Origin: an uncultured Pseudomonadota bacterium
GTDB taxonomy: Bacteria; Pseudomonadota; Gammaproteobacteria; Burkholderiales; Burkholderiaceae_C
Assembly: GCA_945952465.1 (NCBI GenBank)
Contig: CAMFIB010000001.1
Location: 992,001 to 1,056,000, forward strand
Direction of reading: 5' to 3'
Length of the DNA stretch: 64,000 nt
Below are positions 1-64,000 of this stretch, one piece after another (positions within the stretch are counted from its first letter, which is position 1; the number at the start of each line of letters is the position of its first letter). Both the position numbers and the translations under genes were made by a program. The notes under the pieces were generated by a model. The model searched no databases. It worked only from the letters and a program-made list of their open reading frames with translations, and was not told the origin of the DNA.

Positions 1-888
1 CACGTAGCGCACGAAGTAGGTGCCTTGCGAGCGGTCGCGGTCTTCCACCGTGAAGCCGGTGCGGTCGAGCGCCAAGCCCACGCGGCGCCAGGCGCGCTCG
101 AAGCCCTCGTCGATCTGCACGACCGGCTGGTTGTTGACGTTGGCCACGCGCGAGGTGCTGCGGGCCGTGGCGCCGGCCACCGTGGCCTTGGCCTGGTCGG
201 CGGACACACCGAGCTTGACCATGAGGCGGCGCAGGAATTCGGCTTCGAGTTCGGGGTCGGCCGGGCGCGGCTGCCAGATGGTGCTGTCGGTGCGCTGGGC
301 GGCGTTGCTGGAATAGACCTCGACCATCCCGCGGTGGCTGACGAAGATCTCGCTGCCGCCGGCGGCGTTGCGCTCGATGCGGGTGCGGAACTTGTCGCGC
401 TCGCTGGTGGAGTACAGCGACTCCAGCACCTTGCCGATGGTGTTGCGGATGAAGTCCTGCGGCAGCTTGGCGCGGTTCTCGGCCCAGTCGGTTTCCATGA
501 TGCCGAGGTTCTGCTGGTCGATGGCCAGCAGGAAGCCGTTCTCCTGCCAGAAGTCCCGCACCGGGCCCCAGAGCTGGTCGGCCGGACGGTTGACGACCAG
601 CCAGCGCTGCGAGCCGGAGCGTTCGATGCGGACGTCGCCGATGGACACGGCGGCCGTTTGGTTGGCGGGCGCGACCACGGCCTGGCCGGCCTGGTAGCCC
701 GATGCCGAAACCGAGCCGCCAGGCACCACGTAGCGGCTGTCGCGCGACAGCTGCGTCAGGTCGGGCGGCACGTCGAGCGACGGGGCCTTGCCGGCGCTCT
801 TGTAGTCGATCTTGTCGCCCTCGAAGGTCGAGCAGGCCGCGAGGGCCATCACCAGCACCAGGCTGCCAAGTTTCAGGAGTTGCTTCAC
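1..888 (-). CDS. bamC: Outer membrane assembly lipoprotein BamC (partial, cut by window edge)
   Basis: This is the N-terminal 296 codons of BamC (NlpB/DapX), an accessory lipoprotein of the BAM complex that inserts beta-barrel proteins into the outer membrane. A GTG start at 888 has a good AAGGA ribosome site just upstream. The protein begins with a short basic stretch, a hydrophobic segment and a lipobox (LAAC, lipidated Cys at about residue 19). The next stretch, STFEGDKIDYKS, resembles the unstructured BamC segment that contacts BamD. The reading frame is open to base 1, so the C-terminus lies outside. It sits 16 bp downstream of dapA on the same strand, the same dapA-bamC order as in E. 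coli, which supports the call although BamC sequences diverge strongly. Confidence 0.85.
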   Translation of the reverse strand, partial: MKQLLKLGSLVLVMALAACSTFEGDKIDYKSAGKAPSLDVPPDLTQLSRDSRYVVPGGSVSASGYQAGQAVVAPANQTAAVSIGDVRIERSGSQRWLVVNRPADQLWGPVRDFWQENGFLLAIDQQNLGIMETDWAENRAKLPQDFIRNTIGKVLESLYSTSERDKFRTRIERNAAGGSEIFVSHRGMVEVYSSNAAQRTDSTIWQPRPADPELEAEFLRRLMVKLGVSADQAKATVAGATARSTSRVANVNNQPVVQIDEGFERAWRRVGLALDRTGFTVEDRDRSQGTYFVRYV

Positions 889-904
889 GTCGGGTCCTTG
901 TTGA

Positions 905-1786
905 TCAGAGCAGGCCACACTGGCGCAGCGCGTTTTCCACCACGGAATGGTTGGCCTGCTGCAGCGGCGTCATCGGCAGACGCAGCGTGCCCCCGCACAG
1001 GCCCATGCGGGCCATCGCCCACTTGACCGGAATGGGGTTGGCTTCCACGAACAGATGCTTGTGCAGCGGCAGAAGTTTCATCTGCAGCGCCATGGCGGTC
1101 TTCACGTCGCCGGCGATGGCGGCCTTGCACAGCTCGTGCATGGCGCGCGGCGCGACGTTGGCGGTGACGCTGATGTTGCCCTGGCCGCCGGCCAGCATCA
1201 GCGCGACCGCGGTGGCGTCGTCGCCGGAATAGAGGGCGAAGTGCTCGGGCTTCTCGCGGATGAGCCACTGCGCGCGCTCGATGTTGCCGGTGGCTTCCTT
1301 GATGCCGACGATGCCGGGCACCTGGGCTAGGCGCAGCACGGTGTCGTGCGCCATGTCTGCCACCGAGCGGCCGGGCACGTTGTACAGCACCATCGGCAGA
1401 TCGACGGATTCGGCGATCTTCTTGAAGTGTTGGTACTGGCCTTCCTGCGTGGGCTTGTTGTAGTAGGGCACGACCTGCAGGTGGCAGTCGGCGCCGACCT
1501 TCTTGGCGTAGGCGGTGAGTTCGATCGCCTCGCGCGTGGAGTTGGCGCCGCAGCCGGCCATGATGGGCACACGCCCCTTGGCCTGCTCGACCGCCACGCG
1601 GATGATTTCCTGGTGCTCCTCGACGTCGACCGTGGGCGACTCACCGGTGGTGCCGACCACGCCGATGCAGTCCGTGCCCTCGGCGATGTGCCAGTCGATG
1701 AGTTTGCGCAGGGCAGGATAGTCCACCGCGCCGTCTTCGCGCATGGGGGTGACGATCGCAACGATGCTGCCAGTGATCGGGGTCAT
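905..1786 (-). CDS. dapA: 4-hydroxy-tetrahydrodipicolinate synthase
   Basis: DapA condenses pyruvate with aspartate semialdehyde, the first step of the lysine/diaminopimelate branch. The 293-residue protein matches the family length. Visible hallmarks are the GTTGES motif near residue 43, the tyrosine in YNVPGRS and the Schiff-base lysine in GIKEATG. An upstream in-frame TTG at 1804 would add six residues (MTRIPD), but the ATG at 1786 gives the usual [10 protein letters not shown] beginning. The gene lies between a methyltransferase gene and bamC on the same strand with very short gaps, so co-transcription is likely. Confidence 0.97.
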
Positions 1787-1813
1787 GTCCGGAATTCGTG
1801 TCAAACAGGCATT

Positions 1814-2401
1814 CTACCCAGTGACCACCCCTGCCTGGAGGGGGTGGCGGGCGGTGGATTCTTGGGTGGCCGCGGCGCGCACGGCGGCGATGCGCTGGAC
1901 GAAACGCGCGGGCCCGTCGAGGAAGCCGTCCTCGTAGGCCACCACGCGCAGGTCCGCGCAGGCCGCCAGCAGTTCGCCTGGCGCCAGCAGAAAGTCGGGC
2001 CGCGAGGGTTTGCCCACCGTCTCGTTGCCCTGTGCAAAAGTTTCGTAAAGCAGCACGCCGCCCGGCGCCACGCTGTCCACGATGCGCGGCAGCAGCGGCC
2101 GCCACAGGTAATTGGTGACGACCACCGCCGCGAAGCGCTGACCTTCGAGCGGCCAGGGGCCGTTCTCGATGTCGGCTTCGATGGCGTCGCCCAGCGCGCG
2201 CACCGCGGCCACCGCCTCGGCCGAACGGTCGACACCCGTCACCGGATGCCCGCGTTCGGCGAACCAGCGCATGTGCCGGCCATGGCCGCAGGCCACGTCC
2301 AGCACCCGGCCACCGGCCGGCACCAGATGCGACCAGCGGCGCACCCATGCTGAAGCCGGCTCGGCACCGTGGGGCACCGAGCCTGTCACGATGTCTGTCA
2401 T
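1814..2401 (-). CDS. Class I SAM-dependent methyltransferase
   Basis: A 195-residue Rossmann-fold methyltransferase. The SAM-binding motif I reads VLDVACGHGRHM, followed by the acidic end of strand 2 in VTGVDRS, and the motif II/III region NGPWPLEGQRFAAVVV. This resembles the TehB-like Methyltransf_11/25 group common upstream of dapA in Comamonadaceae. The substrate cannot be read from the sequence. The ATG at 2401 (MTDIVTGS) is preferred over an upstream extension that would run into the repeat at 2438-2507. The stop is 27 bp from the dapA start, suggesting an operon with dapA-bamC. Confidence 0.85.
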   Translation of the reverse strand: MTDIVTGSVPHGAEPASAWVRRWSHLVPAGGRVLDVACGHGRHMRWFAERGHPVTGVDRSAEAVAAVRALGDAIEADIENGPWPLEGQRFAAVVVTNYLWRPLLPRIVDSVAPGGVLLYETFAQGNETVGKPSRPDFLLAPGELLAACADLRVVAYEDGFLDGPARFVQRIAAVRAAATQESTARHPLQAGVVTG

Positions 2402-2437
2402 TTGGAGTGGGCCTTCTTTTCGTGAGACGTTTCGCCG

Positions 2438-2507
2438 CCGGGCCGCTCCCAAGGCGAAACAGCCCCCTCGGGGGGCAGCAAACCACACGCAGTGGGGAGC
2501 GTGGGGG
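2438..2507 (-). repeat. Comamonadaceae-type 3'-end repeat, copy 1
   Basis: The plus strand carries a GCCCCCTCGGGGGGC hairpin followed by AACCACACGCAGTGGGGAGC and GTGGGGG. The second half recurs almost exactly at 36015-36059. Both copies lie directly beyond the stop codon of a minus-strand gene (the dehydrogenase here, smpB there). From memory, similar sequences are scattered through Acidovorax/Variovorax genomes. A role in transcript termination is inference. Confidence 0.7.
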
Positions 2508-2510
2508 TCG

Positions 2511-3317
2511 TCATTTGGGTTTGACCTCGTCTTTCAGAGCTGCCAGCGCCATGCGGTCGACCTTGGCCGGCGCGATCAGCTTCAACCAGCGGCCGAGCCT
2601 GCCCTTGGCCGTCATCACAACCTCACGCTGGCGGGCGGCCATGCCGTTCAGGATCAGCCGCGCGCAGACCTCGACCGGCATCGCGTCGTCTTCCTTCAGG
2701 CCGCTCTGGCCGGCGGCCTGGCCGTCGGCCTTGTAGCCGCGGTAGCGGATCTCGGTGGCGACCACGCCGGGGTAGGCGGTGGTCACGCTGACGCCGCTGG
2801 TGGCCAGCTCGGCCCGCAGCGCCTCGAAGAAGCCGGTCATCGCGAACTTGGTCGCGCTGTAGGCGGTGCGGCCCGGCACGCCGATCAGTCCGGCGAGCGA
2901 CGACACGGCCACGATGCGGCCGCGGCTGGCCTTCAGGTGGGGCAGCGCGGCATGGGTACACCACACGGCGCCCCAGAGGTTGACCGTCATCAGCCGCTCG
3001 TACCAGCCGAGGTCGGCTACCTCGGAAAACAGCGCCTGCGCCGACATGCCGGCGTTGTTGACCAGCGCGTCGAGCCGGCCGAAGCGGGTGACAGCGGCGT
3101 CGATGAGCGCGCGGCATTGCGCTTCGACCGATACGTCGGTCGGCACCACCAGCACCTGCGCGCCGGCGGCCTGGCAGGCCGTGGCCACGGCGTTCAGCTT
3201 GTCGGCGTTGCGGGCGGCCAGCACCAGGCCGCAGGCCGCGCCTTCGCGTGCCGCGAGCTGACGCGCCAGCTCCGCGCCAATGCCGTCCGATGCCCCGGTG
3301 ATGACTACGATATTCAT
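2511..3317 (-). CDS. Short-chain dehydrogenase/reductase (SDR) family oxidoreductase
   Basis: A 268-residue classical SDR. It shows the N-terminal dinucleotide motif TGASDGIG (residues about 7-14), the NNAG motif, the catalytic serine in VSSLAG and the YxxxK motif (YSATK), in the usual order. The substrate is unknown; the closest general description is an NAD(P)-dependent 3-ketoacyl reductase-like or DltE-like SDR. The ATG at 3317 lies inside a dispersed repeat (3312-3371), so the repeat supplies the start codon and all of the leader up to the preceding gene. No strong ribosome site is visible there, only a weak TGGA. Confidence 0.92.
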   Translation of the reverse strand: MNIVVITGASDGIGAELARQLAAREGAACGLVLAARNADKLNAVATACQAAGAQVLVVPTDVSVEAQCRALIDAAVTRFGRLDALVNNAGMSAQALFSEVADLGWYERLMTVNLWGAVWCTHAALPHLKASRGRIVAVSSLAGLIGVPGRTAYSATKFAMTGFFEALRAELATSGVSVTTAYPGVVATEIRYRGYKADGQAAGQSGLKEDDAMPVEVCARLILNGMAARQREVVMTAKGRLGRWLKLIAPAKVDRMALAALKDEVKPK

Positions 3318-3371
3318 AGCATGAAATCCAGAGGCGGCGCTGACTGTGGGCCTAAAACGTTCTCAAAAACG
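3312..3371 (-). repeat. Dispersed ~60-bp element, copy F
   Basis: Read on the minus strand, this stretch (TTTGAGAACG, then TTTTAGGCCC, CAGTCAGCGCC, CTGGATTTC, TGCTATGAA) aligns end to end with the copies at 13926, 21866, 32753 and 38408. It exactly fills the gap between the stop of the 58-residue ORF (3372) and the SDR start, and its TGCTATGAA end provides the SDR ATG. Confidence 0.7.
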
Positions 3372-3548
3372 TCAGAAGCAGGCCCAGACCTGGTTCGCCA
3401 CCGTGAAGAAGAAGTCGGGGCGAGTGTAGAGCGAGAAGACGGCCAGCAGCACCACCGCCACGCCGGCGCCAGCCAGGGCGCGCCGCCACCGGCGGCGGTG
3501 CCGCTCGGCGGTGGGGCGCAGGGGCTGAAGGGGCGGCATGGGCGGCAT
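3372..3548 (-). CDS. Small single-pass membrane protein (58 aa), unknown function
   Basis: This short ORF begins MPPMPPLQPLRPT, has a basic stretch (RHRRRWRR), one hydrophobic segment of about 20 residues (AGAGVAVVLLAVFSLY) and ends TVANQVWACF. The layout fits a small inner-membrane protein with a cytosolic basic N-terminus. It starts 15 bp after the MFS transporter stop on the same strand, so translational coupling is likely. I recall similar short proteins ending in RPDF...WACF in Comamonadaceae, but they have no known function. A second ATG four codons in is an alternative start. Confidence is limited by length. Confidence 0.6.
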   Translation of the reverse strand: MPPMPPLQPLRPTAERHRRRWRRALAGAGVAVVLLAVFSLYTRPDFFFTVANQVWACF

Positions 3549-3563
3549 GGGCGTCGCTCGCCG

Positions 3564-4784
3564 TCAGGCCGGCTGCGGCGCGCCGCGCGGAATGGCGGCT
3601 TCGCGGATGGGCAGGTTCAGCACGCCGGCCAGGATCCCGAGGGCGATCGTGATCGCCCAGACCATGTCGTAGTTGCCGGTGCGGTCGTACAGCACGCCGC
3701 CCAGCCACACGCCAAGGAAAGAGCCGATCTGGTGGCTGAAGAACACGAAGCCGCCCAACATTGACAGGTGCTGCACACCGAAGATCTGCGCGACGATGCC
3801 GTTCGTCACCGGCACGGTGGACAGCCACAGCATGCCCATGATGGCCGAGAAGATGTAGACCGACATCGGCGTGAGCGGCGCCAGCAAAAAGATGCCGATC
3901 ACCACCGCGCGGGTGAAATAGATGAAGGCCAGGATCTTGCGCTTGGCCAGCCGCTGGCCGAGCGAACCCGCGATGTAGGTGCCGAACACGTTGAACAGGC
4001 CGATCAGCGCGAGCGAATAGCTCGCCACCTGCGGCGAAAGGCCGTGGTCGCGCAGATAGCTTGGCATGTGCACGCCGATGAACACCACCTGGAAACCGCA
4101 GACGAAATAACCCAGTGTCAGCAGCTGGAAGCTGCGGTAGCCGAAGGCTTCGGCCAGCGCCTGGCCAATGGTCTGGTCGCGCTTCAGCGTGCCGCCGCCA
4201 GCGAAGCCCGGCTCCCGCAGGCCCCAGGCCAGCGGAATCATCAGCAGCGCCGCGATGCCCAGCAGCTCCAGCGCCTGCTGCCAGCCGAAATGGCCGATGA
4301 GAAACCCTTCAGTGGGCACCATCAGGAACTGGCCGAAGGAGCCGGCCGCCGCCGCAATGCCCATCGCCCAGGTGCGCCGCTCGGCCGGCACGTTGCGGCC
4401 GATGACGCCGTAGATCACCGCATAGGTGGTGCCGGCCTGCGCGATGCCGATCAAAATGCCGGCGGTGCCGGCGAACAGCAGCGGTGTGGGTGAATGCGCC
4501 ATGCCCAGCAGGCCCAACCCGTACAGGATGGACCCGGCCACGATGACCCGGAACGCGCCGAAGCGGTCGGCCACCATGCCGGCGAAGATGCCGGCGATGC
4601 CCCAGGCCAGGTTTTGCAGCGCCAGCGCGAAGGCGAAGGTCTCGCGCGTCCAGTCCTGCGCCTGCGTGATCGGCTGCAGCCACAGGCCGAAGCCGTGGCG
4701 GATGCCCATGGAAAGGGTGACGATGCCGGCGCCGCAAGCCAGCAGCTGAACGGCTGAAAGCGGCCGAGAGGAGGGTGACTGCAT
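3564..4784 (-). CDS. Major facilitator superfamily transporter
   Basis: A 406-residue, roughly 12-helix MFS permease. The start MQSPSSRPLSAVQLLACGAG at 4784 is chosen because the first transmembrane helix follows directly and the 36 upstream codons are not membrane-like. The loop 2-3 motif appears as GMVADRFGAFRV, and helix 1 carries SMGIRHGFGLWLQP, as in the oxalate/formate antiporter (OFA) or monocarboxylate-like branch. The substrate is not identifiable, though an organic anion is plausible. It is divergent from parE (150-bp gap) and is followed by the small membrane ORF. Confidence 0.88.
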   Translation of the reverse strand: MQSPSSRPLSAVQLLACGAGIVTLSMGIRHGFGLWLQPITQAQDWTRETFAFALALQNLAWGIAGIFAGMVADRFGAFRVIVAGSILYGLGLLGMAHSPTPLLFAGTAGILIGIAQAGTTYAVIYGVIGRNVPAERRTWAMGIAAAAGSFGQFLMVPTEGFLIGHFGWQQALELLGIAALLMIPLAWGLREPGFAGGGTLKRDQTIGQALAEAFGYRSFQLLTLGYFVCGFQVVFIGVHMPSYLRDHGLSPQVASYSLALIGLFNVFGTYIAGSLGQRLAKRKILAFIYFTRAVVIGIFLLAPLTPMSVYIFSAIMGMLWLSTVPVTNGIVAQIFGVQHLSMLGGFVFFSHQIGSFLGVWLGGVLYDRTGNYDMVWAITIALGILAGVLNLPIREAAIPRGAPQPA

Positions 4785-4934
4785 GGTCAGGAATGTATCG
4801 AAAAGCTGCACGCCCTGCTGTGAATCGTTTTCGACGGATTCATGCGTACCGCGCATCAATCCATGTCGCAGGAGAGACTCAGGACGCGGCACGCCAGAAC
4901 CCCGTCATGCCCCCGCCCTAAAATTCCGCCTCCC

Positions 4935-6907
<1,973 letters not shown>

Positions 6908-6908
<1 letters not shown>

Positions 6909-7744
6909 TGCGGCGCTGGCGGCCCGCCCGCTGGGGTCACCTGGTGCGCCTGGCCGCGCTCGGCGCGTGCATGACGTGCCCTGCGGCGCATGCCGAGGTC
7001 TGGGGCTTCGTCGATGCGCAGGGGGTGCCGCATTTCGCCGTGGAGAAGCGCGACGGCCGTTACGAGCTCTTTTTTCGCGGCCCGGAAGCGCAGTTGCCCG
7101 GCCTGGCGGCAGCGCCCGGAGAGTCGGGCTTGCAGATGGTGGCGAACGGATCGTCGCTGCTGATCACCTACTTCGAGATTTCGCCCAGCTTCAAGTCGGT
7201 CAAGCACCTGCTGCGCGAGGCCTCGGCCCGGCACGCGATCGACCTGGAGCTGCTGCAGGCCGTGATTGCGACCGAGTCGGGCTTCGATGCCCGCGCGGTG
7301 TCGCCGCGGGGCGCCGTGGGCCTGATGCAGGTCATGCCGTCCACGGCGCAGCGCTTCGGTGTCTTTGGCGATGCCGACAACCCGGTGGAGAAAAAGCTGG
7401 CCGATCCGCGCACCAACATCCAGGCCGGCTCCCTTTACCTGAGCCACCTGCTCAAGCAGTTTGCCGGCCGGCTGGAACTGGCGCTGGCTGCCTACAACGC
7501 CGGTGCCGGCGCCGTGCAGCGTGCCGGCAACAAGGTTCCCGACTACCCCGAAACGCAGCATTACGTGCAAACCGTGATGCAGCTCTATGCCCTGCTGAAG
7601 CCCACCGGCGCCGCGTTGCCCGGCCCCGACGCCGGCATGCACATGCGCCGCGCCCTGGCCAGTGGCACCGCGCGGCGCACGCCGCTCGCGGCGCGGCCCG
7701 TCGCCGTGAGCCACACGCCTTCTGAATCGCCCGAACCCGACTGA
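6908..7744 (+). CDS. Lytic transglycosylase (SLT domain) between parE and parC
   Basis: A 278-residue exported murein transglycosylase. A basic start and hydrophobic segment (LVRLAALGACMTCPAAHA) look like a signal peptide. Then comes a small domain beginning VWGFVDAQGVPHFAV (DUF4124-like) and a C-terminal SLT goose-type domain: the catalytic Glu in VIATESGFDA, then GLMQVMPSTA, AGSLYLSHLL and LAAYNAGAGAV. It cleaves the glycan MurNAc-GlcNAc bond. Its start overlaps the parE stop by one base and its stop is 6 bp before parC, so it is embedded in the topoisomerase IV operon. Confidence 0.92.
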
Positions 7745-7750
7745 CACGCG

Positions 7751-10153
<2,403 letters not shown>

Positions 10154-10158
10154 GCGAA

Positions 10159-10178
10159 GGGGCGGCCCGGGCCGCCCC
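10159..10178. terminator. Perfect GC-rich palindrome between convergent genes
   Basis: GGGGCGGCCC followed by GGGCCGCCCC forms a perfect 20-base palindrome, with further pairing of GTGAG (10150) and CTCAC (10180) outside it. It lies between the parC stop (10153) and the convergent stop at 10181. There is no U-tract, so it may stall or protect both transcripts rather than act as a textbook intrinsic terminator. Confidence 0.55.
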
Positions 10179-10180
10179 AC

Positions 10181-10681
10181 TCACGACAGTTCCAGCTCCT
10201 GGTGCTCACCCAGGTTGTGCGGGCGTTCGCCGGTCATGGCGGCCTTGGCCATCTTGAACAGCTGGGTCATCTTGCTTTCCTTCACGTCCCAGTATTCGGC
10301 CTTGCCGATGCGCACCGCCAGCAGCGCGAGGTCGGGGTCGGCCGGACCGTTCGGGAACCAGGCCTTGGCCATCGGCGACCACAGGTCGTGCTTGCGCTTC
10401 AACTCGTCGATGAAGAAGGCGGTTCCGGCGAGTGAGACGTAGCTGTCGGCGCCGGGGTCGGCGAAGCTGACGTTGACCGCCGGGTCGGCCTGCAGCCGGG
10501 CAAAGGGTTCGCCGGTCTTCGAGATGAAGAAATACAGCGTGGCGTCCTGGTCGATGTCGCGGTTCTGCGCGGTGAGCGGCTGGGACAGCAAGGCACCGTC
10601 GGGGCCGCGGCTGGTGAGCATGCCGAATCGGATGTCCTTGATCAGCTCCCACAGCTTGGCGTGGGTGTCGGGGTGGGCCAT
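10181..10681 (-). CDS. Pyridoxamine 5'-phosphate oxidase family protein (general stress protein 26-like)
   Basis: A 166-residue flavin-binding split-barrel protein. The sequence (GMLTSRGPDGALLSQPLTAQ, then LYFFISKTGEP and VNVSFADP) matches the general stress protein 26 subgroup of the PNPOx-like superfamily, which probably binds FMN or F420. It lacks the full signature of true PdxH, so pyridoxal phosphate synthesis is unlikely. The ATG at 10681 has a GGAGAA ribosome site; the upstream in-frame extension is not protein-like. It is convergent with parC and divergent from the DUF1295 gene. Confidence 0.88.
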   Translation of the reverse strand: MAHPDTHAKLWELIKDIRFGMLTSRGPDGALLSQPLTAQNRDIDQDATLYFFISKTGEPFARLQADPAVNVSFADPGADSYVSLAGTAFFIDELKRKHDLWSPMAKAWFPNGPADPDLALLAVRIGKAEYWDVKESKMTQLFKMAKAAMTGERPHNLGEHQELELS

Positions 10682-10803
10682 GGGTTCTCCTGTGGAAAAG
10701 TGCTCGTCCCACTCTACGCAGCCCGCCACGCCAGGGCTGTCGGCCCGCCGCGCCCCAGCCTGTGGGCGGCGTCCCACATCCGTTTCCGCCCGCCCTGCGT
10801 AAG

Positions 10804-11601
10804 ATGGCCAGCATGGGTGCATGGTCGGTTTTTCTGTGGGGTTGGGCGGCGTTGGCCGTGGTGTTCACCGCCGTCTGGGCGGTGCAGCTGCGCACCGGCA
10901 ACGCCGGCATCGTTGACGCGGTATGGGCCTGGACGCTGGGCGCGCTCGGCCCCTGGTACGCGCTGAACGGTGCCGCGCCCGAGGCGGTGCGCTGGCTGCT
11001 GGCGCTGATGCCGCTGGCCTGGGGCCTGCGCCTGGGCACCTACCTGTGGCGCCGCAACCATGGCCACCCCGAAGACGGCCGCTACAGCCAACTGCGCGAG
11101 GAGTGGGGAGACAACGCCAACTTCCGCATGTGGGCGTTCTTCCAGGTGCAGGTGTTGTTCTCGATGCTGATCGCGCTCGGCCTGCTGGTGGCGAGCCGCC
11201 GCAGCGAGGGGCCGGCTGCCGTCTGGCTGGTGGTGGCTGGGGTGGTCTGGCTGACCGCCATCGTCGGTGAATCGGTGGCCGACGCGCAACTCGCCGCCTT
11301 CAAGCGCGACCCGGCGAACAAGGGCCAGGTCTGCCGGCGCGGCCTGTGGCGCTACTCGCGCCACCCCAACTACTTCTTCGAATGCCTGCACTGGGTGGCC
11401 TATGTGCCGCTGGCGCTGGGCGCGCCGTGGGGCTGGCTGTCGCTGCTGCCGCCGGCGGTGATGGCCTTTCTGCTGATGAAGCTCTCCGGCATTCCCGCCA
11501 CCGAGGCGCAGGCCGCCAAGACCCGGCCGGGCTATGCCGAGTACATCCGCACCACGAGCGCGCTGATCCCCTGGCCGCCAAAATCTTCCTCATCTTCCTG
11601 A
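10804..11601 (+). CDS. DUF1295 family membrane protein (steroid 5-alpha-reductase-like)
   Basis: A 265-residue integral membrane protein with about six hydrophobic segments. The C-terminal part carries the signature of the DUF1295/ICMT-like family: FKRDPANKGQVCRRGLWRYS followed by RHPNYFFE, and a late GYAEYIRTTSALIPW. Members resemble NADPH-dependent lipid reductases and isoprenylcysteine methyltransferases; the substrate is unknown. Starts at 10804 (MASMGAWSV) or 10813 are both possible. It is first in a three-gene operon with a cyclopropane-synthase-like enzyme and an exported protein, suggesting lipid or membrane fatty-acid modification. Confidence 0.87.
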   Translation: MASMGAWSVFLWGWAALAVVFTAVWAVQLRTGNAGIVDAVWAWTLGALGPWYALNGAAPEAVRWLLALMPLAWGLRLGTYLWRRNHGHPEDGRYSQLREEWGDNANFRMWAFFQVQVLFSMLIALGLLVASRRSEGPAAVWLVVAGVVWLTAIVGESVADAQLAAFKRDPANKGQVCRRGLWRYSRHPNYFFECLHWVAYVPLALGAPWGWLSLLPPAVMAFLLMKLSGIPATEAQAAKTRPGYAEYIRTTSALIPWPPKSSSSS

Positions 11602-11613
11602 CCCGTTCTGTCC

Positions 11614-12729
11614 ATGACCGATACCGCTCTGTCTTCCCAAGCCTTGCCGCGACCGCCGCTGGGTGTGTCGGCCCGCCTCAGCACCGCGCTGATCGACGCC
11701 TGCGAGCGCGGCTGGCTGCCCGACGCGCTGGTGCGTGCCGGCATGCGCTCGCTGATGCGGCACCGCCTGCTCGAAGAAGGGCTGGACGACCCGGTGCGCG
11801 CAAGCGAGCGCCACGCCGCGCTGGTGGACGAACTGCGCGGCAGCGCCATCGCCCGCGAGACCGACGCCGCCAACGCCCAGCACTACGAGGTGCCGGCCGA
11901 GTTCTTCCACGCCCACCTCGGGCCGCGGCTGAAATACTCGTGTGCCTGGTACGCCACCGGCCATGAGACGCTGGCGCAGGCCGAGGAGGCGATGTTCGCG
12001 ATCTACGCCGAGCGCGCCGGCCTGGCCGACGGCCAGCGCATCCTCGACCTCGGCTGCGGCTGGGGCTCGATGTCGCTGTGGATGGCCGAGCGTTACCCGA
12101 ACGCGCAGATCGTGGGCCTGTCGAACTCGCATGGCCAGCGCCGCTTCATCGAGGCGCGGGCGCAGGAGCGCGGGCTGAAGAACCTGAAGATTCTCACGGC
12201 CAACGTGGTCGAAGCCGAGTTCCCGCTGCAGGGCGTGGCCGCCGGTTTCGAGCGGGTGGTGTCGATCGAGATGTTCGAGCACATGAAGAACTACCAGAGC
12301 CTGTTCGCCAAGGTCGCGTCGTGGATGGCACCGGGCGCGCGGCTGTTCACCCACGTGTTCGCGCACCGCAGCCTGGCCTACCACTTCGAGACGCAGGACC
12401 GCAGCGACTGGATGACCCAGTATTTCTTCACCGGCGGCATCATGCCCAGCGCCGACCTGTTCCTGAATTTCCAGGACGACCTGAAGGTGCAGCGCCAGTG
12501 GTGGGTCGATGGCCGGCACTACGAGCGCACCGCCAACCACTGGCTCGAAGGCATGGACCGCGCGCGCGACACCATCCTGCCGGTGTTCGCCAAGGCCTAC
12601 GGCGAGGACGAGGCCGCCCGCTGGTTCCAGCGCTGGCGCATGTTCTACATGGCGGTGGCGGAGCTGTTCGGCTTCGACGACGGCCGGCAGTGGGGCGTGG
12701 TGCACCACCTGTTCGAGAAGCGCGCATGA
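11614..12729 (+). CDS. Cyclopropane-fatty-acyl-phospholipid synthase-like SAM methyltransferase
   Basis: A 371-residue protein of the CFA synthase/mycolic acid methyltransferase family. Typical motifs are HYEVPAEFFHAHLG (substrate loop), LKYSCAWY, the SAM motif ILDLGCGWGSMSLWMAERY, SNSHGQRRFIE and SIEMFEHMKNYQ. These enzymes methylenate unsaturated acyl chains of phospholipids, but the same family includes small-molecule N-methyltransferases, so the substrate is not certain. The gene lies 12 bp after the DUF1295 gene and overlaps the next gene by four bases (ATGA), indicating one operon. Confidence 0.9.
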   Translation: MTDTALSSQALPRPPLGVSARLSTALIDACERGWLPDALVRAGMRSLMRHRLLEEGLDDPVRASERHAALVDELRGSAIARETDAANAQHYEVPAEFFHAHLGPRLKYSCAWYATGHETLAQAEEAMFAIYAERAGLADGQRILDLGCGWGSMSLWMAERYPNAQIVGLSNSHGQRRFIEARAQERGLKNLKILTANVVEAEFPLQGVAAGFERVVSIEMFEHMKNYQSLFAKVASWMAPGARLFTHVFAHRSLAYHFETQDRSDWMTQYFFTGGIMPSADLFLNFQDDLKVQRQWWVDGRHYERTANHWLEGMDRARDTILPVFAKAYGEDEAARWFQRWRMFYMAVAELFGFDDGRQWGVVHHLFEKRA

Positions 12730-13448
12730 AGCGGCGCGACGCCGTCATCGCGCTGCTCGCCGCGCCCGCGCTGGCCGCGCCGGTGTGGGCGCAGCAGACC
12801 GTCAAGCAGTTCTCCGGCAAGGCGCTGGATTCCACGAGCGGGCAATGGCTCTACACCGAGCAGCACCGCCAGGTCTGGGATGGCGACCGTTGGCTGTCGG
12901 GCACCATCCGCTACGTCACGCCGCAGGGCCAGTTGATGGCCGAGAAATCGCTCGATTTTTCGCAGGACCGCTTCATCCCGCTGACCCGCATGGCGCAGGC
13001 GGCGGTCGGCCATGAAGAAGCGATCACGAAGATCACCGCCGACGCGGTGACGATGGAAACCTCCGACGGCGGCCAGCGCAAGACCGATGATGTGAAGCGC
13101 TCGTCGCCGATGGCGGCCGACTCCGGCTTCCACAGCTTCGTGGTGGCGAATTTCGACGCGCTGATGGCCGGCAAGACGGTGACGCTGGCCTTTGGCGTGG
13201 TCAGCCAACGCACCACCTTCCGCTTCCGCATCAAGAAGACCGACGTGGTGGAGCAGGGCGGCCAGACCCGCGTGTCGCTGCTGGCCGAGCCCGATTCGCT
13301 GCTGCGGCTGCTGGCCGCGCCGCTGAAGCTGGTCTACGACGGCAAGACGCGCGACCTGCTGGAGTACGACGGCCTCTCCAATCTCACCGACCCGGCCACC
13401 CGCAAGACGCCGTCGGTGCGCATCGTCTACGACTACGCCAAGGGCTGA
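12726..13448 (+). CDS. Exported protein of unknown function (possible DUF6134 family)
   Basis: A 240-residue protein with a clear signal peptide (MKRRDAVIALLAAPALAAP, cleavage near VWAQQ). The mature part is rich in beta-strand-forming stretches (GQWLYTEQHR, SGTIRYVTPQGQLMAEKS, TTFRFRIKK) and ends SVRIVYDYAKG. No catalytic motif is recognised. The start overlaps the upstream methyltransferase stop (ATGA), so it is translationally coupled to the lipid-modifying operon. A periplasmic lipid-binding or accessory role is inference from context only. Confidence 0.85.
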   Translation: MKRRDAVIALLAAPALAAPVWAQQTVKQFSGKALDSTSGQWLYTEQHRQVWDGDRWLSGTIRYVTPQGQLMAEKSLDFSQDRFIPLTRMAQAAVGHEEAITKITADAVTMETSDGGQRKTDDVKRSSPMAADSGFHSFVVANFDALMAGKTVTLAFGVVSQRTTFRFRIKKTDVVEQGGQTRVSLLAEPDSLLRLLAAPLKLVYDGKTRDLLEYDGLSNLTDPATRKTPSVRIVYDYAKG

Positions 13449-13452
13449 GGCC

Positions 13453-13917
13453 TCAGACCTCGACGATCATCTCGATCTCGACGCAGGCACCCAGCGGCAG
13501 TTGGGGCACGCCGAAGGCGCTGCGCGCATGGGCGCCGCGCTCGCCGAACAGCTCGCCGATGAGTTCGCTGCAGCCGTTGGTGACCAGGTGCTGCTCGGTG
13601 AAGTCTCCGCTGGAATTCACCAGGCTCATCAGCTTGACGATGCGCTTCACGCCGTTCAGGTCGCGGCCGGTGGCCTGCAGCGCCGCGTGCAGCGTGCCAA
13701 GCAGGTCGATCGCCACCGAACGGGCGGCGGCCTTGCCTTCTTCGGTGGTCATGGTGGTGCCGAGCTGGCCGCTCCAGACCTTGCCGTCCTTCTTGGCGAT
13801 GTGGCCGCTGATGAAGATCAGGTTGCCGGTCTGCACGAAGGGCACGTAGGCGGCGGCGGGGGTGGCGACGGGCGGCAGGGTGATGCCGCGCTGTGTCAGG
13901 CTGTCGTACAGGCTCAT
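13453..13917 (-). CDS. RidA/YjgF family protein
   Basis: A 154-residue Rid-family protein. The segments GNLIFISGHIAKKDGKVWSG, LLGTLHAALQA and VPQLPLGACVEIEMIVEV follow the family pattern. The arginine that defines canonical RidA enamine/imine deaminases is not evident near the C-terminus (GACVEIEM), so this looks like the longer non-RidA subgroup often annotated as chorismate-mutase-like. The exact substrate is unknown. It is convergent with the exported-protein gene (4-bp gap). Confidence 0.9.
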   Translation of the reverse strand: MSLYDSLTQRGITLPPVATPAAAYVPFVQTGNLIFISGHIAKKDGKVWSGQLGTTMTTEEGKAAARSVAIDLLGTLHAALQATGRDLNGVKRIVKLMSLVNSSGDFTEQHLVTNGCSELIGELFGERGAHARSAFGVPQLPLGACVEIEMIVEV

Positions 13918-13925
13918 GGGGTGTC

Positions 13926-13990
13926 TTTCTGAACAAAATCGGCCGCAAGTCAGCGCCGTTGCTGGTGTTGTTGCTCCCTTTTCAGGAGCG
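13926..13990 (+). repeat. Dispersed ~60-bp element, copy B
   Basis: GAACAAAATCGGCC, GTCAGCGCCGTTGCTGG and GTTGTTGCTC follow in order, matching copy A at 38408 (reverse strand) nearly base for base in the first half. It fills most of the gap between the RidA start and the transglutaminase stop. Confidence 0.75.
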
Positions 13991-13995
13991 CTTCG

Positions 13996-14892
13996 TCACA
14001 GCGGTTTGGCCGTGGGCATCGGCGTCACGGTGACGCGGACCTCGAGTGTATGGTCGGCGCCGCCGCGGATCACGCCGCGCACCGGCGAGACGTCGGCGTA
14101 GTCGCGGCCGGTGGCCAGCACCACGTAGTCTTCGCCGGGCGCGCGGTCGTTGGTGGGGTCGAACTCCACCCAGTGGCCGCGGCCGGCGTCGTCGGGCAGC
14201 CAGACCGAGGCCCAGGCGTGCGAGGCGTCTGCGCCCACCAGCCGCGGCTGGCCTTCCGGCGGGTGGGTGAGCAGGTACCCGCTGACGTAGCGCGCCGGCA
14301 GGCCCAGGCTGCGGCAGCAGGCGACCATGATGTGGGCGAAGTCCTGGCAGACGCCGCGCCGCTGGGCCAGCGCGTCGAGCGCGGGCGTGTTGACCTCGGT
14401 GCTGGCGTCGTCATACGCGAAGTCGGCGTGGATGCGGTGCATCAGGTCGGCGGTGGCGGCCAGCATGGCCACGCCGGGCGCGTAGCTGGGCTGCGCGTAG
14501 TCGGCGAAGTTCTCGTGGCGCGGCGCCATCGGCGAGGTGAAGCAGAACTCGGCCGCCGGCTCGTAGCGGCCGCCGGCGCGGTAGCGCATGCGCTCGCGCA
14601 CGTCTTCCCACGGCACGCTGCTGGCCACCGGCTGCGGCTCGTGGGTGGCGACCAGGCTGTCGGCCTGCACCACCAGCTCGCGGTGCGCGTTCTGCAGCGA
14701 GAAGAACGCGCGGGCGTTGCCGAAGGCGTCGGTCGATTCCTGCAACTGCTCAGGCTCGGGGGTGGCGCGCAGCGTGTGGCGCAGCACCTTCTGGGTGGCG
14801 GTGTCGAGCGGCCGCAGGTGCGTCATGTGCTGCGCCGTCTTCACGGCCGGCGTGTAGTGGTAGTGGGTTTCGTGCAGCACGTGCAGCAGCAT
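13996..14892 (-). CDS. Transglutaminase-like domain protein
   Basis: A 298-residue protein with the bacterial transglutaminase N-terminal domain (LLHVLHETHYHYTPAVKTAQ start) and a papain-fold transglutaminase core. The catalytic Cys is in RRGVCQDFAHIM, the His in DASHAWASVWLP and the Asp in FDPTNDRAPG. Such proteins are predicted amidases/peptidases or cross-linkers and usually occur with circularly permuted ATP-grasp and alpha-E genes, as here: the fused ATP-grasp/alpha-E gene ends 11 bp upstream on the same strand. Confidence 0.93.
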   Translation of the reverse strand: MLLHVLHETHYHYTPAVKTAQHMTHLRPLDTATQKVLRHTLRATPEPEQLQESTDAFGNARAFFSLQNAHRELVVQADSLVATHEPQPVASSVPWEDVRERMRYRAGGRYEPAAEFCFTSPMAPRHENFADYAQPSYAPGVAMLAATADLMHRIHADFAYDDASTEVNTPALDALAQRRGVCQDFAHIMVACCRSLGLPARYVSGYLLTHPPEGQPRLVGADASHAWASVWLPDDAGRGHWVEFDPTNDRAPGEDYVVLATGRDYADVSPVRGVIRGGADHTLEVRVTVTPMPTAKPL

Positions 14893-14903
14893 GGTTGGCG
14901 CCC

Positions 14904-17534
14904 TCAGATGCCGGTGCTTTGCTTGTCTTCACCGGTGTGGGTGAAGTACTGGCCGCCGATGCGGTCCGACACGCGCCACGCGCGGTCGTTGCAGGTTTCG
15001 AGCAGGGCGCGCAGCAGGCCGTACTGGCCGTCGGCGTCCAGGCCGGCGAGGTCGGCCAGGCGCCAGTCGTTGGGATCGGGCACCTCCAGGCTGATGGGGC
15101 CGAGTTCGCCGGGAGCGCTGCCATCGAGCCGGGCCAGCCGGCCGCGCAGCGTGGTGGCGACCCAGGCGAGCGAGCGGGGGTTGTCGCGGTCGAGCACCAG
15201 CAGCTCGAGCAGCGCGCCGATGTCGTGGCGTTGCTGGTACAGCGCGCGGAAGGTGATGGTGCTGTCGAACAGCGCCACCATGGCCTCGAAGCCGCCGTCG
15301 TCGTGCACCGCGCCGGTCTCGAAGCCGGTTTGCAGCGCGGTGGAGAGGAAGTTGAGCCGCTCGATGTGGCGGCCGATGCTGAGCAGCCGCCAGCCGTCGT
15401 CGCGCGTCATGCGGTCGGTCTGCGCGCCGGTGATGGCGGCCAGGCTGATGCTGGCCGACTCCAGCAGTTGGAGCACATTGGCCACGCCATAGTCGCCGTG
15501 CTGCTTCAGTGCGGCGCAGCGCTGGAACAGCTCGCTCTCGGTCTGCACGATCAGCTTCCACTGCTCCTGCGACAGCCGCTCCCGCACGGCCGACGCGGCG
15601 TTTTTCGTGGCGCGCAGGTTGAAGCCCACGCTGCCGGTGCCCTCGGCATCACCGATGCCGGCAATGAGCGAGCGCTCGAACACCCGGCGCCCGCTGGTGG
15701 CCGCAGGCGTGCCAGGCGCGACGAGGTGGAAGGTGGCGACCAGCTCGCCCAGCCAGGCCAGCAGCGGCTGCGAGGACTGGTCTTCGCCGCCCAGCGATTC
15801 GAGCGCCAGCCGCACCAGGCGGATCATGTTGTCGGTGCGTTCGGTGTAGCGGCCCAGCCAGAACAGGTTCTCGGCGGCGCGGCTGGTCACCAGCCGGCGG
15901 CCGTGCGCGCCGGCCGAAAACTGCGGCGGCGGGTGCAGCAGCGACGAGTGGTCGACCTCGCCTTCGGTCATCACCCAGCAGTCGGCGCTGCTGCCACCGC
16001 GCTGCATGGAGGCCACGCCGGCGTCGGCGCTGGCGATGCGCACCAGCCCGCCCGGCAGCACCCGCCACGACTTCTCGCCGTCCGACAGCGCATACACCCG
16101 CAGCAGCGCCGAACGCGGCGCGATGTGGCCGCCGCTGCCGTGCTCGTCGGCCTTCCAGGTCGGCATCTGCGACAGCGGCAGGTAGGACTGCACGGTGTGC
16201 TCCTCGCCCTGGCGCACGATGCGGCCGGCCCATTCGTCGATCTGCCGGCGCGACTGCGAGCGGCCCAGCACCGCGTGGAAGGAGCCGTGCGCGCGGGAGC
16301 CCACGTAGGTGGGCTTGATCACGCTGTCGCGCAGCCGCGGCAGCGCTGCTTCCATGGCCGCGCGCTCGCCGCACCACCAGGTGGGCAGGGCCGGCAGCAG
16401 CAGCGCCTCGCCGCGCAGGTGCTCGCACAGCGCCGGCAGAAAGCCCAGCAGCGCGGCCGATTCGAGGAAGCCGGAGCCCGGCGCATTGGCCACCAGCACA
16501 TTGCCGGCGCGCACCGCCTGCAGCAGGCCGGGCACGCCCAGCCGCGAGTCGGGCCGCAGCTCCAGCGGGTCGAGGAAAGGGTCGTCGAGGCGCTTCAGCA
16601 GGCCGTGTACCGGCTCCAGGCCGCGCAGCGTTTTCAGGTAGACCTTGTTGTCGCGCACCGCGAGGTCGCTGCCTTCGACCAGCGTCAGGCCGAGGTAGCG
16701 GGCCAGGTAGGCGTGCTCGAAATAGGTTTCGTTGTAGGGGCCGGGCGTGAGCAGCGCGATGTGGGCGTCGCGGCCGGCGCCGCTGGCGGCCTTCAGTGCA
16801 TCGACCAGCCCGCGGTAGGCCGCGGCCAGCCGCTGCACCCGCAGGCTCTCGAAGGCCTGCGGAAACAGCCGCGACACGCTGATGCGGTTCTCCAGCAGGT
16901 AGCCCAGGCCGGAAGGCGCCTGCGTGCTCTGCGAGACCACCCACCAGTTGCCGTCGGGCCCGCGCGAGAGGTCGAACGCCGCCACGTGCAAATGCCGGCC
17001 GCCGGGCGGCGCCACGCCGCACATCGGCCGCAGGTAGCCGGGGTTGCCCTGCACCAGCGCCGGCGGCAGCAGGCCGCGCGCCAGCAACTGCTGCGGGCCA
17101 TACACGTCGGCCAGCACGGCTTCGAGCAGGGCGGTGCGCTGCAGCACGCCGGCCTCGATCTGGGCCCATCCTGCGGCGTCGATGATGAGCGGGAACAGGT
17201 CAAGAGCCCAGGGCCGCTGCGGGCCGCTGGCGCTGTCGGCGTAGACGTTGTAGGTGACGCCGTTGTCGCGGATCTGGCGCTGCAGTTGCGCCGTGCGCCG
17301 GTTCAGGTCGAGAAAGCCGTCGTGCCCGAGTTTGTTGAAGAATTCGCCCCAGGTCGGCGTCAATTCTGGTGTTTGTGCTCTGTTTTTAGGAGCGTCTCCG
17401 GTCTGCGCCGCGCCGCGCAGTTCGTCGAAATGGCCGGGCAGGGCGGCCGGGGCGAGCGTGGCCGCCAGCCCGGCCGCGGTTTCGGGCCGTTGTTCGTCGT
17501 CGAACAGCGAGTGGTGGGGCGGCTGCGGTTCCAT
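14904..17534 (-). CDS. Circularly permuted ATP-grasp and alpha-E fusion protein
   Basis: An 876-residue fusion. The N-terminal half is a circularly permuted ATP-grasp domain (DNGVTYNVYAD, NPGYLRPMCG, GLGYLLENRI, TPGPYNETYFEH, LVEGSDLAVRDN, VIKPTYVGSRAHGS). The C-terminal 300 or so residues are an alpha-E domain (AENLFWLGRYTERTDNMIRL). These domains belong to predicted amidoligase systems for peptide or glutamate-like ligation. The reading frame passes through a repeat-derived stretch (17358-17394) coding PKNRAQTPELTP at about residues 47-59. It lies in line with the transglutaminase genes on both sides. Confidence 0.93.
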   Translation of the reverse strand: MEPQPPHHSLFDDEQRPETAAGLAATLAPAALPGHFDELRGAAQTGDAPKNRAQTPELTPTWGEFFNKLGHDGFLDLNRRTAQLQRQIRDNGVTYNVYADSASGPQRPWALDLFPLIIDAAGWAQIEAGVLQRTALLEAVLADVYGPQQLLARGLLPPALVQGNPGYLRPMCGVAPPGGRHLHVAAFDLSRGPDGNWWVVSQSTQAPSGLGYLLENRISVSRLFPQAFESLRVQRLAAAYRGLVDALKAASGAGRDAHIALLTPGPYNETYFEHAYLARYLGLTLVEGSDLAVRDNKVYLKTLRGLEPVHGLLKRLDDPFLDPLELRPDSRLGVPGLLQAVRAGNVLVANAPGSGFLESAALLGFLPALCEHLRGEALLLPALPTWWCGERAAMEAALPRLRDSVIKPTYVGSRAHGSFHAVLGRSQSRRQIDEWAGRIVRQGEEHTVQSYLPLSQMPTWKADEHGSGGHIAPRSALLRVYALSDGEKSWRVLPGGLVRIASADAGVASMQRGGSSADCWVMTEGEVDHSSLLHPPPQFSAGAHGRRLVTSRAAENLFWLGRYTERTDNMIRLVRLALESLGGEDQSSQPLLAWLGELVATFHLVAPGTPAATSGRRVFERSLIAGIGDAEGTGSVGFNLRATKNAASAVRERLSQEQWKLIVQTESELFQRCAALKQHGDYGVANVLQLLESASISLAAITGAQTDRMTRDDGWRLLSIGRHIERLNFLSTALQTGFETGAVHDDGGFEAMVALFDSTITFRALYQQRHDIGALLELLVLDRDNPRSLAWVATTLRGRLARLDGSAPGELGPISLEVPDPNDWRLADLAGLDADGQYGLLRALLETCNDRAWRVSDRIGGQYFTHTGEDKQSTGI
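17358..17394 (+). repeat. Dispersed element, partial copy E, inside the ATP-grasp/alpha-E gene
   Basis: CTGGTGTTTGTGCTC followed by TTTTTAGGAGCG matches the right half of copy B (CTGGTGTTGTTGCTC, then TTTTCAGGAGCG). The left half is shortened. It lies in antisense orientation in the linker-coding part of the gene, where the frame stays open. Confidence 0.5.
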
Positions 17535-17638
17535 GCGTTGCTTGGCATTGTCACATCGCCACGGCCCAAAGGCAGCGGCGCGGTGGGGCCGGGCGGCGCG
17601 GCCGTCGTCAAATGGTCACAAGGCCGCTAGCATGGGCC

Positions 17639-18169
17639 ATGCCCGCCGCGCCTTTCAAGCCCACGCTGCGCTTCAGCGCCACCATCGGCATCCGCGGCAT
17701 CAACCCCTGTGTGCCGGTCACTGCCGCGCAGGCCGCGAAGCTGGCGCCCGGTTGGCGCAGGGCCATGCCAGTGCGGGTGCGGGTGAACGGCCAGCCCGCC
17801 GAGCCGTGGCCCATCAACCTGATGCCGGCCGGAGACGGCGGCTTCTGGCTCTACCTGCACGCCGCCGTGCGGGAGGCGTCTGGCACCGGGGTGGGCGACA
17901 CGGTGCGGGTCGCGCTGGCCTTCGACGGCGCCTACCGCGGCGGCCCGCCGGACGAACTGCCGCCGTGGTTCGCCGCCGCGCTCAAGGCCAACGCCACCGC
18001 CGCCAGGGCCTACGCCGCGCTGCCGCCCAGCCGCCAGAAGGAGCTGGCCCGTCACATGCTGCGGCTCAAGACCGACGCCGCCCGCCAGCGCAACCTGGCG
18101 CAGGCGCTGGCCGTGCTGTCGGGCCAGCCCGGCCGCTTCATGGCGCGCGACTGGTTGGGTGGGCGCTAG
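17639..18169 (+). CDS. DUF1905 / YdeI-OmdA-like protein
   Basis: A 176-residue protein. The N-terminal part (FKPTLRFSATIGIRGINPCV) is the DUF1905 beta-barrel. The C-terminal part (AYAALPPSRQKELARHMLRL, then KTDAARQRNL) matches the OmdA/YdeI bacteriocin-protection-like helical motif. The function is unclear. The ATG at 17639 (MPAAPFKP) is preferred over an upstream extension. It is the only plus-strand gene inside an otherwise minus-strand cluster, and its TAG stop shares the palindrome CTAG with the stop of the DUF2126 gene, so the two genes overlap by four bases tail to tail. Confidence 0.85.
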   Translation: MPAAPFKPTLRFSATIGIRGINPCVPVTAAQAAKLAPGWRRAMPVRVRVNGQPAEPWPINLMPAGDGGFWLYLHAAVREASGTGVGDTVRVALAFDGAYRGGPPDELPPWFAAALKANATAARAYAALPPSRQKELARHMLRLKTDAARQRNLAQALAVLSGQPGRFMARDWLGGR

Positions 18170-21100
18170 CGCGGCGGGTGCCGCAGGTCCAGCGTGAACG
18201 GGAACTCGCGGCTGCCCGGCACGCCGATGGTGGCGGGCGGCACCTGCAGCGCGCCGGGCGTGTGGCCCATGCGGAAGAAGCGGGCCAGGCGGCGGCTTTC
18301 GGCCTCGTAGGCGTTGATGGGGAAGGTGTCGTAGTTGCGGCCGCCGGGGTGGGCCACGTGGTACTGGCAGCCGCCCAGCGAACGGCCGACCCAGGTGTCG
18401 ACGATGTCGAACACCAGCGGCGCATGCACACCGATGGACGGGTGCAGCGCCGACGGCGGCGCCCAGGCCTTGTAGCGCACGCCCGAGACGTATTCGCCCA
18501 CCGTGCCGGTGGGCTGCAGCGGCAGCGCGCGGCCGTTGCAGGTGAGGGTGTAGCGGCTCTCGTTGAAGCCGGTCACGCGCACCTCGATGCGCTCCAGCGA
18601 CGAATCCACATAGCGCACCGTGCCACCGGCCGAGCCTTCCTCGCCCATCACATGCCAGGGCTCCAGCGCGTTGCGCAGCGTGAGTTCCATGCCGCTGGCG
18701 CGAACCTCGCCGACCAGCGGGAAGCGGAACTCGACATGCGGCGCGAACCACGATGGGTCGAACGGGTAGCCGGCGGTGTTCATCTCGGCGATGACGTCGT
18801 GCAAATCCATCTGCACGAAGGTGGGCAGCAGGAAACGGTCGTGCAGCTCGGTGCCCCAGCGGGTGGCGGGCGCCTCGTACGGCGACTTCCAGAAACGGGC
18901 GACCAGCGCGCGCAGCAGCAGTTGCTGCACCACGCTCATGCGGGCGTGCGGCGGCATCTCGAAGGCGCGCAGCTCCAGCAGGCCGAGGCGGCCGGTGGCG
19001 CTGTCGGGCGAGTACAGCTTGTCGATGCAGAACTCGCTGCGGTGGGTGTTGCCGGTGACGTCCACCAGGATGTTGCGCAGCGTGCGGTCGACCAGCCACG
19101 GCGGCATCTGCTCACCGTGGATCTGCCGCGCCTGGCGGATCTGGCGCAGTGCGATCTCGAGTTCGTAGAGCTGGTCGTTGCGGGCCTCGTCCACGCGCGG
19201 GGCCTGGCTGGTGGGGCCGATGAACATGCCGCTGAACAGATAGCTCAGGCTGGGGTGGTTGTGCCAGTACAGCACCAGGCTGGCGAGCAGGTCGGGCCGG
19301 CGCAGGAAGGGGCTGTCGGCCGGCGTGGCGCCGCCCATCACGAAGTGGTTGCCACCGCCGGTACCGGTGTGGCGGCCGTCGGTCATGAACTTCTCGGCCG
19401 ACAGCCGGGTCTGGAAGGCCGCGTCGTACAGGAATTCGGTGTGCGCCACCAGGTCGCGCCAGTTGTGCGCGGGGTGGATGTTGACCTCGATCACGCCGGG
19501 GTCGGGCGTGACCTGCAGGATTTTCAGGCGCGGGTCGCGCGGCGGCGGGTAGCCTTCCAGCGTGACCTGCAGGCCCAGCTCTGCGGCGGTGGCCTCGACG
19601 GCGGCGAGCAGGTCGAGGTAGTCCTCCAGCCGCGCCAGCGGCGGCATGAACACATAGAGCAGGCCTGAAGCCGTGCCCTGCCGCTCCGCCTTGGGGCCGT
19701 TGGCGCGGCGCGGGTCGCGCACCTCCACGCACAGCGCGGTGCGGATCACGTCGCTGGCCGACTGGAAGCGGGCCGGTGCCCGCGCGGCGGCAGAGGCGTC
19801 TGCGGCGATGGCGGCGGGGCGGCCAGCCGGGCCGGTGGCGGCATCGCCCGTGGCGCTGCTGGCGCGGCGGTCCTGCAGGTGGCGGGGCGGCTCCTGGCGC
19901 GACTCGGCGCTGCCTTGCAGCGCGTAGCGGCCGTGGAGCTGCTGCGGGGTGGGCAGCGGCGCGCTCACGGCGGGGTCGAGCGGGTCGCGCTCGACCATGA
20001 AGGGGTAGTCGGCCTCGCGGACCCAGGGCAGGGCGTCGAGCGGCAGGCGGTAGCCCATCGGCGAGTCCCCGGGAATGAGCAGCATGCGCTCGTCGCGGAA
20101 AAACCAGGGGCCGCTGCGCCAGCGTGGGCCGGCGAGGGCGGCGCCGCTATCGTCGGCGGTGGCCGCTATTGGCAGCACGTAGCCAATGACGCTGTCGAGC
20201 TTCTGGCTGAAGACGCGCATCAGGCGGGCGCGCTCCAGCTCGTCGTCGAGCCGGGCGTCGAAGGGATCGACGTTGACCGGCAGCTTGTGCTCGCGCCACA
20301 GGTAGTAAAAAACGTCTTCGTAGCCCGGTTTCACGTGGCCGGGGTTGACGCCCAGCTTGCCGGCCAGCGCGGCGATGAAGCGCTCGGCGTCGGCGCCGGT
20401 GTAGTGGGTGGGGTGGCGCTCGTCGGCGAACAGCGCGGGGTTGTGCCAGACCGGCTGGCCGTCGGCGCGCCAGCAGATGCTGAGCGCCCAGCGCGGCAAC
20501 TGCTCGCCGGGGTACCACTTGCCCTGGCCCATGTGCAGAAAGCCGCCGCGGCCGTACTCGTCGCGCAGGCGGTGGGTGAGTTCGGTGGCGAAGGCGCGCT
20601 TGGTGGGGCCGAGCGCGTCGGTGTTCCATTCGGGCGCGTCGCGGTCGGCCACCGCCACGAAGGTTGGCTCGCCGCCCATGGTCAGGCGCACGTCGCCGGC
20701 CCGCAGTTCGGCATCGACAGCGTCGCCCAGCGTCAGCACCTGCCGCCACTGGTCGTCGGTGTAGGGTTTGGTGACGCGCGGCGATTCGTAGATGCGGGTC
20801 ACCGCCATGTGGTGGCTGAACTCGACCTCGGCCTCGTCCATCAGGCCTTCGATCGGCGCCGCGCCGGAGGGCTGCGGCGTGCAGGCCAGCGGAATGTGGC
20901 CTTCGCCGGCGAGCAGGCCGGAGGTAGGGTCCAGCCCGATCCAGCCGGCGCCGGGCAAATAGACCTCGCACCAGGCGTGCAGGTCGGTGAAGTCGTGGGT
21001 GGTGCCGCTGGGGCCGTCGAGCGCCTTCACGTCGGGCGTCAGCTGGATGAGGTAGCCCGAGACGAAACGCGCGGCCAGGCCGCAGCGGCGCAGCAACTGC

Positions 21101-21663
21101 ACCATCAGCCAGCCAGAGTCGCGGCAGGAGCCGGAGGCCAGCGTCAGCGTTTCCTCGGGCGTCTGCACGCCGGGCTCCATGCGGATCAGGTAACGGATGT
21201 CCTGGTTGACCTGCTGGTTGAGGTTGACGAGGAAGTCGATGGTGCGGCAACGCGTGCGGTCGATCTTGTCGAGGTAGGCCTGCAGCCGTGGCGTGACCGG
21301 GTCGGTGGCGAGGTAGGGCGAGAGTTCGTGCGTGAGCTCGTCGGTGTAGGCGAAGGGCACGAACTCGGCCGTGGGTTCCAGGAAGAAGTCGAACGGGCTG
21401 TAGACCGCCATCTCGACCACCAGGTCCACCGTCACCTTGAATTCGCGCGTGGGCTCCGGGAACACCAGCCGCGCCTGGTAGTTGGCGAAGGGGTCTTGCT
21501 GCCAATTGACGAAGTGGTTCGCCGGTTCCACCTTCAGCGAATACGACACCACCGTGCTGCGGCAATGCGGCGCCGGCCGCAGCCGCACCACCTGGGGCCC
21601 CAGGTTGACCAGCCGGTCGTAGCGGTAGTGCGTGACGTGGTTCAGGGCGGCGTGGATCGGCAT
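18166..21663 (-). CDS. Transglutaminase-like and DUF2126 domain fusion protein
   Basis: A 1165-residue protein. The first ~300 residues are a transglutaminase-like domain (catalytic Cys in LASGSCRDSGWLM, His in DLHAWCEVYLPG, Asp in IGLDPTSGLLAG). The remaining ~800 residues are DUF2126 (MGGEPTFVAV, HMGQGKWYPGEQLPRWAL, FVMGGATPADSPFLRRPDLL), which Iyer and colleagues grouped with amidoligases of the COOH-NH2 type. The ATG at 21663 gives the conserved start MPIHAALNHVTHYRYDR. It is divergent from comEC (75-bp gap), and with the ATP-grasp/alpha-E and transglutaminase genes downstream it forms a predicted peptide-modification pathway. Confidence 0.93.
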   Translation of the reverse strand: MPIHAALNHVTHYRYDRLVNLGPQVVRLRPAPHCRSTVVSYSLKVEPANHFVNWQQDPFANYQARLVFPEPTREFKVTVDLVVEMAVYSPFDFFLEPTAEFVPFAYTDELTHELSPYLATDPVTPRLQAYLDKIDRTRCRTIDFLVNLNQQVNQDIRYLIRMEPGVQTPEETLTLASGSCRDSGWLMVQLLRRCGLAARFVSGYLIQLTPDVKALDGPSGTTHDFTDLHAWCEVYLPGAGWIGLDPTSGLLAGEGHIPLACTPQPSGAAPIEGLMDEAEVEFSHHMAVTRIYESPRVTKPYTDDQWRQVLTLGDAVDAELRAGDVRLTMGGEPTFVAVADRDAPEWNTDALGPTKRAFATELTHRLRDEYGRGGFLHMGQGKWYPGEQLPRWALSICWRADGQPVWHNPALFADERHPTHYTGADAERFIAALAGKLGVNPGHVKPGYEDVFYYLWREHKLPVNVDPFDARLDDELERARLMRVFSQKLDSVIGYVLPIAATADDSGAALAGPRWRSGPWFFRDERMLLIPGDSPMGYRLPLDALPWVREADYPFMVERDPLDPAVSAPLPTPQQLHGRYALQGSAESRQEPPRHLQDRRASSATGDAATGPAGRPAAIAADASAAARAPARFQSASDVIRTALCVEVRDPRRANGPKAERQGTASGLLYVFMPPLARLEDYLDLLAAVEATAAELGLQVTLEGYPPPRDPRLKILQVTPDPGVIEVNIHPAHNWRDLVAHTEFLYDAAFQTRLSAEKFMTDGRHTGTGGGNHFVMGGATPADSPFLRRPDLLASLVLYWHNHPSLSYLFSGMFIGPTSQAPRVDEARNDQLYELEIALRQIRQARQIHGEQMPPWLVDRTLRNILVDVTGNTHRSEFCIDKLYSPDSATGRLGLLELRAFEMPPHARMSVVQQLLLRALVARFWKSPYEAPATRWGTELHDRFLLPTFVQMDLHDVIAEMNTAGYPFDPSWFAPHVEFRFPLVGEVRASGMELTLRNALEPWHVMGEEGSAGGTVRYVDSSLERIEVRVTGFNESRYTLTCNGRALPLQPTGTVGEYVSGVRYKAWAPPSALHPSIGVHAPLVFDIVDTWVGRSLGGCQYHVAHPGGRNYDTFPINAYEAESRRLARFFRMGHTPGALQVPPATIGVPGSREFPFTLDLRHPPR

Positions 21664-21738
21664 GCGGTGGCGGGTGAAATGGAGCTGAAGGCATCCTAGC
21701 AAGTCCCGAGCCACGCCACGATGACAAGGGGCACTAGC

Positions 21739-24192
21739 ATGCGGGCCATGCAGCACCTCGACTCCGCCCCGTCAGCCCGTGGCGAATGGCTGGTGCCGGT
21801 GCTGGCGGGCCTGGTCGCCGGCACCGCGCTGCAGTTGCGGCAGCCAGAACTGTGGGAGGCCTCGATTTATGCATGTTTTGCGCTTCTTGTCAGCGCCAGT
21901 GCTGGATTTGTAGCTATCAAAAGCAGAGCGCCCTGGCTGCGCGTGGGCATGGCCCTGCTGGCCGGCGCGCTGCTCGGGTTCGGCGCCACCGGGTGGCGGG
22001 CGACGGTGTTCGAGGCCGGCGCGCTGCGGCCGGCGCTGGAAGGCATCGACCTGATCGTCGAAGGCACGGTGGCCGCCATGCCGCAGCGTTCCGATGCCGG
22101 CCTGCGCTTCGTGTTCGACGTGGACAGTGCGGCGACGCCCGCCGGTGAGCCGGTGGCGCTGCCGCCGCGGCTGTCGGTTGGCTGGTATGGCGCCTTTCCC
22201 TTCGGCGCGAGCGGCCGCACCCCGGAGAAGGAGCCGCCCGAGGTTCGCGCGGGCGAGCGCTGGCGGCTGGCGCTGCGCCTGAAGGCGCCGCACGGCGGTG
22301 TGAACCCCTTCGGTTTTGACTACGAGCTGTGGCTGTGGGAGCGCGGCATCCAGGCCACCGGCGCGGTGCGCGACGGCCGCGGGGCGCCGCCGTCGGTGCG
22401 GCTGGACGACGGCCGCTGGCGGCACCCGGTGGAGCGGGCCCGGCAGGCGGTGCGCGACGCCATCGTGCTGCAGGTGGCCGACCGGCCGCTGGCCGGTGTG
22501 ATTGCCGGGCTGGTGACTGGCGACCAGAACGCCATCGAGCGGGCCGACTGGGACGTCTACCGCGCCACCGGTGTCGCGCACCTGATGAGCATTTCCGGCC
22601 TGCACATCACCATGTTCGCCTGGCTCGCAGCGGCGCTGATCGGCGCACTGTGGCGGCGCAGCGGCTGGCTGTGCCGCCGGCTGCCGTCGCCCACCGCTGC
22701 GCTGGCGGGCGGCCTGCTGCTGGCCGGTGCCTATGCGCTGTTCAGCGGCTGGGGCGTGCCGGCCCAGCGCACCATCTGGATGCTGGCCACCGCCGCCGTG
22801 CTGCGGCTGGCCGCCCTGCGCTGGCCCTGGTGGGCGACGGCGCTGCTGGCGATGGCGGTGGTGGTCGCGGCCGACCCCTGGGCGCTGCTGCAGGGCGGCT
22901 TCTGGCTGAGCTTCGTCGCGGTGTCGGTGCTGTTCCTGGTCGATCCGGGGCGCGAAAAGGACGAGCAGCCAGACGACTCGCGTGCCCGCCGCTTCTGGCG
23001 CCGCATCGCCGGGCTGCTGCATGAACAGTGGGTCGTCACGGTGGCCCTGACGCCTCTGTCGCTGCTGCTGTTCAACCAGGTCTCCATCGTCGGGCTGGTC
23101 GCCAACCTGCTGGCGATTCCCTGGGTCACGCTGGTCGTCACGCCGCTGGCCATGCTGGGCGTGATTGCTGCCCCGCTGTGGACGGTGGCGGCGCAGGCGG
23201 TGCGCGGCCTGGGCTGGTGGCTGCAGTGGCTGGCCGGCCTGCCGCTGGCCACCGTGTCGCTCGCCGCGCCGCCGCTGTGGGCCGGCGTGGCCGGGGTGGC
23301 GGGCGGCGTTTTACTGGCCATGCGGCTGCCGTGGCGGGCCCGGCTGCTCGGCCTGCCGCTGCTGCTGCCGGTGCTGCTGTGGCAGGTGCAGCGACCGCTG
23401 CCGGGCGAGTTCGACCTGCTGGCCGCCGACATCGGCCAGGGCAACGCGGTGCTGGTGCGCACCGCCACCCACGGCCTGCTGTTCGACGCCGGCCCGCGCT
23501 TCTCGGCCGACAGCGACGCCGGCCATCGCGTGCTGCTGCCGCTGCTGCGGGCGCTCGACGAGCGGCTGGATCTGGTCATGCTGAGCCACCGCGACCTCGA
23601 CCACGTGGGCGGCGCGCCCGCCGTGCTGGCGATGCAGCCGCAGGCCGCGCTGACCAGCTCGGTCGAGCCCTCGCATGCGCTGTGGGCGCAGCGGCCGGGC
23701 CGGCGCTGTGAAGCCGGCCAGCGCTGGAGCTGGGACGGCGTGGCCTTCGAGGTGCTGCACCCGGCGCCGGCCGACTACGACCAGCCCGCCCGCAGCAACG
23801 CGATGAGCTGCGTGCTGCGCGTCGTCAGTGCCGGCGGCCGCAGCGCCTTGCTCGCCGGTGACCTGGAGGCCGCGCAGGAGGCCAAACTGGTCGCGGCCGG
23901 CGCGCCGCTGGCGGCCGACTGGCTGCTGGTGCCGCACCACGGCAGCAAGACCTCGTCGTCCGGGGTGTTCCTCGACGCGGTGAAGCCCGGCCTGGCGGTG
24001 GTGCAGGCCGGCTACCGCAACCGCTTCGGCCACCCGGCGCCCGAGGTGCTGACCCGCTATTCGGCGCGCGGCATAGCGGTGGTCGATTCCAGCCACTGCG
24101 GGGCGCAGCTCTGGCGCTCCGGAGAACCGGCCCAGGCCATCTGCCAGCGGACCGACGACCTGCGCTATTGGCGACACCGGCCGCCCGGTTGA
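21739..24192 (+). CDS. comEC: DNA internalization-related competence protein ComEC/Rec2
   Basis: An 817-residue inner-membrane DNA uptake channel. The N-terminal region (DUF4131-like, three helices) is followed by the Competence domain (GLVTGDQNAI, GVAHLMSISGLHITMFAWL) and a C-terminal metallo-beta-lactamase domain (DIGQGNAVLV, LSHRDLDHVGG, LVPHHGSKTSSS). The start at 21739 (MRAMQHLDS) has an AAGGGG ribosome site; ATGs at 21721 and 21748 are alternatives. Residues about 43-62, in a hydrophobic segment, are encoded by a dispersed repeat (21866-21925). Whether the host is naturally transformable is not shown. Confidence 0.94.
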   Translation: MRAMQHLDSAPSARGEWLVPVLAGLVAGTALQLRQPELWEASIYACFALLVSASAGFVAIKSRAPWLRVGMALLAGALLGFGATGWRATVFEAGALRPALEGIDLIVEGTVAAMPQRSDAGLRFVFDVDSAATPAGEPVALPPRLSVGWYGAFPFGASGRTPEKEPPEVRAGERWRLALRLKAPHGGVNPFGFDYELWLWERGIQATGAVRDGRGAPPSVRLDDGRWRHPVERARQAVRDAIVLQVADRPLAGVIAGLVTGDQNAIERADWDVYRATGVAHLMSISGLHITMFAWLAAALIGALWRRSGWLCRRLPSPTAALAGGLLLAGAYALFSGWGVPAQRTIWMLATAAVLRLAALRWPWWATALLAMAVVVAADPWALLQGGFWLSFVAVSVLFLVDPGREKDEQPDDSRARRFWRRIAGLLHEQWVVTVALTPLSLLLFNQVSIVGLVANLLAIPWVTLVVTPLAMLGVIAAPLWTVAAQAVRGLGWWLQWLAGLPLATVSLAAPPLWAGVAGVAGGVLLAMRLPWRARLLGLPLLLPVLLWQVQRPLPGEFDLLAADIGQGNAVLVRTATHGLLFDAGPRFSADSDAGHRVLLPLLRALDERLDLVMLSHRDLDHVGGAPAVLAMQPQAALTSSVEPSHALWAQRPGRRCEAGQRWSWDGVAFEVLHPAPADYDQPARSNAMSCVLRVVSAGGRSALLAGDLEAAQEAKLVAAGAPLAADWLLVPHHGSKTSSSGVFLDAVKPGLAVVQAGYRNRFGHPAPEVLTRYSARGIAVVDSSHCGAQLWRSGEPAQAICQRTDDLRYWRHRPPG
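21866..21925 (+). repeat. Dispersed ~60-bp element, copy D, in frame inside comEC
   Basis: CTTCTTGTCAGCGCCAGTGC, then TGGATTTGTAGCTATCAAAA aligns with the core of the other copies. The stretch is visibly richer in A and T than the flanking gene. It encodes the hydrophobic segment FALLVSASAGFVAIK without breaking the frame. Confidence 0.75.
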
Positions 24193-24213
24193 GGAAGCCC
24201 CCATTTGGTGCAG

Positions 24214-24230
24214 TGGGCCTGGAAATTGCT
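24214..24230 (+). promoter_or_regulatory. Possible sigma-54 promoter for the ATP-grasp/alpha-E operon
   Basis: GGGCCTGGAAATTGCT has GG and GC separated by exactly ten bases (24216-24217 and 24228-24229) and a perfect TTGCT at the -12 element; the -24 element is only a partial match. A TTTGGTGCA half-site that resembles an NtrC site lies just upstream (24204-24212). The predicted transcript start is about 20 bp before the ATG at 24262. Confidence 0.35.
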
Positions 24231-24261
24231 AAGCTAGCTCACAAGGAAAAATTGGTGGCTC

Positions 24262-25779
24262 ATGCACAAATTCGACGAGATGTATACCGAGTTGCCCTAC
24301 AAGTTCTTCACCGACGGCGAAGAGATTCGGGACCACTACAAGCTGTACGACGCGTGGCTGGCACGCCAGCCCGGCGACATGATGCGCAAGCGGCGCGAGG
24401 AGGCGGAGCTGATCTTCCGCCGCGTCGGCATCACCTTCGCGGTCTACGGCGCGAAGGATGAAGACGGCTCCGGCACCGAACGGCTCATACCGTTCGACCT
24501 GATCCCGCGCGTCATCCCGGCCAATGAATGGTCGGAAATGGAGAAAGGCCTGGCCCAGCGGGTCACCGCGCTGAACCGCTTCATCCACGACGTCTACCAC
24601 GACCAGGACATCATCAAGGCCGGCATCGTGCCGGCCGACATGATCCTGAAGAACGCCCAGTTCCGCCCCGAGATGGTGGGCGTGGACGTGCCCAACAACC
24701 TGTACTCGCACATCGCCGGTATCGACATCGTGCGCGCCGGCAACGCGCAGGGCGGTGGCGACTACTACGTGCTGGAAGACAACCTGCGGGTGCCCAGCGG
24801 CGTGAGCTACATGCTGGAAAACCGCAAGATGATGATGCGGTTGTTCCCCGACCTGTTCAACCAGCACCGCGTGGCGCCGGTCGCGCACTACCCCGACCTG
24901 CTGCTCGAAACGCTGCGCGCCTCGGCGCCGCCCGCCACCGCCGACCCGACCGTGGTCGTGCTCACCCCCGGCATGTACAACAGCGCCTACTTCGAGCACG
25001 CCTTCCTCGCCCAGCAGATGGGCGTCGAGCTGGTCGAGGGGCAGGACCTGCTGGTGAAGGACGACTTCGTTTACATGCGCACCACGCGCGGGCCGAAGCG
25101 GGTCGACGTGATCTACCGCCGCGTCGACGATGACTTCCTGGACCCCACCGTGTTCCGGCCCACCTCCACGCTGGGCTGCGCCGGGCTGGTGAACGCCTAC
25201 CGCGCCGGCAACGTGACGATCTGCAACGCGATCGGCACCGGCATCGCCGACGACAAGTCGATCTACCCCTACGTGCCGAAGATGATCGACTTCTACCTCG
25301 GCGAGAAGCCGTTGTTGAACAACGTGCCGACCTACATCTGCCGCAACGCGGAAGACCTCAACTACACGCTGGCCAACCTGAAGGACCTGGTGGTCAAGGA
25401 GGTGCACGGCGCCGGCGGCTACGGCATGCTGGTGGGGCCGGCGTCGACCACCGCCGAGATCGAGGAATTCCGCAAGGCGCTGCTGGCCAACCCGGCCGGC
25501 TACATCGCGCAGCCCACGCTCAGCCTGTCGAGCTGCCCCACCTTCGTGGAGAGCGGCATCGCGCCGCGCCACATCGACCTGCGGCCTTTCGTGCTGTCCG
25601 GCAAGGAGGTGCAGATGGTGCCCGGCGGCCTCACCCGCGTGGCGCTGAAGGACGGCTCGCTGGTGGTGAATTCGTCGCAGGGCGGCGGCACCAAGGACAC
25701 CTGGATTCTGGAAACGCCCGGCCACCCCACGCCGGTGCCGGGCCAGAGCCAGTCGCAATCTCGCAGCAAGGAGGACTGA
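24262..25779 (+). CDS. Circularly permuted type 2 ATP-grasp protein
   Basis: A 505-residue stand-alone circularly permuted ATP-grasp protein. It shows DMMRKRREEAELIFRRVGIT, IPRVIPANEW, DIIKAGIVPAD, LEDNLRVPSGVSYMLENRKM, LTPGMYNSAYFEHAFLA and VVKEVHGAGGYGMLVGP, in the order of this family. These enzymes are predicted ATP-dependent carboxylate-amine ligases. The ATG at 24262 starts the conserved FDEMY region. The alpha-E gene follows after 2 bp, so the two domains that are fused at 14904-17534 are separate here. A putative sigma-54 promoter precedes it. Confidence 0.93.
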   Translation: MHKFDEMYTELPYKFFTDGEEIRDHYKLYDAWLARQPGDMMRKRREEAELIFRRVGITFAVYGAKDEDGSGTERLIPFDLIPRVIPANEWSEMEKGLAQRVTALNRFIHDVYHDQDIIKAGIVPADMILKNAQFRPEMVGVDVPNNLYSHIAGIDIVRAGNAQGGGDYYVLEDNLRVPSGVSYMLENRKMMMRLFPDLFNQHRVAPVAHYPDLLLETLRASAPPATADPTVVVLTPGMYNSAYFEHAFLAQQMGVELVEGQDLLVKDDFVYMRTTRGPKRVDVIYRRVDDDFLDPTVFRPTSTLGCAGLVNAYRAGNVTICNAIGTGIADDKSIYPYVPKMIDFYLGEKPLLNNVPTYICRNAEDLNYTLANLKDLVVKEVHGAGGYGMLVGPASTTAEIEEFRKALLANPAGYIAQPTLSLSSCPTFVESGIAPRHIDLRPFVLSGKEVQMVPGGLTRVALKDGSLVVNSSQGGGTKDTWILETPGHPTPVPGQSQSQSRSKED

Positions 25780-25781
25780 GC

Positions 25782-26741
25782 ATGTTGTCGAGAACAGCCG
25801 ACCATCTTTTCTGGATGTCCCGCTACACCGAGCGCGCGGAGAATACGGCGCGCATGCTGGACGTCAACTACCAGACCTCGCTGCTGCCGCAGTCGGCCGC
25901 CGTGGCCCAGTTCGGCTGGCAGGGCCTGCTGAGCATCAGCGAGCTGCTGCCCGCCTACACGGCCAGGCACGGCGAGATCCGGCCTGCCAGCGTCATGGAA
26001 TTCATGGTGCGCGACGAGAGCAACCCGTCGAGCATCATTTCCTGCGTGCGTGCGGCCCGCGAGAACGCGCGCGCGGTGCGTGGCACGCTGACCACCGAGG
26101 TCTGGGAAACCCAGAACCAGACCTGGCTGGAACTGAACCGCATGCTGCGCTCCGGCGAGTTCGAGGCCGACCCGGCGCAGTTCTTCGAGTGGGTCAAGTT
26201 CCGCTCGCACCTGTCGCGCGGCGTCACGGTGGGCACCATGTTGATGGACGAGGCGCTGTATTTCATGCGCCTGGGCACCTTTCTGGAGCGTGCCGACAAC
26301 ACCGCCCGGCTGGTGGACGTGAAATTCCATGCGCTGCAGAGCGACTTTTTCGGCGCCGCCAGCGCCAAGGACCAGGAGTACGACTTCTACCACTGGAGCG
26401 CCATCCTGCGCAGCGTGTCCGGCTTCGAGATCTACCGCAAGGTCTACCGCGACGTCATCAAGCCGGAACGGGTGGCCGAGCTGCTCATCTTGCGCCCCGA
26501 CATGCCGCGTTCGCTGCACGCCAGCCTCAACGAGGTGCTCAACAACCTGGCCATGGTGGCCGGGGAGAGCGCCAGCGAGACGCTGCGGCGTGCCGGCAAG
26601 CTGCGGGCCGAACTGCAGTACGGCAAGATCGACGAAATCCTCGCCACCGGCCTGCACGCCTTCCTGACCCAGTTCCTGGACCGGGTGAACGAGCTGGGCA
26701 GCTTCGTCAGCAAGGATTTCCTGCTGCCGTCGGCCGGCTGA
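25782..26741 (+). CDS. Alpha-E domain protein (DUF403)
   Basis: A 319-residue, almost entirely helical alpha-E protein. The signature start MLSRTADHLFWMSRYTERAE and the later TFLERADNTARLVDVKFH and YRKVYRDVIKPERVAELLIL define the family. It is thought to act together with circularly permuted ATP-grasp enzymes and transglutaminases. In many proteobacteria the same operon continues with a transglutaminase and the proteasome-like Anbu peptidase; here the next gene is rimP, so Anbu is absent at this site. Confidence 0.93.
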   Translation: MLSRTADHLFWMSRYTERAENTARMLDVNYQTSLLPQSAAVAQFGWQGLLSISELLPAYTARHGEIRPASVMEFMVRDESNPSSIISCVRAARENARAVRGTLTTEVWETQNQTWLELNRMLRSGEFEADPAQFFEWVKFRSHLSRGVTVGTMLMDEALYFMRLGTFLERADNTARLVDVKFHALQSDFFGAASAKDQEYDFYHWSAILRSVSGFEIYRKVYRDVIKPERVAELLILRPDMPRSLHASLNEVLNNLAMVAGESASETLRRAGKLRAELQYGKIDEILATGLHAFLTQFLDRVNELGSFVSKDFLLPSAG

Positions 26742-26779
26742 CTGGGCGGCCGGCACGGAGCGCCGCTGCCCGGGTTGCG

Positions 26780-26808
26780 TTGCAACATGGGGGCGAACGC
26801 GCTACAAT
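26780..26808 (+). promoter_or_regulatory. Strong sigma-70-type promoter for the rimP-nusA-infB operon
   Basis: TTGCAA (26780-26785) and TACAAT (26803-26808) are separated by exactly 17 bp. Transcription should begin near 26815 and run through a hairpin leader into rimP, whose GTG start is at 26901. Confidence 0.65.
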
Positions 26809-26817
26809 GAGGGCTTC

Positions 26818-26861
26818 ACGACCAAACGGGCGGGTAATCACCGCCCGTTTTTTTTGGTCGT
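26818..26861 (+). terminator. Leader hairpin with U-tract (candidate attenuator) before rimP
   Basis: CGGGCGG (26827-26833) pairs with CCGCCCG (26841-26847) around the loop GTAATCA, followed by eight T. ACGACC (26818) and GGTCGT (26856) extend the pairing outside. It lies just downstream of the predicted start site of the rimP promoter and upstream of the rimP start. This fits either an attenuator of the operon or a terminator for read-through from the alpha-E gene. Confidence 0.7.
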
Positions 26862-26900
26862 TTGTTTTTTGAATTCGCAATTTCGGGGTACGACCGGCCA

Positions 26901-27500
26901 GTGGCGCTGCAGCAAACCGTTGAAAACACCGTGACCGGCCTCGGTTACGACCTGATCGAGATCGAGAAATCGGCCGGGGGATTGCTGCGCATCACGATCG
27001 ATCTGCCCTGGGAGCCGGGCGCCGCCGAGGAGCAGTTCCTCAACGTCGAGGATTGCGAGAAGGTGACGCGCCAGCTGCAGTTCGCGCTGGAGGTGGAGGG
27101 GGCCGATTACCGCCGCCTGGAAGTGTCGTCGCCGGGCATCGACCGGCCTCTGCGGCACGAGCGCGATTTCGAGCGTTTCCAGGGCGAGCTGATCGACCTG
27201 ACGCTGAAGGCCCCGATGGGCGCCGCCGCGCAGGGGCAGGTGGCGGCCAACCGCAAGAAGTTTCGTGGCCGGCTCGAGAAGGCGGCCACCGGCTGGCAGA
27301 TCGTCTGGAGCGACGAGCCGCCGGCAAAGCCGGGCCAGAAGGTCGGCAAGAACAACAAGAGACAGGCCGCACCGTTGCAGGTGCTGGGTTTTTCGCTGGA
27401 CGAGCTGCGCGACGCGCGGCTCGCCGCTATCGTGGATTTCAAGGGGCGCAAGCCGCGGGACGCGGCGCGCCCCGGACCGTTGACAGGAGAGCAGGAATGA
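26901..27500 (+). CDS. rimP: Ribosome maturation factor RimP
   Basis: RimP assists 30S subunit maturation. The 199-residue protein begins [18 protein letters not shown], the conserved family start, which selects the GTG at 26901 over an upstream TTG at 26862 that would begin inside the leader. The motif [10 protein letters not shown] is intact. A lysine-rich insertion ([23 protein letters not shown]) makes it somewhat longer than the E. coli protein. The TGA stop overlaps the nusA ATG (ATGA). It is first of the operon rimP-nusA-infB-rbfA-truB. Confidence 0.93.
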
Positions 27501-28993
27501 ATCGCGAAATGCTGATGCTGGTGGATGCCATCTCGCGCGAGAAGAACGTCGAGCGCGACGTGGTGTTCGCGGCCGTGGAGTCGGCGCTGGCCCAGGCCAC
27601 CAAGAAGCTGTACCCCGGCGAGGTCGACATCCGCGTGGCGATCGACCGCGACAGCGGCGCCTACGAAACCTTCCGCCGCTGGCTGGTGGTGCCGGACGAC
27701 GCCGGCCTGCAGAACCCGGACGCCGAAGAACTGCTCATGGACGCCCGCGAGCGCATCGCCGACGTCGAAGAGGGCGAGTACATCGAGGAAGGCGTCGAGT
27801 CCGTGCCGATCGGCCGCATCGGCGCCATGGCGGCCAAGCAGGTCATCCTGCAGAAGATCCGCGACGCCGAGCGCGAGATGCTGCTGAACGACTTCATGTC
27901 GCGCGGCGACAAGATCTTCGTCGGCACCGTCAAGCGCATGGACAAGGGCGACCTGATCGTCGAGAGCGGCCGCGTCGAGGGCCGGCTGAAGCGGGGCGAG
28001 ATGATCCCCAAGGAAAACCTGCGCACCGGCGACCGCGTGCGGGCCATGATCATGTCGGTCGATCTCACCTTGCGTGGTGCGCCCATCCTGCTGTCGCGCA
28101 GCGCGCCTGAGTTCATGATCGAGCTGTTCAGCCAGGAAGTGCCGGAAATCGAGCAGGGCCTGCTGGAGATCAAGAGCTGCGCCCGCGACCCGGGCTCGCG
28201 CGCCAAGATCGCGGTGCTGAGCCACGACAAGCGGGTCGATCCCATCGGCACCTGCGTCGGCGTGCGCGGCACCCGTGTGAACGCCGTCACCAATGAGCTG
28301 GCCGGCGAACGCGTGGACATCGTGCTGTGGTCGGAAGACCCGGCGCAGTTCGTCATTGGCGCGCTGGCGCCGGCCAACGTGTCGTCGATCGTGGTCGACG
28401 AGGAAAAACACGCGATGGACGTGGTGGTGGACGAGGAAAACCTCGCCATCGCGATCGGCCGCGGCGGCCAGAACGTGCGCCTGGCGTCCGATCTGACCGG
28501 CTGGAAGATCAACATCATGGACGCCGCCGAATCGGCGCAGAAGGCGGCCGACGAAACGTCTGTCATCCGCGAGCTGTTCATGGAAAAGCTGGATGTCGAC
28601 CAGGAAGTGGCCGACATCCTGATTTCGGAAGGTTTCACCAGCCTCGAGGAAGTGGCCTATGTGCCGCTGCAGGAAATGCTGGAGATCGAGAGCTTCGACG
28701 AGGACACCGTCAACGAGCTGCGCACCCGCGCCAAGGGCGCGCTGCTGACGATGGAGATCGCCCGGGAAGAAAGCGCCGAGGGTGTGTCGCAGGAGCTGCG
28801 CGACGTCGAGGGCATCACGCCCGAGATCGTTGAGCAGCTCAAGGCCGCCGGCGTGAGCACCCGCGACGATCTGGCCGACCTGGCCACCGACGAACTCACG
28901 GAGATCACCGGCCAGACGGCAGAGGATGCCACCGCTTTGATCATGACGGCACGCGCGCACTGGTTCACCAGCGACGCCGCGCAAGAGTCGTGA
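27497..28993 (+). CDS. nusA: Transcription termination/antitermination factor NusA
   Basis: NusA binds RNA polymerase and controls pausing, termination and antitermination. The 498-residue protein has the N-terminal polymerase-binding domain ([18 protein letters not shown]), an S1 domain ([20 protein letters not shown]), the KH domains ([30 protein letters not shown]) and two C-terminal acidic repeats that contain [15 protein letters not shown]. The ATG at 27497 overlaps the rimP stop, indicating translational coupling. Confidence 0.97.
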
Positions 28994-29023
28994 TCATGAA
29001 GGCCCCATCGAGGAACGCACAGA

Positions 29024-31873
29024 ATGTCCAGTACCACAGTCGCCGAGTTCGCCACCGAGCTCAAGAAATCCGCTGAGACGCTGCTCGACCAGCTGCGCGC
29101 AGCCGGCGTCAGCAAGTCCACCCGCGACGACGCCCTGACCGATGCCGACAAGCAGAAGCTGCTCGGCTTTTTGCAGGCCAGCCATGGCACCGCGTCGGCC
29201 GACCGCAAGAAGATCACGCTGGTGAAAAAGCAGACCAGCGAGATCAAGCAGGCCGACGCCACCGGCCGCGCCCGCACCATCCAGGTCGAGGTCCGTAAGA
29301 AGCGCACCTTCATCAAGCGGGACGACGAGGTCGAGGCGGGTGCGCCCGAGCCGGTTGCCGAGGCACCGGCCGTGCCCGCTGCCCCGGTGATCGACGACGC
29401 TGAACTGGCCCGCCGCGAGGAAGAAGCGCGCCGCCAGGCGGAGCTGCTGCGCCGCCAGGAAGAGGAGCTTGCCGAGCGCCGCGCCCAGCGCGAAGCCGAG
29501 GAGCGCGCCGCCGCCGAAGCGGCCGAGCGCCAGCGGGCGCAGGCGCAGGAGCAGGCCCGCGCCGAGCAGGCCGCTGCCGCGTCGGCCGATGCCGACGCCG
29601 AAAAGGCACGCCGCGAAGCCGACGCCAAGGCCGCCGCCGAGGAAGCGCGCCGCGCGGCTGAAGCCGCGTCCAAGGCCCGCGCCGCCGACGAGGCCGCACG
29701 CGCCGCCGACCTGCAGGAACGCCGCCGCAAGGCCGAGGCCGAAGCCGCCGGCATCCGCGCGATGATGGCCACGCCCAAGAAGGTGCTGATCGCCAAGAAG
29801 CCGGAAGAAGTGAAGCCGGTTGCCAAGGCCGACCCCAACAAGCCCGGCATGAAGGGCACGCTGCACAAGCCGGCCACCACGGCGCGCCCGGGTGCGCCGG
29901 CCGCTCCAGCCGACGGCGCCAACAAGGAAGTCAAGTCGGCGAAGCTCTCGTCGAGCTGGGCCGGCGATCCGGCCAAGAAGAAGGAAATCAAGACCCGCGG
30001 CGATTCGAGTGGCGGCGTTGGCCGTGGCTCGTGGCGCGGTGGCCCGCGCGGCCGCCGCACCGGGAACGACCGCCACGACCGCTCCGATGCCGGTCAGGCC
30101 GTTCAGACCGAGATGCGGGTGCTCGAGGTGCATGTGCCCGAAACCATCACCGTGGCCGAGCTGGCGCACAAGATGGCGGTCAAGGCCTCGGAAGTGATCA
30201 AGACGCTGATGAAGATGGGCCAGATGGTCACCATCAACCAGCCGCTGGACCAGGACACCGCGATGATCATCGTGGAGGAAATGGGCCACAAGGCGGTGGT
30301 GGCGGCGCTGGACGACCCGGAAGCCTTCACCGACGAGGACGTGCAGGCGCACGACGCCGAGTCGCTGCCGCGCGCGCCGGTCGTCACCGTGATGGGCCAC
30401 GTCGACCACGGCAAGACCTCGCTGCTGGACTACATCCGCCGCGCCAAGGTGGCGGCGGGCGAAGCCGGCGGCATCACGCAGCACATCGGGGCGTACCACG
30501 TGGAAACCCCGCGCGGCATGGTCTCGTTCCTCGACACGCCGGGCCACGAGGCGTTCACCGCCATGCGGGCGCGCGGCGCGAAGGCGACCGACATCGTGAT
30601 CCTGGTGGTGGCCGCCGACGACGGCGTCATGCCGCAGACCAAAGAGGCCATCAAGCACGCGAAGGCGGCGGGCGTGCCCATCGTGGTCGCGATCAACAAG
30701 ATCGACAAGCCCGATGGCAACACCGACCGCGTGAAGCAGGAACTGGTGGCCGAGGAAGTGGTGCCGGAAGAGTACGGCGGCGAGTCGCCGTTCGTGCCGG
30801 TGTCGGCCAAGACCGGCCAGGGCATCGACGACCTGCTGGAACAGGTGCTGCTGCAGGCCGAGGTGCTGGAGCTGAAGGCGCCGGTCGATGCCGCCGCCAA
30901 GGGCCTGGTCATCGAAGCGCAGCTCGACAAGGGCCGCGGCCCGGTCGCCACCGTGCTGGTGCAGTCCGGCACGCTCAAGACCGGAGACGTGGTGCTGGCC
31001 GGCCAGACCTATGGCCGCGTGCGCGCCATGCTGGACGAGAACGGCAAGCCGATCAAGACCGCCGGCCCGTCCATCCCGGTGGAAATCCAGGGCCTGACCG
31101 AAGTGCCGCAGGCCGGCGACGAGTTCATGGTGATGACCGACGAACGCCGCGCCCGCGAGATCGCGACCTACCGTGCCGGCAAGTTCCGCAACACCAAGCT
31201 GGCCAAGCAGCAGGCCGCCAAGCTGGAGAACATGTTCTCCGACATGACGGCGGGCGAAGTCAAGACGGTGCCGATCATCGTCAAGGCCGACGTGCAGGGT
31301 TCGCAGGAAGCGTTGGCCGCCTCGCTGCTCAAGCTGTCGACCGACGAGGTCAAGGTGCAGATGGTCTACACGGCCGTCGGCGGCATCAGCGAGTCCGACG
31401 TGAACCTGGCGATCGCGTCCAAGGCCGTCATCATCGGCTTCAACACGCGGGCCGACGCCGGCGCGCGCAAGCTGGCCGAGAGCAACGGCGTGGACATCCG
31501 CTACTACAGCATCATCTACGACGCGGTGGACGAGCTGAAGGTCGCGATGTCGGGCATGCTGGCGCCGGAGAAGCGCGAAGAGGTCATCGGCACGGCCGAG
31601 ATCCGCACGGTGTTCGTGGCGTCGAAGATCGGCACGGTGGCGGGCTGTATGGTCACCTCCGGCCAGGTCACGCGCAACGCCCACTTCCGCCTGCTGCGCG
31701 AGAACGTGGTGGTCTACACCGGCGAACTCGACTCGCTGAAGCGCATGAAGGACGACGTGCGCGAAGTCAAGGAAGGCTTCGAGTGCGGTATCAAGCTCAA
31801 GAACTACAACGACATCAAGGAAGGTGATCAGCTGGAGTTCTTCGAGATCAAGGAAATCGCGCGGACGCTGTAA
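29024..31873 (+). CDS. infB: Translation initiation factor IF-2
   Basis: IF-2 is the GTPase that places initiator fMet-tRNA on the ribosome. The 949-residue protein has an N-terminal IF2_N domain, a very long Ala/Glu/Arg-rich charged region (about residues 120-260), a glycine/arginine stretch near residues 325-350, a second IF2_N domain ([20 protein letters not shown]) and the G domain: G1 GHVDHGKTS near residue 456, G3 DTPGHEAF, G4 NKID. The C-terminal beta barrels and the IF2 signature follow. It lies 30 bp after nusA. Confidence 0.97.
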
Positions 31874-31876
31874 GCC

Positions 31877-32248
31877 ATGCCGGCGAAGAAGAGCAGCAAG
31901 CCCAACCGTTCGTACCAGGTCGCGGACCAGATCCAGCGCGACCTGGCCGAACTGGTGCGCGAGGTCAAGGACCCGCGGCTGGGCATGGTCACGCTCAACG
32001 CCGTCGAGGTGACGCCCGACTATGCGCACGCCAAGGTGTTCTTCAGCGTGCTGGTCGGCGACCCGCAGGAATGCGAGGAGGCGCTCAACCACGCCGCCGG
32101 CTTCCTGCGCAACGGCCTGTTCAAGCGCCTGCACATCCACACCGTGCCCACGCTGCATTTCCAGTTCGACCGCACCACCGAGCGTGCGTCCGACATGAAC
32201 GCGCTGATCGCCCGCGCGGTCGCGTCGCGTTCCAAAGACGACGAGTAG
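31877..32248 (+). CDS. rbfA: Ribosome-binding factor A
   Basis: RbfA is a small KH-fold protein that binds the free 30S subunit and helps mature the 16S rRNA 5' end. The 123-residue product has the usual sequence features ([56 protein letters not shown]). It starts three bases after the infB stop and ends four bases before truB, tightly inside the operon. Confidence 0.95.
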
Positions 32249-32252
32249 AACG

Positions 32253-33248
32253 ATGAACGCACCACGAGCACGGGTCGTGAGGCGCCCCGTGCATGGGGTG
32301 CTGTTGCTGGACAAGCCGCTGGGCCTGTCGAGCAATGACGCGCTGCAGAAGGCCAAGTGGCTGCTGCGCGCGGAGAAGGCCGGCCACACCGGCACGCTGG
32401 ACCCGCTGGCCACCGGCGTGTTGCCGCTGTGTTTTGGCGCCGCCACCAAGTTCAGCCAACTGCAGCTCGACGCGGTGAAGCGCTACGTGGCGGTCGCCGA
32501 GCTGGGCGTGACCACCACCACCGGCGACGCCGAGGGCGAGGTGCTGTTGCGCCGGCCGGTGGCGGTGGATGCCGCCGCCCTGGCAGCGGTGACCGAACGT
32601 TTCACCGGCGCCATCGAGCAGGTGCCGCCGATGCACAGCGCGCTGAAGAAGGACGGCAAGGCTCTCTACGAATACGCGCGCGCCGGCATCGAGGTGGAGC
32701 GGGCGCCGCGGCCGGTGGAGATCCATGCGCTGACCATGCGCTTTCTGCCGCCATTTTCAGAACAAAACCGTCCGCTTACCAGCGTGGAATCTGGCGTTGT
32801 TGCTATCGAAATTGAAGTGACCTGCAGCAAGGGTACCTACATCCGCACGCTGGCCGAAGACATTGGCGAGGCGCTGGGCTGTGGCGCCCACCTGCGGGCG
32901 CTGCGCCGCACCGGCACCGGCGGCTTCGGGCTGGAGGGCTGCGTGACGCTGGCCGAGCTGGAGGCGCTGCCGGAAGACGAGCGGGCGCTGCGCCTGTCGC
33001 CGGTCGAGTCGCTGCTCGACGGACACACCCGCGTCACGCTCGACGCCGACAATGCCGGCCGGTTCCTGAGCGGCCTGCGCCGCCGGGTGCGGCTGCCTGA
33101 CGCGCCGCAGGTCGCCGTGTTCGGCGAACAGCCCGACGCGCTGCTGGGCACGGCCTGGATCCGTGCCGGCGAACTGATTCCGGGGCGCCTGCTGAGCCCC
33201 ACCGACATCCAGCAAATCCTCGACGCAACCCAGCGGCAACCGGCCTGA
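32253..33248 (+). CDS. truB: tRNA pseudouridine(55) synthase
   Basis: TruB converts U55 to pseudouridine in the T loop of tRNAs. The 331-residue protein has the motif [20 protein letters not shown], the catalytic Asp in [16 protein letters not shown] (about residue 50), [10 protein letters not shown] and [20 protein letters not shown]. Between residues about 167 and 187 the frame runs through a dispersed repeat ([16 protein letters not shown]), giving a loop some 15 residues longer than I recall in E. coli TruB. The frame is not broken. Confidence 0.96.
32753..32812 (+). repeat. Dispersed ~60-bp element, copy C, in frame inside truB
   Basis: CAGAACAAAACCGTCCGC, then ACCAGCGTGGAATCTGG, CGTTGTTGCTATCGAAATTG aligns over its full length with copies A and B. 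It is coding, and adds a loop just before the conserved CSKGTYIRT motif. Confidence 0.7.
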
Positions 33249-33275
33249 GCCAACCGCACGAGAACGACCGACACC

Positions 33276-35108
<1,833 letters not shown>

Positions 35109-35133
35109 GGCCGCTGCAGCCGCGCGACGGGCG

Positions 35134-36009
35134 ATGAAGATCGGCCACGCGCAGGCGGTCTGGCTGATGGTGGCGGTGACCGCGATGTGGTCCATCGCCG
35201 GCGTCGTCGCACGCCAGCTCGAATCGGCGCGCGGCTTCGAGGTGACCTTCTGGCGCAGCGCCTTCACCTTGCTGTCGCTGATCGTCATCCTGCCCGCCAT
35301 TCAAGGCGGCAGGCGCTTGCTGCACGACCTCAGAAGCGGCGGCTTGCCGCTGTGGCTCTCCGGCGTCTGCTGGAGCGTGATGTTCACCGCCTTCATGCTG
35401 GCCCTCACGCTGACGCGGGTGGCCAACGTGCTCGTCACCATGGCTGCCGCGCCGCTGCTCACCGCGCTGGTGGCCCGCGTCTTCCTCGGCGACCGGATCG
35501 GCGGGCGCACCTGGGCGGCGATCGCGGTGGCCGGCATCGGCATCGTCGCCATCTTCGCGGCCGAACTCTCGGGCGGGGCCTGGCTGGGCAGCCTGGTGGC
35601 CTTCGGCGTTCCGGTGGCCGCCGCCATCAACTGGACGGTGGTGCAGCGCGCTCAGGCGGGTGGCCGGGCGGTCTCGCTGGTGCCGGCGGTGCTGGTCGGC
35701 GCCGCGCTGTCGGCGCTCGCCACCTTGCCGCTGGCCTTGCCCTTCGAGGCCTCCGCGCACGACCTGGGCTGGCTCGCGCTGCTGGGCCTGGTGCAACTCG
35801 CCATTCCGTGCTGCCTCGCGGTGCTGTGTGCCGCCGTGCTGAAGGCGCCCGAGGTCGCACTGCTGGCGTTGCTGGAGGTGGTTTTCGGCATCGCGCTGGC
35901 CTGGCTGGGCGCCGGCGAAACGCCGGGGCCGGCCACGCTGGTTGGTGGTGTGCTGGTGATCGGTGCGCTCGTCGCCAACGAGTGGTGGGCCTGGCGCGGC
36001 GGCCGTTGA
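35134..36009 (+). CDS. DMT superfamily transporter (EamA-type)
   Basis: A 291-residue, about ten-helix permease made of two EamA repeats. It begins MKIGHAQAVWLMVAVTAMWS; conserved features are FWRSAFTLLSL in repeat 1, ARVFLGDRIGGRTWAAIAVA at its end, and LLALLEVVFGIALAWL in repeat 2. Members export amino acids, metabolites or drugs; the substrate here cannot be inferred. It starts 25 bp after typA and is convergent with smpB, with a 3'-end repeat between the two stops. Confidence 0.9.
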   Translation: MKIGHAQAVWLMVAVTAMWSIAGVVARQLESARGFEVTFWRSAFTLLSLIVILPAIQGGRRLLHDLRSGGLPLWLSGVCWSVMFTAFMLALTLTRVANVLVTMAAAPLLTALVARVFLGDRIGGRTWAAIAVAGIGIVAIFAAELSGGAWLGSLVAFGVPVAAAINWTVVQRAQAGGRAVSLVPAVLVGAALSALATLPLALPFEASAHDLGWLALLGLVQLAIPCCLAVLCAAVLKAPEVALLALLEVVFGIALAWLGAGETPGPATLVGGVLVIGALVANEWWAWRGGR

Positions 36010-36014
36010 AGGTC

Positions 36015-36059
36015 CGGCCACCATGGGGCCGCGAACCACACGCCGTGGGGAGCGTGGGG
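36015..36059 (-). repeat. Comamonadaceae-type 3'-end repeat, copy 2
   Basis: AACCACACGCCGTGGGGAGC and GTGGGGG repeat the sequence at 2481-2507 with a single change. The neighbouring GGCCACCATGGGGCC can form a hairpin. It directly follows the smpB stop codon, as copy 1 follows the SDR stop. Confidence 0.7.
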
Positions 36060-36060
36060 G

Positions 36061-36543
36061 CTACCTGTTCCGGGTTTTCATCGCGCGCTCGACTTCGCGC
36101 TTGCCTTCGCGGTCCTTGATGGTGTCGCGCTTGTCGTGTTCGGCCTTGCCCTTGGCCAGCGCGATCTCGCACTTCACGCGGCCTTCCTTCCAGTGCAGGT
36201 TGAGCGGCACCAGCGTGTAGCCCTTCTGCTCCACCTTGCCGATCAGCCGGCGGATCTGCTCCTTGTGCATCAGCAGCTTCTTGGTGCGCACCGCGTCGGG
36301 GTTGACGTGGGTGGACGCGGTCTTCAGCGGGTTGATCTGGCAACCCAGCACGAACAGTTCGCCGTTGCGGATCACCACATAGCCGTCGGTCAACTGCACT
36401 TTTCCCTCGCGCAGCGCCTTCACTTCCCAACCTTCCAGCACCATGCCGGCCTCGAAGCGTTCTTCGAAGAAATAGTTGTACGCCGCCTTCTTGTTGTCGG
36501 CGATGCGGGATTGGGTGTCGGAGGGGGAGGTCTTGCTGGACAT
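36061..36543 (-). CDS. smpB: SsrA-binding protein SmpB
   Basis: SmpB delivers tmRNA to stalled ribosomes in trans-translation. The 160-residue protein has the oligonucleotide-binding barrel ([39 protein letters not shown]) and the lysine-rich C-terminal tail ([20 protein letters not shown]) that becomes helical in the ribosome. A proline- and serine-containing N-terminal stretch ([13 protein letters not shown]) is slightly longer than in E. coli. It is divergent from ratA with an 88-bp gap. No ssrA gene is in this window. Confidence 0.96.
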
Positions 36544-36631
36544 GGGCGCGCGCGGCGGATCGGTCTTTCTACAATTGGGGCCGCCTACGCTCCAATTCTA
36601 GGGCTGCGCCCGCACCCCTTGCTTTTCCCGC

Positions 36632-37087
36632 ATGAAGACCGTCAAGAAATCCGTGCTGATCTGGTACAGCCCCGAGCAGATGTTCGAGCTGGTGGCCGAC
36701 GTGCCGCGTTACCCGCAGTTCCTGCCGTGGTGCGACAAGGCACGGGTGCTGGAAACCCACGACGACGGCGTGACGGCCGAGGTGGGCATCAGCATTGGCG
36801 GGTTGCACCAGAGCTTCACCACGCGCAACCGCCACCAGCCGGGCCGGCAGGTCGATCTGCAACTGGTCAGCGGGCCGTTTTCGCAGCTCGAGGGCCAGTG
36901 GCGCTTCGTGCCTCTGGAGGCACCCGCAGGCGGCGGCGATGCGCCCACGGGGTGCCGGGTGGAGCTGTCGCTGCACTACGGTTTCGACAGCGCGGCGCTG
37001 TCGGCCATCGTCGGCCCCGTGTTCGACAAGATCGCCGGCAGCCTGGTCGACGCCTTCGTCAAGCGCGCCGAGCAGGTCTATGGCTGA
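36632..37087 (+). CDS. ratA: RatA/Coq10 family START-like protein
   Basis: A 151-residue START-domain protein. The pattern KSVLIWYSPEQMFELVADVP, RYPQFLPWC, then a long beta-sheet and the terminal helix (GPVFDKIAGSLVDAFVKRAE) matches the RatA/Coq10 family. E. coli RatA was reported to block ribosome subunit association; Coq10 relatives bind ubiquinone, so the physiological role is not certain. The order smpB (divergent), ratA, rnfH is the common proteobacterial arrangement. The stop overlaps the rnfH start by eight bases. Confidence 0.9.
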   Translation: MKTVKKSVLIWYSPEQMFELVADVPRYPQFLPWCDKARVLETHDDGVTAEVGISIGGLHQSFTTRNRHQPGRQVDLQLVSGPFSQLEGQWRFVPLEAPAGGGDAPTGCRVELSLHYGFDSAALSAIVGPVFDKIAGSLVDAFVKRAEQVYG

Positions 37088-37406
37088 TGCAGCGCGCATC
37101 GCCGTCACGCTGAGTTGGTCGCCCGGCCCGCGCGAGGTGCGGGAGCATGCGCTGCAACTGGAGGCCGGCTGCACCGTGTCGCAGGCCCTGCTGGCCGCGC
37201 GCGGGCTGCTGCCCCCCGGCTTCGCGCCGGGCGAGGGCGACGTGGGCATCTGGGGCCGCGCTGTGCCGCCCGAGCAGGTGTTGGCCGACGGCGACCGGCT
37301 GGAGCTTTACCGGCCGCTGCGGGTCGATCCCAAGGTGGCGCGGCGCGAGCGCTTCCGGCAGCAGGGCAGCCGCGGCGCCGGCCTGTTCGCGCGCAAGCCG
37401 AAATAG
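37080..37406 (+). CDS. rnfH: RnfH family ubiquitin-like protein
   Basis: A 108-residue beta-grasp (ubiquitin/ThiS-like) protein. It has an N-terminal strand pair (RIAVTLSWSPGPREVREHAL), the central GDVGIWGRAV segment and the motif LADGDRLELYRPLRVDPKVA, followed by a basic C-terminus (RRERFRQQGSRGAGLFARKP). The function is not established despite the name. Its ATG at 37080 lies inside the 3' end of ratA, indicating translational coupling. Confidence 0.9.
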   Translation: MADAARIAVTLSWSPGPREVREHALQLEAGCTVSQALLAARGLLPPGFAPGEGDVGIWGRAVPPEQVLADGDRLELYRPLRVDPKVARRERFRQQGSRGAGLFARKPK

Positions 37407-37430
37407 GCTGTTCTGCGCCAGAATCGGGCC

Positions 37431-38399
37431 ATGCTGATCAACTGCGTGGCTTACCAGGACGGCAAGAAGCTGGCCGACATCGACATCGGGCACATCAGCG
37501 ACTACGTTGGCCGTCAAGACTGTTTCGTGTGGGTCGCGCTGCGCGACGCCAGCGAGGACGAGCTGGCGAAGATGGGCGAAGAATTCGGCCTGCACGAACT
37601 GGCGCTGGAAGACGCCAGCCACGGCCACCAGCGCCCCAAGATCGAGGAGTACGGCGAGATGGTGTTCGCCGTGATCCAGACGGTCGAATTCACGCCGTCG
37701 GACGGCCTGCTGGTGGGCGAGCTCGACATCTTCGTCGGCCCCAACTTCGTGCTGTCGGTGCGCAACCGCTGCCAGCAGGACCTGCTGGGCGTGCGCCGCC
37801 GCGCCGAGGGCGAGCCACACCTGCTGAGCCACGGCTCGGGCTTCGTGTTCTACGCGCTGATGGACGCGGTGGTCGACCGCTACTTTCCGGTGATCGACGC
37901 GCTGGAGGGGGAGCTGGAGGCGATCGAGGGGCAAATCTTCGTGCCCGGAGCTGCGCGCGGCAACATCGAGCGGCTGTACGAACTGAAGCGCAAGGCCACG
38001 CAGGTGAAGCACGCCGTGGCGCCGCTGATGGAAGCGACCGGCCGGCTCATCAGCGGCCGGGTGCCGCGCGTCTGCGAAGCCAGCCGCGCCTATTTCCGCG
38101 ACGTGTACGACCACTTGACCCGCATCAACGCCGGGCTGGACAGCCTGCGCGACACGATAGGCACCGCGATTCAGGTGAACCTGGCGATGGTGACCATCGA
38201 AGAGGCCGAGACCACCAAGCGTCTGGCCGCCTGGGCCGGCATTTTTGCGCTGGCCACCTTCTTCGTGGGCGTCTGGGGCATGAACTTCGAGCACATGCCG
38301 GAGCTGAAGTGGCAGTACGGCTACCCGGCGGCGCTGGCCTTCATCGCGGTGTGCTGCGGTGTGCTGTACCGCTTTTTCCGCAAGGCGAAGTGGCTCTAG
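37431..38399 (+). CDS. corA: Magnesium/cobalt transport protein CorA
   Basis: CorA is the pentameric inner-membrane Mg2+ channel. The 322-residue protein has a long cytosolic N-terminal domain (DCFVWVALRD, FGLHELALEDASHGHQRPKI) and two C-terminal transmembrane helices. The GMN selectivity motif follows the first one (FFVGVWGMNFEHMPE), and the C-terminus is basic (FFRKAKWL). It starts 24 bp after rnfH and may share its transcript. A dispersed repeat follows the stop. Confidence 0.95.
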   Translation: MLINCVAYQDGKKLADIDIGHISDYVGRQDCFVWVALRDASEDELAKMGEEFGLHELALEDASHGHQRPKIEEYGEMVFAVIQTVEFTPSDGLLVGELDIFVGPNFVLSVRNRCQQDLLGVRRRAEGEPHLLSHGSGFVFYALMDAVVDRYFPVIDALEGELEAIEGQIFVPGAARGNIERLYELKRKATQVKHAVAPLMEATGRLISGRVPRVCEASRAYFRDVYDHLTRINAGLDSLRDTIGTAIQVNLAMVTIEEAETTKRLAAWAGIFALATFFVGVWGMNFEHMPELKWQYGYPAALAFIAVCCGVLYRFFRKAKWL

Positions 38400-38407
38400 G
38401 CGCGCTT

Positions 38408-38468
38408 CTCTTCTTGTAGCAAACAATCGAGCATTGGCGCTGACAAGAGGCCGATTTTGTTCAAAAGT
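38408..38468 (-). repeat. Dispersed ~60-bp element, copy A
   Basis: Read on the minus strand: TTTTGAACAAAATCGGCC, TTGTCAGCGCCAATGC, then TCGATTGTTTGCTAC. It matches copy B almost base for base over the first 32 bases. It fills the 92-bp gap between the convergent corA and DUF4124 genes. Confidence 0.75.
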
Positions 38469-38491
38469 TGGCCGTTTTGGCCGGCCCGCGC

Positions 38492-39019
38492 CTATTTCTT
38501 GGCGCAATCCTTGTCGATGACGCCCTGCACACGTTTCAGCTCGGCCTCGCGGCCCGCGTCGTCGAGGATTTCGCGTTCACCCTGGGCGTTGGTGCGGGCG
38601 ATGCGCACGCCGGACTCATAGGTCGTCTTGGCCTGCGTGGCCCGCAGGCAGTTCTCGGCGCGGTCCTTGGCGAGCTGGTCGGCGGCCGCCTTTTTGCGCG
38701 CGGTGTCGGCGGCCTCGGCCTGGCGGCGCCGCTCGTCGAGTTCTTTTTCCGACGGGCCGTTCGGCCCGGCCGGTCGGGCAGCAGCAGCCGGAGCACCGGG
38801 CGCAGGCTTCAGCGCGTCGGTGGCCAGCGGTTGCAGCGCACCGGCACCGGCGCTGCCGTCGGGTTTGCGCAGGATGTCTTTGTCTGGCACCGAAGCCGGG
38901 GGCGGCTGGTCGCTGAAGACGCGGTTGCCGTCCTTGTCGCGCCAGGCCCATTGCGCCTGCGCGGCGGTGCAGCCCAGGGTAAGCAGCAGAGCGGGCAGCA
39001 GGGCTTTGGCGGCGTTCAT
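38492..39019 (-). CDS. DUF4124 domain exported protein
   Basis: A 175-residue secreted protein. It has a signal peptide ([20 protein letters not shown], cleavage near AQA), then the DUF4124 motif [19 protein letters not shown], typical of periplasmic proteins of unknown function. The rest is a charged alanine-rich helical part with a predicted coiled coil ([20 protein letters not shown]). The ATG at 39019 is chosen over an upstream GTG at 39061 because the signal peptide starts there. It is divergent from guaB. Confidence 0.87.
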
Positions 39020-39066
39020 GGCGGCAGTGTAGTCCGGGGCCGCCGAGAGGGCTTGTAACACGAGGG

Positions 39067-39072
39067 TACAAT
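39067..39072 (+). promoter_or_regulatory. Candidate -10 element of guaB
   Basis: TACAAT lies 20 bp before the guaB ATG. No convincing -35 hexamer is found 16-18 bp upstream, so only the -10 is proposed. A GGAG ribosome site (39081-39084) follows. Confidence 0.4.
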
Positions 39073-39091
39073 CGTTTTTTTGGAGCTTTTC

Positions 39092-40561
<1,470 letters not shown>

Positions 40562-40576
40562 TCGGTCGACCACCAC

Positions 40577-40609
40577 AGGGGCAGCTTTCGGGCCGCCCCT
40601 TTTTCTTTT
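40577..40609 (+). terminator. Intrinsic terminator between guaB and guaA
   Basis: AGGGGC (40577-40582) pairs with GCCCCT (40595-40600), followed by a run of T broken by one C (40600-40609). It ends only 11 bp before the guaA ATG, so guaA expression must come from read-through or from a promoter inside guaB or the hairpin region. Confidence 0.65.
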
Positions 40610-40619
40610 GGCAGACGCC

Positions 40620-42233
40620 ATGCAACACCAGAAAATCCTCATCCTCGACTTCGGCTCCCAGGTCACCCAGCTCATCGCCCGCCGCGTGCGCGAAGCGCAT
40701 GTGCTGAGCGAAGTCCATCCCTGCGACGTGACCGACGAGTGGGTACGCCAGTACGCCGCCGACGGCACGCTGAAGGGCGTGATCCTGTCGGGCAGCCATG
40801 CCAGCGTCTACGAGGAAACCACCGACAAGGCGCCGCAAGCGGTCTTTGAGCTGGGCGTGCCGGTGCTGGGCATTTGCTACGGCATGCAAACCATGGCGCA
40901 CCAACTGGGCGGCAAGGTCGAGGGCGGCCACAAGCGCGAGTTCGGCTTTGCCGCGGTGCGCGCGCGGGGCCACACCGCGCTGCTGAAGGACATCGCCGAC
41001 TTCACCGCCGCCGACGGCCACGGCATGCTCAACGTCTGGATGAGCCACGGCGACAAGGTCACCGAATTGCCGCCCGGCTTCAAGCTGATGGCCTCTACCG
41101 AGAGCTGCCCCATCGCCGGCATGGCCGACGAGGAGCGCCGCTTCTACGCGCTGCAGTTCCACCCCGAGGTCACGCACACCGCGCAGGGCCACGCCATCAT
41201 CGAGCGCTTCGTCACCGGCATCTGCGGCGCCCGGCCCGACTGGGTCATGAAGGACCACATCGCTGAGGCGGTGGAGGCGATCAAGCAGCAGGTGGGCGAC
41301 GAAGAGGTCATCCTCGGCCTGTCGGGCGGCGTCGATTCCAGCGTGGCGGCCGCGCTGATCCACCGCGCCATCGGGGACCAACTCACCTGCGTTTTCGTCG
41401 ACCACGGCCTGCTGCGCCTGAACGAAGGCGATATGGTGATGGACATGTTCGCCGGCAAGCTGCACGCCAAGGTCATCCGCGTGGACGCGAGCGAGCTGTT
41501 CCTTGGGCAATTGGCCGGCGTGGCCGACCCGGAGAAAAAGCGCAAGATCATCGGCGGCCTGTTCGTCGATGTGTTCAAGGCCGAAGCTGGCAAGCTCAAG
41601 GGCGACGGCGCCAAGGGCGCCAAATGGCTGGCGCAGGGCACCATCTACCCCGACGTCATCGAGTCCGGTGGCGCCAAGAGCAAAAAGGCCGTCACCATCA
41701 AGAGCCACCACAACGTCGGTGGCCTGCCCGAACAGCTCGGCCTCAAGCTGCTCGAGCCGCTGCGCGACCTGTTCAAGGACGAGGTCCGCGAACTCGGCGT
41801 GGCGCTCGGCCTGCCGCCCGAGATGGTCTACCGCCACCCCTTCCCCGGCCCCGGCCTGGGTGTGCGCATCCTCGGCGAGGTGAAGAAGGAATTCGCCGAT
41901 CTGCTGCGCCGCGCCGACGCGATCTTCATCGAAGAGCTGCGCAACTTCACCGACCCCGCCACCGGCAAGACCTGGTACGACCTCACCAGCCAGGCTTTCA
42001 CCGTCTTCCTGCCGGTCAAGAGCGTCGGCGTCATGGGCGACGGCCGCACCTACGACTACGTCGTCGCGCTGCGCGCCGTGCAGACCAGCGACTTCATGAC
42101 CGCCGACTGGGCCGAACTGCCGCACGCGCTGCTGAAGAAGGTGTCGGGCCGCATCATCAACGAGGTGCGCGGCATCAACCGCGTCACCTACGACGTGAGC
42201 AGCAAGCCGCCGGCGACGATTGAGTGGGAATGA
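40620..42233 (+). CDS. guaA: GMP synthase (glutamine-hydrolysing)
   Basis: GuaA aminates XMP to GMP using glutamine and ATP. The 537-residue protein has the class I amidotransferase domain ([18 protein letters not shown], catalytic Cys in [16 protein letters not shown]) and the ATP-pyrophosphatase domain ([14 protein letters not shown]), ending with the dimerisation domain (PPATIEWE). The start [14 protein letters not shown] at 40620 is conserved. The last codons contain the 12-mer GAGTGGGAATGA, and an integrated element starts right after the stop. Confidence 0.97.
42222..42233 (+). other. Putative attachment site (attL core) at the 3' end of guaA
   Basis: GAGTGGGAATGA covers the last three codons and the stop of guaA. 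As I recall from reports on guaA-associated genomic islands, this 12-mer is the direct repeat used by guaA-specific integrases. The second copy would be at the right end of the island, which is beyond the window. Confidence 0.6.
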
Positions 42234-42253
42234 AAGTTGAAAAATTCCCTTTA

Positions 42254-42322
42254 AAATCAATAACTTACGAAAACCGTCAAAGATAATTCATTGGCAACTT
42301 CCCTCTCGTAAGTTGTTGATTT
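42254..42322. repeat. 17-bp inverted repeat with 35-bp spacer at the island's left end
   Basis: AAATCAATAACTTACGA (42254-42270) and TCGTAAGTTGTTGATTT (42306-42322) are inverted copies with one mismatch. The core TAAGTTGTTGAT recurs as an exact direct repeat at 44081-44092, beyond the integrase gene. Position and symmetry suggest recombinase or excisionase binding sites. Confidence 0.55.
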
Positions 42323-42572
42323 CAAAGGATTCTTCCCCAGAACCTCGTGTCCATCAGGGGCTGCCAGAAGAAGACTTTGACGGTATGGCTGGCGGTACGA
42401 ATGAGCTCTTTCCGCTAGGGGCCACGCTGGACCGAAACTGGGTCGCTAGGCGATACCGTCGGTGACGGTAAAAATTGATCTCAAAAGCTAGGTTTCATGC
42501 GGGTTCGCAGGCATCTGCACACCTCTTGATTGGTGACGGCGTTTGGCCGTCGAAATCAGGAGAAAAATCTAG
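42323..42572. other. Non-coding leader of the integrase gene
   Basis: No gene is seen. The region holds two small hairpins, ACCGTC-GGT-GACGGT (42455-42469) and GACGGC-GTTTG-GCCGTC (42536-42552), and the AGGAG ribosome site of the integrase (42559-42563). Confidence 0.5.
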
Positions 42573-43862
42573 ATGCTCACAGACCTCGCCCTTCGGAATC
42601 TCAAGCCTCGCGCGACCCTTTACAAGGTCGCTGACCGCGACGGCATGTACGCAGCCATCGCGCCGACGGGGTCCATTTCCTTTCGTTTTGACTACCGCAT
42701 CAATGGCCGGCGCGAGACGCTGACCATCGGTCGCTACGGTTATGGCGGAATCTCGCTCGCCGCTGCGCGTGAAAAGCTCTTGGAGGCCAGGCGGCTGTTG
42801 CGCGATGGCGTTTCGCCGGCCCTGCAGAAACAGAGAGAAAAAGCTCGCGGTCCTGCAATCAAGACCTTTGGTGACCATGCAACCCAGTGGCTCTACGGAG
42901 CCACCATGGCTGAATCGACGCGGGTGGTGCGCAAGAGCGTGCTGAACCGCGACATCCTGCCGGACTTCAGCAAGCGCCTTTTGAGCGAGGTTCGCGCGGA
43001 AGATCTGCGTGCGCTGTGCATGCGCGTGAAGGAGCGCGGGGCTCCGGCGACCGCGATTCATGTTCGGGAGGTCGTCAAGCAGATCTATAGCTACGCCAAC
43101 CTGCATGGAGAAAAGGTAGCCAATCCTGCGGACGAGGTCGGCGCAGCGTCCATCGCCAAGCTCGTGCCTAAGGATCGAGCGCTGTCTCCCGCTGAAATCC
43201 AGTTGATGTGCAGGCAGCTTGACCTGGTGGCGACAGATGCCGCGATTCGGCTCGCCTTGCGTTTGATCTTGCTGACCCTGGTGCGCAAGAGTGAATTGAT
43301 CGAGGCGACTTGGGACGAGGTGGACTTCAATACAGCGATATGGACCATTCCGAAGGCCCGAATGAAGGGGAGGAGGGCGCACAACGTGTACTTGTCTTCC
43401 CAAGCGCTCGATACCATGATCGCGCTGCATACTTATGCCGCCGGATCGAGGTATGTGCTGCCTTCTCGCTATGACGCGGCTCGATGCATGTCGAAGGGCA
43501 CACTGAACCGCGTTACGAGCCTCATCGTCGAGCGGGCGAAAGCAGCAGGGCTTCCGCTGGAATCGTTCACGGTTCATGACCTGAGACGGACCGGGTCTAC
43601 CTTGCTCAACGAGGCCGGCTTCAATGGCGACTGGATCGAAAAGTGTCTCGCACACGAAAGCGGACATTCGTCGCGGTCGGTCTACAACAAAGCGGAATAT
43701 GCCGAGCCGCGCAGGCACATGCTCCAGGAATGGGCGAACATGGTTGATGCATGGGCTGCCGGTGAAACGTACACGCCTGTTTTATCTCCGACAGCAACAA
43801 TCCCCAGGCCCGGTCGTGGAGAACGAAGTGAGGTGGCAACCGCGGAATGTTGCGTGGCGTAG
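42573..43862 (+). CDS. Tyrosine-type site-specific integrase (guaA island)
   Basis: A 429-residue phage-type integrase. The N-terminal DUF4102-like arm-binding domain (LTDLALRNLKPRATLYKVAD, RRETLTIGRYGYGGISLAAA) is followed by a core-binding domain and the catalytic domain: Arg in VRKSELIEATWDEVD, HxxR in TVHDLRRTG, and the nucleophilic Tyr in RSVYNKAEY. The histidine before the nucleophile lies in the SGHSSRS segment. It starts 340 bp after guaA in the same direction, the usual position for an integrase that recombines at the guaA 3' end. The C-terminal tail (ATIPRPGRGERSEVATAEC) is unconserved. Codon use is less GC-biased than in guaA. Confidence 0.93.
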   Translation: MLTDLALRNLKPRATLYKVADRDGMYAAIAPTGSISFRFDYRINGRRETLTIGRYGYGGISLAAAREKLLEARRLLRDGVSPALQKQREKARGPAIKTFGDHATQWLYGATMAESTRVVRKSVLNRDILPDFSKRLLSEVRAEDLRALCMRVKERGAPATAIHVREVVKQIYSYANLHGEKVANPADEVGAASIAKLVPKDRALSPAEIQLMCRQLDLVATDAAIRLALRLILLTLVRKSELIEATWDEVDFNTAIWTIPKARMKGRRAHNVYLSSQALDTMIALHTYAAGSRYVLPSRYDAARCMSKGTLNRVTSLIVERAKAAGLPLESFTVHDLRRTGSTLLNEAGFNGDWIEKCLAHESGHSSRSVYNKAEYAEPRRHMLQEWANMVDAWAAGETYTPVLSPTATIPRPGRGERSEVATAECCVA

Positions 43863-43907
43863 CCATAGGGCTGGGGGCGCTGAGTTCGACTTCCGTCCAC
43901 TCCGCCA

Positions 43908-43936
43908 AGTCTCATGTGGTTCCATGTAGTCTCATG
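43908..43936. repeat. Phased short repeats (candidate integrase arm sites), cluster 1
   Basis: AGTCTCATG occurs at 43908 and 43928, with a related GGTTCCATG between them. Read on the minus strand these form three units of about ten bases (CATGAGACTA, CATGGAACCA, CATGAGACTT). The spacing equals one DNA helical turn. Confidence 0.5.
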
Positions 43937-43953
43937 GGGTCCCAATTTGACCG

Positions 43954-43994
43954 AAAAAGGGCCACTGCAAATCTGCAGCGGCCCTTTTTCTTTT
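43954..43994. terminator. Bidirectional intrinsic terminator after the integrase
   Basis: GGGCC-A-CTGCA (43959-43969) pairs with TGCAG-C-GGCCC (43974-43984) around an AATC loop. Five A precede it and a T-run follows, so it can stop transcripts from both the integrase and the convergent helicase gene. Confidence 0.8.
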
Positions 43995-44004
43995 CGGCCC
44001 ACCA

Positions 44005-44030
44005 AGTCTCATGCTGTCCCATCGAATCCC
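44005..44030. repeat. Phased short repeats (candidate integrase arm sites), cluster 2
   Basis: AGTCTCATG (44005-44013) is followed by CTGTCCCATCGAATCCC. On the minus strand this reads as ten-base units similar to cluster 1 (TGGGACAGCA, TGAGACTTGG). Confidence 0.45.
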
Positions 44031-44080
44031 GGGGGTTGGGACACCAGTTCTACTCCCAACTTCTCCGCCAACACGTCGGC

Positions 44081-44092
44081 TAAGTTGTTGAT
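44081..44092. repeat. Direct repeat of the left-end motif
   Basis: TAAGTTGTTGAT exactly repeats bases 42309-42320. The two copies bracket the integrase gene and its arm-like repeats. The rest of 44014-44228 shows no gene. Confidence 0.45.
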
Positions 44093-44228
44093 CTAGAAGA
44101 GATGCTTAGGCAACCGTCCGAATAGACCCCCGACTGCAATTGGATTTCTCTGGAGACGTGTTCGTTTCCGACCCCCGGCAGACTGCTCGAGGACGCCAAG
44201 ACCAGCGTATGGAAGAGGTCGAACTTCG

Positions 44229-47200
44229 TTAAGAACTGCACATGACGGTGAAGGGAATCTCGTAGGTGTCGGAGAGAAACCGTTCCGTAACCGCCAGCAG
44301 CATCAATTGCCCGTGCGAGGCTTGTACTTTCGACAGACCAGGTTGCACGACGTAGACCTTGAGCTTCACATCCGACCGTCTGCTCATCTCCCGGATCTGC
44401 AAGAGCAACTCCTCTGTTCCCCGTTCGAAACGCGTCGGAGCGCCACGCTGCACGCGTTGGTCATTTCGACTGAGCAGGTGAGTAAACAGATCGGTCCGTC
44501 TCCCATGATTGGCAAGCCACGAGGTGCTGCGCTGGGCTTGGCCGCACACGACGTAGAGGTCTTCCAACCGTCTGCCTGGTTCACCACCGGCGTACTTCAG
44601 GTGGTACAGCTCGACCTCAATCCGTGGGACTGTCGGCGTGCTCCGATCGACCGTGATGGCCACAACGTCGGCCGCCTCGTTCGATCCGTCATCGTCGAAG
44701 ATCACGTCGTACGTAGGGTTGCGTTGCAAGCGTTCGATGACGTTGTGCTGGATGGTGCCAGCACGCCGCGCTTCGCCCTGTGACTCGGCACGAATGTCGA
44801 CGCCGGACCAATCCAGGGCCTGGAGGCGGTCTGCGTCATACGGTTGCAGGTCATCCGTCGGGAGGAGAGTGAACTCGCAGCCTTCAAGCGATGACCCATC
44901 GGCGAACCAAATGATCGGCGGATTGTTGGTGAAGAACTCGGCGAGACTCTCAGTCTTCGTGCCCAAGCTGAGGTTGAGGATGATGCCTCGGACATGCACA
45001 AACCGGAAATCGAAACTGTCGTCGATCGGCACGAGTTCCAGACGCAGGACGCTCTCCCATCTGTCCGAGAACACGCGGATCAGCAGCGGATCGGCGGGTT
45101 CGCGCGCCAACACCTCGATGTCAACATTCGTCGAGGGCTCCTCAGCGATCCCGGGTCCCGAGAAGCGGCAACCTGTCTCGGGACGCTCGAGTACCTCCTT
45201 GGGCCAATCAATCGCGACAACGGTTACGGCCGGCACCGTGCCCACGGGTTCAGGCTTCAGCGTTCCAGCTAGCACAGTGTTCGGGTCGATGGTCTCATCT
45301 GCGATCTTCGCGCCAACGGCACGCGCCCATGCCGCAAAGGTGTCGACGCGTAGCCGTAGGTTGGACCACACGCGACCGCGCTTGGCCGCACCGACGGACA
45401 CCATCGCGCCGTGTTCGAACCCTCCGCCCGCCATTACAGCGCGCTTGGCACCCCGCCGCGCCGCGTGACCGATTCGCGATTCCACGTCTGACCCCATCCG
45501 CCCGGTGTACCGGACCTGACGACCCAGATGCTCGTTCAACCCGACATTGTTCAGGACCAGGCGCTTGACCCCGTGAAAGCAGCGAAACACCTGCGGCGCG
45601 ACGATCAGCTGCACGTCCTGGCCGCACAACGCCTTCGCGATCTCTTTGTACTCTCCGTTCAGCCCTGAACCGTGTAGATAGAGAAGCGCGCGTTCGCGAT
45701 CCCAGACTGCGATGAATAACTCCCAGACGGTTTCGCGAATGGACTCGACGTCACTCCAGCGCACGCCCTGTTCCGTCGCCGTCAGAACCACCAGGGTGTT
45801 CTGAACTTCGTTGAGCGTGTGGAACACTTTGTCGCGAGACGTCAGACCGCGCATGCCTCGTCTGAAAAACTTTGGTGTCCAGTTCGCGCAATTCGTTTTG
45901 TAGACGACCATGCTGGCCGCGGGCCGTAGGTCGTTCAGCGGTACCTCATCCAGGAAAACGCCAAAGCCTCGGAAGAACTCCTGCGAGGTTTGCTCGGCTT
46001 CAATCGCTGCCGTGCTCAGCTCAGGCAGCAACACATTCCAGTCAGGATCCTGGCTGTACAGCTTGCGCAGCTCGTCGCGGACGTCGACGAGCGCTATGTT
46101 CGCGATGAAGACCGGATCGCCCAAGTCGGGACGCGCACGCGTGAATCGGCCGGCCAACTGCAGTGTGACAGCAAGGCTCTTTCGAATGTCGTGGAACGCC
46201 GCAATCTTCAACTCCGGCAGATCGAAGCCCTCGCCGAGCATGTCCACGCAGACCACCACCCGTGCCGACCCATCGAACAGCTGTCGCTTCGCGGCCTGTT
46301 GTTCCTTTAGTGACATGCCCGAGTGAATCGCCACTGCCTGATGGCGGGCGAACGATTGGTACAGCGCCAGGATAGTCGCCGCGCGGTGGGTGTCGCCTAC
46401 CCGGGCCATCACGATGTGCTTGCCGGTGGTGTCGGCATCCAACTCGTCCAGGGCGGCCATCGCGATCTTGCGGTCGCCGCTCGTTGCGTTGAATTCGCGC
46501 ACCGCGTGAAAGCGAATAGGCCTGAAATACCCTTCCTGCTGCGCCTTGCGGAGAGGGTAGACGTAGACGAGCTTGCCGTCCATTGCTTGGCCGTCCTCGC
46601 GAAATGGTGTCGCCGTGAACTGCAGGACCAGCTTGTCGCCGAAGCGCTCGCGGAATGTCTTCCACGTCGGCGCTTCCGCATGGTGGGCTTCGTCGATGAA
46701 GAGATGCGTGCACAGCGCGGCCATGCGGTCCTGGACGTCGGCCTCGCACAACCCCACCAGGTGGCTGGTCGCGACCAACACGTTGCAGCTGAGGAAGATG
46801 CTGTCCACCTCCTCGATGGTTTTCGGCTTGGAGGTGAGGGTGCCCACGACCGGGCGCAGCGCCTGCTCTGCCAACACGGCGTTGCCGGGTACCTTCAGTA
46901 GGCCAAGCGTCTCGAATTTCTCCGCGATCTGCGAGCGCAAAGCATCGGTTGGGACGACGACCAGGACCCGCTCACAACAGGCTGACGTCAGGATAGCCAG
47001 CATCGTTTCCGTCTTACCGGTGCCGGTAGGCATGACCACAGTGGCACTCTCTCCACTCGTCGACCAGTGTGCGTGAATCGCGTGCAGCGCGCCGGTTTGT
47101 GGCTTGCGCAGGCCGACCACGCCGTTGCCCGGATCCTCCTCAGCAAACTGGAAGGCGCGAGGCCATGATTTGCGTGCGGCGGTGGCCACCTCCGCGGCTG

Positions 47201-47516
47201 TCGACGGTTCGGCTTCCAGGGCTGGATGCGTGATCCAGGTACCCTCGGTCAGATCAAGTTCGTCCACGTCGATGGACACATCCTTTGCGACCAGCACAGG
47301 TGCGTCGCTTGGCAGCGGCGTCGTCTTGGGACGGGTTGGGAAAAGATACAGCAGGTTCGCGCCGGAGGTGTTTTGGAAAACATGGCCGATCGACTTGGCC
47401 AGCGTGTACTTCACTGAGCGGCAGTCGATCGTGGTCGGCGGGACGGCAATCTGGCGAACCCGGCCCAGACGCGATTTGATATCGACGCCGAGGACAGCGG
47501 GCAACTTGACCTGCAT
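44229..47516 (-). CDS. SF2 DEAD/DEAH helicase with putative C-terminal nuclease motif
   Basis: A 1095-residue protein. Superfamily 2 motifs are intact: motif I PTGTGKT (residues about 163-169), motif II DEAH in LFIDEAHHAE (about 274), motif III FTATPFRED, motif V VDMLGEGFD, motif VI QLAGRFTRARP. The long C-terminal part is not familiar; near its end IFDDDGSNEAADVVAI followed by VELYHLKYA resembles a PD-(D/E)xK core (Asp in AADVV, then xLK). It is last of a minus-strand row downstream of an OLD nuclease and UvrD helicase (71-bp gap), with a GGGGGT ribosome site. A defence helicase-nuclease is inferred. Confidence 0.85.
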   Translation of the reverse strand: MQVKLPAVLGVDIKSRLGRVRQIAVPPTTIDCRSVKYTLAKSIGHVFQNTSGANLLYLFPTRPKTTPLPSDAPVLVAKDVSIDVDELDLTEGTWITHPALEAEPSTAAEVATAARKSWPRAFQFAEEDPGNGVVGLRKPQTGALHAIHAHWSTSGESATVVMPTGTGKTETMLAILTSACCERVLVVVPTDALRSQIAEKFETLGLLKVPGNAVLAEQALRPVVGTLTSKPKTIEEVDSIFLSCNVLVATSHLVGLCEADVQDRMAALCTHLFIDEAHHAEAPTWKTFRERFGDKLVLQFTATPFREDGQAMDGKLVYVYPLRKAQQEGYFRPIRFHAVREFNATSGDRKIAMAALDELDADTTGKHIVMARVGDTHRAATILALYQSFARHQAVAIHSGMSLKEQQAAKRQLFDGSARVVVCVDMLGEGFDLPELKIAAFHDIRKSLAVTLQLAGRFTRARPDLGDPVFIANIALVDVRDELRKLYSQDPDWNVLLPELSTAAIEAEQTSQEFFRGFGVFLDEVPLNDLRPAASMVVYKTNCANWTPKFFRRGMRGLTSRDKVFHTLNEVQNTLVVLTATEQGVRWSDVESIRETVWELFIAVWDRERALLYLHGSGLNGEYKEIAKALCGQDVQLIVAPQVFRCFHGVKRLVLNNVGLNEHLGRQVRYTGRMGSDVESRIGHAARRGAKRAVMAGGGFEHGAMVSVGAAKRGRVWSNLRLRVDTFAAWARAVGAKIADETIDPNTVLAGTLKPEPVGTVPAVTVVAIDWPKEVLERPETGCRFSGPGIAEEPSTNVDIEVLAREPADPLLIRVFSDRWESVLRLELVPIDDSFDFRFVHVRGIILNLSLGTKTESLAEFFTNNPPIIWFADGSSLEGCEFTLLPTDDLQPYDADRLQALDWSGVDIRAESQGEARRAGTIQHNVIERLQRNPTYDVIFDDDGSNEAADVVAITVDRSTPTVPRIEVELYHLKYAGGEPGRRLEDLYVVCGQAQRSTSWLANHGRRTDLFTHLLSRNDQRVQRGAPTRFERGTEELLLQIREMSRRSDVKLKVYVVQPGLSKVQASHGQLMLLAVTERFLSDTYEIPFTVMCSS

Positions 47517-47555
47517 GTGTGTCTACCCCCTAGTTCATGGTGTCCACACGATCTT

Positions 47556-47567
47556 GAGAACGTTCTC
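47556..47567. promoter_or_regulatory. Perfect 12-bp palindrome in the gap before the SF2 helicase gene
   Basis: GAGAACGTTCTC lies between the UvrD stop (47588) and the helicase start (47516), with partial symmetry over 18 bp. It may be an operator for separate control of the helicase gene. Confidence 0.3.
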
Positions 47568-47587
47568 GAGTCCCATCGTTAGTCCTC

Positions 47588-49642
47588 CTAGCCACCAGAA
47601 AGATCTGCGGCTTCATCGGCGGCGGTTCGCGGAGCGAGATGCCGAATCTGCCAACCACGAGCCATCAATTTCGCCGTATTCGTCGCGATGTCCTTCTTCG
47701 TGCCAAGCGAACTGCTTCGCAAAGCTAGGCACAGCAGGTGAGTAGGTCGGGTCATCGCCACGTAGGCCTGCAGTAGCCGTTGCATCGCCTTGTCGCTGGC
47801 GCACTTTGCGCCATTCTGGTGTTGGCCCAAGAGCCACGGCATCAGCCCATGCAGGAAGTGCGTTTGGTTGAAAGTCTCCAGAAGGAGCGTAGCCGAATGG
47901 GTCTGGCCCTTTGCCATGTGGATGGAGCCGAGCCGGATATCGACACTGGTGTTCCCGTGGATGTAGCGGTAACTGTTCGCTGGCACGGACTGAGCTTGAT
48001 TCAGAGTGGCGGGCAGCGTGGGGGGCTCAGTAGTTGGCCAGGCCATGAAGTCGTTGGCGGCAGGCGCGTTAGCAATACACCCGGCCAAAGCGGCCGCAAG
48101 TTTCCGGATTTCGGGGCAGAGCTGTGCCCAACGTGCCGCATCAAGTGGCTCTCGATCGACTACGAATCGGGCGAGCAAGCCACGATACACGGTCCGCATT
48201 TCATCGGCATCCGTGAGGCGCTTTTCTATCTGCAAGTGTTGCCGGCTGCTTGACCGCATTTGCGTCGTTCCTGCCAGCAAGTTGGCGAGGTGAGCGATTG
48301 CTGAAGCGACGCTGTCCACGCATTGATGGAGAGGGCCACCACTCGATGCAAGCACCTGCGCCGCGAGGAGGTTCTCAACGAGGGTGCGTGGCCGATAGGT
48401 CGGACGGCCGGCACCTGGCTGATATCCCGCCCAGTAGTGCGGGACGGTCTTGGGGTATTGCTTGTGGCCGGGTTCCACGTCGGGGAAGGGCTTGTGAACC
48501 GCGCCGACCGCAGTGACCGCCGACGAGGCTATCAGGGGCGCAGGCAACGTGGCGAGCACGTGATGGCCGAAGGCGTCCAGAACGCCGGAAGGATCGTTGT
48601 CGGGAAAGACAAAGATGGTGTGGGGTAGCCCCTGACCTGCCACCGCGGTCGGCCGCACACCCTTCAAACCGCTGGGTTGAACAGGGAGGTAAGCGAAGGG
48701 ATTGGCAAGCGCCCCGATCGACGCGTCGAAGCGGAAGGAGTCGGCAATATTGACGCACCGTATGTTGTCGGGAAATGCATCGGCGACTGGCTTGACCCCA
48801 CCCTCGAAGATGGCCTGGTTCGGATCACCGACGCGCTGGATGCAGACCGCAGGCACGTCACGCGGGAAGAGCCGCCGCAGGAATGCGTTCTGCTGTTCGG
48901 AGGTGTCCTGCATCTCGTCGACTAGGACGAAGGGGAACCGGTTCTGGAGAATAGAGGGAAGACTAGGCTGCTGCGCCAGCAAGGCTTCACCGAGAAGGAA
49001 GATCTCGTCGTAGCAGAAGTAGCCCTGTACAGCCGCATGCTGCAGCGCGGATGCCGCGAGCTGGTACATCTTGGTGTGAGTACCGCTGGGAAAACTCGTG
49101 TTCGCCAAAGGTGTTGCAAAGTTGGCGCTGCCGAGGCGCAGGCTGTCGAAGCTGATAAATTTCTTCTCGAGGTAACCGTTCAGGGTGAAATAGTCTCCTG
49201 GGCTGAGATGGCGACGGCGCACCCTTGTAGTCAGATCGTTGTCGATCGCGGCGACGCGGTAGCCCGCCGACAGCAACCATGGGTTGGCCAGAAAACGATT
49301 CACGAATCCGTGAATGGTGTCGATGAAGTGCGGATAGCCAAGCAGGCGCTGGCCGACATCCGTGTTGCCCAAGCGATGCGCGATCTCCTCGCGCGCTACG
49401 TTGGTGTGAGAGAGGACGCAGATGCCGCGGGTCGTGCTTTTCCACTTGCGCGCGAGAATCGCCAGCTTCGCTACGACGAGCGTGGTTTTGCCGCTGCCGG
49501 GGCAGGCCGAGACGTCTAGCGTGGTCAACGACTTCAGGAAGGATCGCCGCTGCGCATCGAGGGTCTGCAGCTTGAGCAATCCGCGAGCCCACTCGATGTC
49601 GTCATCGGTGATGGGGCCGATCAGGTCAGACGGCGCAATCAT
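47588..49642 (-). CDS. UvrD-like SF1 helicase (GajB-like)
   Basis: A 684-residue UvrD/PcrA-type protein. Walker A is PGSGKT (residues 48-53). Also visible are motif Ia-like VLSHTNVAREEIAHRLG, Walker B VLVDEMQDTSEQQNAFLRRL, motif III RVGDPNQAIFEG, and a late MAKGQTHSATLLLETF equal to motif V. The insertion between the two RecA-like halves is unusual in sequence. Its start overlaps the stop of the OLD nuclease gene by four bases (ATGA). An OLD class 2 nuclease paired with a UvrD helicase is the layout of Gabija. It is longer than the described GajB proteins. Confidence 0.88.
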   Translation of the reverse strand: MIAPSDLIGPITDDDIEWARGLLKLQTLDAQRRSFLKSLTTLDVSACPGSGKTTLVVAKLAILARKWKSTTRGICVLSHTNVAREEIAHRLGNTDVGQRLLGYPHFIDTIHGFVNRFLANPWLLSAGYRVAAIDNDLTTRVRRRHLSPGDYFTLNGYLEKKFISFDSLRLGSANFATPLANTSFPSGTHTKMYQLAASALQHAAVQGYFCYDEIFLLGEALLAQQPSLPSILQNRFPFVLVDEMQDTSEQQNAFLRRLFPRDVPAVCIQRVGDPNQAIFEGGVKPVADAFPDNIRCVNIADSFRFDASIGALANPFAYLPVQPSGLKGVRPTAVAGQGLPHTIFVFPDNDPSGVLDAFGHHVLATLPAPLIASSAVTAVGAVHKPFPDVEPGHKQYPKTVPHYWAGYQPGAGRPTYRPRTLVENLLAAQVLASSGGPLHQCVDSVASAIAHLANLLAGTTQMRSSSRQHLQIEKRLTDADEMRTVYRGLLARFVVDREPLDAARWAQLCPEIRKLAAALAGCIANAPAANDFMAWPTTEPPTLPATLNQAQSVPANSYRYIHGNTSVDIRLGSIHMAKGQTHSATLLLETFNQTHFLHGLMPWLLGQHQNGAKCASDKAMQRLLQAYVAMTRPTHLLCLALRSSSLGTKKDIATNTAKLMARGWQIRHLAPRTAADEAADLSGG

Positions 49643-51663
49643 GCCGCCAGCGCCAGGGCTGCTACGGCAGGCGTCGGCGGGGTGGTGGCGAAGGCGATGG
49701 CTTCCCGGATATAGGCCGGAAGGCGTGCCGACAGCCAGGCACCATCGATCTCGCCTGTCCTCGCGTGCTCGCTCAGCAGGTCAGCCAGATGTTGTGCCGC
49801 AATGGACTTGGAGGCCCGCTTGCTCGAGAACATCTCATAGACATGGGAGCACAACACCTCGCGATCGCCGGCGGCCTGGACCACCAGCGCGGCGTAGTCC
49901 AGCTTCGCGGCCGCCTTGACGTCCGCATGCGTCTTCTTGTCGTTGTTCAAGGGGTCGTCGTTGGCTGCGAGGACGGCGGCAATGTAGACCTCTTCGGCGA
50001 GGCCGGCGAATGCCAGGTCGTACTCCAGCGTCCATTCATTGGCGACGAAGGTCTTGATGTTCTGCCCATCGCCTTCGCTGAGCCGGGTCCGCTTAGCCTC
50101 GAGTCCGGCTTGCCGTTCGGAAGGGGTTGCGCCGAACTCGCGTTTGACCCGCCATTTGCGACGCGGACTGCTCCACTTCGGGTCCACATCGTCTGCGACC
50201 AACTCCAGGATGCGGGGTGCGCAGTCCGGCATCACATCCATGTCGGCCAGGCAGGCCGTCGGAATCGCAAAGACGCCCTTGGCGGGATCCTGGCGTTGAA
50301 GGATTCGTGCATAGCGTCGCAAGCCGGTGCCTCCCACATTCACGATCGACACGCCGTGCTGGGTCAAGTCACGGCCGATCAGCCGAGCGAGCGTCGGTAC
50401 CAGGAGGGCCTCGCCGTCGCCCTCCACCACGATCAGGCCGCGCGCAAAGAACAGGTTGGCCTTGGTCACGTCGAGGAAGCGCTGTAGGAACCTGTAGTCG
50501 CTCTTGCTCAGGTGCGTGTGGCCTTCGGCCATCGAGTAGGCGCCTTGCCGATGTAGCAGCACCAGGTTCTGCAACGGGATCTTCGACGTCAGGTTGGGGC
50601 TGTGGCTGGTGACAATGACTTGCACTTGGCGTCGAGTGCTTCCCACCAAGGGCTTGGCGGCGGCTTCCAGGAACTCCATCAAGCGTAACTGCCGTTGCGG
50701 ATGCAAGTGCGCTTCCGGCTCCTCGATCAGCAGCAGGGGGAGGCCATCGGGTTCCTTGCCCAGCAACAGCAGCTCGCAGGCCATGAACAGCAGGTTGTTG
50801 GAACCCAGGCCGTACGTGCCGCGGGACCGACCATCCGGACCTGCGAGCAGGTCCAACTCCAGGCGTTCGAGGATCTGCCGTAGCCGAGCTGCATCGGTGC
50901 CGCCTTCTGCGAAACTGATGCGCCCGTGCAGCGCCTCGCCGGCAAGCGACAGGCGGGCCAGGTAATCGGTATTGATAGCCTTCTGCGCACCCCCGATGCC
51001 TTCATGCTGGTCGACCAAGTGCCGCAAGTAGTCGGACAGCCCGGACAGACTCAAGTTGGCCGCCTGCGCCGCGTCGGCCGGCGGCGAGGCCGCGTCGAAC
51101 GGCTGCCCCTTCTTGATCTCCGGGAAATTGTTCAGGATCTGCGACAGACGGGAGCCGCGTCCCGGCGACATCTCGCGCTCGGCATCGCGCAAGGGACGCA
51201 GGTAGGCAGTCGCAAGCAGCTGCCGGACCGTCGCGTCGAAGGGAGGGCCCTCGCCCGCAGGGCCGCTGCGCACCGCGATGTCGACCCATCGCCGGCTGCC
51301 GGGTGTCTCGCTCAGACGGCGCGCAGACCAGTGCACATAGAGGGCGACCTCCGCACCCTCGTACGTCAGGTATTCGGCGAACGCGCCTTTCTCGCTGTCT
51401 GTTAGCCCGGACAACCGGGCCCGGATCGTGATCTCCGCCGCTTGCTGCCCATCGGTTCGGATGTGGAAGTCCTCGGGTTGCACGCGCATGAATTCCATGT
51501 CACGGGTCGTCAGCGCATGCCGGATCGCGTCGATGACGGCCGTCTTGCCTGCATCGTTTTCACCGACGAGTGCCGTGACGCCTTCGCGAAACTCGATGGA
51601 AAACACCGGGTCACCAGCACCAAATTGCCGGAAATTCTTGATCGTGAGCTGTGACAGAAACAT
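49639..51663 (-). CDS. OLD family ATP-dependent endonuclease (GajA-like)
   Basis: A 674-residue ABC-type ATPase fused to a TOPRIM nuclease. Walker A is GENDAGKT (34-41), the signature region is YGLGSNNLLFMA, Walker B is LLLIEEPEAHLHPQRQ with a D-loop/His switch in VTSHSPNL. The TOPRIM motifs are LIVVEGDGEALLVPTLARL (Glu) and ACLADMDVM (DxD). This is the class 2 OLD architecture, found next to UvrD-like helicases. It shares a four-base overlap with the helicase gene, so the two are translated together. It is about 100 residues longer than B. cereus GajA as I recall it. Confidence 0.9.
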   Translation of the reverse strand: MFLSQLTIKNFRQFGAGDPVFSIEFREGVTALVGENDAGKTAVIDAIRHALTTRDMEFMRVQPEDFHIRTDGQQAAEITIRARLSGLTDSEKGAFAEYLTYEGAEVALYVHWSARRLSETPGSRRWVDIAVRSGPAGEGPPFDATVRQLLATAYLRPLRDAEREMSPGRGSRLSQILNNFPEIKKGQPFDAASPPADAAQAANLSLSGLSDYLRHLVDQHEGIGGAQKAINTDYLARLSLAGEALHGRISFAEGGTDAARLRQILERLELDLLAGPDGRSRGTYGLGSNNLLFMACELLLLGKEPDGLPLLLIEEPEAHLHPQRQLRLMEFLEAAAKPLVGSTRRQVQVIVTSHSPNLTSKIPLQNLVLLHRQGAYSMAEGHTHLSKSDYRFLQRFLDVTKANLFFARGLIVVEGDGEALLVPTLARLIGRDLTQHGVSIVNVGGTGLRRYARILQRQDPAKGVFAIPTACLADMDVMPDCAPRILELVADDVDPKWSSPRRKWRVKREFGATPSERQAGLEAKRTRLSEGDGQNIKTFVANEWTLEYDLAFAGLAEEVYIAAVLAANDDPLNNDKKTHADVKAAAKLDYAALVVQAAGDREVLCSHVYEMFSSKRASKSIAAQHLADLLSEHARTGEIDGAWLSARLPAYIREAIAFATTPPTPAVAALALAA

Positions 51664-51800
51664 GGAATCTCCAAGCGATCGCTAGGCTGGCAACAGTCTT
51701 CGTACGCCGTCGCTCGATTGGCTGGTCCCGCTGCAATCCAGCACGCTGCATATTTCAGGCATCAGCACGAGGTTTTCGCTTATCTAGTTGGACTAAACGA

Positions 51801-53408
51801 TCAAACGGCAATCCGCGCTGCAGTCCCCGCATGCTCACGCAAGAGATACAGTAGCCCGCCGCCATCAATCAGTTCAATGGGCTTGTCTTTGGAAAAGTTG
51901 TACGCATCAGGCCCATAGCCACTGGTGCAGACCAGGATGCCCTTGTTGGCCCCTTCATTGAGCATGGTTCCGTACAGATCCCGAACGGCACTCACTCCCA
52001 CCGTGTCGCGATAGCGCTTGGCTTGGATCACCACCTTGCCGCCGAGCACCGGGCGGGTGTCGAAGGCAACAGCATCCACGCCGCCATCGCGTGAACTACG
52101 CGTGAGCTTGGTATCAAGCCCCATCTTGCTGAAGAGATTGGAGACGAGTACCTCGAAGTCTGCCGGCGTCAGGTCCATCAGATTCGGGCGCGTTTCAAGC
52201 CCTGACAAGGCATCCCCCTGCTCAATGAAGCGCTTGTCGACCATGTCGAATTCGATGATTGGCTTGACCGCTTGCAACTCGTCCGGGCGGTTGGATACCT
52301 GGGCGCCGAGATTTCGCAGGCAGGCCACCTTGTCGACTTTCTCCAGCCGTAGGCCCAAGAATTCCATCTTAGGTGCCCGGACCGACACAACCGGCACCCG
52401 CACTTCGCGCCCACTGGCCGGATCGTGGGTGTCCACCATGCCATTGAAGGTAACCAGCGCGAGCGCATCAGCCTGATCGGCTTCAAACAGCTCGTGCAAG
52501 GTACGCAGCGTGATCGAGGCGACGATGTCCTGGTAGAGCTGCTTGATCTCAGCCGGCTTTCTGGCCTTGGACTCAATGACATCCTTGGTCTTGACGTAGC
52601 GGTACTCTGCCTCCTTCGGGATTACCTGTACTTCCGGCAGGTCGTACTCAACGATCAGTTCCGATGAATCGGGGCTGTAGGCGATGCGGAATTTCTGCGG
52701 GAACCCTTCCGTGGGGTACTCCGACCGGGCCAGCACCATCTCGTTGTAGGCCACTACAGCATCTGGTTCCTTCGCGTGGTAGGCCGTCTGGAATTCATCA
52801 ACCTCGGCGTTACGGCGCTTGACCTCCCTCTCGAACTGGCTCTTGCTCTGGTCGTAGTCCGCCTTGAGCTTGGCAAACTGCTCGCGCTTGGTGGCCTCGG
52901 CCTGGTTGAAGCGCACGACGTCCGACTGATGGTCGCTGGCTGCTCTGGACAGCGCGGCAGCATGCTTTTTGGCAGCTCCCGGAATCAATTTGCGCAGGCC
53001 TGAGGGTGGGGAGATCTGTGGCGCGCGTGGGGCGCGGCCCGGTGCGAGTTCCGGTGGTGGTTTGAAGGCTTCGAAATCCGCGGCCGGCCGCAGTGCATCA
53101 AAGTCGATTCGGTCATCCAGCGACAACGTATGCGCCAGGATGCCTTGCAGTTCTTCAAGTCGATCATGCAGTTCGGCGTTCAGGTCATCGGCTTCGCCCT
53201 GCCGGTCGGCCAAGTACTGCGCCTTGGCGAGTTTCTGCGCGGCACGGTCGTCACGGTTCTGCTGTGCCAGCGCCATGCGTTGATGGCGCTCGATCTGCCG
53301 CGCCTGGGTCAGTTGCGCACGGACGCCGCGCTGACGCTCACGCTCCGCGGCGGCCACTGCCCGCGCCGTGGCGCGCAGGAATCCCTCAAATCCGCTTCTT
53401 CGCCCCAT
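51801..53408 (-). CDS. Mrr-type restriction endonuclease with N-terminal coiled coil
   Basis: A 535-residue protein. Residues about 15-95 are a charged coiled-coil-like stretch (ERERQRGVRAQLTQARQIER), a second one lies near 175-230 (EATKREQFAKLKADYDQSKS). The C-terminal ~120 residues are an Mrr-type catalytic domain: LTPADFEVLVSNLFSKMGLD, then D445 in DGGVDAV and Q462-x-K464 in VVIQAKRY. Mrr enzymes cut modified or foreign DNA. The middle part (beta-rich, MEFLGLRLEKVDKVACL) is unrecognised. It follows the membrane-anchored Mrr gene by 30 bp; 137 bp separate it from the OLD gene. Confidence 0.88.
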   Translation of the reverse strand: MGRRSGFEGFLRATARAVAAAERERQRGVRAQLTQARQIERHQRMALAQQNRDDRAAQKLAKAQYLADRQGEADDLNAELHDRLEELQGILAHTLSLDDRIDFDALRPAADFEAFKPPPELAPGRAPRAPQISPPSGLRKLIPGAAKKHAAALSRAASDHQSDVVRFNQAEATKREQFAKLKADYDQSKSQFEREVKRRNAEVDEFQTAYHAKEPDAVVAYNEMVLARSEYPTEGFPQKFRIAYSPDSSELIVEYDLPEVQVIPKEAEYRYVKTKDVIESKARKPAEIKQLYQDIVASITLRTLHELFEADQADALALVTFNGMVDTHDPASGREVRVPVVSVRAPKMEFLGLRLEKVDKVACLRNLGAQVSNRPDELQAVKPIIEFDMVDKRFIEQGDALSGLETRPNLMDLTPADFEVLVSNLFSKMGLDTKLTRSSRDGGVDAVAFDTRPVLGGKVVIQAKRYRDTVGVSAVRDLYGTMLNEGANKGILVCTSGYGPDAYNFSKDKPIELIDGGGLLYLLREHAGTAARIAV

Positions 53409-53438
53409 CTCTTCTCCTTCTTCTTTTCGGTATCGCCA

Positions 53439-54365
53439 TCAGGCGCTCTGGATCTCACGCGTGCCTCGGCATCCTTCAGAAAACGCTGAGCATCCCCAGA
53501 AAGCTTTGCCCGCTGCGGCGCCTCGCTTCGCCACGCGCCGCGCCATCGGCTTCCCGCATCGGGGGCAGGACGGTTCTTCGGCAGGCGCTGTCGGCTCCAA
53601 GGCTTCGGTCATCCCTGTCGCCTCGATGTGTCTGTCGGGCGACGCCACACCTTGCGGAGTAATTAAATTGGAAGCCAATGGACGGTCCTCACCCTTGTCG
53701 CGCGCTTCCCGCAGCAGTTTCATGAGGGCAGGACCATCGATCAATTGGATGTTGCGACCGTTGGCGAATGTCGAAGCCTCTTGCGTAAAGCGCCCAGAGG
53801 TCACAACGAAGCCGCCCGCAGCACCGTGCGCGGCCATCACGCCATACAGTTCCCGCACGGTGGAGACGCCCACCTTGAAGGCCTTCCACTGCTTGCATTG
53901 CACGAAAGTCTTCTCACCAGCCTTGGTGAGCACTAAGTCCACGCCGCCGTCGGCGCCACCACCGCCAATCTCTTTGACTACATAGCCCCGGCGCCGGAAA
54001 CCTTCACCAACCAGCAGTTCAAACTGCTGCCAGGACATGCCCTGAAGTGCATCGGCGCTGCTGCTTGCCGAGGTGGTATCGAACAGGGCGCGACGTTGCC
54101 GGCGACGTACCGCCGACATGACGGCCCCGAAGAGGCAGATCATCGGCAATAGATACTGGCCTCCCGTGGCGAGGCCTTGCCAAATGGCCGTCGTAGCCAT
54201 CTGGCCGATTTGCTGAGCTGACTGTGCAGCAGGCAGGGGACGTGTCGCAACGGCATGCAGCAGCCAGTAGCTGACAAGGGCCAGACCAACACCTGCCCAC
54301 CAAGGTAGCAAGGCGACCAGATCCATGAGATCTTCGGCCGCGCTGGACTTTCTTCGTCTCGCCAT
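53439..54365 (-). CDS. Membrane-anchored Mrr-type restriction endonuclease with zinc ribbon
   Basis: A 308-residue protein. Two hydrophobic segments (VALLPWWAGVGLALVSYWLL and YLLPMICLFGAVMSAV) form an N-terminal anchor. The Mrr catalytic domain follows: MSWQQFELLVGEGFRRRGYV, DGGVDLVLTKAG, FVQCKQWK (Asp and QxK). The C-terminus is a topoisomerase-type zinc ribbon (CPRCGKPM, then FWGCSAFSEGCRGTRE). The ATG at 54365 has a GGGGA ribosome site; an upstream start would add 17 unlikely residues. It is first of the minus-strand defence row. Similar proteins are called type IV restriction enzymes, but activity is not shown. Confidence 0.9.
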   Translation of the reverse strand: MARRRKSSAAEDLMDLVALLPWWAGVGLALVSYWLLHAVATRPLPAAQSAQQIGQMATTAIWQGLATGGQYLLPMICLFGAVMSAVRRRQRRALFDTTSASSSADALQGMSWQQFELLVGEGFRRRGYVVKEIGGGGADGGVDLVLTKAGEKTFVQCKQWKAFKVGVSTVRELYGVMAAHGAAGGFVVTSGRFTQEASTFANGRNIQLIDGPALMKLLREARDKGEDRPLASNLITPQGVASPDRHIEATGMTEALEPTAPAEEPSCPRCGKPMARRVAKRGAAAGKAFWGCSAFSEGCRGTREIQSA

Positions 54366-54878
54366 TGATTCCCCGTTGAAACCACGATCTGCAAATTGAT
54401 AAACATTCTGCAACAAGTTTCGAGGCGATTTGCCCGTGAGTCGGAGGGAATGCCCTCATTCGGTGCATCACCAAATGCGTGTCGCAAAATGGCGATGGAG
54501 TGGTGATTCGCGGGAAAGAGTGGATAGCTTGCCCGCCACCTGATCTTGGCGCCCAGCGATACCTTCACTTCGCACATTCGCAGTGCAGCGCGAATGAGGT
54601 GCAGGCCCTGCGCTTGCACTGCACGTAGGCGAACGCCGTGTCGCCCGGCACCACGGTGCGGCGCGAACTGGCAGTCTCGAGCGGTGCGAGATCTTCCGGT
54701 CTGTGAGCGCTGGCGGCGGTCCCACGAAGCCAGCCGTGGCGCTTGGGTCAACAGGGGTTGAGCGGGAAGCGGTGGAGCCTGGCTGGCCAAACGTAGCCCG
54801 CAGGCTTGGATAACAAAGATTTGCACGATAACAATCATGATGTTATCGTGCTGAAGTCTTGTTGCTTTAAAGTCAGCC
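54366..54878. other. Divergent intergenic region with no clear gene
   Basis: No convincing gene is seen. On the minus strand, roughly between 54560 and 54745, an open stretch without a start codon reads ETASSRRTVVPGDTAFAYV and then a cysteine-rich end (CTSFALHCECAK). It might be a gene remnant but nothing supports this beyond the open frame. The right end carries the palindrome at 54823-54851. Confidence 0.4.
54823..54851. promoter_or_regulatory. 29-bp palindromic operator upstream of the AbiEi-like gene
   Basis: GCACGATAACA and TGTTATCGTGC are perfect inverted arms of 11 bases around ATCATGA, centred 42 bp before the GTG start at 54879. AbiEi-type antitoxins are known to bind inverted repeats in front of their own operon, so this is a likely autoregulatory site. 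Confidence 0.7.
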
Positions 54879-55868
54879 GTGCCCCGTCTCACCACCGACA
54901 TCCAACTGTACCTTCATGAGGTACTGGGCATCGCCATGCCTGGCGTGAAAGCCTGGGCAGGTGCCGACGCGTTGCCGTACTTCCTGCGCGATGCCTTCGA
55001 ATTCAGCGAAATCGAACTGCTGGGGCAGCCGATTGTGCTGGCGGAAGGCCGTGCCGATTCGGCCACGCCGCTGAGCGACATCCGAGCCTGGATGACCAAG
55101 GTCAGCGCCACGGCTGGCCGGCCGGCGGTCTATGTGACTGACGCCCTGGCCTCCTATGAGCGTAAGCGCCTGATCGCTAACAAGCTCCCGTTCATCGTGC
55201 CGGGCAACCAACTCTATCTGCCTGACCTCGGCCTCGACCTGCGGGAGTACTTTCGCCAGCGCACACCTGCCGTCGATGTGCTCAGCCCCTCGGCGCAAGC
55301 CATGCTCGTCTTCGCGCTCCTGCGCCAGCCGTGGGACGCCGACTGGCAGCCCGCTGAGACCGCCAGGACCCTCGGCTACACCACCATGACCCTGTCGCGT
55401 GCGGTCAAGGAGTTCACGGCGGCCGGCCTCGCCACCGTGCGTGTCGCCGGCCGCGCGCGCGTGCTGCGCATGGAAGGCACGCCTGATGAGGTGTGGGAAC
55501 GGGCGAAGCCGCTGCTGCGCACGCCGGTACGCAGCACGGTCTGGGTCGATGGCCGCACGCTAGCCAACCCGATCGGGCGGCTGGCCGGCCTGAGCGCGCT
55601 GGCACGTCTCTCGATGCTGGCCGAGCCACGCTGGCCGATCTACGCGCTCACCAGCGCCGACTGGAAGGCTGCGAGCGAAGCCGGCGTCCGAGAATTGCCA
55701 GAGCCCGCGCCCGGCGCCCAAGAATGGCAGGTCTGGTGCTACAGCCCGGCGCTGGCACCGCAGGCTACCACCGTGGACCCATTGTCGTTGACGCTGAGCC
55801 TGCAGGACAGCGCCGATGAGCGGGTCCAGAGCGCGCTCGACGAGTTGAAAGGGCACTTCCCATGGTGA
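54879..55868 (+). CDS. AbiEi-like antitoxin / winged-helix regulator
   Basis: A 329-residue protein. The central part (ETARTLGYTTMTLSRAVKEF, then TAAGLATVRVAGRARVLRM) reads as a winged helix-turn-helix. The remainder, with a late GRLAGLSALARLSMLAEPRW and YALTSADWKAA, matches large AbiEi-type or MarR-like regulators coded next to nucleotidyltransferase toxins. The start is GTG with no clear ribosome site, 28 bp after a perfect palindrome. Its TGA stop overlaps the ATG of the next gene. Antitoxin plus autorepressor is the likely role, by family and context. Confidence 0.75.
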   Translation: MPRLTTDIQLYLHEVLGIAMPGVKAWAGADALPYFLRDAFEFSEIELLGQPIVLAEGRADSATPLSDIRAWMTKVSATAGRPAVYVTDALASYERKRLIANKLPFIVPGNQLYLPDLGLDLREYFRQRTPAVDVLSPSAQAMLVFALLRQPWDADWQPAETARTLGYTTMTLSRAVKEFTAAGLATVRVAGRARVLRMEGTPDEVWERAKPLLRTPVRSTVWVDGRTLANPIGRLAGLSALARLSMLAEPRWPIYALTSADWKAASEAGVRELPEPAPGAQEWQVWCYSPALAPQATTVDPLSLTLSLQDSADERVQSALDELKGHFPW

Positions 55869-56638
55869 GGGGGCTGGATGTTTTTCGGAAATCGTTCGCG
55901 GCCTATACGGACCAGTACGTCCTGATCGGTGGCACCGCAGCAACCTTGACCATGGAAGACGCTGGCTTGGCCTTCAGGGCAACGAAGGACCTGGACGTCG
56001 TCCTGCACGTCGAGGCCCTGACACCGGCCTTCGGCGAAGCGTTCTGGAGATTTATCGACGCGGGAGGCTACGAGATCCGCCAGGCCAGCGAAGCGACGAA
56101 GCCGAACTTCTATCGCTTTATCAAGCCTGCCGACGAGCGCTACCCGGTCATGATCGAACTGTTCGCCCGCGCGCCCGACGGCTTGAAGCCAGCCGAGGGC
56201 AGCAAGCTCACGCCTATCCCGCTGGACGAGGCGGTCGCCAGCCTGTCTGCCATCCTGTTGGACGAGACCTACTACGCGTTCATCATGGGTGGCCGCCGCG
56301 AAGCTGACGGCCTACCCTGGGTCGGCGAGGACCGGTTGATCCCGCTCAAGGCAGTTGCCTGGCTTGAGCTCAGCGCGCGCAAAGAGCGCGGAGAACCAGT
56401 GGATGCGAAAGACGTGCGCAAGCACCTCAACGACGTGCTGCGCCTCTCTCAGCTGTTAGCGGCCAACACGCGAATCGAACTCGACGCAAGGATCGCGGGT
56501 GACCTCACCAAATTCTTGGCAGCAGTGGCCGCTGACCCCAGCATCAACCCCGGCGCCTTGCAACTGGGCAGGGTGACGGTCGCCGAACTCGTCGCCCGGA
56601 TCGCCCGGGCCTATGGCATCGAGTTGTCGGCGTCCTGA
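55862..56638 (+). CDS. AbiEii-like nucleotidyltransferase (predicted toxin)
   Basis: A 258-residue protein of the nucleotidyltransferase fold. The first motif is LIGGTAATL (GG-T) and the metal-binding Asp pair lies in RATKDLDVVLHVE; the later IPLKAVAWLEL and KDVRKHLNDVLRL helix fit the AbiEii/MNT pattern. AbiEii-like enzymes are toxins that modify RNA or nucleotides. The start lies within the last codons of the AbiEi-like gene, so the two are translated together as in type IV toxin-antitoxin operons. It may equally serve as a defence module with the genes downstream. Confidence 0.78.
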   Translation: MVRGLDVFRKSFAAYTDQYVLIGGTAATLTMEDAGLAFRATKDLDVVLHVEALTPAFGEAFWRFIDAGGYEIRQASEATKPNFYRFIKPADERYPVMIELFARAPDGLKPAEGSKLTPIPLDEAVASLSAILLDETYYAFIMGGRREADGLPWVGEDRLIPLKAVAWLELSARKERGEPVDAKDVRKHLNDVLRLSQLLAANTRIELDARIAGDLTKFLAAVAADPSINPGALQLGRVTVAELVARIARAYGIELSAS

Positions 56639-56651
56639 GAGGGAGGGACAG

Positions 56652-56957
56652 ATGGCCCTGCTCAAAAGCTGGTGCAACGGTACCCAGGAGAAAGCGAAGA
56701 AGACTTGCCGCACCTACACCGAGAAGTCCGGCAGTCGCGCGAAGGTCCTAGCGCGGCTGGGCAAGATCGTCCGCTCCCACTACGACCAAGCGGGCTGCAT
56801 TGCCGACGATATTGCGCGGCTTGGGTATGCGGGCGACGCTGCAGCAATCCAAGCGTGCGTGGCGGCGACTTCGGGCGGGGGAGCCATGCGGTGGGACGAT
56901 GACAGAACGATCACGATGCTGCGACCCGACGCAGTGACTATCGATGACATCTCCTGA
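56652..56957 (+). CDS. Small protein of unknown function, coupled to the STAND NTPase
   Basis: A 101-residue product that I do not recognise. It begins MALLKSWCNGTQEKAKKTCR, is basic in the first half and predicted mainly helical (KVLARLGKIVRSHYDQAGCI), then acidic toward the end (WDDDRTITMLRPDAVTIDDI). The ATG at 56652 has a GGAGGGAC ribosome site. Its stop overlaps the STAND gene by 14 bases, and the NTase gene ends 13 bp before it. Tight coupling to a large nuclease-NTPase suggests a regulator or inhibitor, but this is inference. Confidence 0.75.
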   Translation: MALLKSWCNGTQEKAKKTCRTYTEKSGSRAKVLARLGKIVRSHYDQAGCIADDIARLGYAGDAAAIQACVAATSGGGAMRWDDDRTITMLRPDAVTIDDIS

Positions 56958-59900
56958 ACTCGTCGGGGGTACCGGATTCACCTACGAAGATGCTGTCGGG
57001 GCCCACTATCTTGCGGCCCTGCTCGGCGGCACAACTGCGGCTGGGCTCGGTTCGAGGATTGTGAACCGAGTGACCCAGCAGCAAGCCAGCTTCGGCGAGC
57101 CGCTTGATGACGTGATCGTCGATGCCGTCGCCCCCGCCGACAGCTCCGTGATGCGGCTGTCGCTGCAGGTCAAGCGGGCGCTCACGATTTCCGATGCGCC
57201 GAGCAACACCGACTTCCGCGAAGTGATCCAGCGCAGTTGGCAGACCCTGCAGAAGCTAGGCTTTCGCGACCAGGTGGACAGGGTCGGCGCTGCCACCGAC
57301 ATGATCTCGGCGGATGCGTTCAGGGACTTCACGACCGTGTGCGAGTGGGCGAGGGCGTCGGCCACGCCGGCCGCCTTCATGAAACGGTTCGTCGACGGCG
57401 GCAACGGGTCGCTGGCGCACCGCGCGGTGGTGAGCGCCGTCCGCAAGGTCATGGAGGACGCCCTGGCAGGGCCCTTCCCTGACGGCAGCTTGCACCGCTT
57501 GTTCCAGCATCTGACGCTCATCCGGTTCGATTTCCTGCACGAAGGCTCGGCCCAGGAGGCGGATGTCTTGGCCGGCCTGCAGCGGTCCCTGGCGGCGAAC
57601 CAGGTCGGCCGCGCCGGCGAGTTGTGGAACCTGTTGCGTCTGGCGGCGCGCGATGGCGCCGGCCGCAGTGCCGAGCACACCCGAGCTTTGCTGCTCCGCG
57701 GCTTGGGGGGCGGTTGGCGGTTCAGCGGAACGCCGGCGCTCGCCGCCGACATGCAGCTTCTGCGCGAAGGCACGCGCCATTGGTTGGCGCAGCAAGCCGA
57801 CGACATCGGCGGCATGCATCTCGACCGCCAGGGCTTGCGTGATCAACTGGTCGCGCAACTGGCCGCGCACCGCTTGACGCTGGTCAAGGGCCTGCCGGGG
57901 GCAGGCAAAACCGTTCTGCTGCGTGACCTGCTGCAAGCGCAGGCGGTTAACGGGACGACCTTGCTGCTCACGGCCAACCGCTTGTCAGGACGGAGTTGGA
58001 CCGAGCAGGCTCGCGCGCTGGGGCTGTCGGCCACCGCGATCGAGCCGCTCTTGGTGGAGGTCGCCGCCACCGGGCACCCTGTCCTGTTCATCGACGGCAT
58101 CGACCGGGTGGCGCCGGAGCACCGACCCATCATCACCGACCTTCTGGGTCAACTGCTCGCCAGCCCCGCGCTGGCCGACTGGCGTGTCGTGGCGACAGCT
58201 CGTGACGCCGGCATCGAACCCCTGCGCAATTGGGTTCCTGCAGCGTTGTGGTCAGGGGCCGGCGTGGGCTACGTCGATGTTGACAACCTGTCGGACGACG
58301 AAGCCGCAGTTCTCGCCGACAAGCTGCCCGCGTTGCGGCCGTTGCTGACCGGCGGCAATGAGCGCGTGCAGACTTTGGCGCGCCGACCTTTCTTTGCGGC
58401 AGTCCTGGCCCGCGGGCTCTCGCGCGCGGCGTACCCGGCCGAGTTCGCGCCGCAGACCGAAGTCGAGCTGGTGGATGCCTGGTGGACGCGGGGCGGCTAC
58501 GACGCGCAGGCGCCCCAGGCCTTGGCGCGGCAGCGGGCCTTGATCGAGCTGGCGCAGCGTAGCGCCCCCGACCTCGGCCGCAACCTGCGCATCCGCGACC
58601 TGTCCGCGACGACACAGGCGGTATTGCCCGCGCTAGAAGAGGACGGTCTACTGCAACAGGTGCGACAGGGACACACGGCTCAGTTCAGCCACGACATCTT
58701 CTTCGAATGGGCGTTCTTCCATTTGATGGTTGACCAGGGTGCGGACTGGATCGCCGTCTTAGCGGCCGCTGGGGAGCCGCCAGCGCTGGCTCGCGTCGTC
58801 GAGTTGCTGTCTCAGTCCACCTATACGGACCCAGAGCAGTGGTCCCGTGAGCTCGCTGCCCTCGAATGGGCGCAGGTACGGCCACAGTGGCTGCGGGCCT
58901 GGCTGATCGCGCCGGTTTTCAGCCCGCGCTTTGCCGAACATGCGGAGATGTACGGCACTTCCCTGGCGGCCAACGATCACCGCCTGCTTCGCAAGCTGCT
59001 GGTGTGGATGCAGGCCGAGAAGACCACGCCCAACCCCATGGTGCTGTCGGGCTTGCTTGGAAGCGAAAGCATGCTGCCGGCCGCCCGCATCCGCCTGGCC
59101 GATTCCCTGGGATGGCCCTCCGATTTCGCGGCCTGGCGACGGCTTCTCTCGTGGCTGCTCCAGCGTTTGGCATTGCTTCCCGACCGCTGCCTACCGGATC
59201 TGGTCACGCTGTTCGAGACCTGGCAGGTCGCGTACGCGGACCACCCGAATCAACTGTCGCAGCGCATCGTCACCCAATGCGCAGCCTGGCTGGATGCCAT
59301 CGAAGGCCAGCGCTATTCCTGGCGTGCGCGCCGTACGCTCCCGACCGGAGAAGGCGCTTCACCGCCGCGCGCTCCGTCGAACCTGCAAACCGAGCTGCGC
59401 AACTTGGTCCTTCGCGCCGGGCGCGCCTATCCGGACATTGTCAGCACCTACCTTTCGAAGATCGAAAGGATTGCGCGTTGGCAGGATAAGGGATATCGAG
59501 AGGTCATGGCTTATGCGCCGCTGTTGGCGCAGACGCATCCCGCCTTGCTGGCGCAGGTCGCGCGGCGTTGGTTCTTGCAGGAGCTGCCGGACGACAGCAT
59601 GGCTCGCTGGCACAGGGAGGACCACGAACAGGAGGAGATGCTCAAGCGGGTGGCGGCGATCCCGCCGGAACAGCGGACCTGGTCCGACAACATGACGCTG
59701 GATAGCCCGAACATCGGGCGGGCCTCCTTCTCGAACCACGACTGGGATCGGCTGTCGATTGGCGCCGACCATCACGGCTACTTTCCTGCCTCGCCGCTGC
59801 GCGAACCGTTCGACGCGCTGTTCCAACACGATCCCGCAGCGGCCTTGGCCCTCGTCCGCGACATCGTCAATCACGCCATGACCGCATGGCGGCAACTCCA

Positions 59901-62337
59901 TCAGTATGGGGGGTATGGGGGCCGCAGGGGCACGCCACTGCCGCTCGTGCTGGCGTTTCCCTGGGCGTCTCAGGAGTTCTGGGGCGCCGACCGGCACTAC
60001 GTCTGGTTCCGCGGGCATGGCGGGCCGCAGGTGGTGGAGTGCGCGCTGATGGCGCTGGAACGCTGGGCAATGGCGCAACAGGATGCGGGTCGGTCCCTGG
60101 AGGATCTGCTGAAGCAAATGCTGGAAGGGCATGCGAGCATCAGCGCGCTCGGTATCGCCGTTCACCTCGCTCTTCGGGCGAAGGAGGTGTCGGCAACGAG
60201 CCTCACGTTGCTCGGAAGCCTGAGACTCTGCGACCTTGACCTGCAGCGGATGGTCCAGGAATCGCAGCTCGTGAGCGCCGGCCTGATCGGCTTCAACCCG
60301 GGGCGCGGCGATGACGCGCAGCGCCAAGCCATCGTGGACAACGGCCAGCTGGCCTCGCGCCGCCTGGAACTGCGTAACTTGGTGCCACTCTTCGTGCTCG
60401 GAGGCGACGCAGCGATGCGGGACGCCTGTCGGGTGACGCTCGACAACTTCCCGAATCGGCTGGAGTTCGCCTATCAGGAGGAGGCCGACGATCCAGACCA
60501 TGTCGCCGAGTTGCGTCGTAAGGCGGAGCTCTGGTCCGAGCTGGGCCACGTTGAGAACTACCGGACGACGGCGGTACCGGGAAGAGACGACGTGGTGCAG
60601 GTTTCGGTGAGCAGCGCGCGGCACGAGGCGCCCGAGGTGCAGGCAACACTGCAGCGGCACGCCCACGTCACCCGCGAGACCGAACTCTGGCTTTGGGTGG
60701 ACAAGTGCTTTTCTTCATGGTCTTGGGCGCCCGTGTTCTCACCGGATGAGGCGGTGGCGCGCGCGATGGAGCTCGCCGAGGCAGACCCCTCGGCATCGTT
60801 GATGCCGGGCAGCGGCATCTCGGAAGCCGCGATCGTCGGTACGGCCGCCGCCCTGATTTGCTTTGCGGAAGCGACAGAACACCGAGACTGGGCAGACGCC
60901 ACCATCGCGCAATACGGTGGGGAACCGGACGCGGCTGCCGATGACACATTCACTGGAGCCGTGATTCCGTGGCATCCCAAGATCTTCGTGGCACGCGCGT
61001 TGGCGGCCCGGCTGAGGGCCAGCGCCGAGGTAGCAGGTGATCGCGAGGCGCTGTACCAGCTGGTGGCGCACCCGATGGAGGTCGTGTCCTTTGCCGCGCT
61101 GTCAGGGGTCGCCGCTTGCTGGGAGCGCGACCTCCGGTTCGCCTGGTGCGGCCTGAATCTCGGCCTGCGGCTGGCGCAACTCTGGCACCGGCCGGACGCC
61201 TTTCGAATGGACGCCCAGGCGCGGCGGCTGGCGGAACAAGCGCATCGCGATGCCGTCTTGGCCGCGGCGCTGGAGGAGTATCAGCGGGGAGGGGACCTTC
61301 CCCCGTGGGTCAGGCCATTGCCGTCGTGGACGCCCGTTGCGCCCGGTGCGTCCCAGCGCCGACGAGGTTCCGATGGGCCGGAGGGGTGGCAGCGCTCGTC
61401 CGACTTGTGGCATAGCCAGTACGCGGCCAAAGTCCTGCAGCAGGTTCCCGTCGCCGCGGTCATGGCCAGCCCGGCCCGTACCCTCTATGTCAATGCCCTC
61501 GAAGGGCTGGTGGAGTGGACGCTGGACACCCTGAACCCGACGTGGCGAACCGATGAGCGGCACGGGCGCGAACATGACGGTGCCAGCCTCTTCGAGTGGG
61601 AGCATCAGCTTGGCCGGTCTCTGGCAAGCGTCGCTGAGCACCTGCCTGCTACCGAGGTGCAAGAGCGGCTGCTCGCGCCCATCGTGGCGCAGTCCGATGA
61701 AACCGCCATGCGCTGCCTCGGACCGTTTGCGGAGGTACTATTTCTTGACGTGCTGACCGCTGGCACAGTCGACAACCGCAGCATCCAGTTGCTGCAATCC
61801 GTGCTGGAGCGCACCTTGGACCAGCGAGACCTGCGCCGTTCGCCCTACAACGACGATGACGGCCGAATCGGTGGGTTTGATCTGCCCGATCTGATCAAGT
61901 GCCTGATGTTCGTCCGTATCGAACGTGCCGACGATGCGGCGCGATTCGCGAATGGGCGCTGGGAAGACTTGCCGCAGATCATGCCCCTGGTGGATCGCAT
62001 GGTTCGGGCGGCGGGCTGGGAGCCGCATGTCGCGCGCCAGTTCGTCACATTGTGCGAGCGCGCGGGCGCGGCATATCCCCCCGACACGTTCGCCGAGCAG
62101 GTGCTGGCGTTGATCGCCGACGGCAACCTGCCTGCAGCGTGGAAGGGGACGAGCGTTCCAGCATCAATCGCCGCCCTAGTCCAGGAACACGCGGACCGGC
62201 AGCACCCCTTGCCGCCGGCGTTGGCCCGCAAGCTCCTGCATGTACTCGATGCCCTGGTCGACCTCGGTGACCGCCGCAGCGCCGCCTTGCAGCAGAGCGA
62301 GTCCTTTCGCGGCGTGCGCTTGGCCGCGCCAGTCTGA
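56944..62337 (+). CDS. STAND-type NTPase with N-terminal Cap4-like nuclease domain
   Basis: A 1797-residue protein. The first ~220 residues look like a Cap4/DUF4297-type PD-(D/E)xK nuclease: Glu15 in GFTYEDAVGAHYL, Asp56 in LDDVIVDAV, Gln75-x-Lys77 in LQVKRAL. An NTPase follows, with P-loop GLPGAGKT (316-323) and Walker B VLFIDGIDRV (380-389) and a sensor-like VVATARDAG. The remaining ~1200 residues are long and helical without a motif I know, as expected for a ligand sensor. This is the Avs-like plan of effector, STAND ATPase and sensor. No sequence search was possible, so which class it belongs to is open. It is co-directional with the genes on both sides. Confidence 0.82.
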   Translation: MTSPELVGGTGFTYEDAVGAHYLAALLGGTTAAGLGSRIVNRVTQQQASFGEPLDDVIVDAVAPADSSVMRLSLQVKRALTISDAPSNTDFREVIQRSWQTLQKLGFRDQVDRVGAATDMISADAFRDFTTVCEWARASATPAAFMKRFVDGGNGSLAHRAVVSAVRKVMEDALAGPFPDGSLHRLFQHLTLIRFDFLHEGSAQEADVLAGLQRSLAANQVGRAGELWNLLRLAARDGAGRSAEHTRALLLRGLGGGWRFSGTPALAADMQLLREGTRHWLAQQADDIGGMHLDRQGLRDQLVAQLAAHRLTLVKGLPGAGKTVLLRDLLQAQAVNGTTLLLTANRLSGRSWTEQARALGLSATAIEPLLVEVAATGHPVLFIDGIDRVAPEHRPIITDLLGQLLASPALADWRVVATARDAGIEPLRNWVPAALWSGAGVGYVDVDNLSDDEAAVLADKLPALRPLLTGGNERVQTLARRPFFAAVLARGLSRAAYPAEFAPQTEVELVDAWWTRGGYDAQAPQALARQRALIELAQRSAPDLGRNLRIRDLSATTQAVLPALEEDGLLQQVRQGHTAQFSHDIFFEWAFFHLMVDQGADWIAVLAAAGEPPALARVVELLSQSTYTDPEQWSRELAALEWAQVRPQWLRAWLIAPVFSPRFAEHAEMYGTSLAANDHRLLRKLLVWMQAEKTTPNPMVLSGLLGSESMLPAARIRLADSLGWPSDFAAWRRLLSWLLQRLALLPDRCLPDLVTLFETWQVAYADHPNQLSQRIVTQCAAWLDAIEGQRYSWRARRTLPTGEGASPPRAPSNLQTELRNLVLRAGRAYPDIVSTYLSKIERIARWQDKGYREVMAYAPLLAQTHPALLAQVARRWFLQELPDDSMARWHREDHEQEEMLKRVAAIPPEQRTWSDNMTLDSPNIGRASFSNHDWDRLSIGADHHGYFPASPLREPFDALFQHDPAAALALVRDIVNHAMTAWRQLHQYGGYGGRRGTPLPLVLAFPWASQEFWGADRHYVWFRGHGGPQVVECALMALERWAMAQQDAGRSLEDLLKQMLEGHASISALGIAVHLALRAKEVSATSLTLLGSLRLCDLDLQRMVQESQLVSAGLIGFNPGRGDDAQRQAIVDNGQLASRRLELRNLVPLFVLGGDAAMRDACRVTLDNFPNRLEFAYQEEADDPDHVAELRRKAELWSELGHVENYRTTAVPGRDDVVQVSVSSARHEAPEVQATLQRHAHVTRETELWLWVDKCFSSWSWAPVFSPDEAVARAMELAEADPSASLMPGSGISEAAIVGTAAALICFAEATEHRDWADATIAQYGGEPDAAADDTFTGAVIPWHPKIFVARALAARLRASAEVAGDREALYQLVAHPMEVVSFAALSGVAACWERDLRFAWCGLNLGLRLAQLWHRPDAFRMDAQARRLAEQAHRDAVLAAALEEYQRGGDLPPWVRPLPSWTPVAPGASQRRRGSDGPEGWQRSSDLWHSQYAAKVLQQVPVAAVMASPARTLYVNALEGLVEWTLDTLNPTWRTDERHGREHDGASLFEWEHQLGRSLASVAEHLPATEVQERLLAPIVAQSDETAMRCLGPFAEVLFLDVLTAGTVDNRSIQLLQSVLERTLDQRDLRRSPYNDDDGRIGGFDLPDLIKCLMFVRIERADDAARFANGRWEDLPQIMPLVDRMVRAAGWEPHVARQFVTLCERAGAAYPPDTFAEQVLALIADGNLPAAWKGTSVPASIAALVQEHADRQHPLPPALARKLLHVLDALVDLGDRRSAALQQSESFRGVRLAAPV

Positions 62338-62424
62338 TGTGGGCTGCATGCGCAGCGCACTCATCATTCACGAGAGGCGCGCCGCTGCAATTGTCATGAT
62401 CAAGAAAAAACGAAGGCTGAGTTG

Positions 62425-64000
62425 ATGAAGAAGAAATCCAAGAAGGTCGCTAAACGCTCGCTGAAGCCTCGCGGCCCTGATGATTTTTTTTCCGTGGGCC
62501 CCTTGAACGTTGCGCGCTTTGGCAAGAACGTCGTTTGGAAGGCGGACTGGGCCGAAGGTGAGTTTGCGCTGATGCAGCAGCGTTTGGCGGCGAGTCACGA
62601 CGACGTCGTTCGGAGGATAGATGAGTCCGTCCGCCTGATCGCCGAATTGGTAGCGGGCCTGCCGCCGCTGAAGATGCTGCACCGCGCTTGGTGGGAACGT
62701 TCAGCCGCAACCCTGGGCATTGACAACGAGTTCGACGTCAAGTCAGAACACGTGCATGCAAGTCGCATGCTCGATTTTGTGCAAAGTGTCGTAGCAGCTG
62801 TGATGCCCGTTGGAGACGTGAAGGAGGCGTTGCCTGATGAAGACTGGAGGAAGCTGCAGGTCGAGGTGGAGAAGCTGTTTGATACCTTGAACCGGGAGTA
62901 CTTCATGGTAGCTACGGCGAAACGGAAACTCGAGAACTCGCAACTGGACATGGACTTTGAGGAGTTTCAGTTCAAGTCCCAGGCCTACTGGGCAAACGTA
63001 ACCGGCGAGCGGTACCAAGTGCACCAAGTACAGGCGCTGCGCGATCTGCTCGAGCCCCAGAGTGCAGTCATTGAGCAGATGTATGGGCTTTCGGCGGAAC
63101 TTCTCTGCGATGAACTTGAGAAGATCTGGCAGTCACTCACGTTTGGAGTGACCGATTCCTTCGAAGCCATGCATACATTCCGCGACAAGGCCTTGGCGGC
63201 AGCCGAGGCGGATCTCATCTCCGGCATTGCGGTGGTCGAGGGGGATCCAGGGGAGTTTTTGAGGCAAGCGGTCGTTCGAAATGGGCTGCAAGAAGAGCAG
63301 GAAAGAGCGGTCGGACTGTTCATGCTGTACGACCTTTTTGATCTCCAAAAGATCACACACCTCCCGGAGACCTTTCTTCGAGACTTTGCCTGGGCGCCAG
63401 GTGAAGACAAGGACTTCTTCGCTGAAGGATCATTTCGCGGCTGGCCTTTGCGGGTATGGCCAACTTTTAAGCGCCCGTTCCTGAGGCTGGATGACCGGTA
63501 CTACTGCTTCGATCTATCCACGCTCTTTGACCACTTCTACAGGCAATTTGAAAAGCGGGTTTTCGTGCAGCAACAGGAGCTCAAGCAACAGTGGATCACC
63601 AAGCGCAAGGACGTTACTGAGACGTTACCGTTCAAGTACCTGGAGCGAATCCTCCCGGGGTCACGGTGCATTCGCGAGGCGTACTATTGGATTGCTGACG
63701 GTAGCTCATCCAAGCGGTTCGAGACCGACGGCTTGGTGATTTTCGACGATCACCTTTTCATCATCGAAGTAAAGGCAGGAGCGTTCACCTACACCTCTCC
63801 GGCTACAGATGTCGATGCGCACGTGCAGTCCCTCAAGAACCTGGTGTCCAGTCCGGCCGAGCAAGGGCTCCGATTCCTAGGCTACCTGAAGTCTGCAGAA
63901 GAGGTGCCGGTGTTCGACGCTGCCCGCAACGAGATCACACGCTTGCGATTTGGCGACTTCCGACATGTGAGCGTATGCGCGGTGACACTGGATCCCTTTA
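62425..64000 (+). CDS. Unrecognised protein with PD-(D/E)xK motif (partial, runs off the window)
   Basis: An open reading frame of 525 codons that continues past the window end. The N-terminus is very basic (MKKKSKKVAKRSLKPRG); the next ~350 residues are helical and unfamiliar. Near residue 435 it reads FETDGLVIFDDHLFIIEVKAG in two adjoining pieces, a PD-(D/E)xK core with Asp435, Glu448 and Lys450. It starts 87 bp after the STAND gene in the same direction, with a weak AAGG ribosome site; a TTG one codon upstream is an alternative start. A defence nuclease is likely but not shown. Confidence 0.75.
   Translation, partial: MKKKSKKVAKRSLKPRGPDDFFSVGPLNVARFGKNVVWKADWAEGEFALMQQRLAASHDDVVRRIDESVRLIAELVAGLPPLKMLHRAWWERSAATLGIDNEFDVKSEHVHASRMLDFVQSVVAAVMPVGDVKEALPDEDWRKLQVEVEKLFDTLNREYFMVATAKRKLENSQLDMDFEEFQFKSQAYWANVTGERYQVHQVQALRDLLEPQSAVIEQMYGLSAELLCDELEKIWQSLTFGVTDSFEAMHTFRDKALAAAEADLISGIAVVEGDPGEFLRQAVVRNGLQEEQERAVGLFMLYDLFDLQKITHLPETFLRDFAWAPGEDKDFFAEGSFRGWPLRVWPTFKRPFLRLDDRYYCFDLSTLFDHFYRQFEKRVFVQQQELKQQWITKRKDVTETLPFKYLERILPGSRCIREAYYWIADGSSSKRFETDGLVIFDDHLFIIEVKAGAFTYTSPATDVDAHVQSLKNLVSSPAEQGLRFLGYLKSAEEVPVFDAARNEITRLRFGDFRHVSVCAVTLDPF

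Follow-up and report, generated by a model that had tools for sequence, protein, structure and literature searches.

Gabija, an anti-phage system of two genes, encodes the OLD-family ATPase/Toprim nuclease GajA and the UvrD-family helicase GajB, which form a complex (PMC10822852, PMC10781630). In P. aeruginosa, Gabija stops the circularisation of linear phage DNA that is not engaged by RecBCD (PMC12407980). Two other described systems couple a helicase motor with a nuclease. In Hachiman, HamB holds HamA in check until DNA damage is encountered (PMC12278908), and Hna is a single-chain helicase-nuclease that suffices as a complete defence (PMC13381803).

The window, that is, the whole stretch of 64,000 nucleotides analysed here, carries a gajA-gajB pair followed on the same strand by a gene for an SF2 helicase with a predicted nuclease domain (Table 1). 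A preliminary description had read the three genes as an enlarged Gabija in which the third gene adds DNA unwinding and cleavage. We prefer a different reading, to which we assign a probability of about 0.75: the window holds two independent DNA-targeting defence units, a standard Gabija and a self-sufficient SF2 helicase-nuclease, which lie next to each other on an integrase-linked island that carries them as cargo.

Table 1. Features of the locus, in positions of the window.
Feature	Position	Strand	Basis
Tyrosine integrase; island end, probable vehicle of the defence cargo	42573..43862	+	Phage_integrase and Arm-DNA-bind_3
SF2 helicase-nuclease, 1095 aa; interpreted as a defence unit of its own	44229..47516	-	ResIII, DEAD and Helicase_C domains; homologue neighbourhoods
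Predicted C-terminal PD-(D/E)XK-type nuclease domain, residues 921-1093	44235..44753	-	AlphaFold, VIA-align, conserved motif
SF2 motor, XPB/RadD-like, about residues 135-465	46119..47111	-	Pfam and similarity
14-codon ORF, probable remnant of the 218-codon gene of L032; in neither defence unit	47535..47576	-	Gap alignment with L032
gajB: UvrD-family helicase, 684 aa	47588..49642	-	PADLOC PDLC00105 match; 4-base overlap with gajA
gajA: OLD-family ATPase/Toprim nuclease, 674 aa	49639..51663	-	PADLOC PDLC00099 match; Toprim residues

The gajA-gajB pair

The ORF calls confirmed the layout exactly as first described, with three minus-strand frames, gajA and gajB adjacent, codirectional and overlapping by four bases, and 71 bp (47517-47587) between gajB and the SF2 gene. 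The identification of the pair as Gabija also held. The gajA product matches the PADLOC GajA model over residues 1-662 (E 3.5e-194) and the gajB product matches the GajB model over residues 9-667 (E 3.6e-163), while Pfam recognises AAA_15 and an OLD-like Toprim in the former and UvrD-helicase in the latter. All 12 GajA sequences aligned share the Toprim residues E413, D473/D475 and K618. Both proteins had been thought longer than those described. GajA does exceed the 578 residues of its B. cereus counterpart (PMC8136825), but the two proteins are not enlarged, since the PADLOC models that match them best have lengths of 626 and 649 and the relatives collected here measure 598-738 aa (GajA) and 608-687 aa (GajB). 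Because the model matches run end to end, the lengths are normal for the subfamily and the Toprim residues are invariant, the pair is, judged from its sequence, an ordinary two-gene Gabija anti-phage system. It agrees with the described system in family, gene order and overlap, and differs in having an unrelated SF2 gene downstream, which is absent from the described system and from the other Gabija loci checked. A search of viral contigs with the GajA of the window gave one match, weak and partial.

Gabija and the SF2 gene in other genomes

SF2 homologues were gathered from genomes, plasmids, phages, viral contigs and E. coli, and their neighbourhoods were searched for GajA and GajB. Of the SF2 loci compared, about 55, only L032 of Acidovorax delafieldii repeats the order of the window, and its DNA is 91-92% identical across two upstream Mrr genes, gajA, gajB and the SF2 gene. 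The one other neighbouring pair is in L085, an A. baumannii plasmid, where gajAB lies 409 bp from a distant SF2 homologue on the opposite strand, in divergent orientation. Thus, the SF2 gene is not regularly found beside gajAB in unrelated genomes. Among the plasmid matches listed, an SF2 gene and a GajB-like gene occurred together only in NZ_CP026129, and SF2 and Gabija genes are each present in about 1% of the sampled genomes.

The SF2 gene also occurs where Gabija was not detected. The homologue of Rubrivivax (L031) is 90.6% identical, and no GajA or GajB was found on its contig, which covers 2.8 kb upstream and 5.5 kb downstream; the SF2 gene there is flanked upstream by a gene for a PIN-domain protein and downstream by an integrase-like gene. 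DNA homology between L031 and the window starts 26 bp before the SF2 start codon and ends at the stop codon, and is therefore limited to a gene that was exchanged alone. L066, from the genus of the window itself, has the SF2 gene, and its 20 kb (8 kb on each side) gave no match to Gabija. Conversely, ten other GajAB loci (L086, L087 and L118-L125) lack the SF2 gene. In the SF2 tree, the window and L032 are nested among Gabija-free relatives, their fork being moderately supported (90/69), and L085 stands far off on a long branch whose exact place is unsure. Since L085 is distant from the window and L032, the pairing of Gabija with SF2 would have arisen at least twice.

A true three-gene Gabija would have the SF2 gene transcribed together with gajAB, and the SF2 protein would supply the GajAB complex with unwinding and cleavage. 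The common strand, the 71-bp gap and the order kept in Acidovorax would all fit such a system, as would the Gabija pair beside the SF2 homologue of L085. We nevertheless consider it extremely unlikely, as L031 and L066 have SF2 without Gabija, ten GajAB loci are without SF2, another gene parts gajB from SF2 in L032, and most SF2 loci have other neighbours. In gene neighbourhoods the SF2 gene is independent of Gabija. Its homologues usually stand alone or beside other partners, which is the distribution that the preliminary description had itself named as speaking against its proposal, and the neighbourhoods thus rule against the three-gene system. Co-transcription of gajB and SF2 is possible in the window, because the genes share a strand, are 71 bp apart and have no promoter-like or terminator-like site detected between them. 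Given the order in L032 and the adjacency in L085, a loose functional link between Gabija and SF2 may exist.

The spacing itself probably has a simple history. In L032 a gene for 218 residues (L032:9267-9920) stands between gajB and SF2. The 14-codon ORF of the window aligns with the first bases of this region and is preceded by an identical AGGAGG; past a junction near 47544-47549, the alignment continues with the bases immediately ahead of SF2. The lineage of the window probably lost about 700 bp here, which best accounts for the 71-bp spacing; a gain of the sequence by insertion in L032 is less likely. The closeness of gajB and SF2 would then be due to this deletion, which joined two cargo genes. 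The 218-residue protein was also considered as a lost partner and set aside; it matches nothing in PADLOC, Pfam or PHROGs or among the plasmids, and homologues are absent from the other loci.

A predicted nuclease domain in the SF2 protein

The motor of the SF2 protein is closest to XPB, RadD and SauUSI. No known family could be assigned to the whole protein, as its PADLOC, Pfam, NCBIfam and PHROGs matches are confined to the helicase core. Neither Pfam nor NCBIfam has a model that matches the last 200 residues, and the C-terminal domain matches no Pfam family at E up to 1, including DUF1837, the family of HamA.

AlphaFold modelled residues 893-1094 with a pLDDT of 91.7 and a pTM of 0.90 (30 homologues as input), the full-length model being less certain (pLDDT 76.1, pTM 0.47). 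VIA-align placed CdiA-CT first among the structural neighbours of this domain (Z 9.2, rmsd 3.3, 145 residues aligned), with HamA of Hachiman (Z 9.0, rmsd 4.2, 165 aligned) and FokI (Z 8.0, rmsd 4.0, 135 aligned) next, followed by Shedu SduA, BspD6I and MspJI. Foldseek alone gave weak matches, the best being FokI (E 0.011), and a Z under 8 in the structural aligner may reflect a common arrangement; for this reason the case for a nuclease fold rests on the restriction-type nucleases in the top rows together with a motif. This motif, E946, D949, H971-x-K973 and Q992, is invariant in 28 homologues. In the predicted fold, D949 lies just ahead of the second core strand and HxK closes the third, so that the PD-(D/E)XK core, an acidic residue and the lysine are all placed, with H971 replacing the usual acidic residue. 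HxK instead of (D/E)xK is unusual. The models support a PD-(D/E)XK-type nuclease fold at the end of the SF2 protein, and the C-terminal nuclease region first suggested as a possibility is borne out at the level of a predicted fold. To our knowledge, the SF2 family has no described defence activity.

The protein resembles Hachiman in combining an SF2 helicase with a nuclease domain whose predicted fold is HamA-like, although a shared fold does not establish function. It differs from Hachiman in being a single fused chain, in its XPB/RadD-like motor where HamB is Ski2-like, and in having HxK where HamA has ExK (PMC12278908). HamB models cover only about 50 residues near its P-loop, at E 1e-3 or weaker. 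As this likeness of fold comes without a match to the sequence families, we do not assign the protein to Hachiman. With Hna it shares the plan of a single protein in which an SF2 motor at the N-terminus is joined to a PD-(D/E)XK domain at the C-terminus. Hna, however, has 845 residues and a DinG-like motor (PMC13381803), against 1095 residues and an XPB/RadD-like motor here, and we set the two apart by published length and motor type.

Other neighbours of the SF2 gene

In about 22 of the roughly 55 SF2 loci, the SF2 gene lies directly behind genes for an AddB-like nuclease and an AddA-like helicase-nuclease, and these loci are alphaproteobacterial wherever the organism is named to class. The row AddB-like, AddA-like, SF2 is seen at L041:3877-19368 and in its relatives L038-L043, L049-L051 and L058-L064, and the trio is also carried by the plasmids L076, L077 and L090. 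It often continues with ZacA, ZacB and ZacC, and BREX genes adjoin it in two plasmids. We take ZacABC to be the Azaca system; a literature search under the gene names ZacA, ZacB and ZacC found nothing relevant, and several papers mention Azaca. The AddA-like protein does not qualify as housekeeping AddA, because it scores 308.7 bits with the addA_alphas model, below the cut-off of 860.75. The three genes are a candidate three-gene helicase-nuclease system. Like the window, this row has an SF2 homologue (39% identical) right behind a gene for a UvrD-family helicase; unlike in the window, where it is GajB, the helicase here is AddA-like and includes a nuclease domain, and the row has no OLD protein.

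Type I restriction genes are a second recurring neighbour. In Vibrio and in G620, the SF2 gene stands behind type I restriction genes, a DUF3696 ATPase gene and a gene for a 296-residue protein. The latter two lie between the restriction genes and SF2 (L081:7159-9515, L126:11341-13694) in two proteobacterial classes. In E. coli, an SF2 homologue lies between type I restriction genes and a gene for a 421-residue protein (L130:7001-13622, L131), and the locus adjoins an integrase gene and tRNA-Leu.

The SF2 protein could be a mobile accessory effector module that joins varied DNA-end and restriction systems. Its partners would be an AddAB-like pair in alphaproteobacteria, the type I restriction systems of Vibrio and E. 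coli, and Gabija in the window. Its repeated place behind the AddA-like gene, behind type I restriction genes (L081, L126, E. coli) and behind gajB is what such a module would show. Yet about two dozen SF2 loci have neither the AddAB-like pair nor type I restriction nor Gabija, so a partner is not generally required, and adjacency of genes is no proof of joint action; we regard the module as unlikely. In a related and equally unlikely reading, the SF2-nucleases would be an uncatalogued mobile defence family that cooperates with the AddAB-like, type I restriction and Gabija genes it repeatedly follows, and the pairing with Gabija would be a functional alliance rather than plain adjacency.

The frequent vicinity of integrases or recombinases, together with the resemblance of the motor to the repair helicases XPB and RadD, might instead point to a function that serves mobile elements in DNA repair or maintenance. 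The neighbours of SF2 are often defence genes, however (BREX, type I restriction, Zac, Gabija, AbiE-like and AbiH), and the integrases near it belong to different families, which makes a role outside defence very unlikely.

The integrase-linked island

Relatives of the integrase of the window (63-82%) border L032, L039, L042, L052 and L122. This one integrase family is thus found with varied cargo: Gabija without SF2 in L122, SF2 with AddAB-like or Zac genes in L039, L042 and L052, and both Gabija and SF2 in the window and L032. When 41.8-42.7 kb was compared with the opposite side, out to 80 kb, no exact repeat of at least 16 bp was found that an attachment site might have left.

A stretch of lower GC content extends from 42573 to about 68000, running past the window (in L068); it is bounded on one side by the integrase and carries several defence-like genes. 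Two Mrr-type restriction endonuclease genes lie upstream of gajA on the minus strand (51801-53408 and 53439-54416), in an order kept in L032. On the plus strand, a two-gene unit (54879-56638), whose second protein weakly matches the AbiEii nucleotidyltransferase, may be an AbiE-like pair. It is followed by a gene for a 1797-residue protein (56944-62337) with a NACHT-like NTPase and weak similarity to Avs4 and the PADLOC PDC-M54A models, and by a gene for an 823-residue protein (62422-64890) that runs past the window, the part inside weakly matching NERD (nuclease-related domain).

Proposed mechanism and implications

By analogy with published Gabija, the GajA and GajB of the window would act as one complex on phage DNA. 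The SF2 gene is probably a separate, widely travelled defence-island gene that encodes a one-protein, DNA-cutting defence. Most likely, one chain would unite a sensor with an effector. Its XPB/RadD-like motor would load onto abnormal or phage DNA and, at the cost of ATP, bring the C-terminal PD-(D/E)XK-type nuclease of the same protein into place or set it free. The control of HamA by HamB is the closest precedent and the single-chain Hna a further one, both serving as analogies. The analysis itself shows the identity of the genes, the predicted fold of the nuclease, the conservation of the motifs and the separateness of SF2 from Gabija in gene neighbourhoods; we infer the enzymatic activity, the defence function, the trigger and the order of the steps.

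The three-gene Gabija was a false lead, which looked convincing through the probable deletion that left 71 bp between two cargo genes. The SF2-nucleases are a widespread helicase-nuclease family with a predicted HamA-like nuclease domain, for which the defence, domain and annotation libraries searched (PADLOC, Pfam and NCBIfam) hold no model. The remaining interest lies in this unmodelled family and in its conserved trio with the AddAB-like genes.
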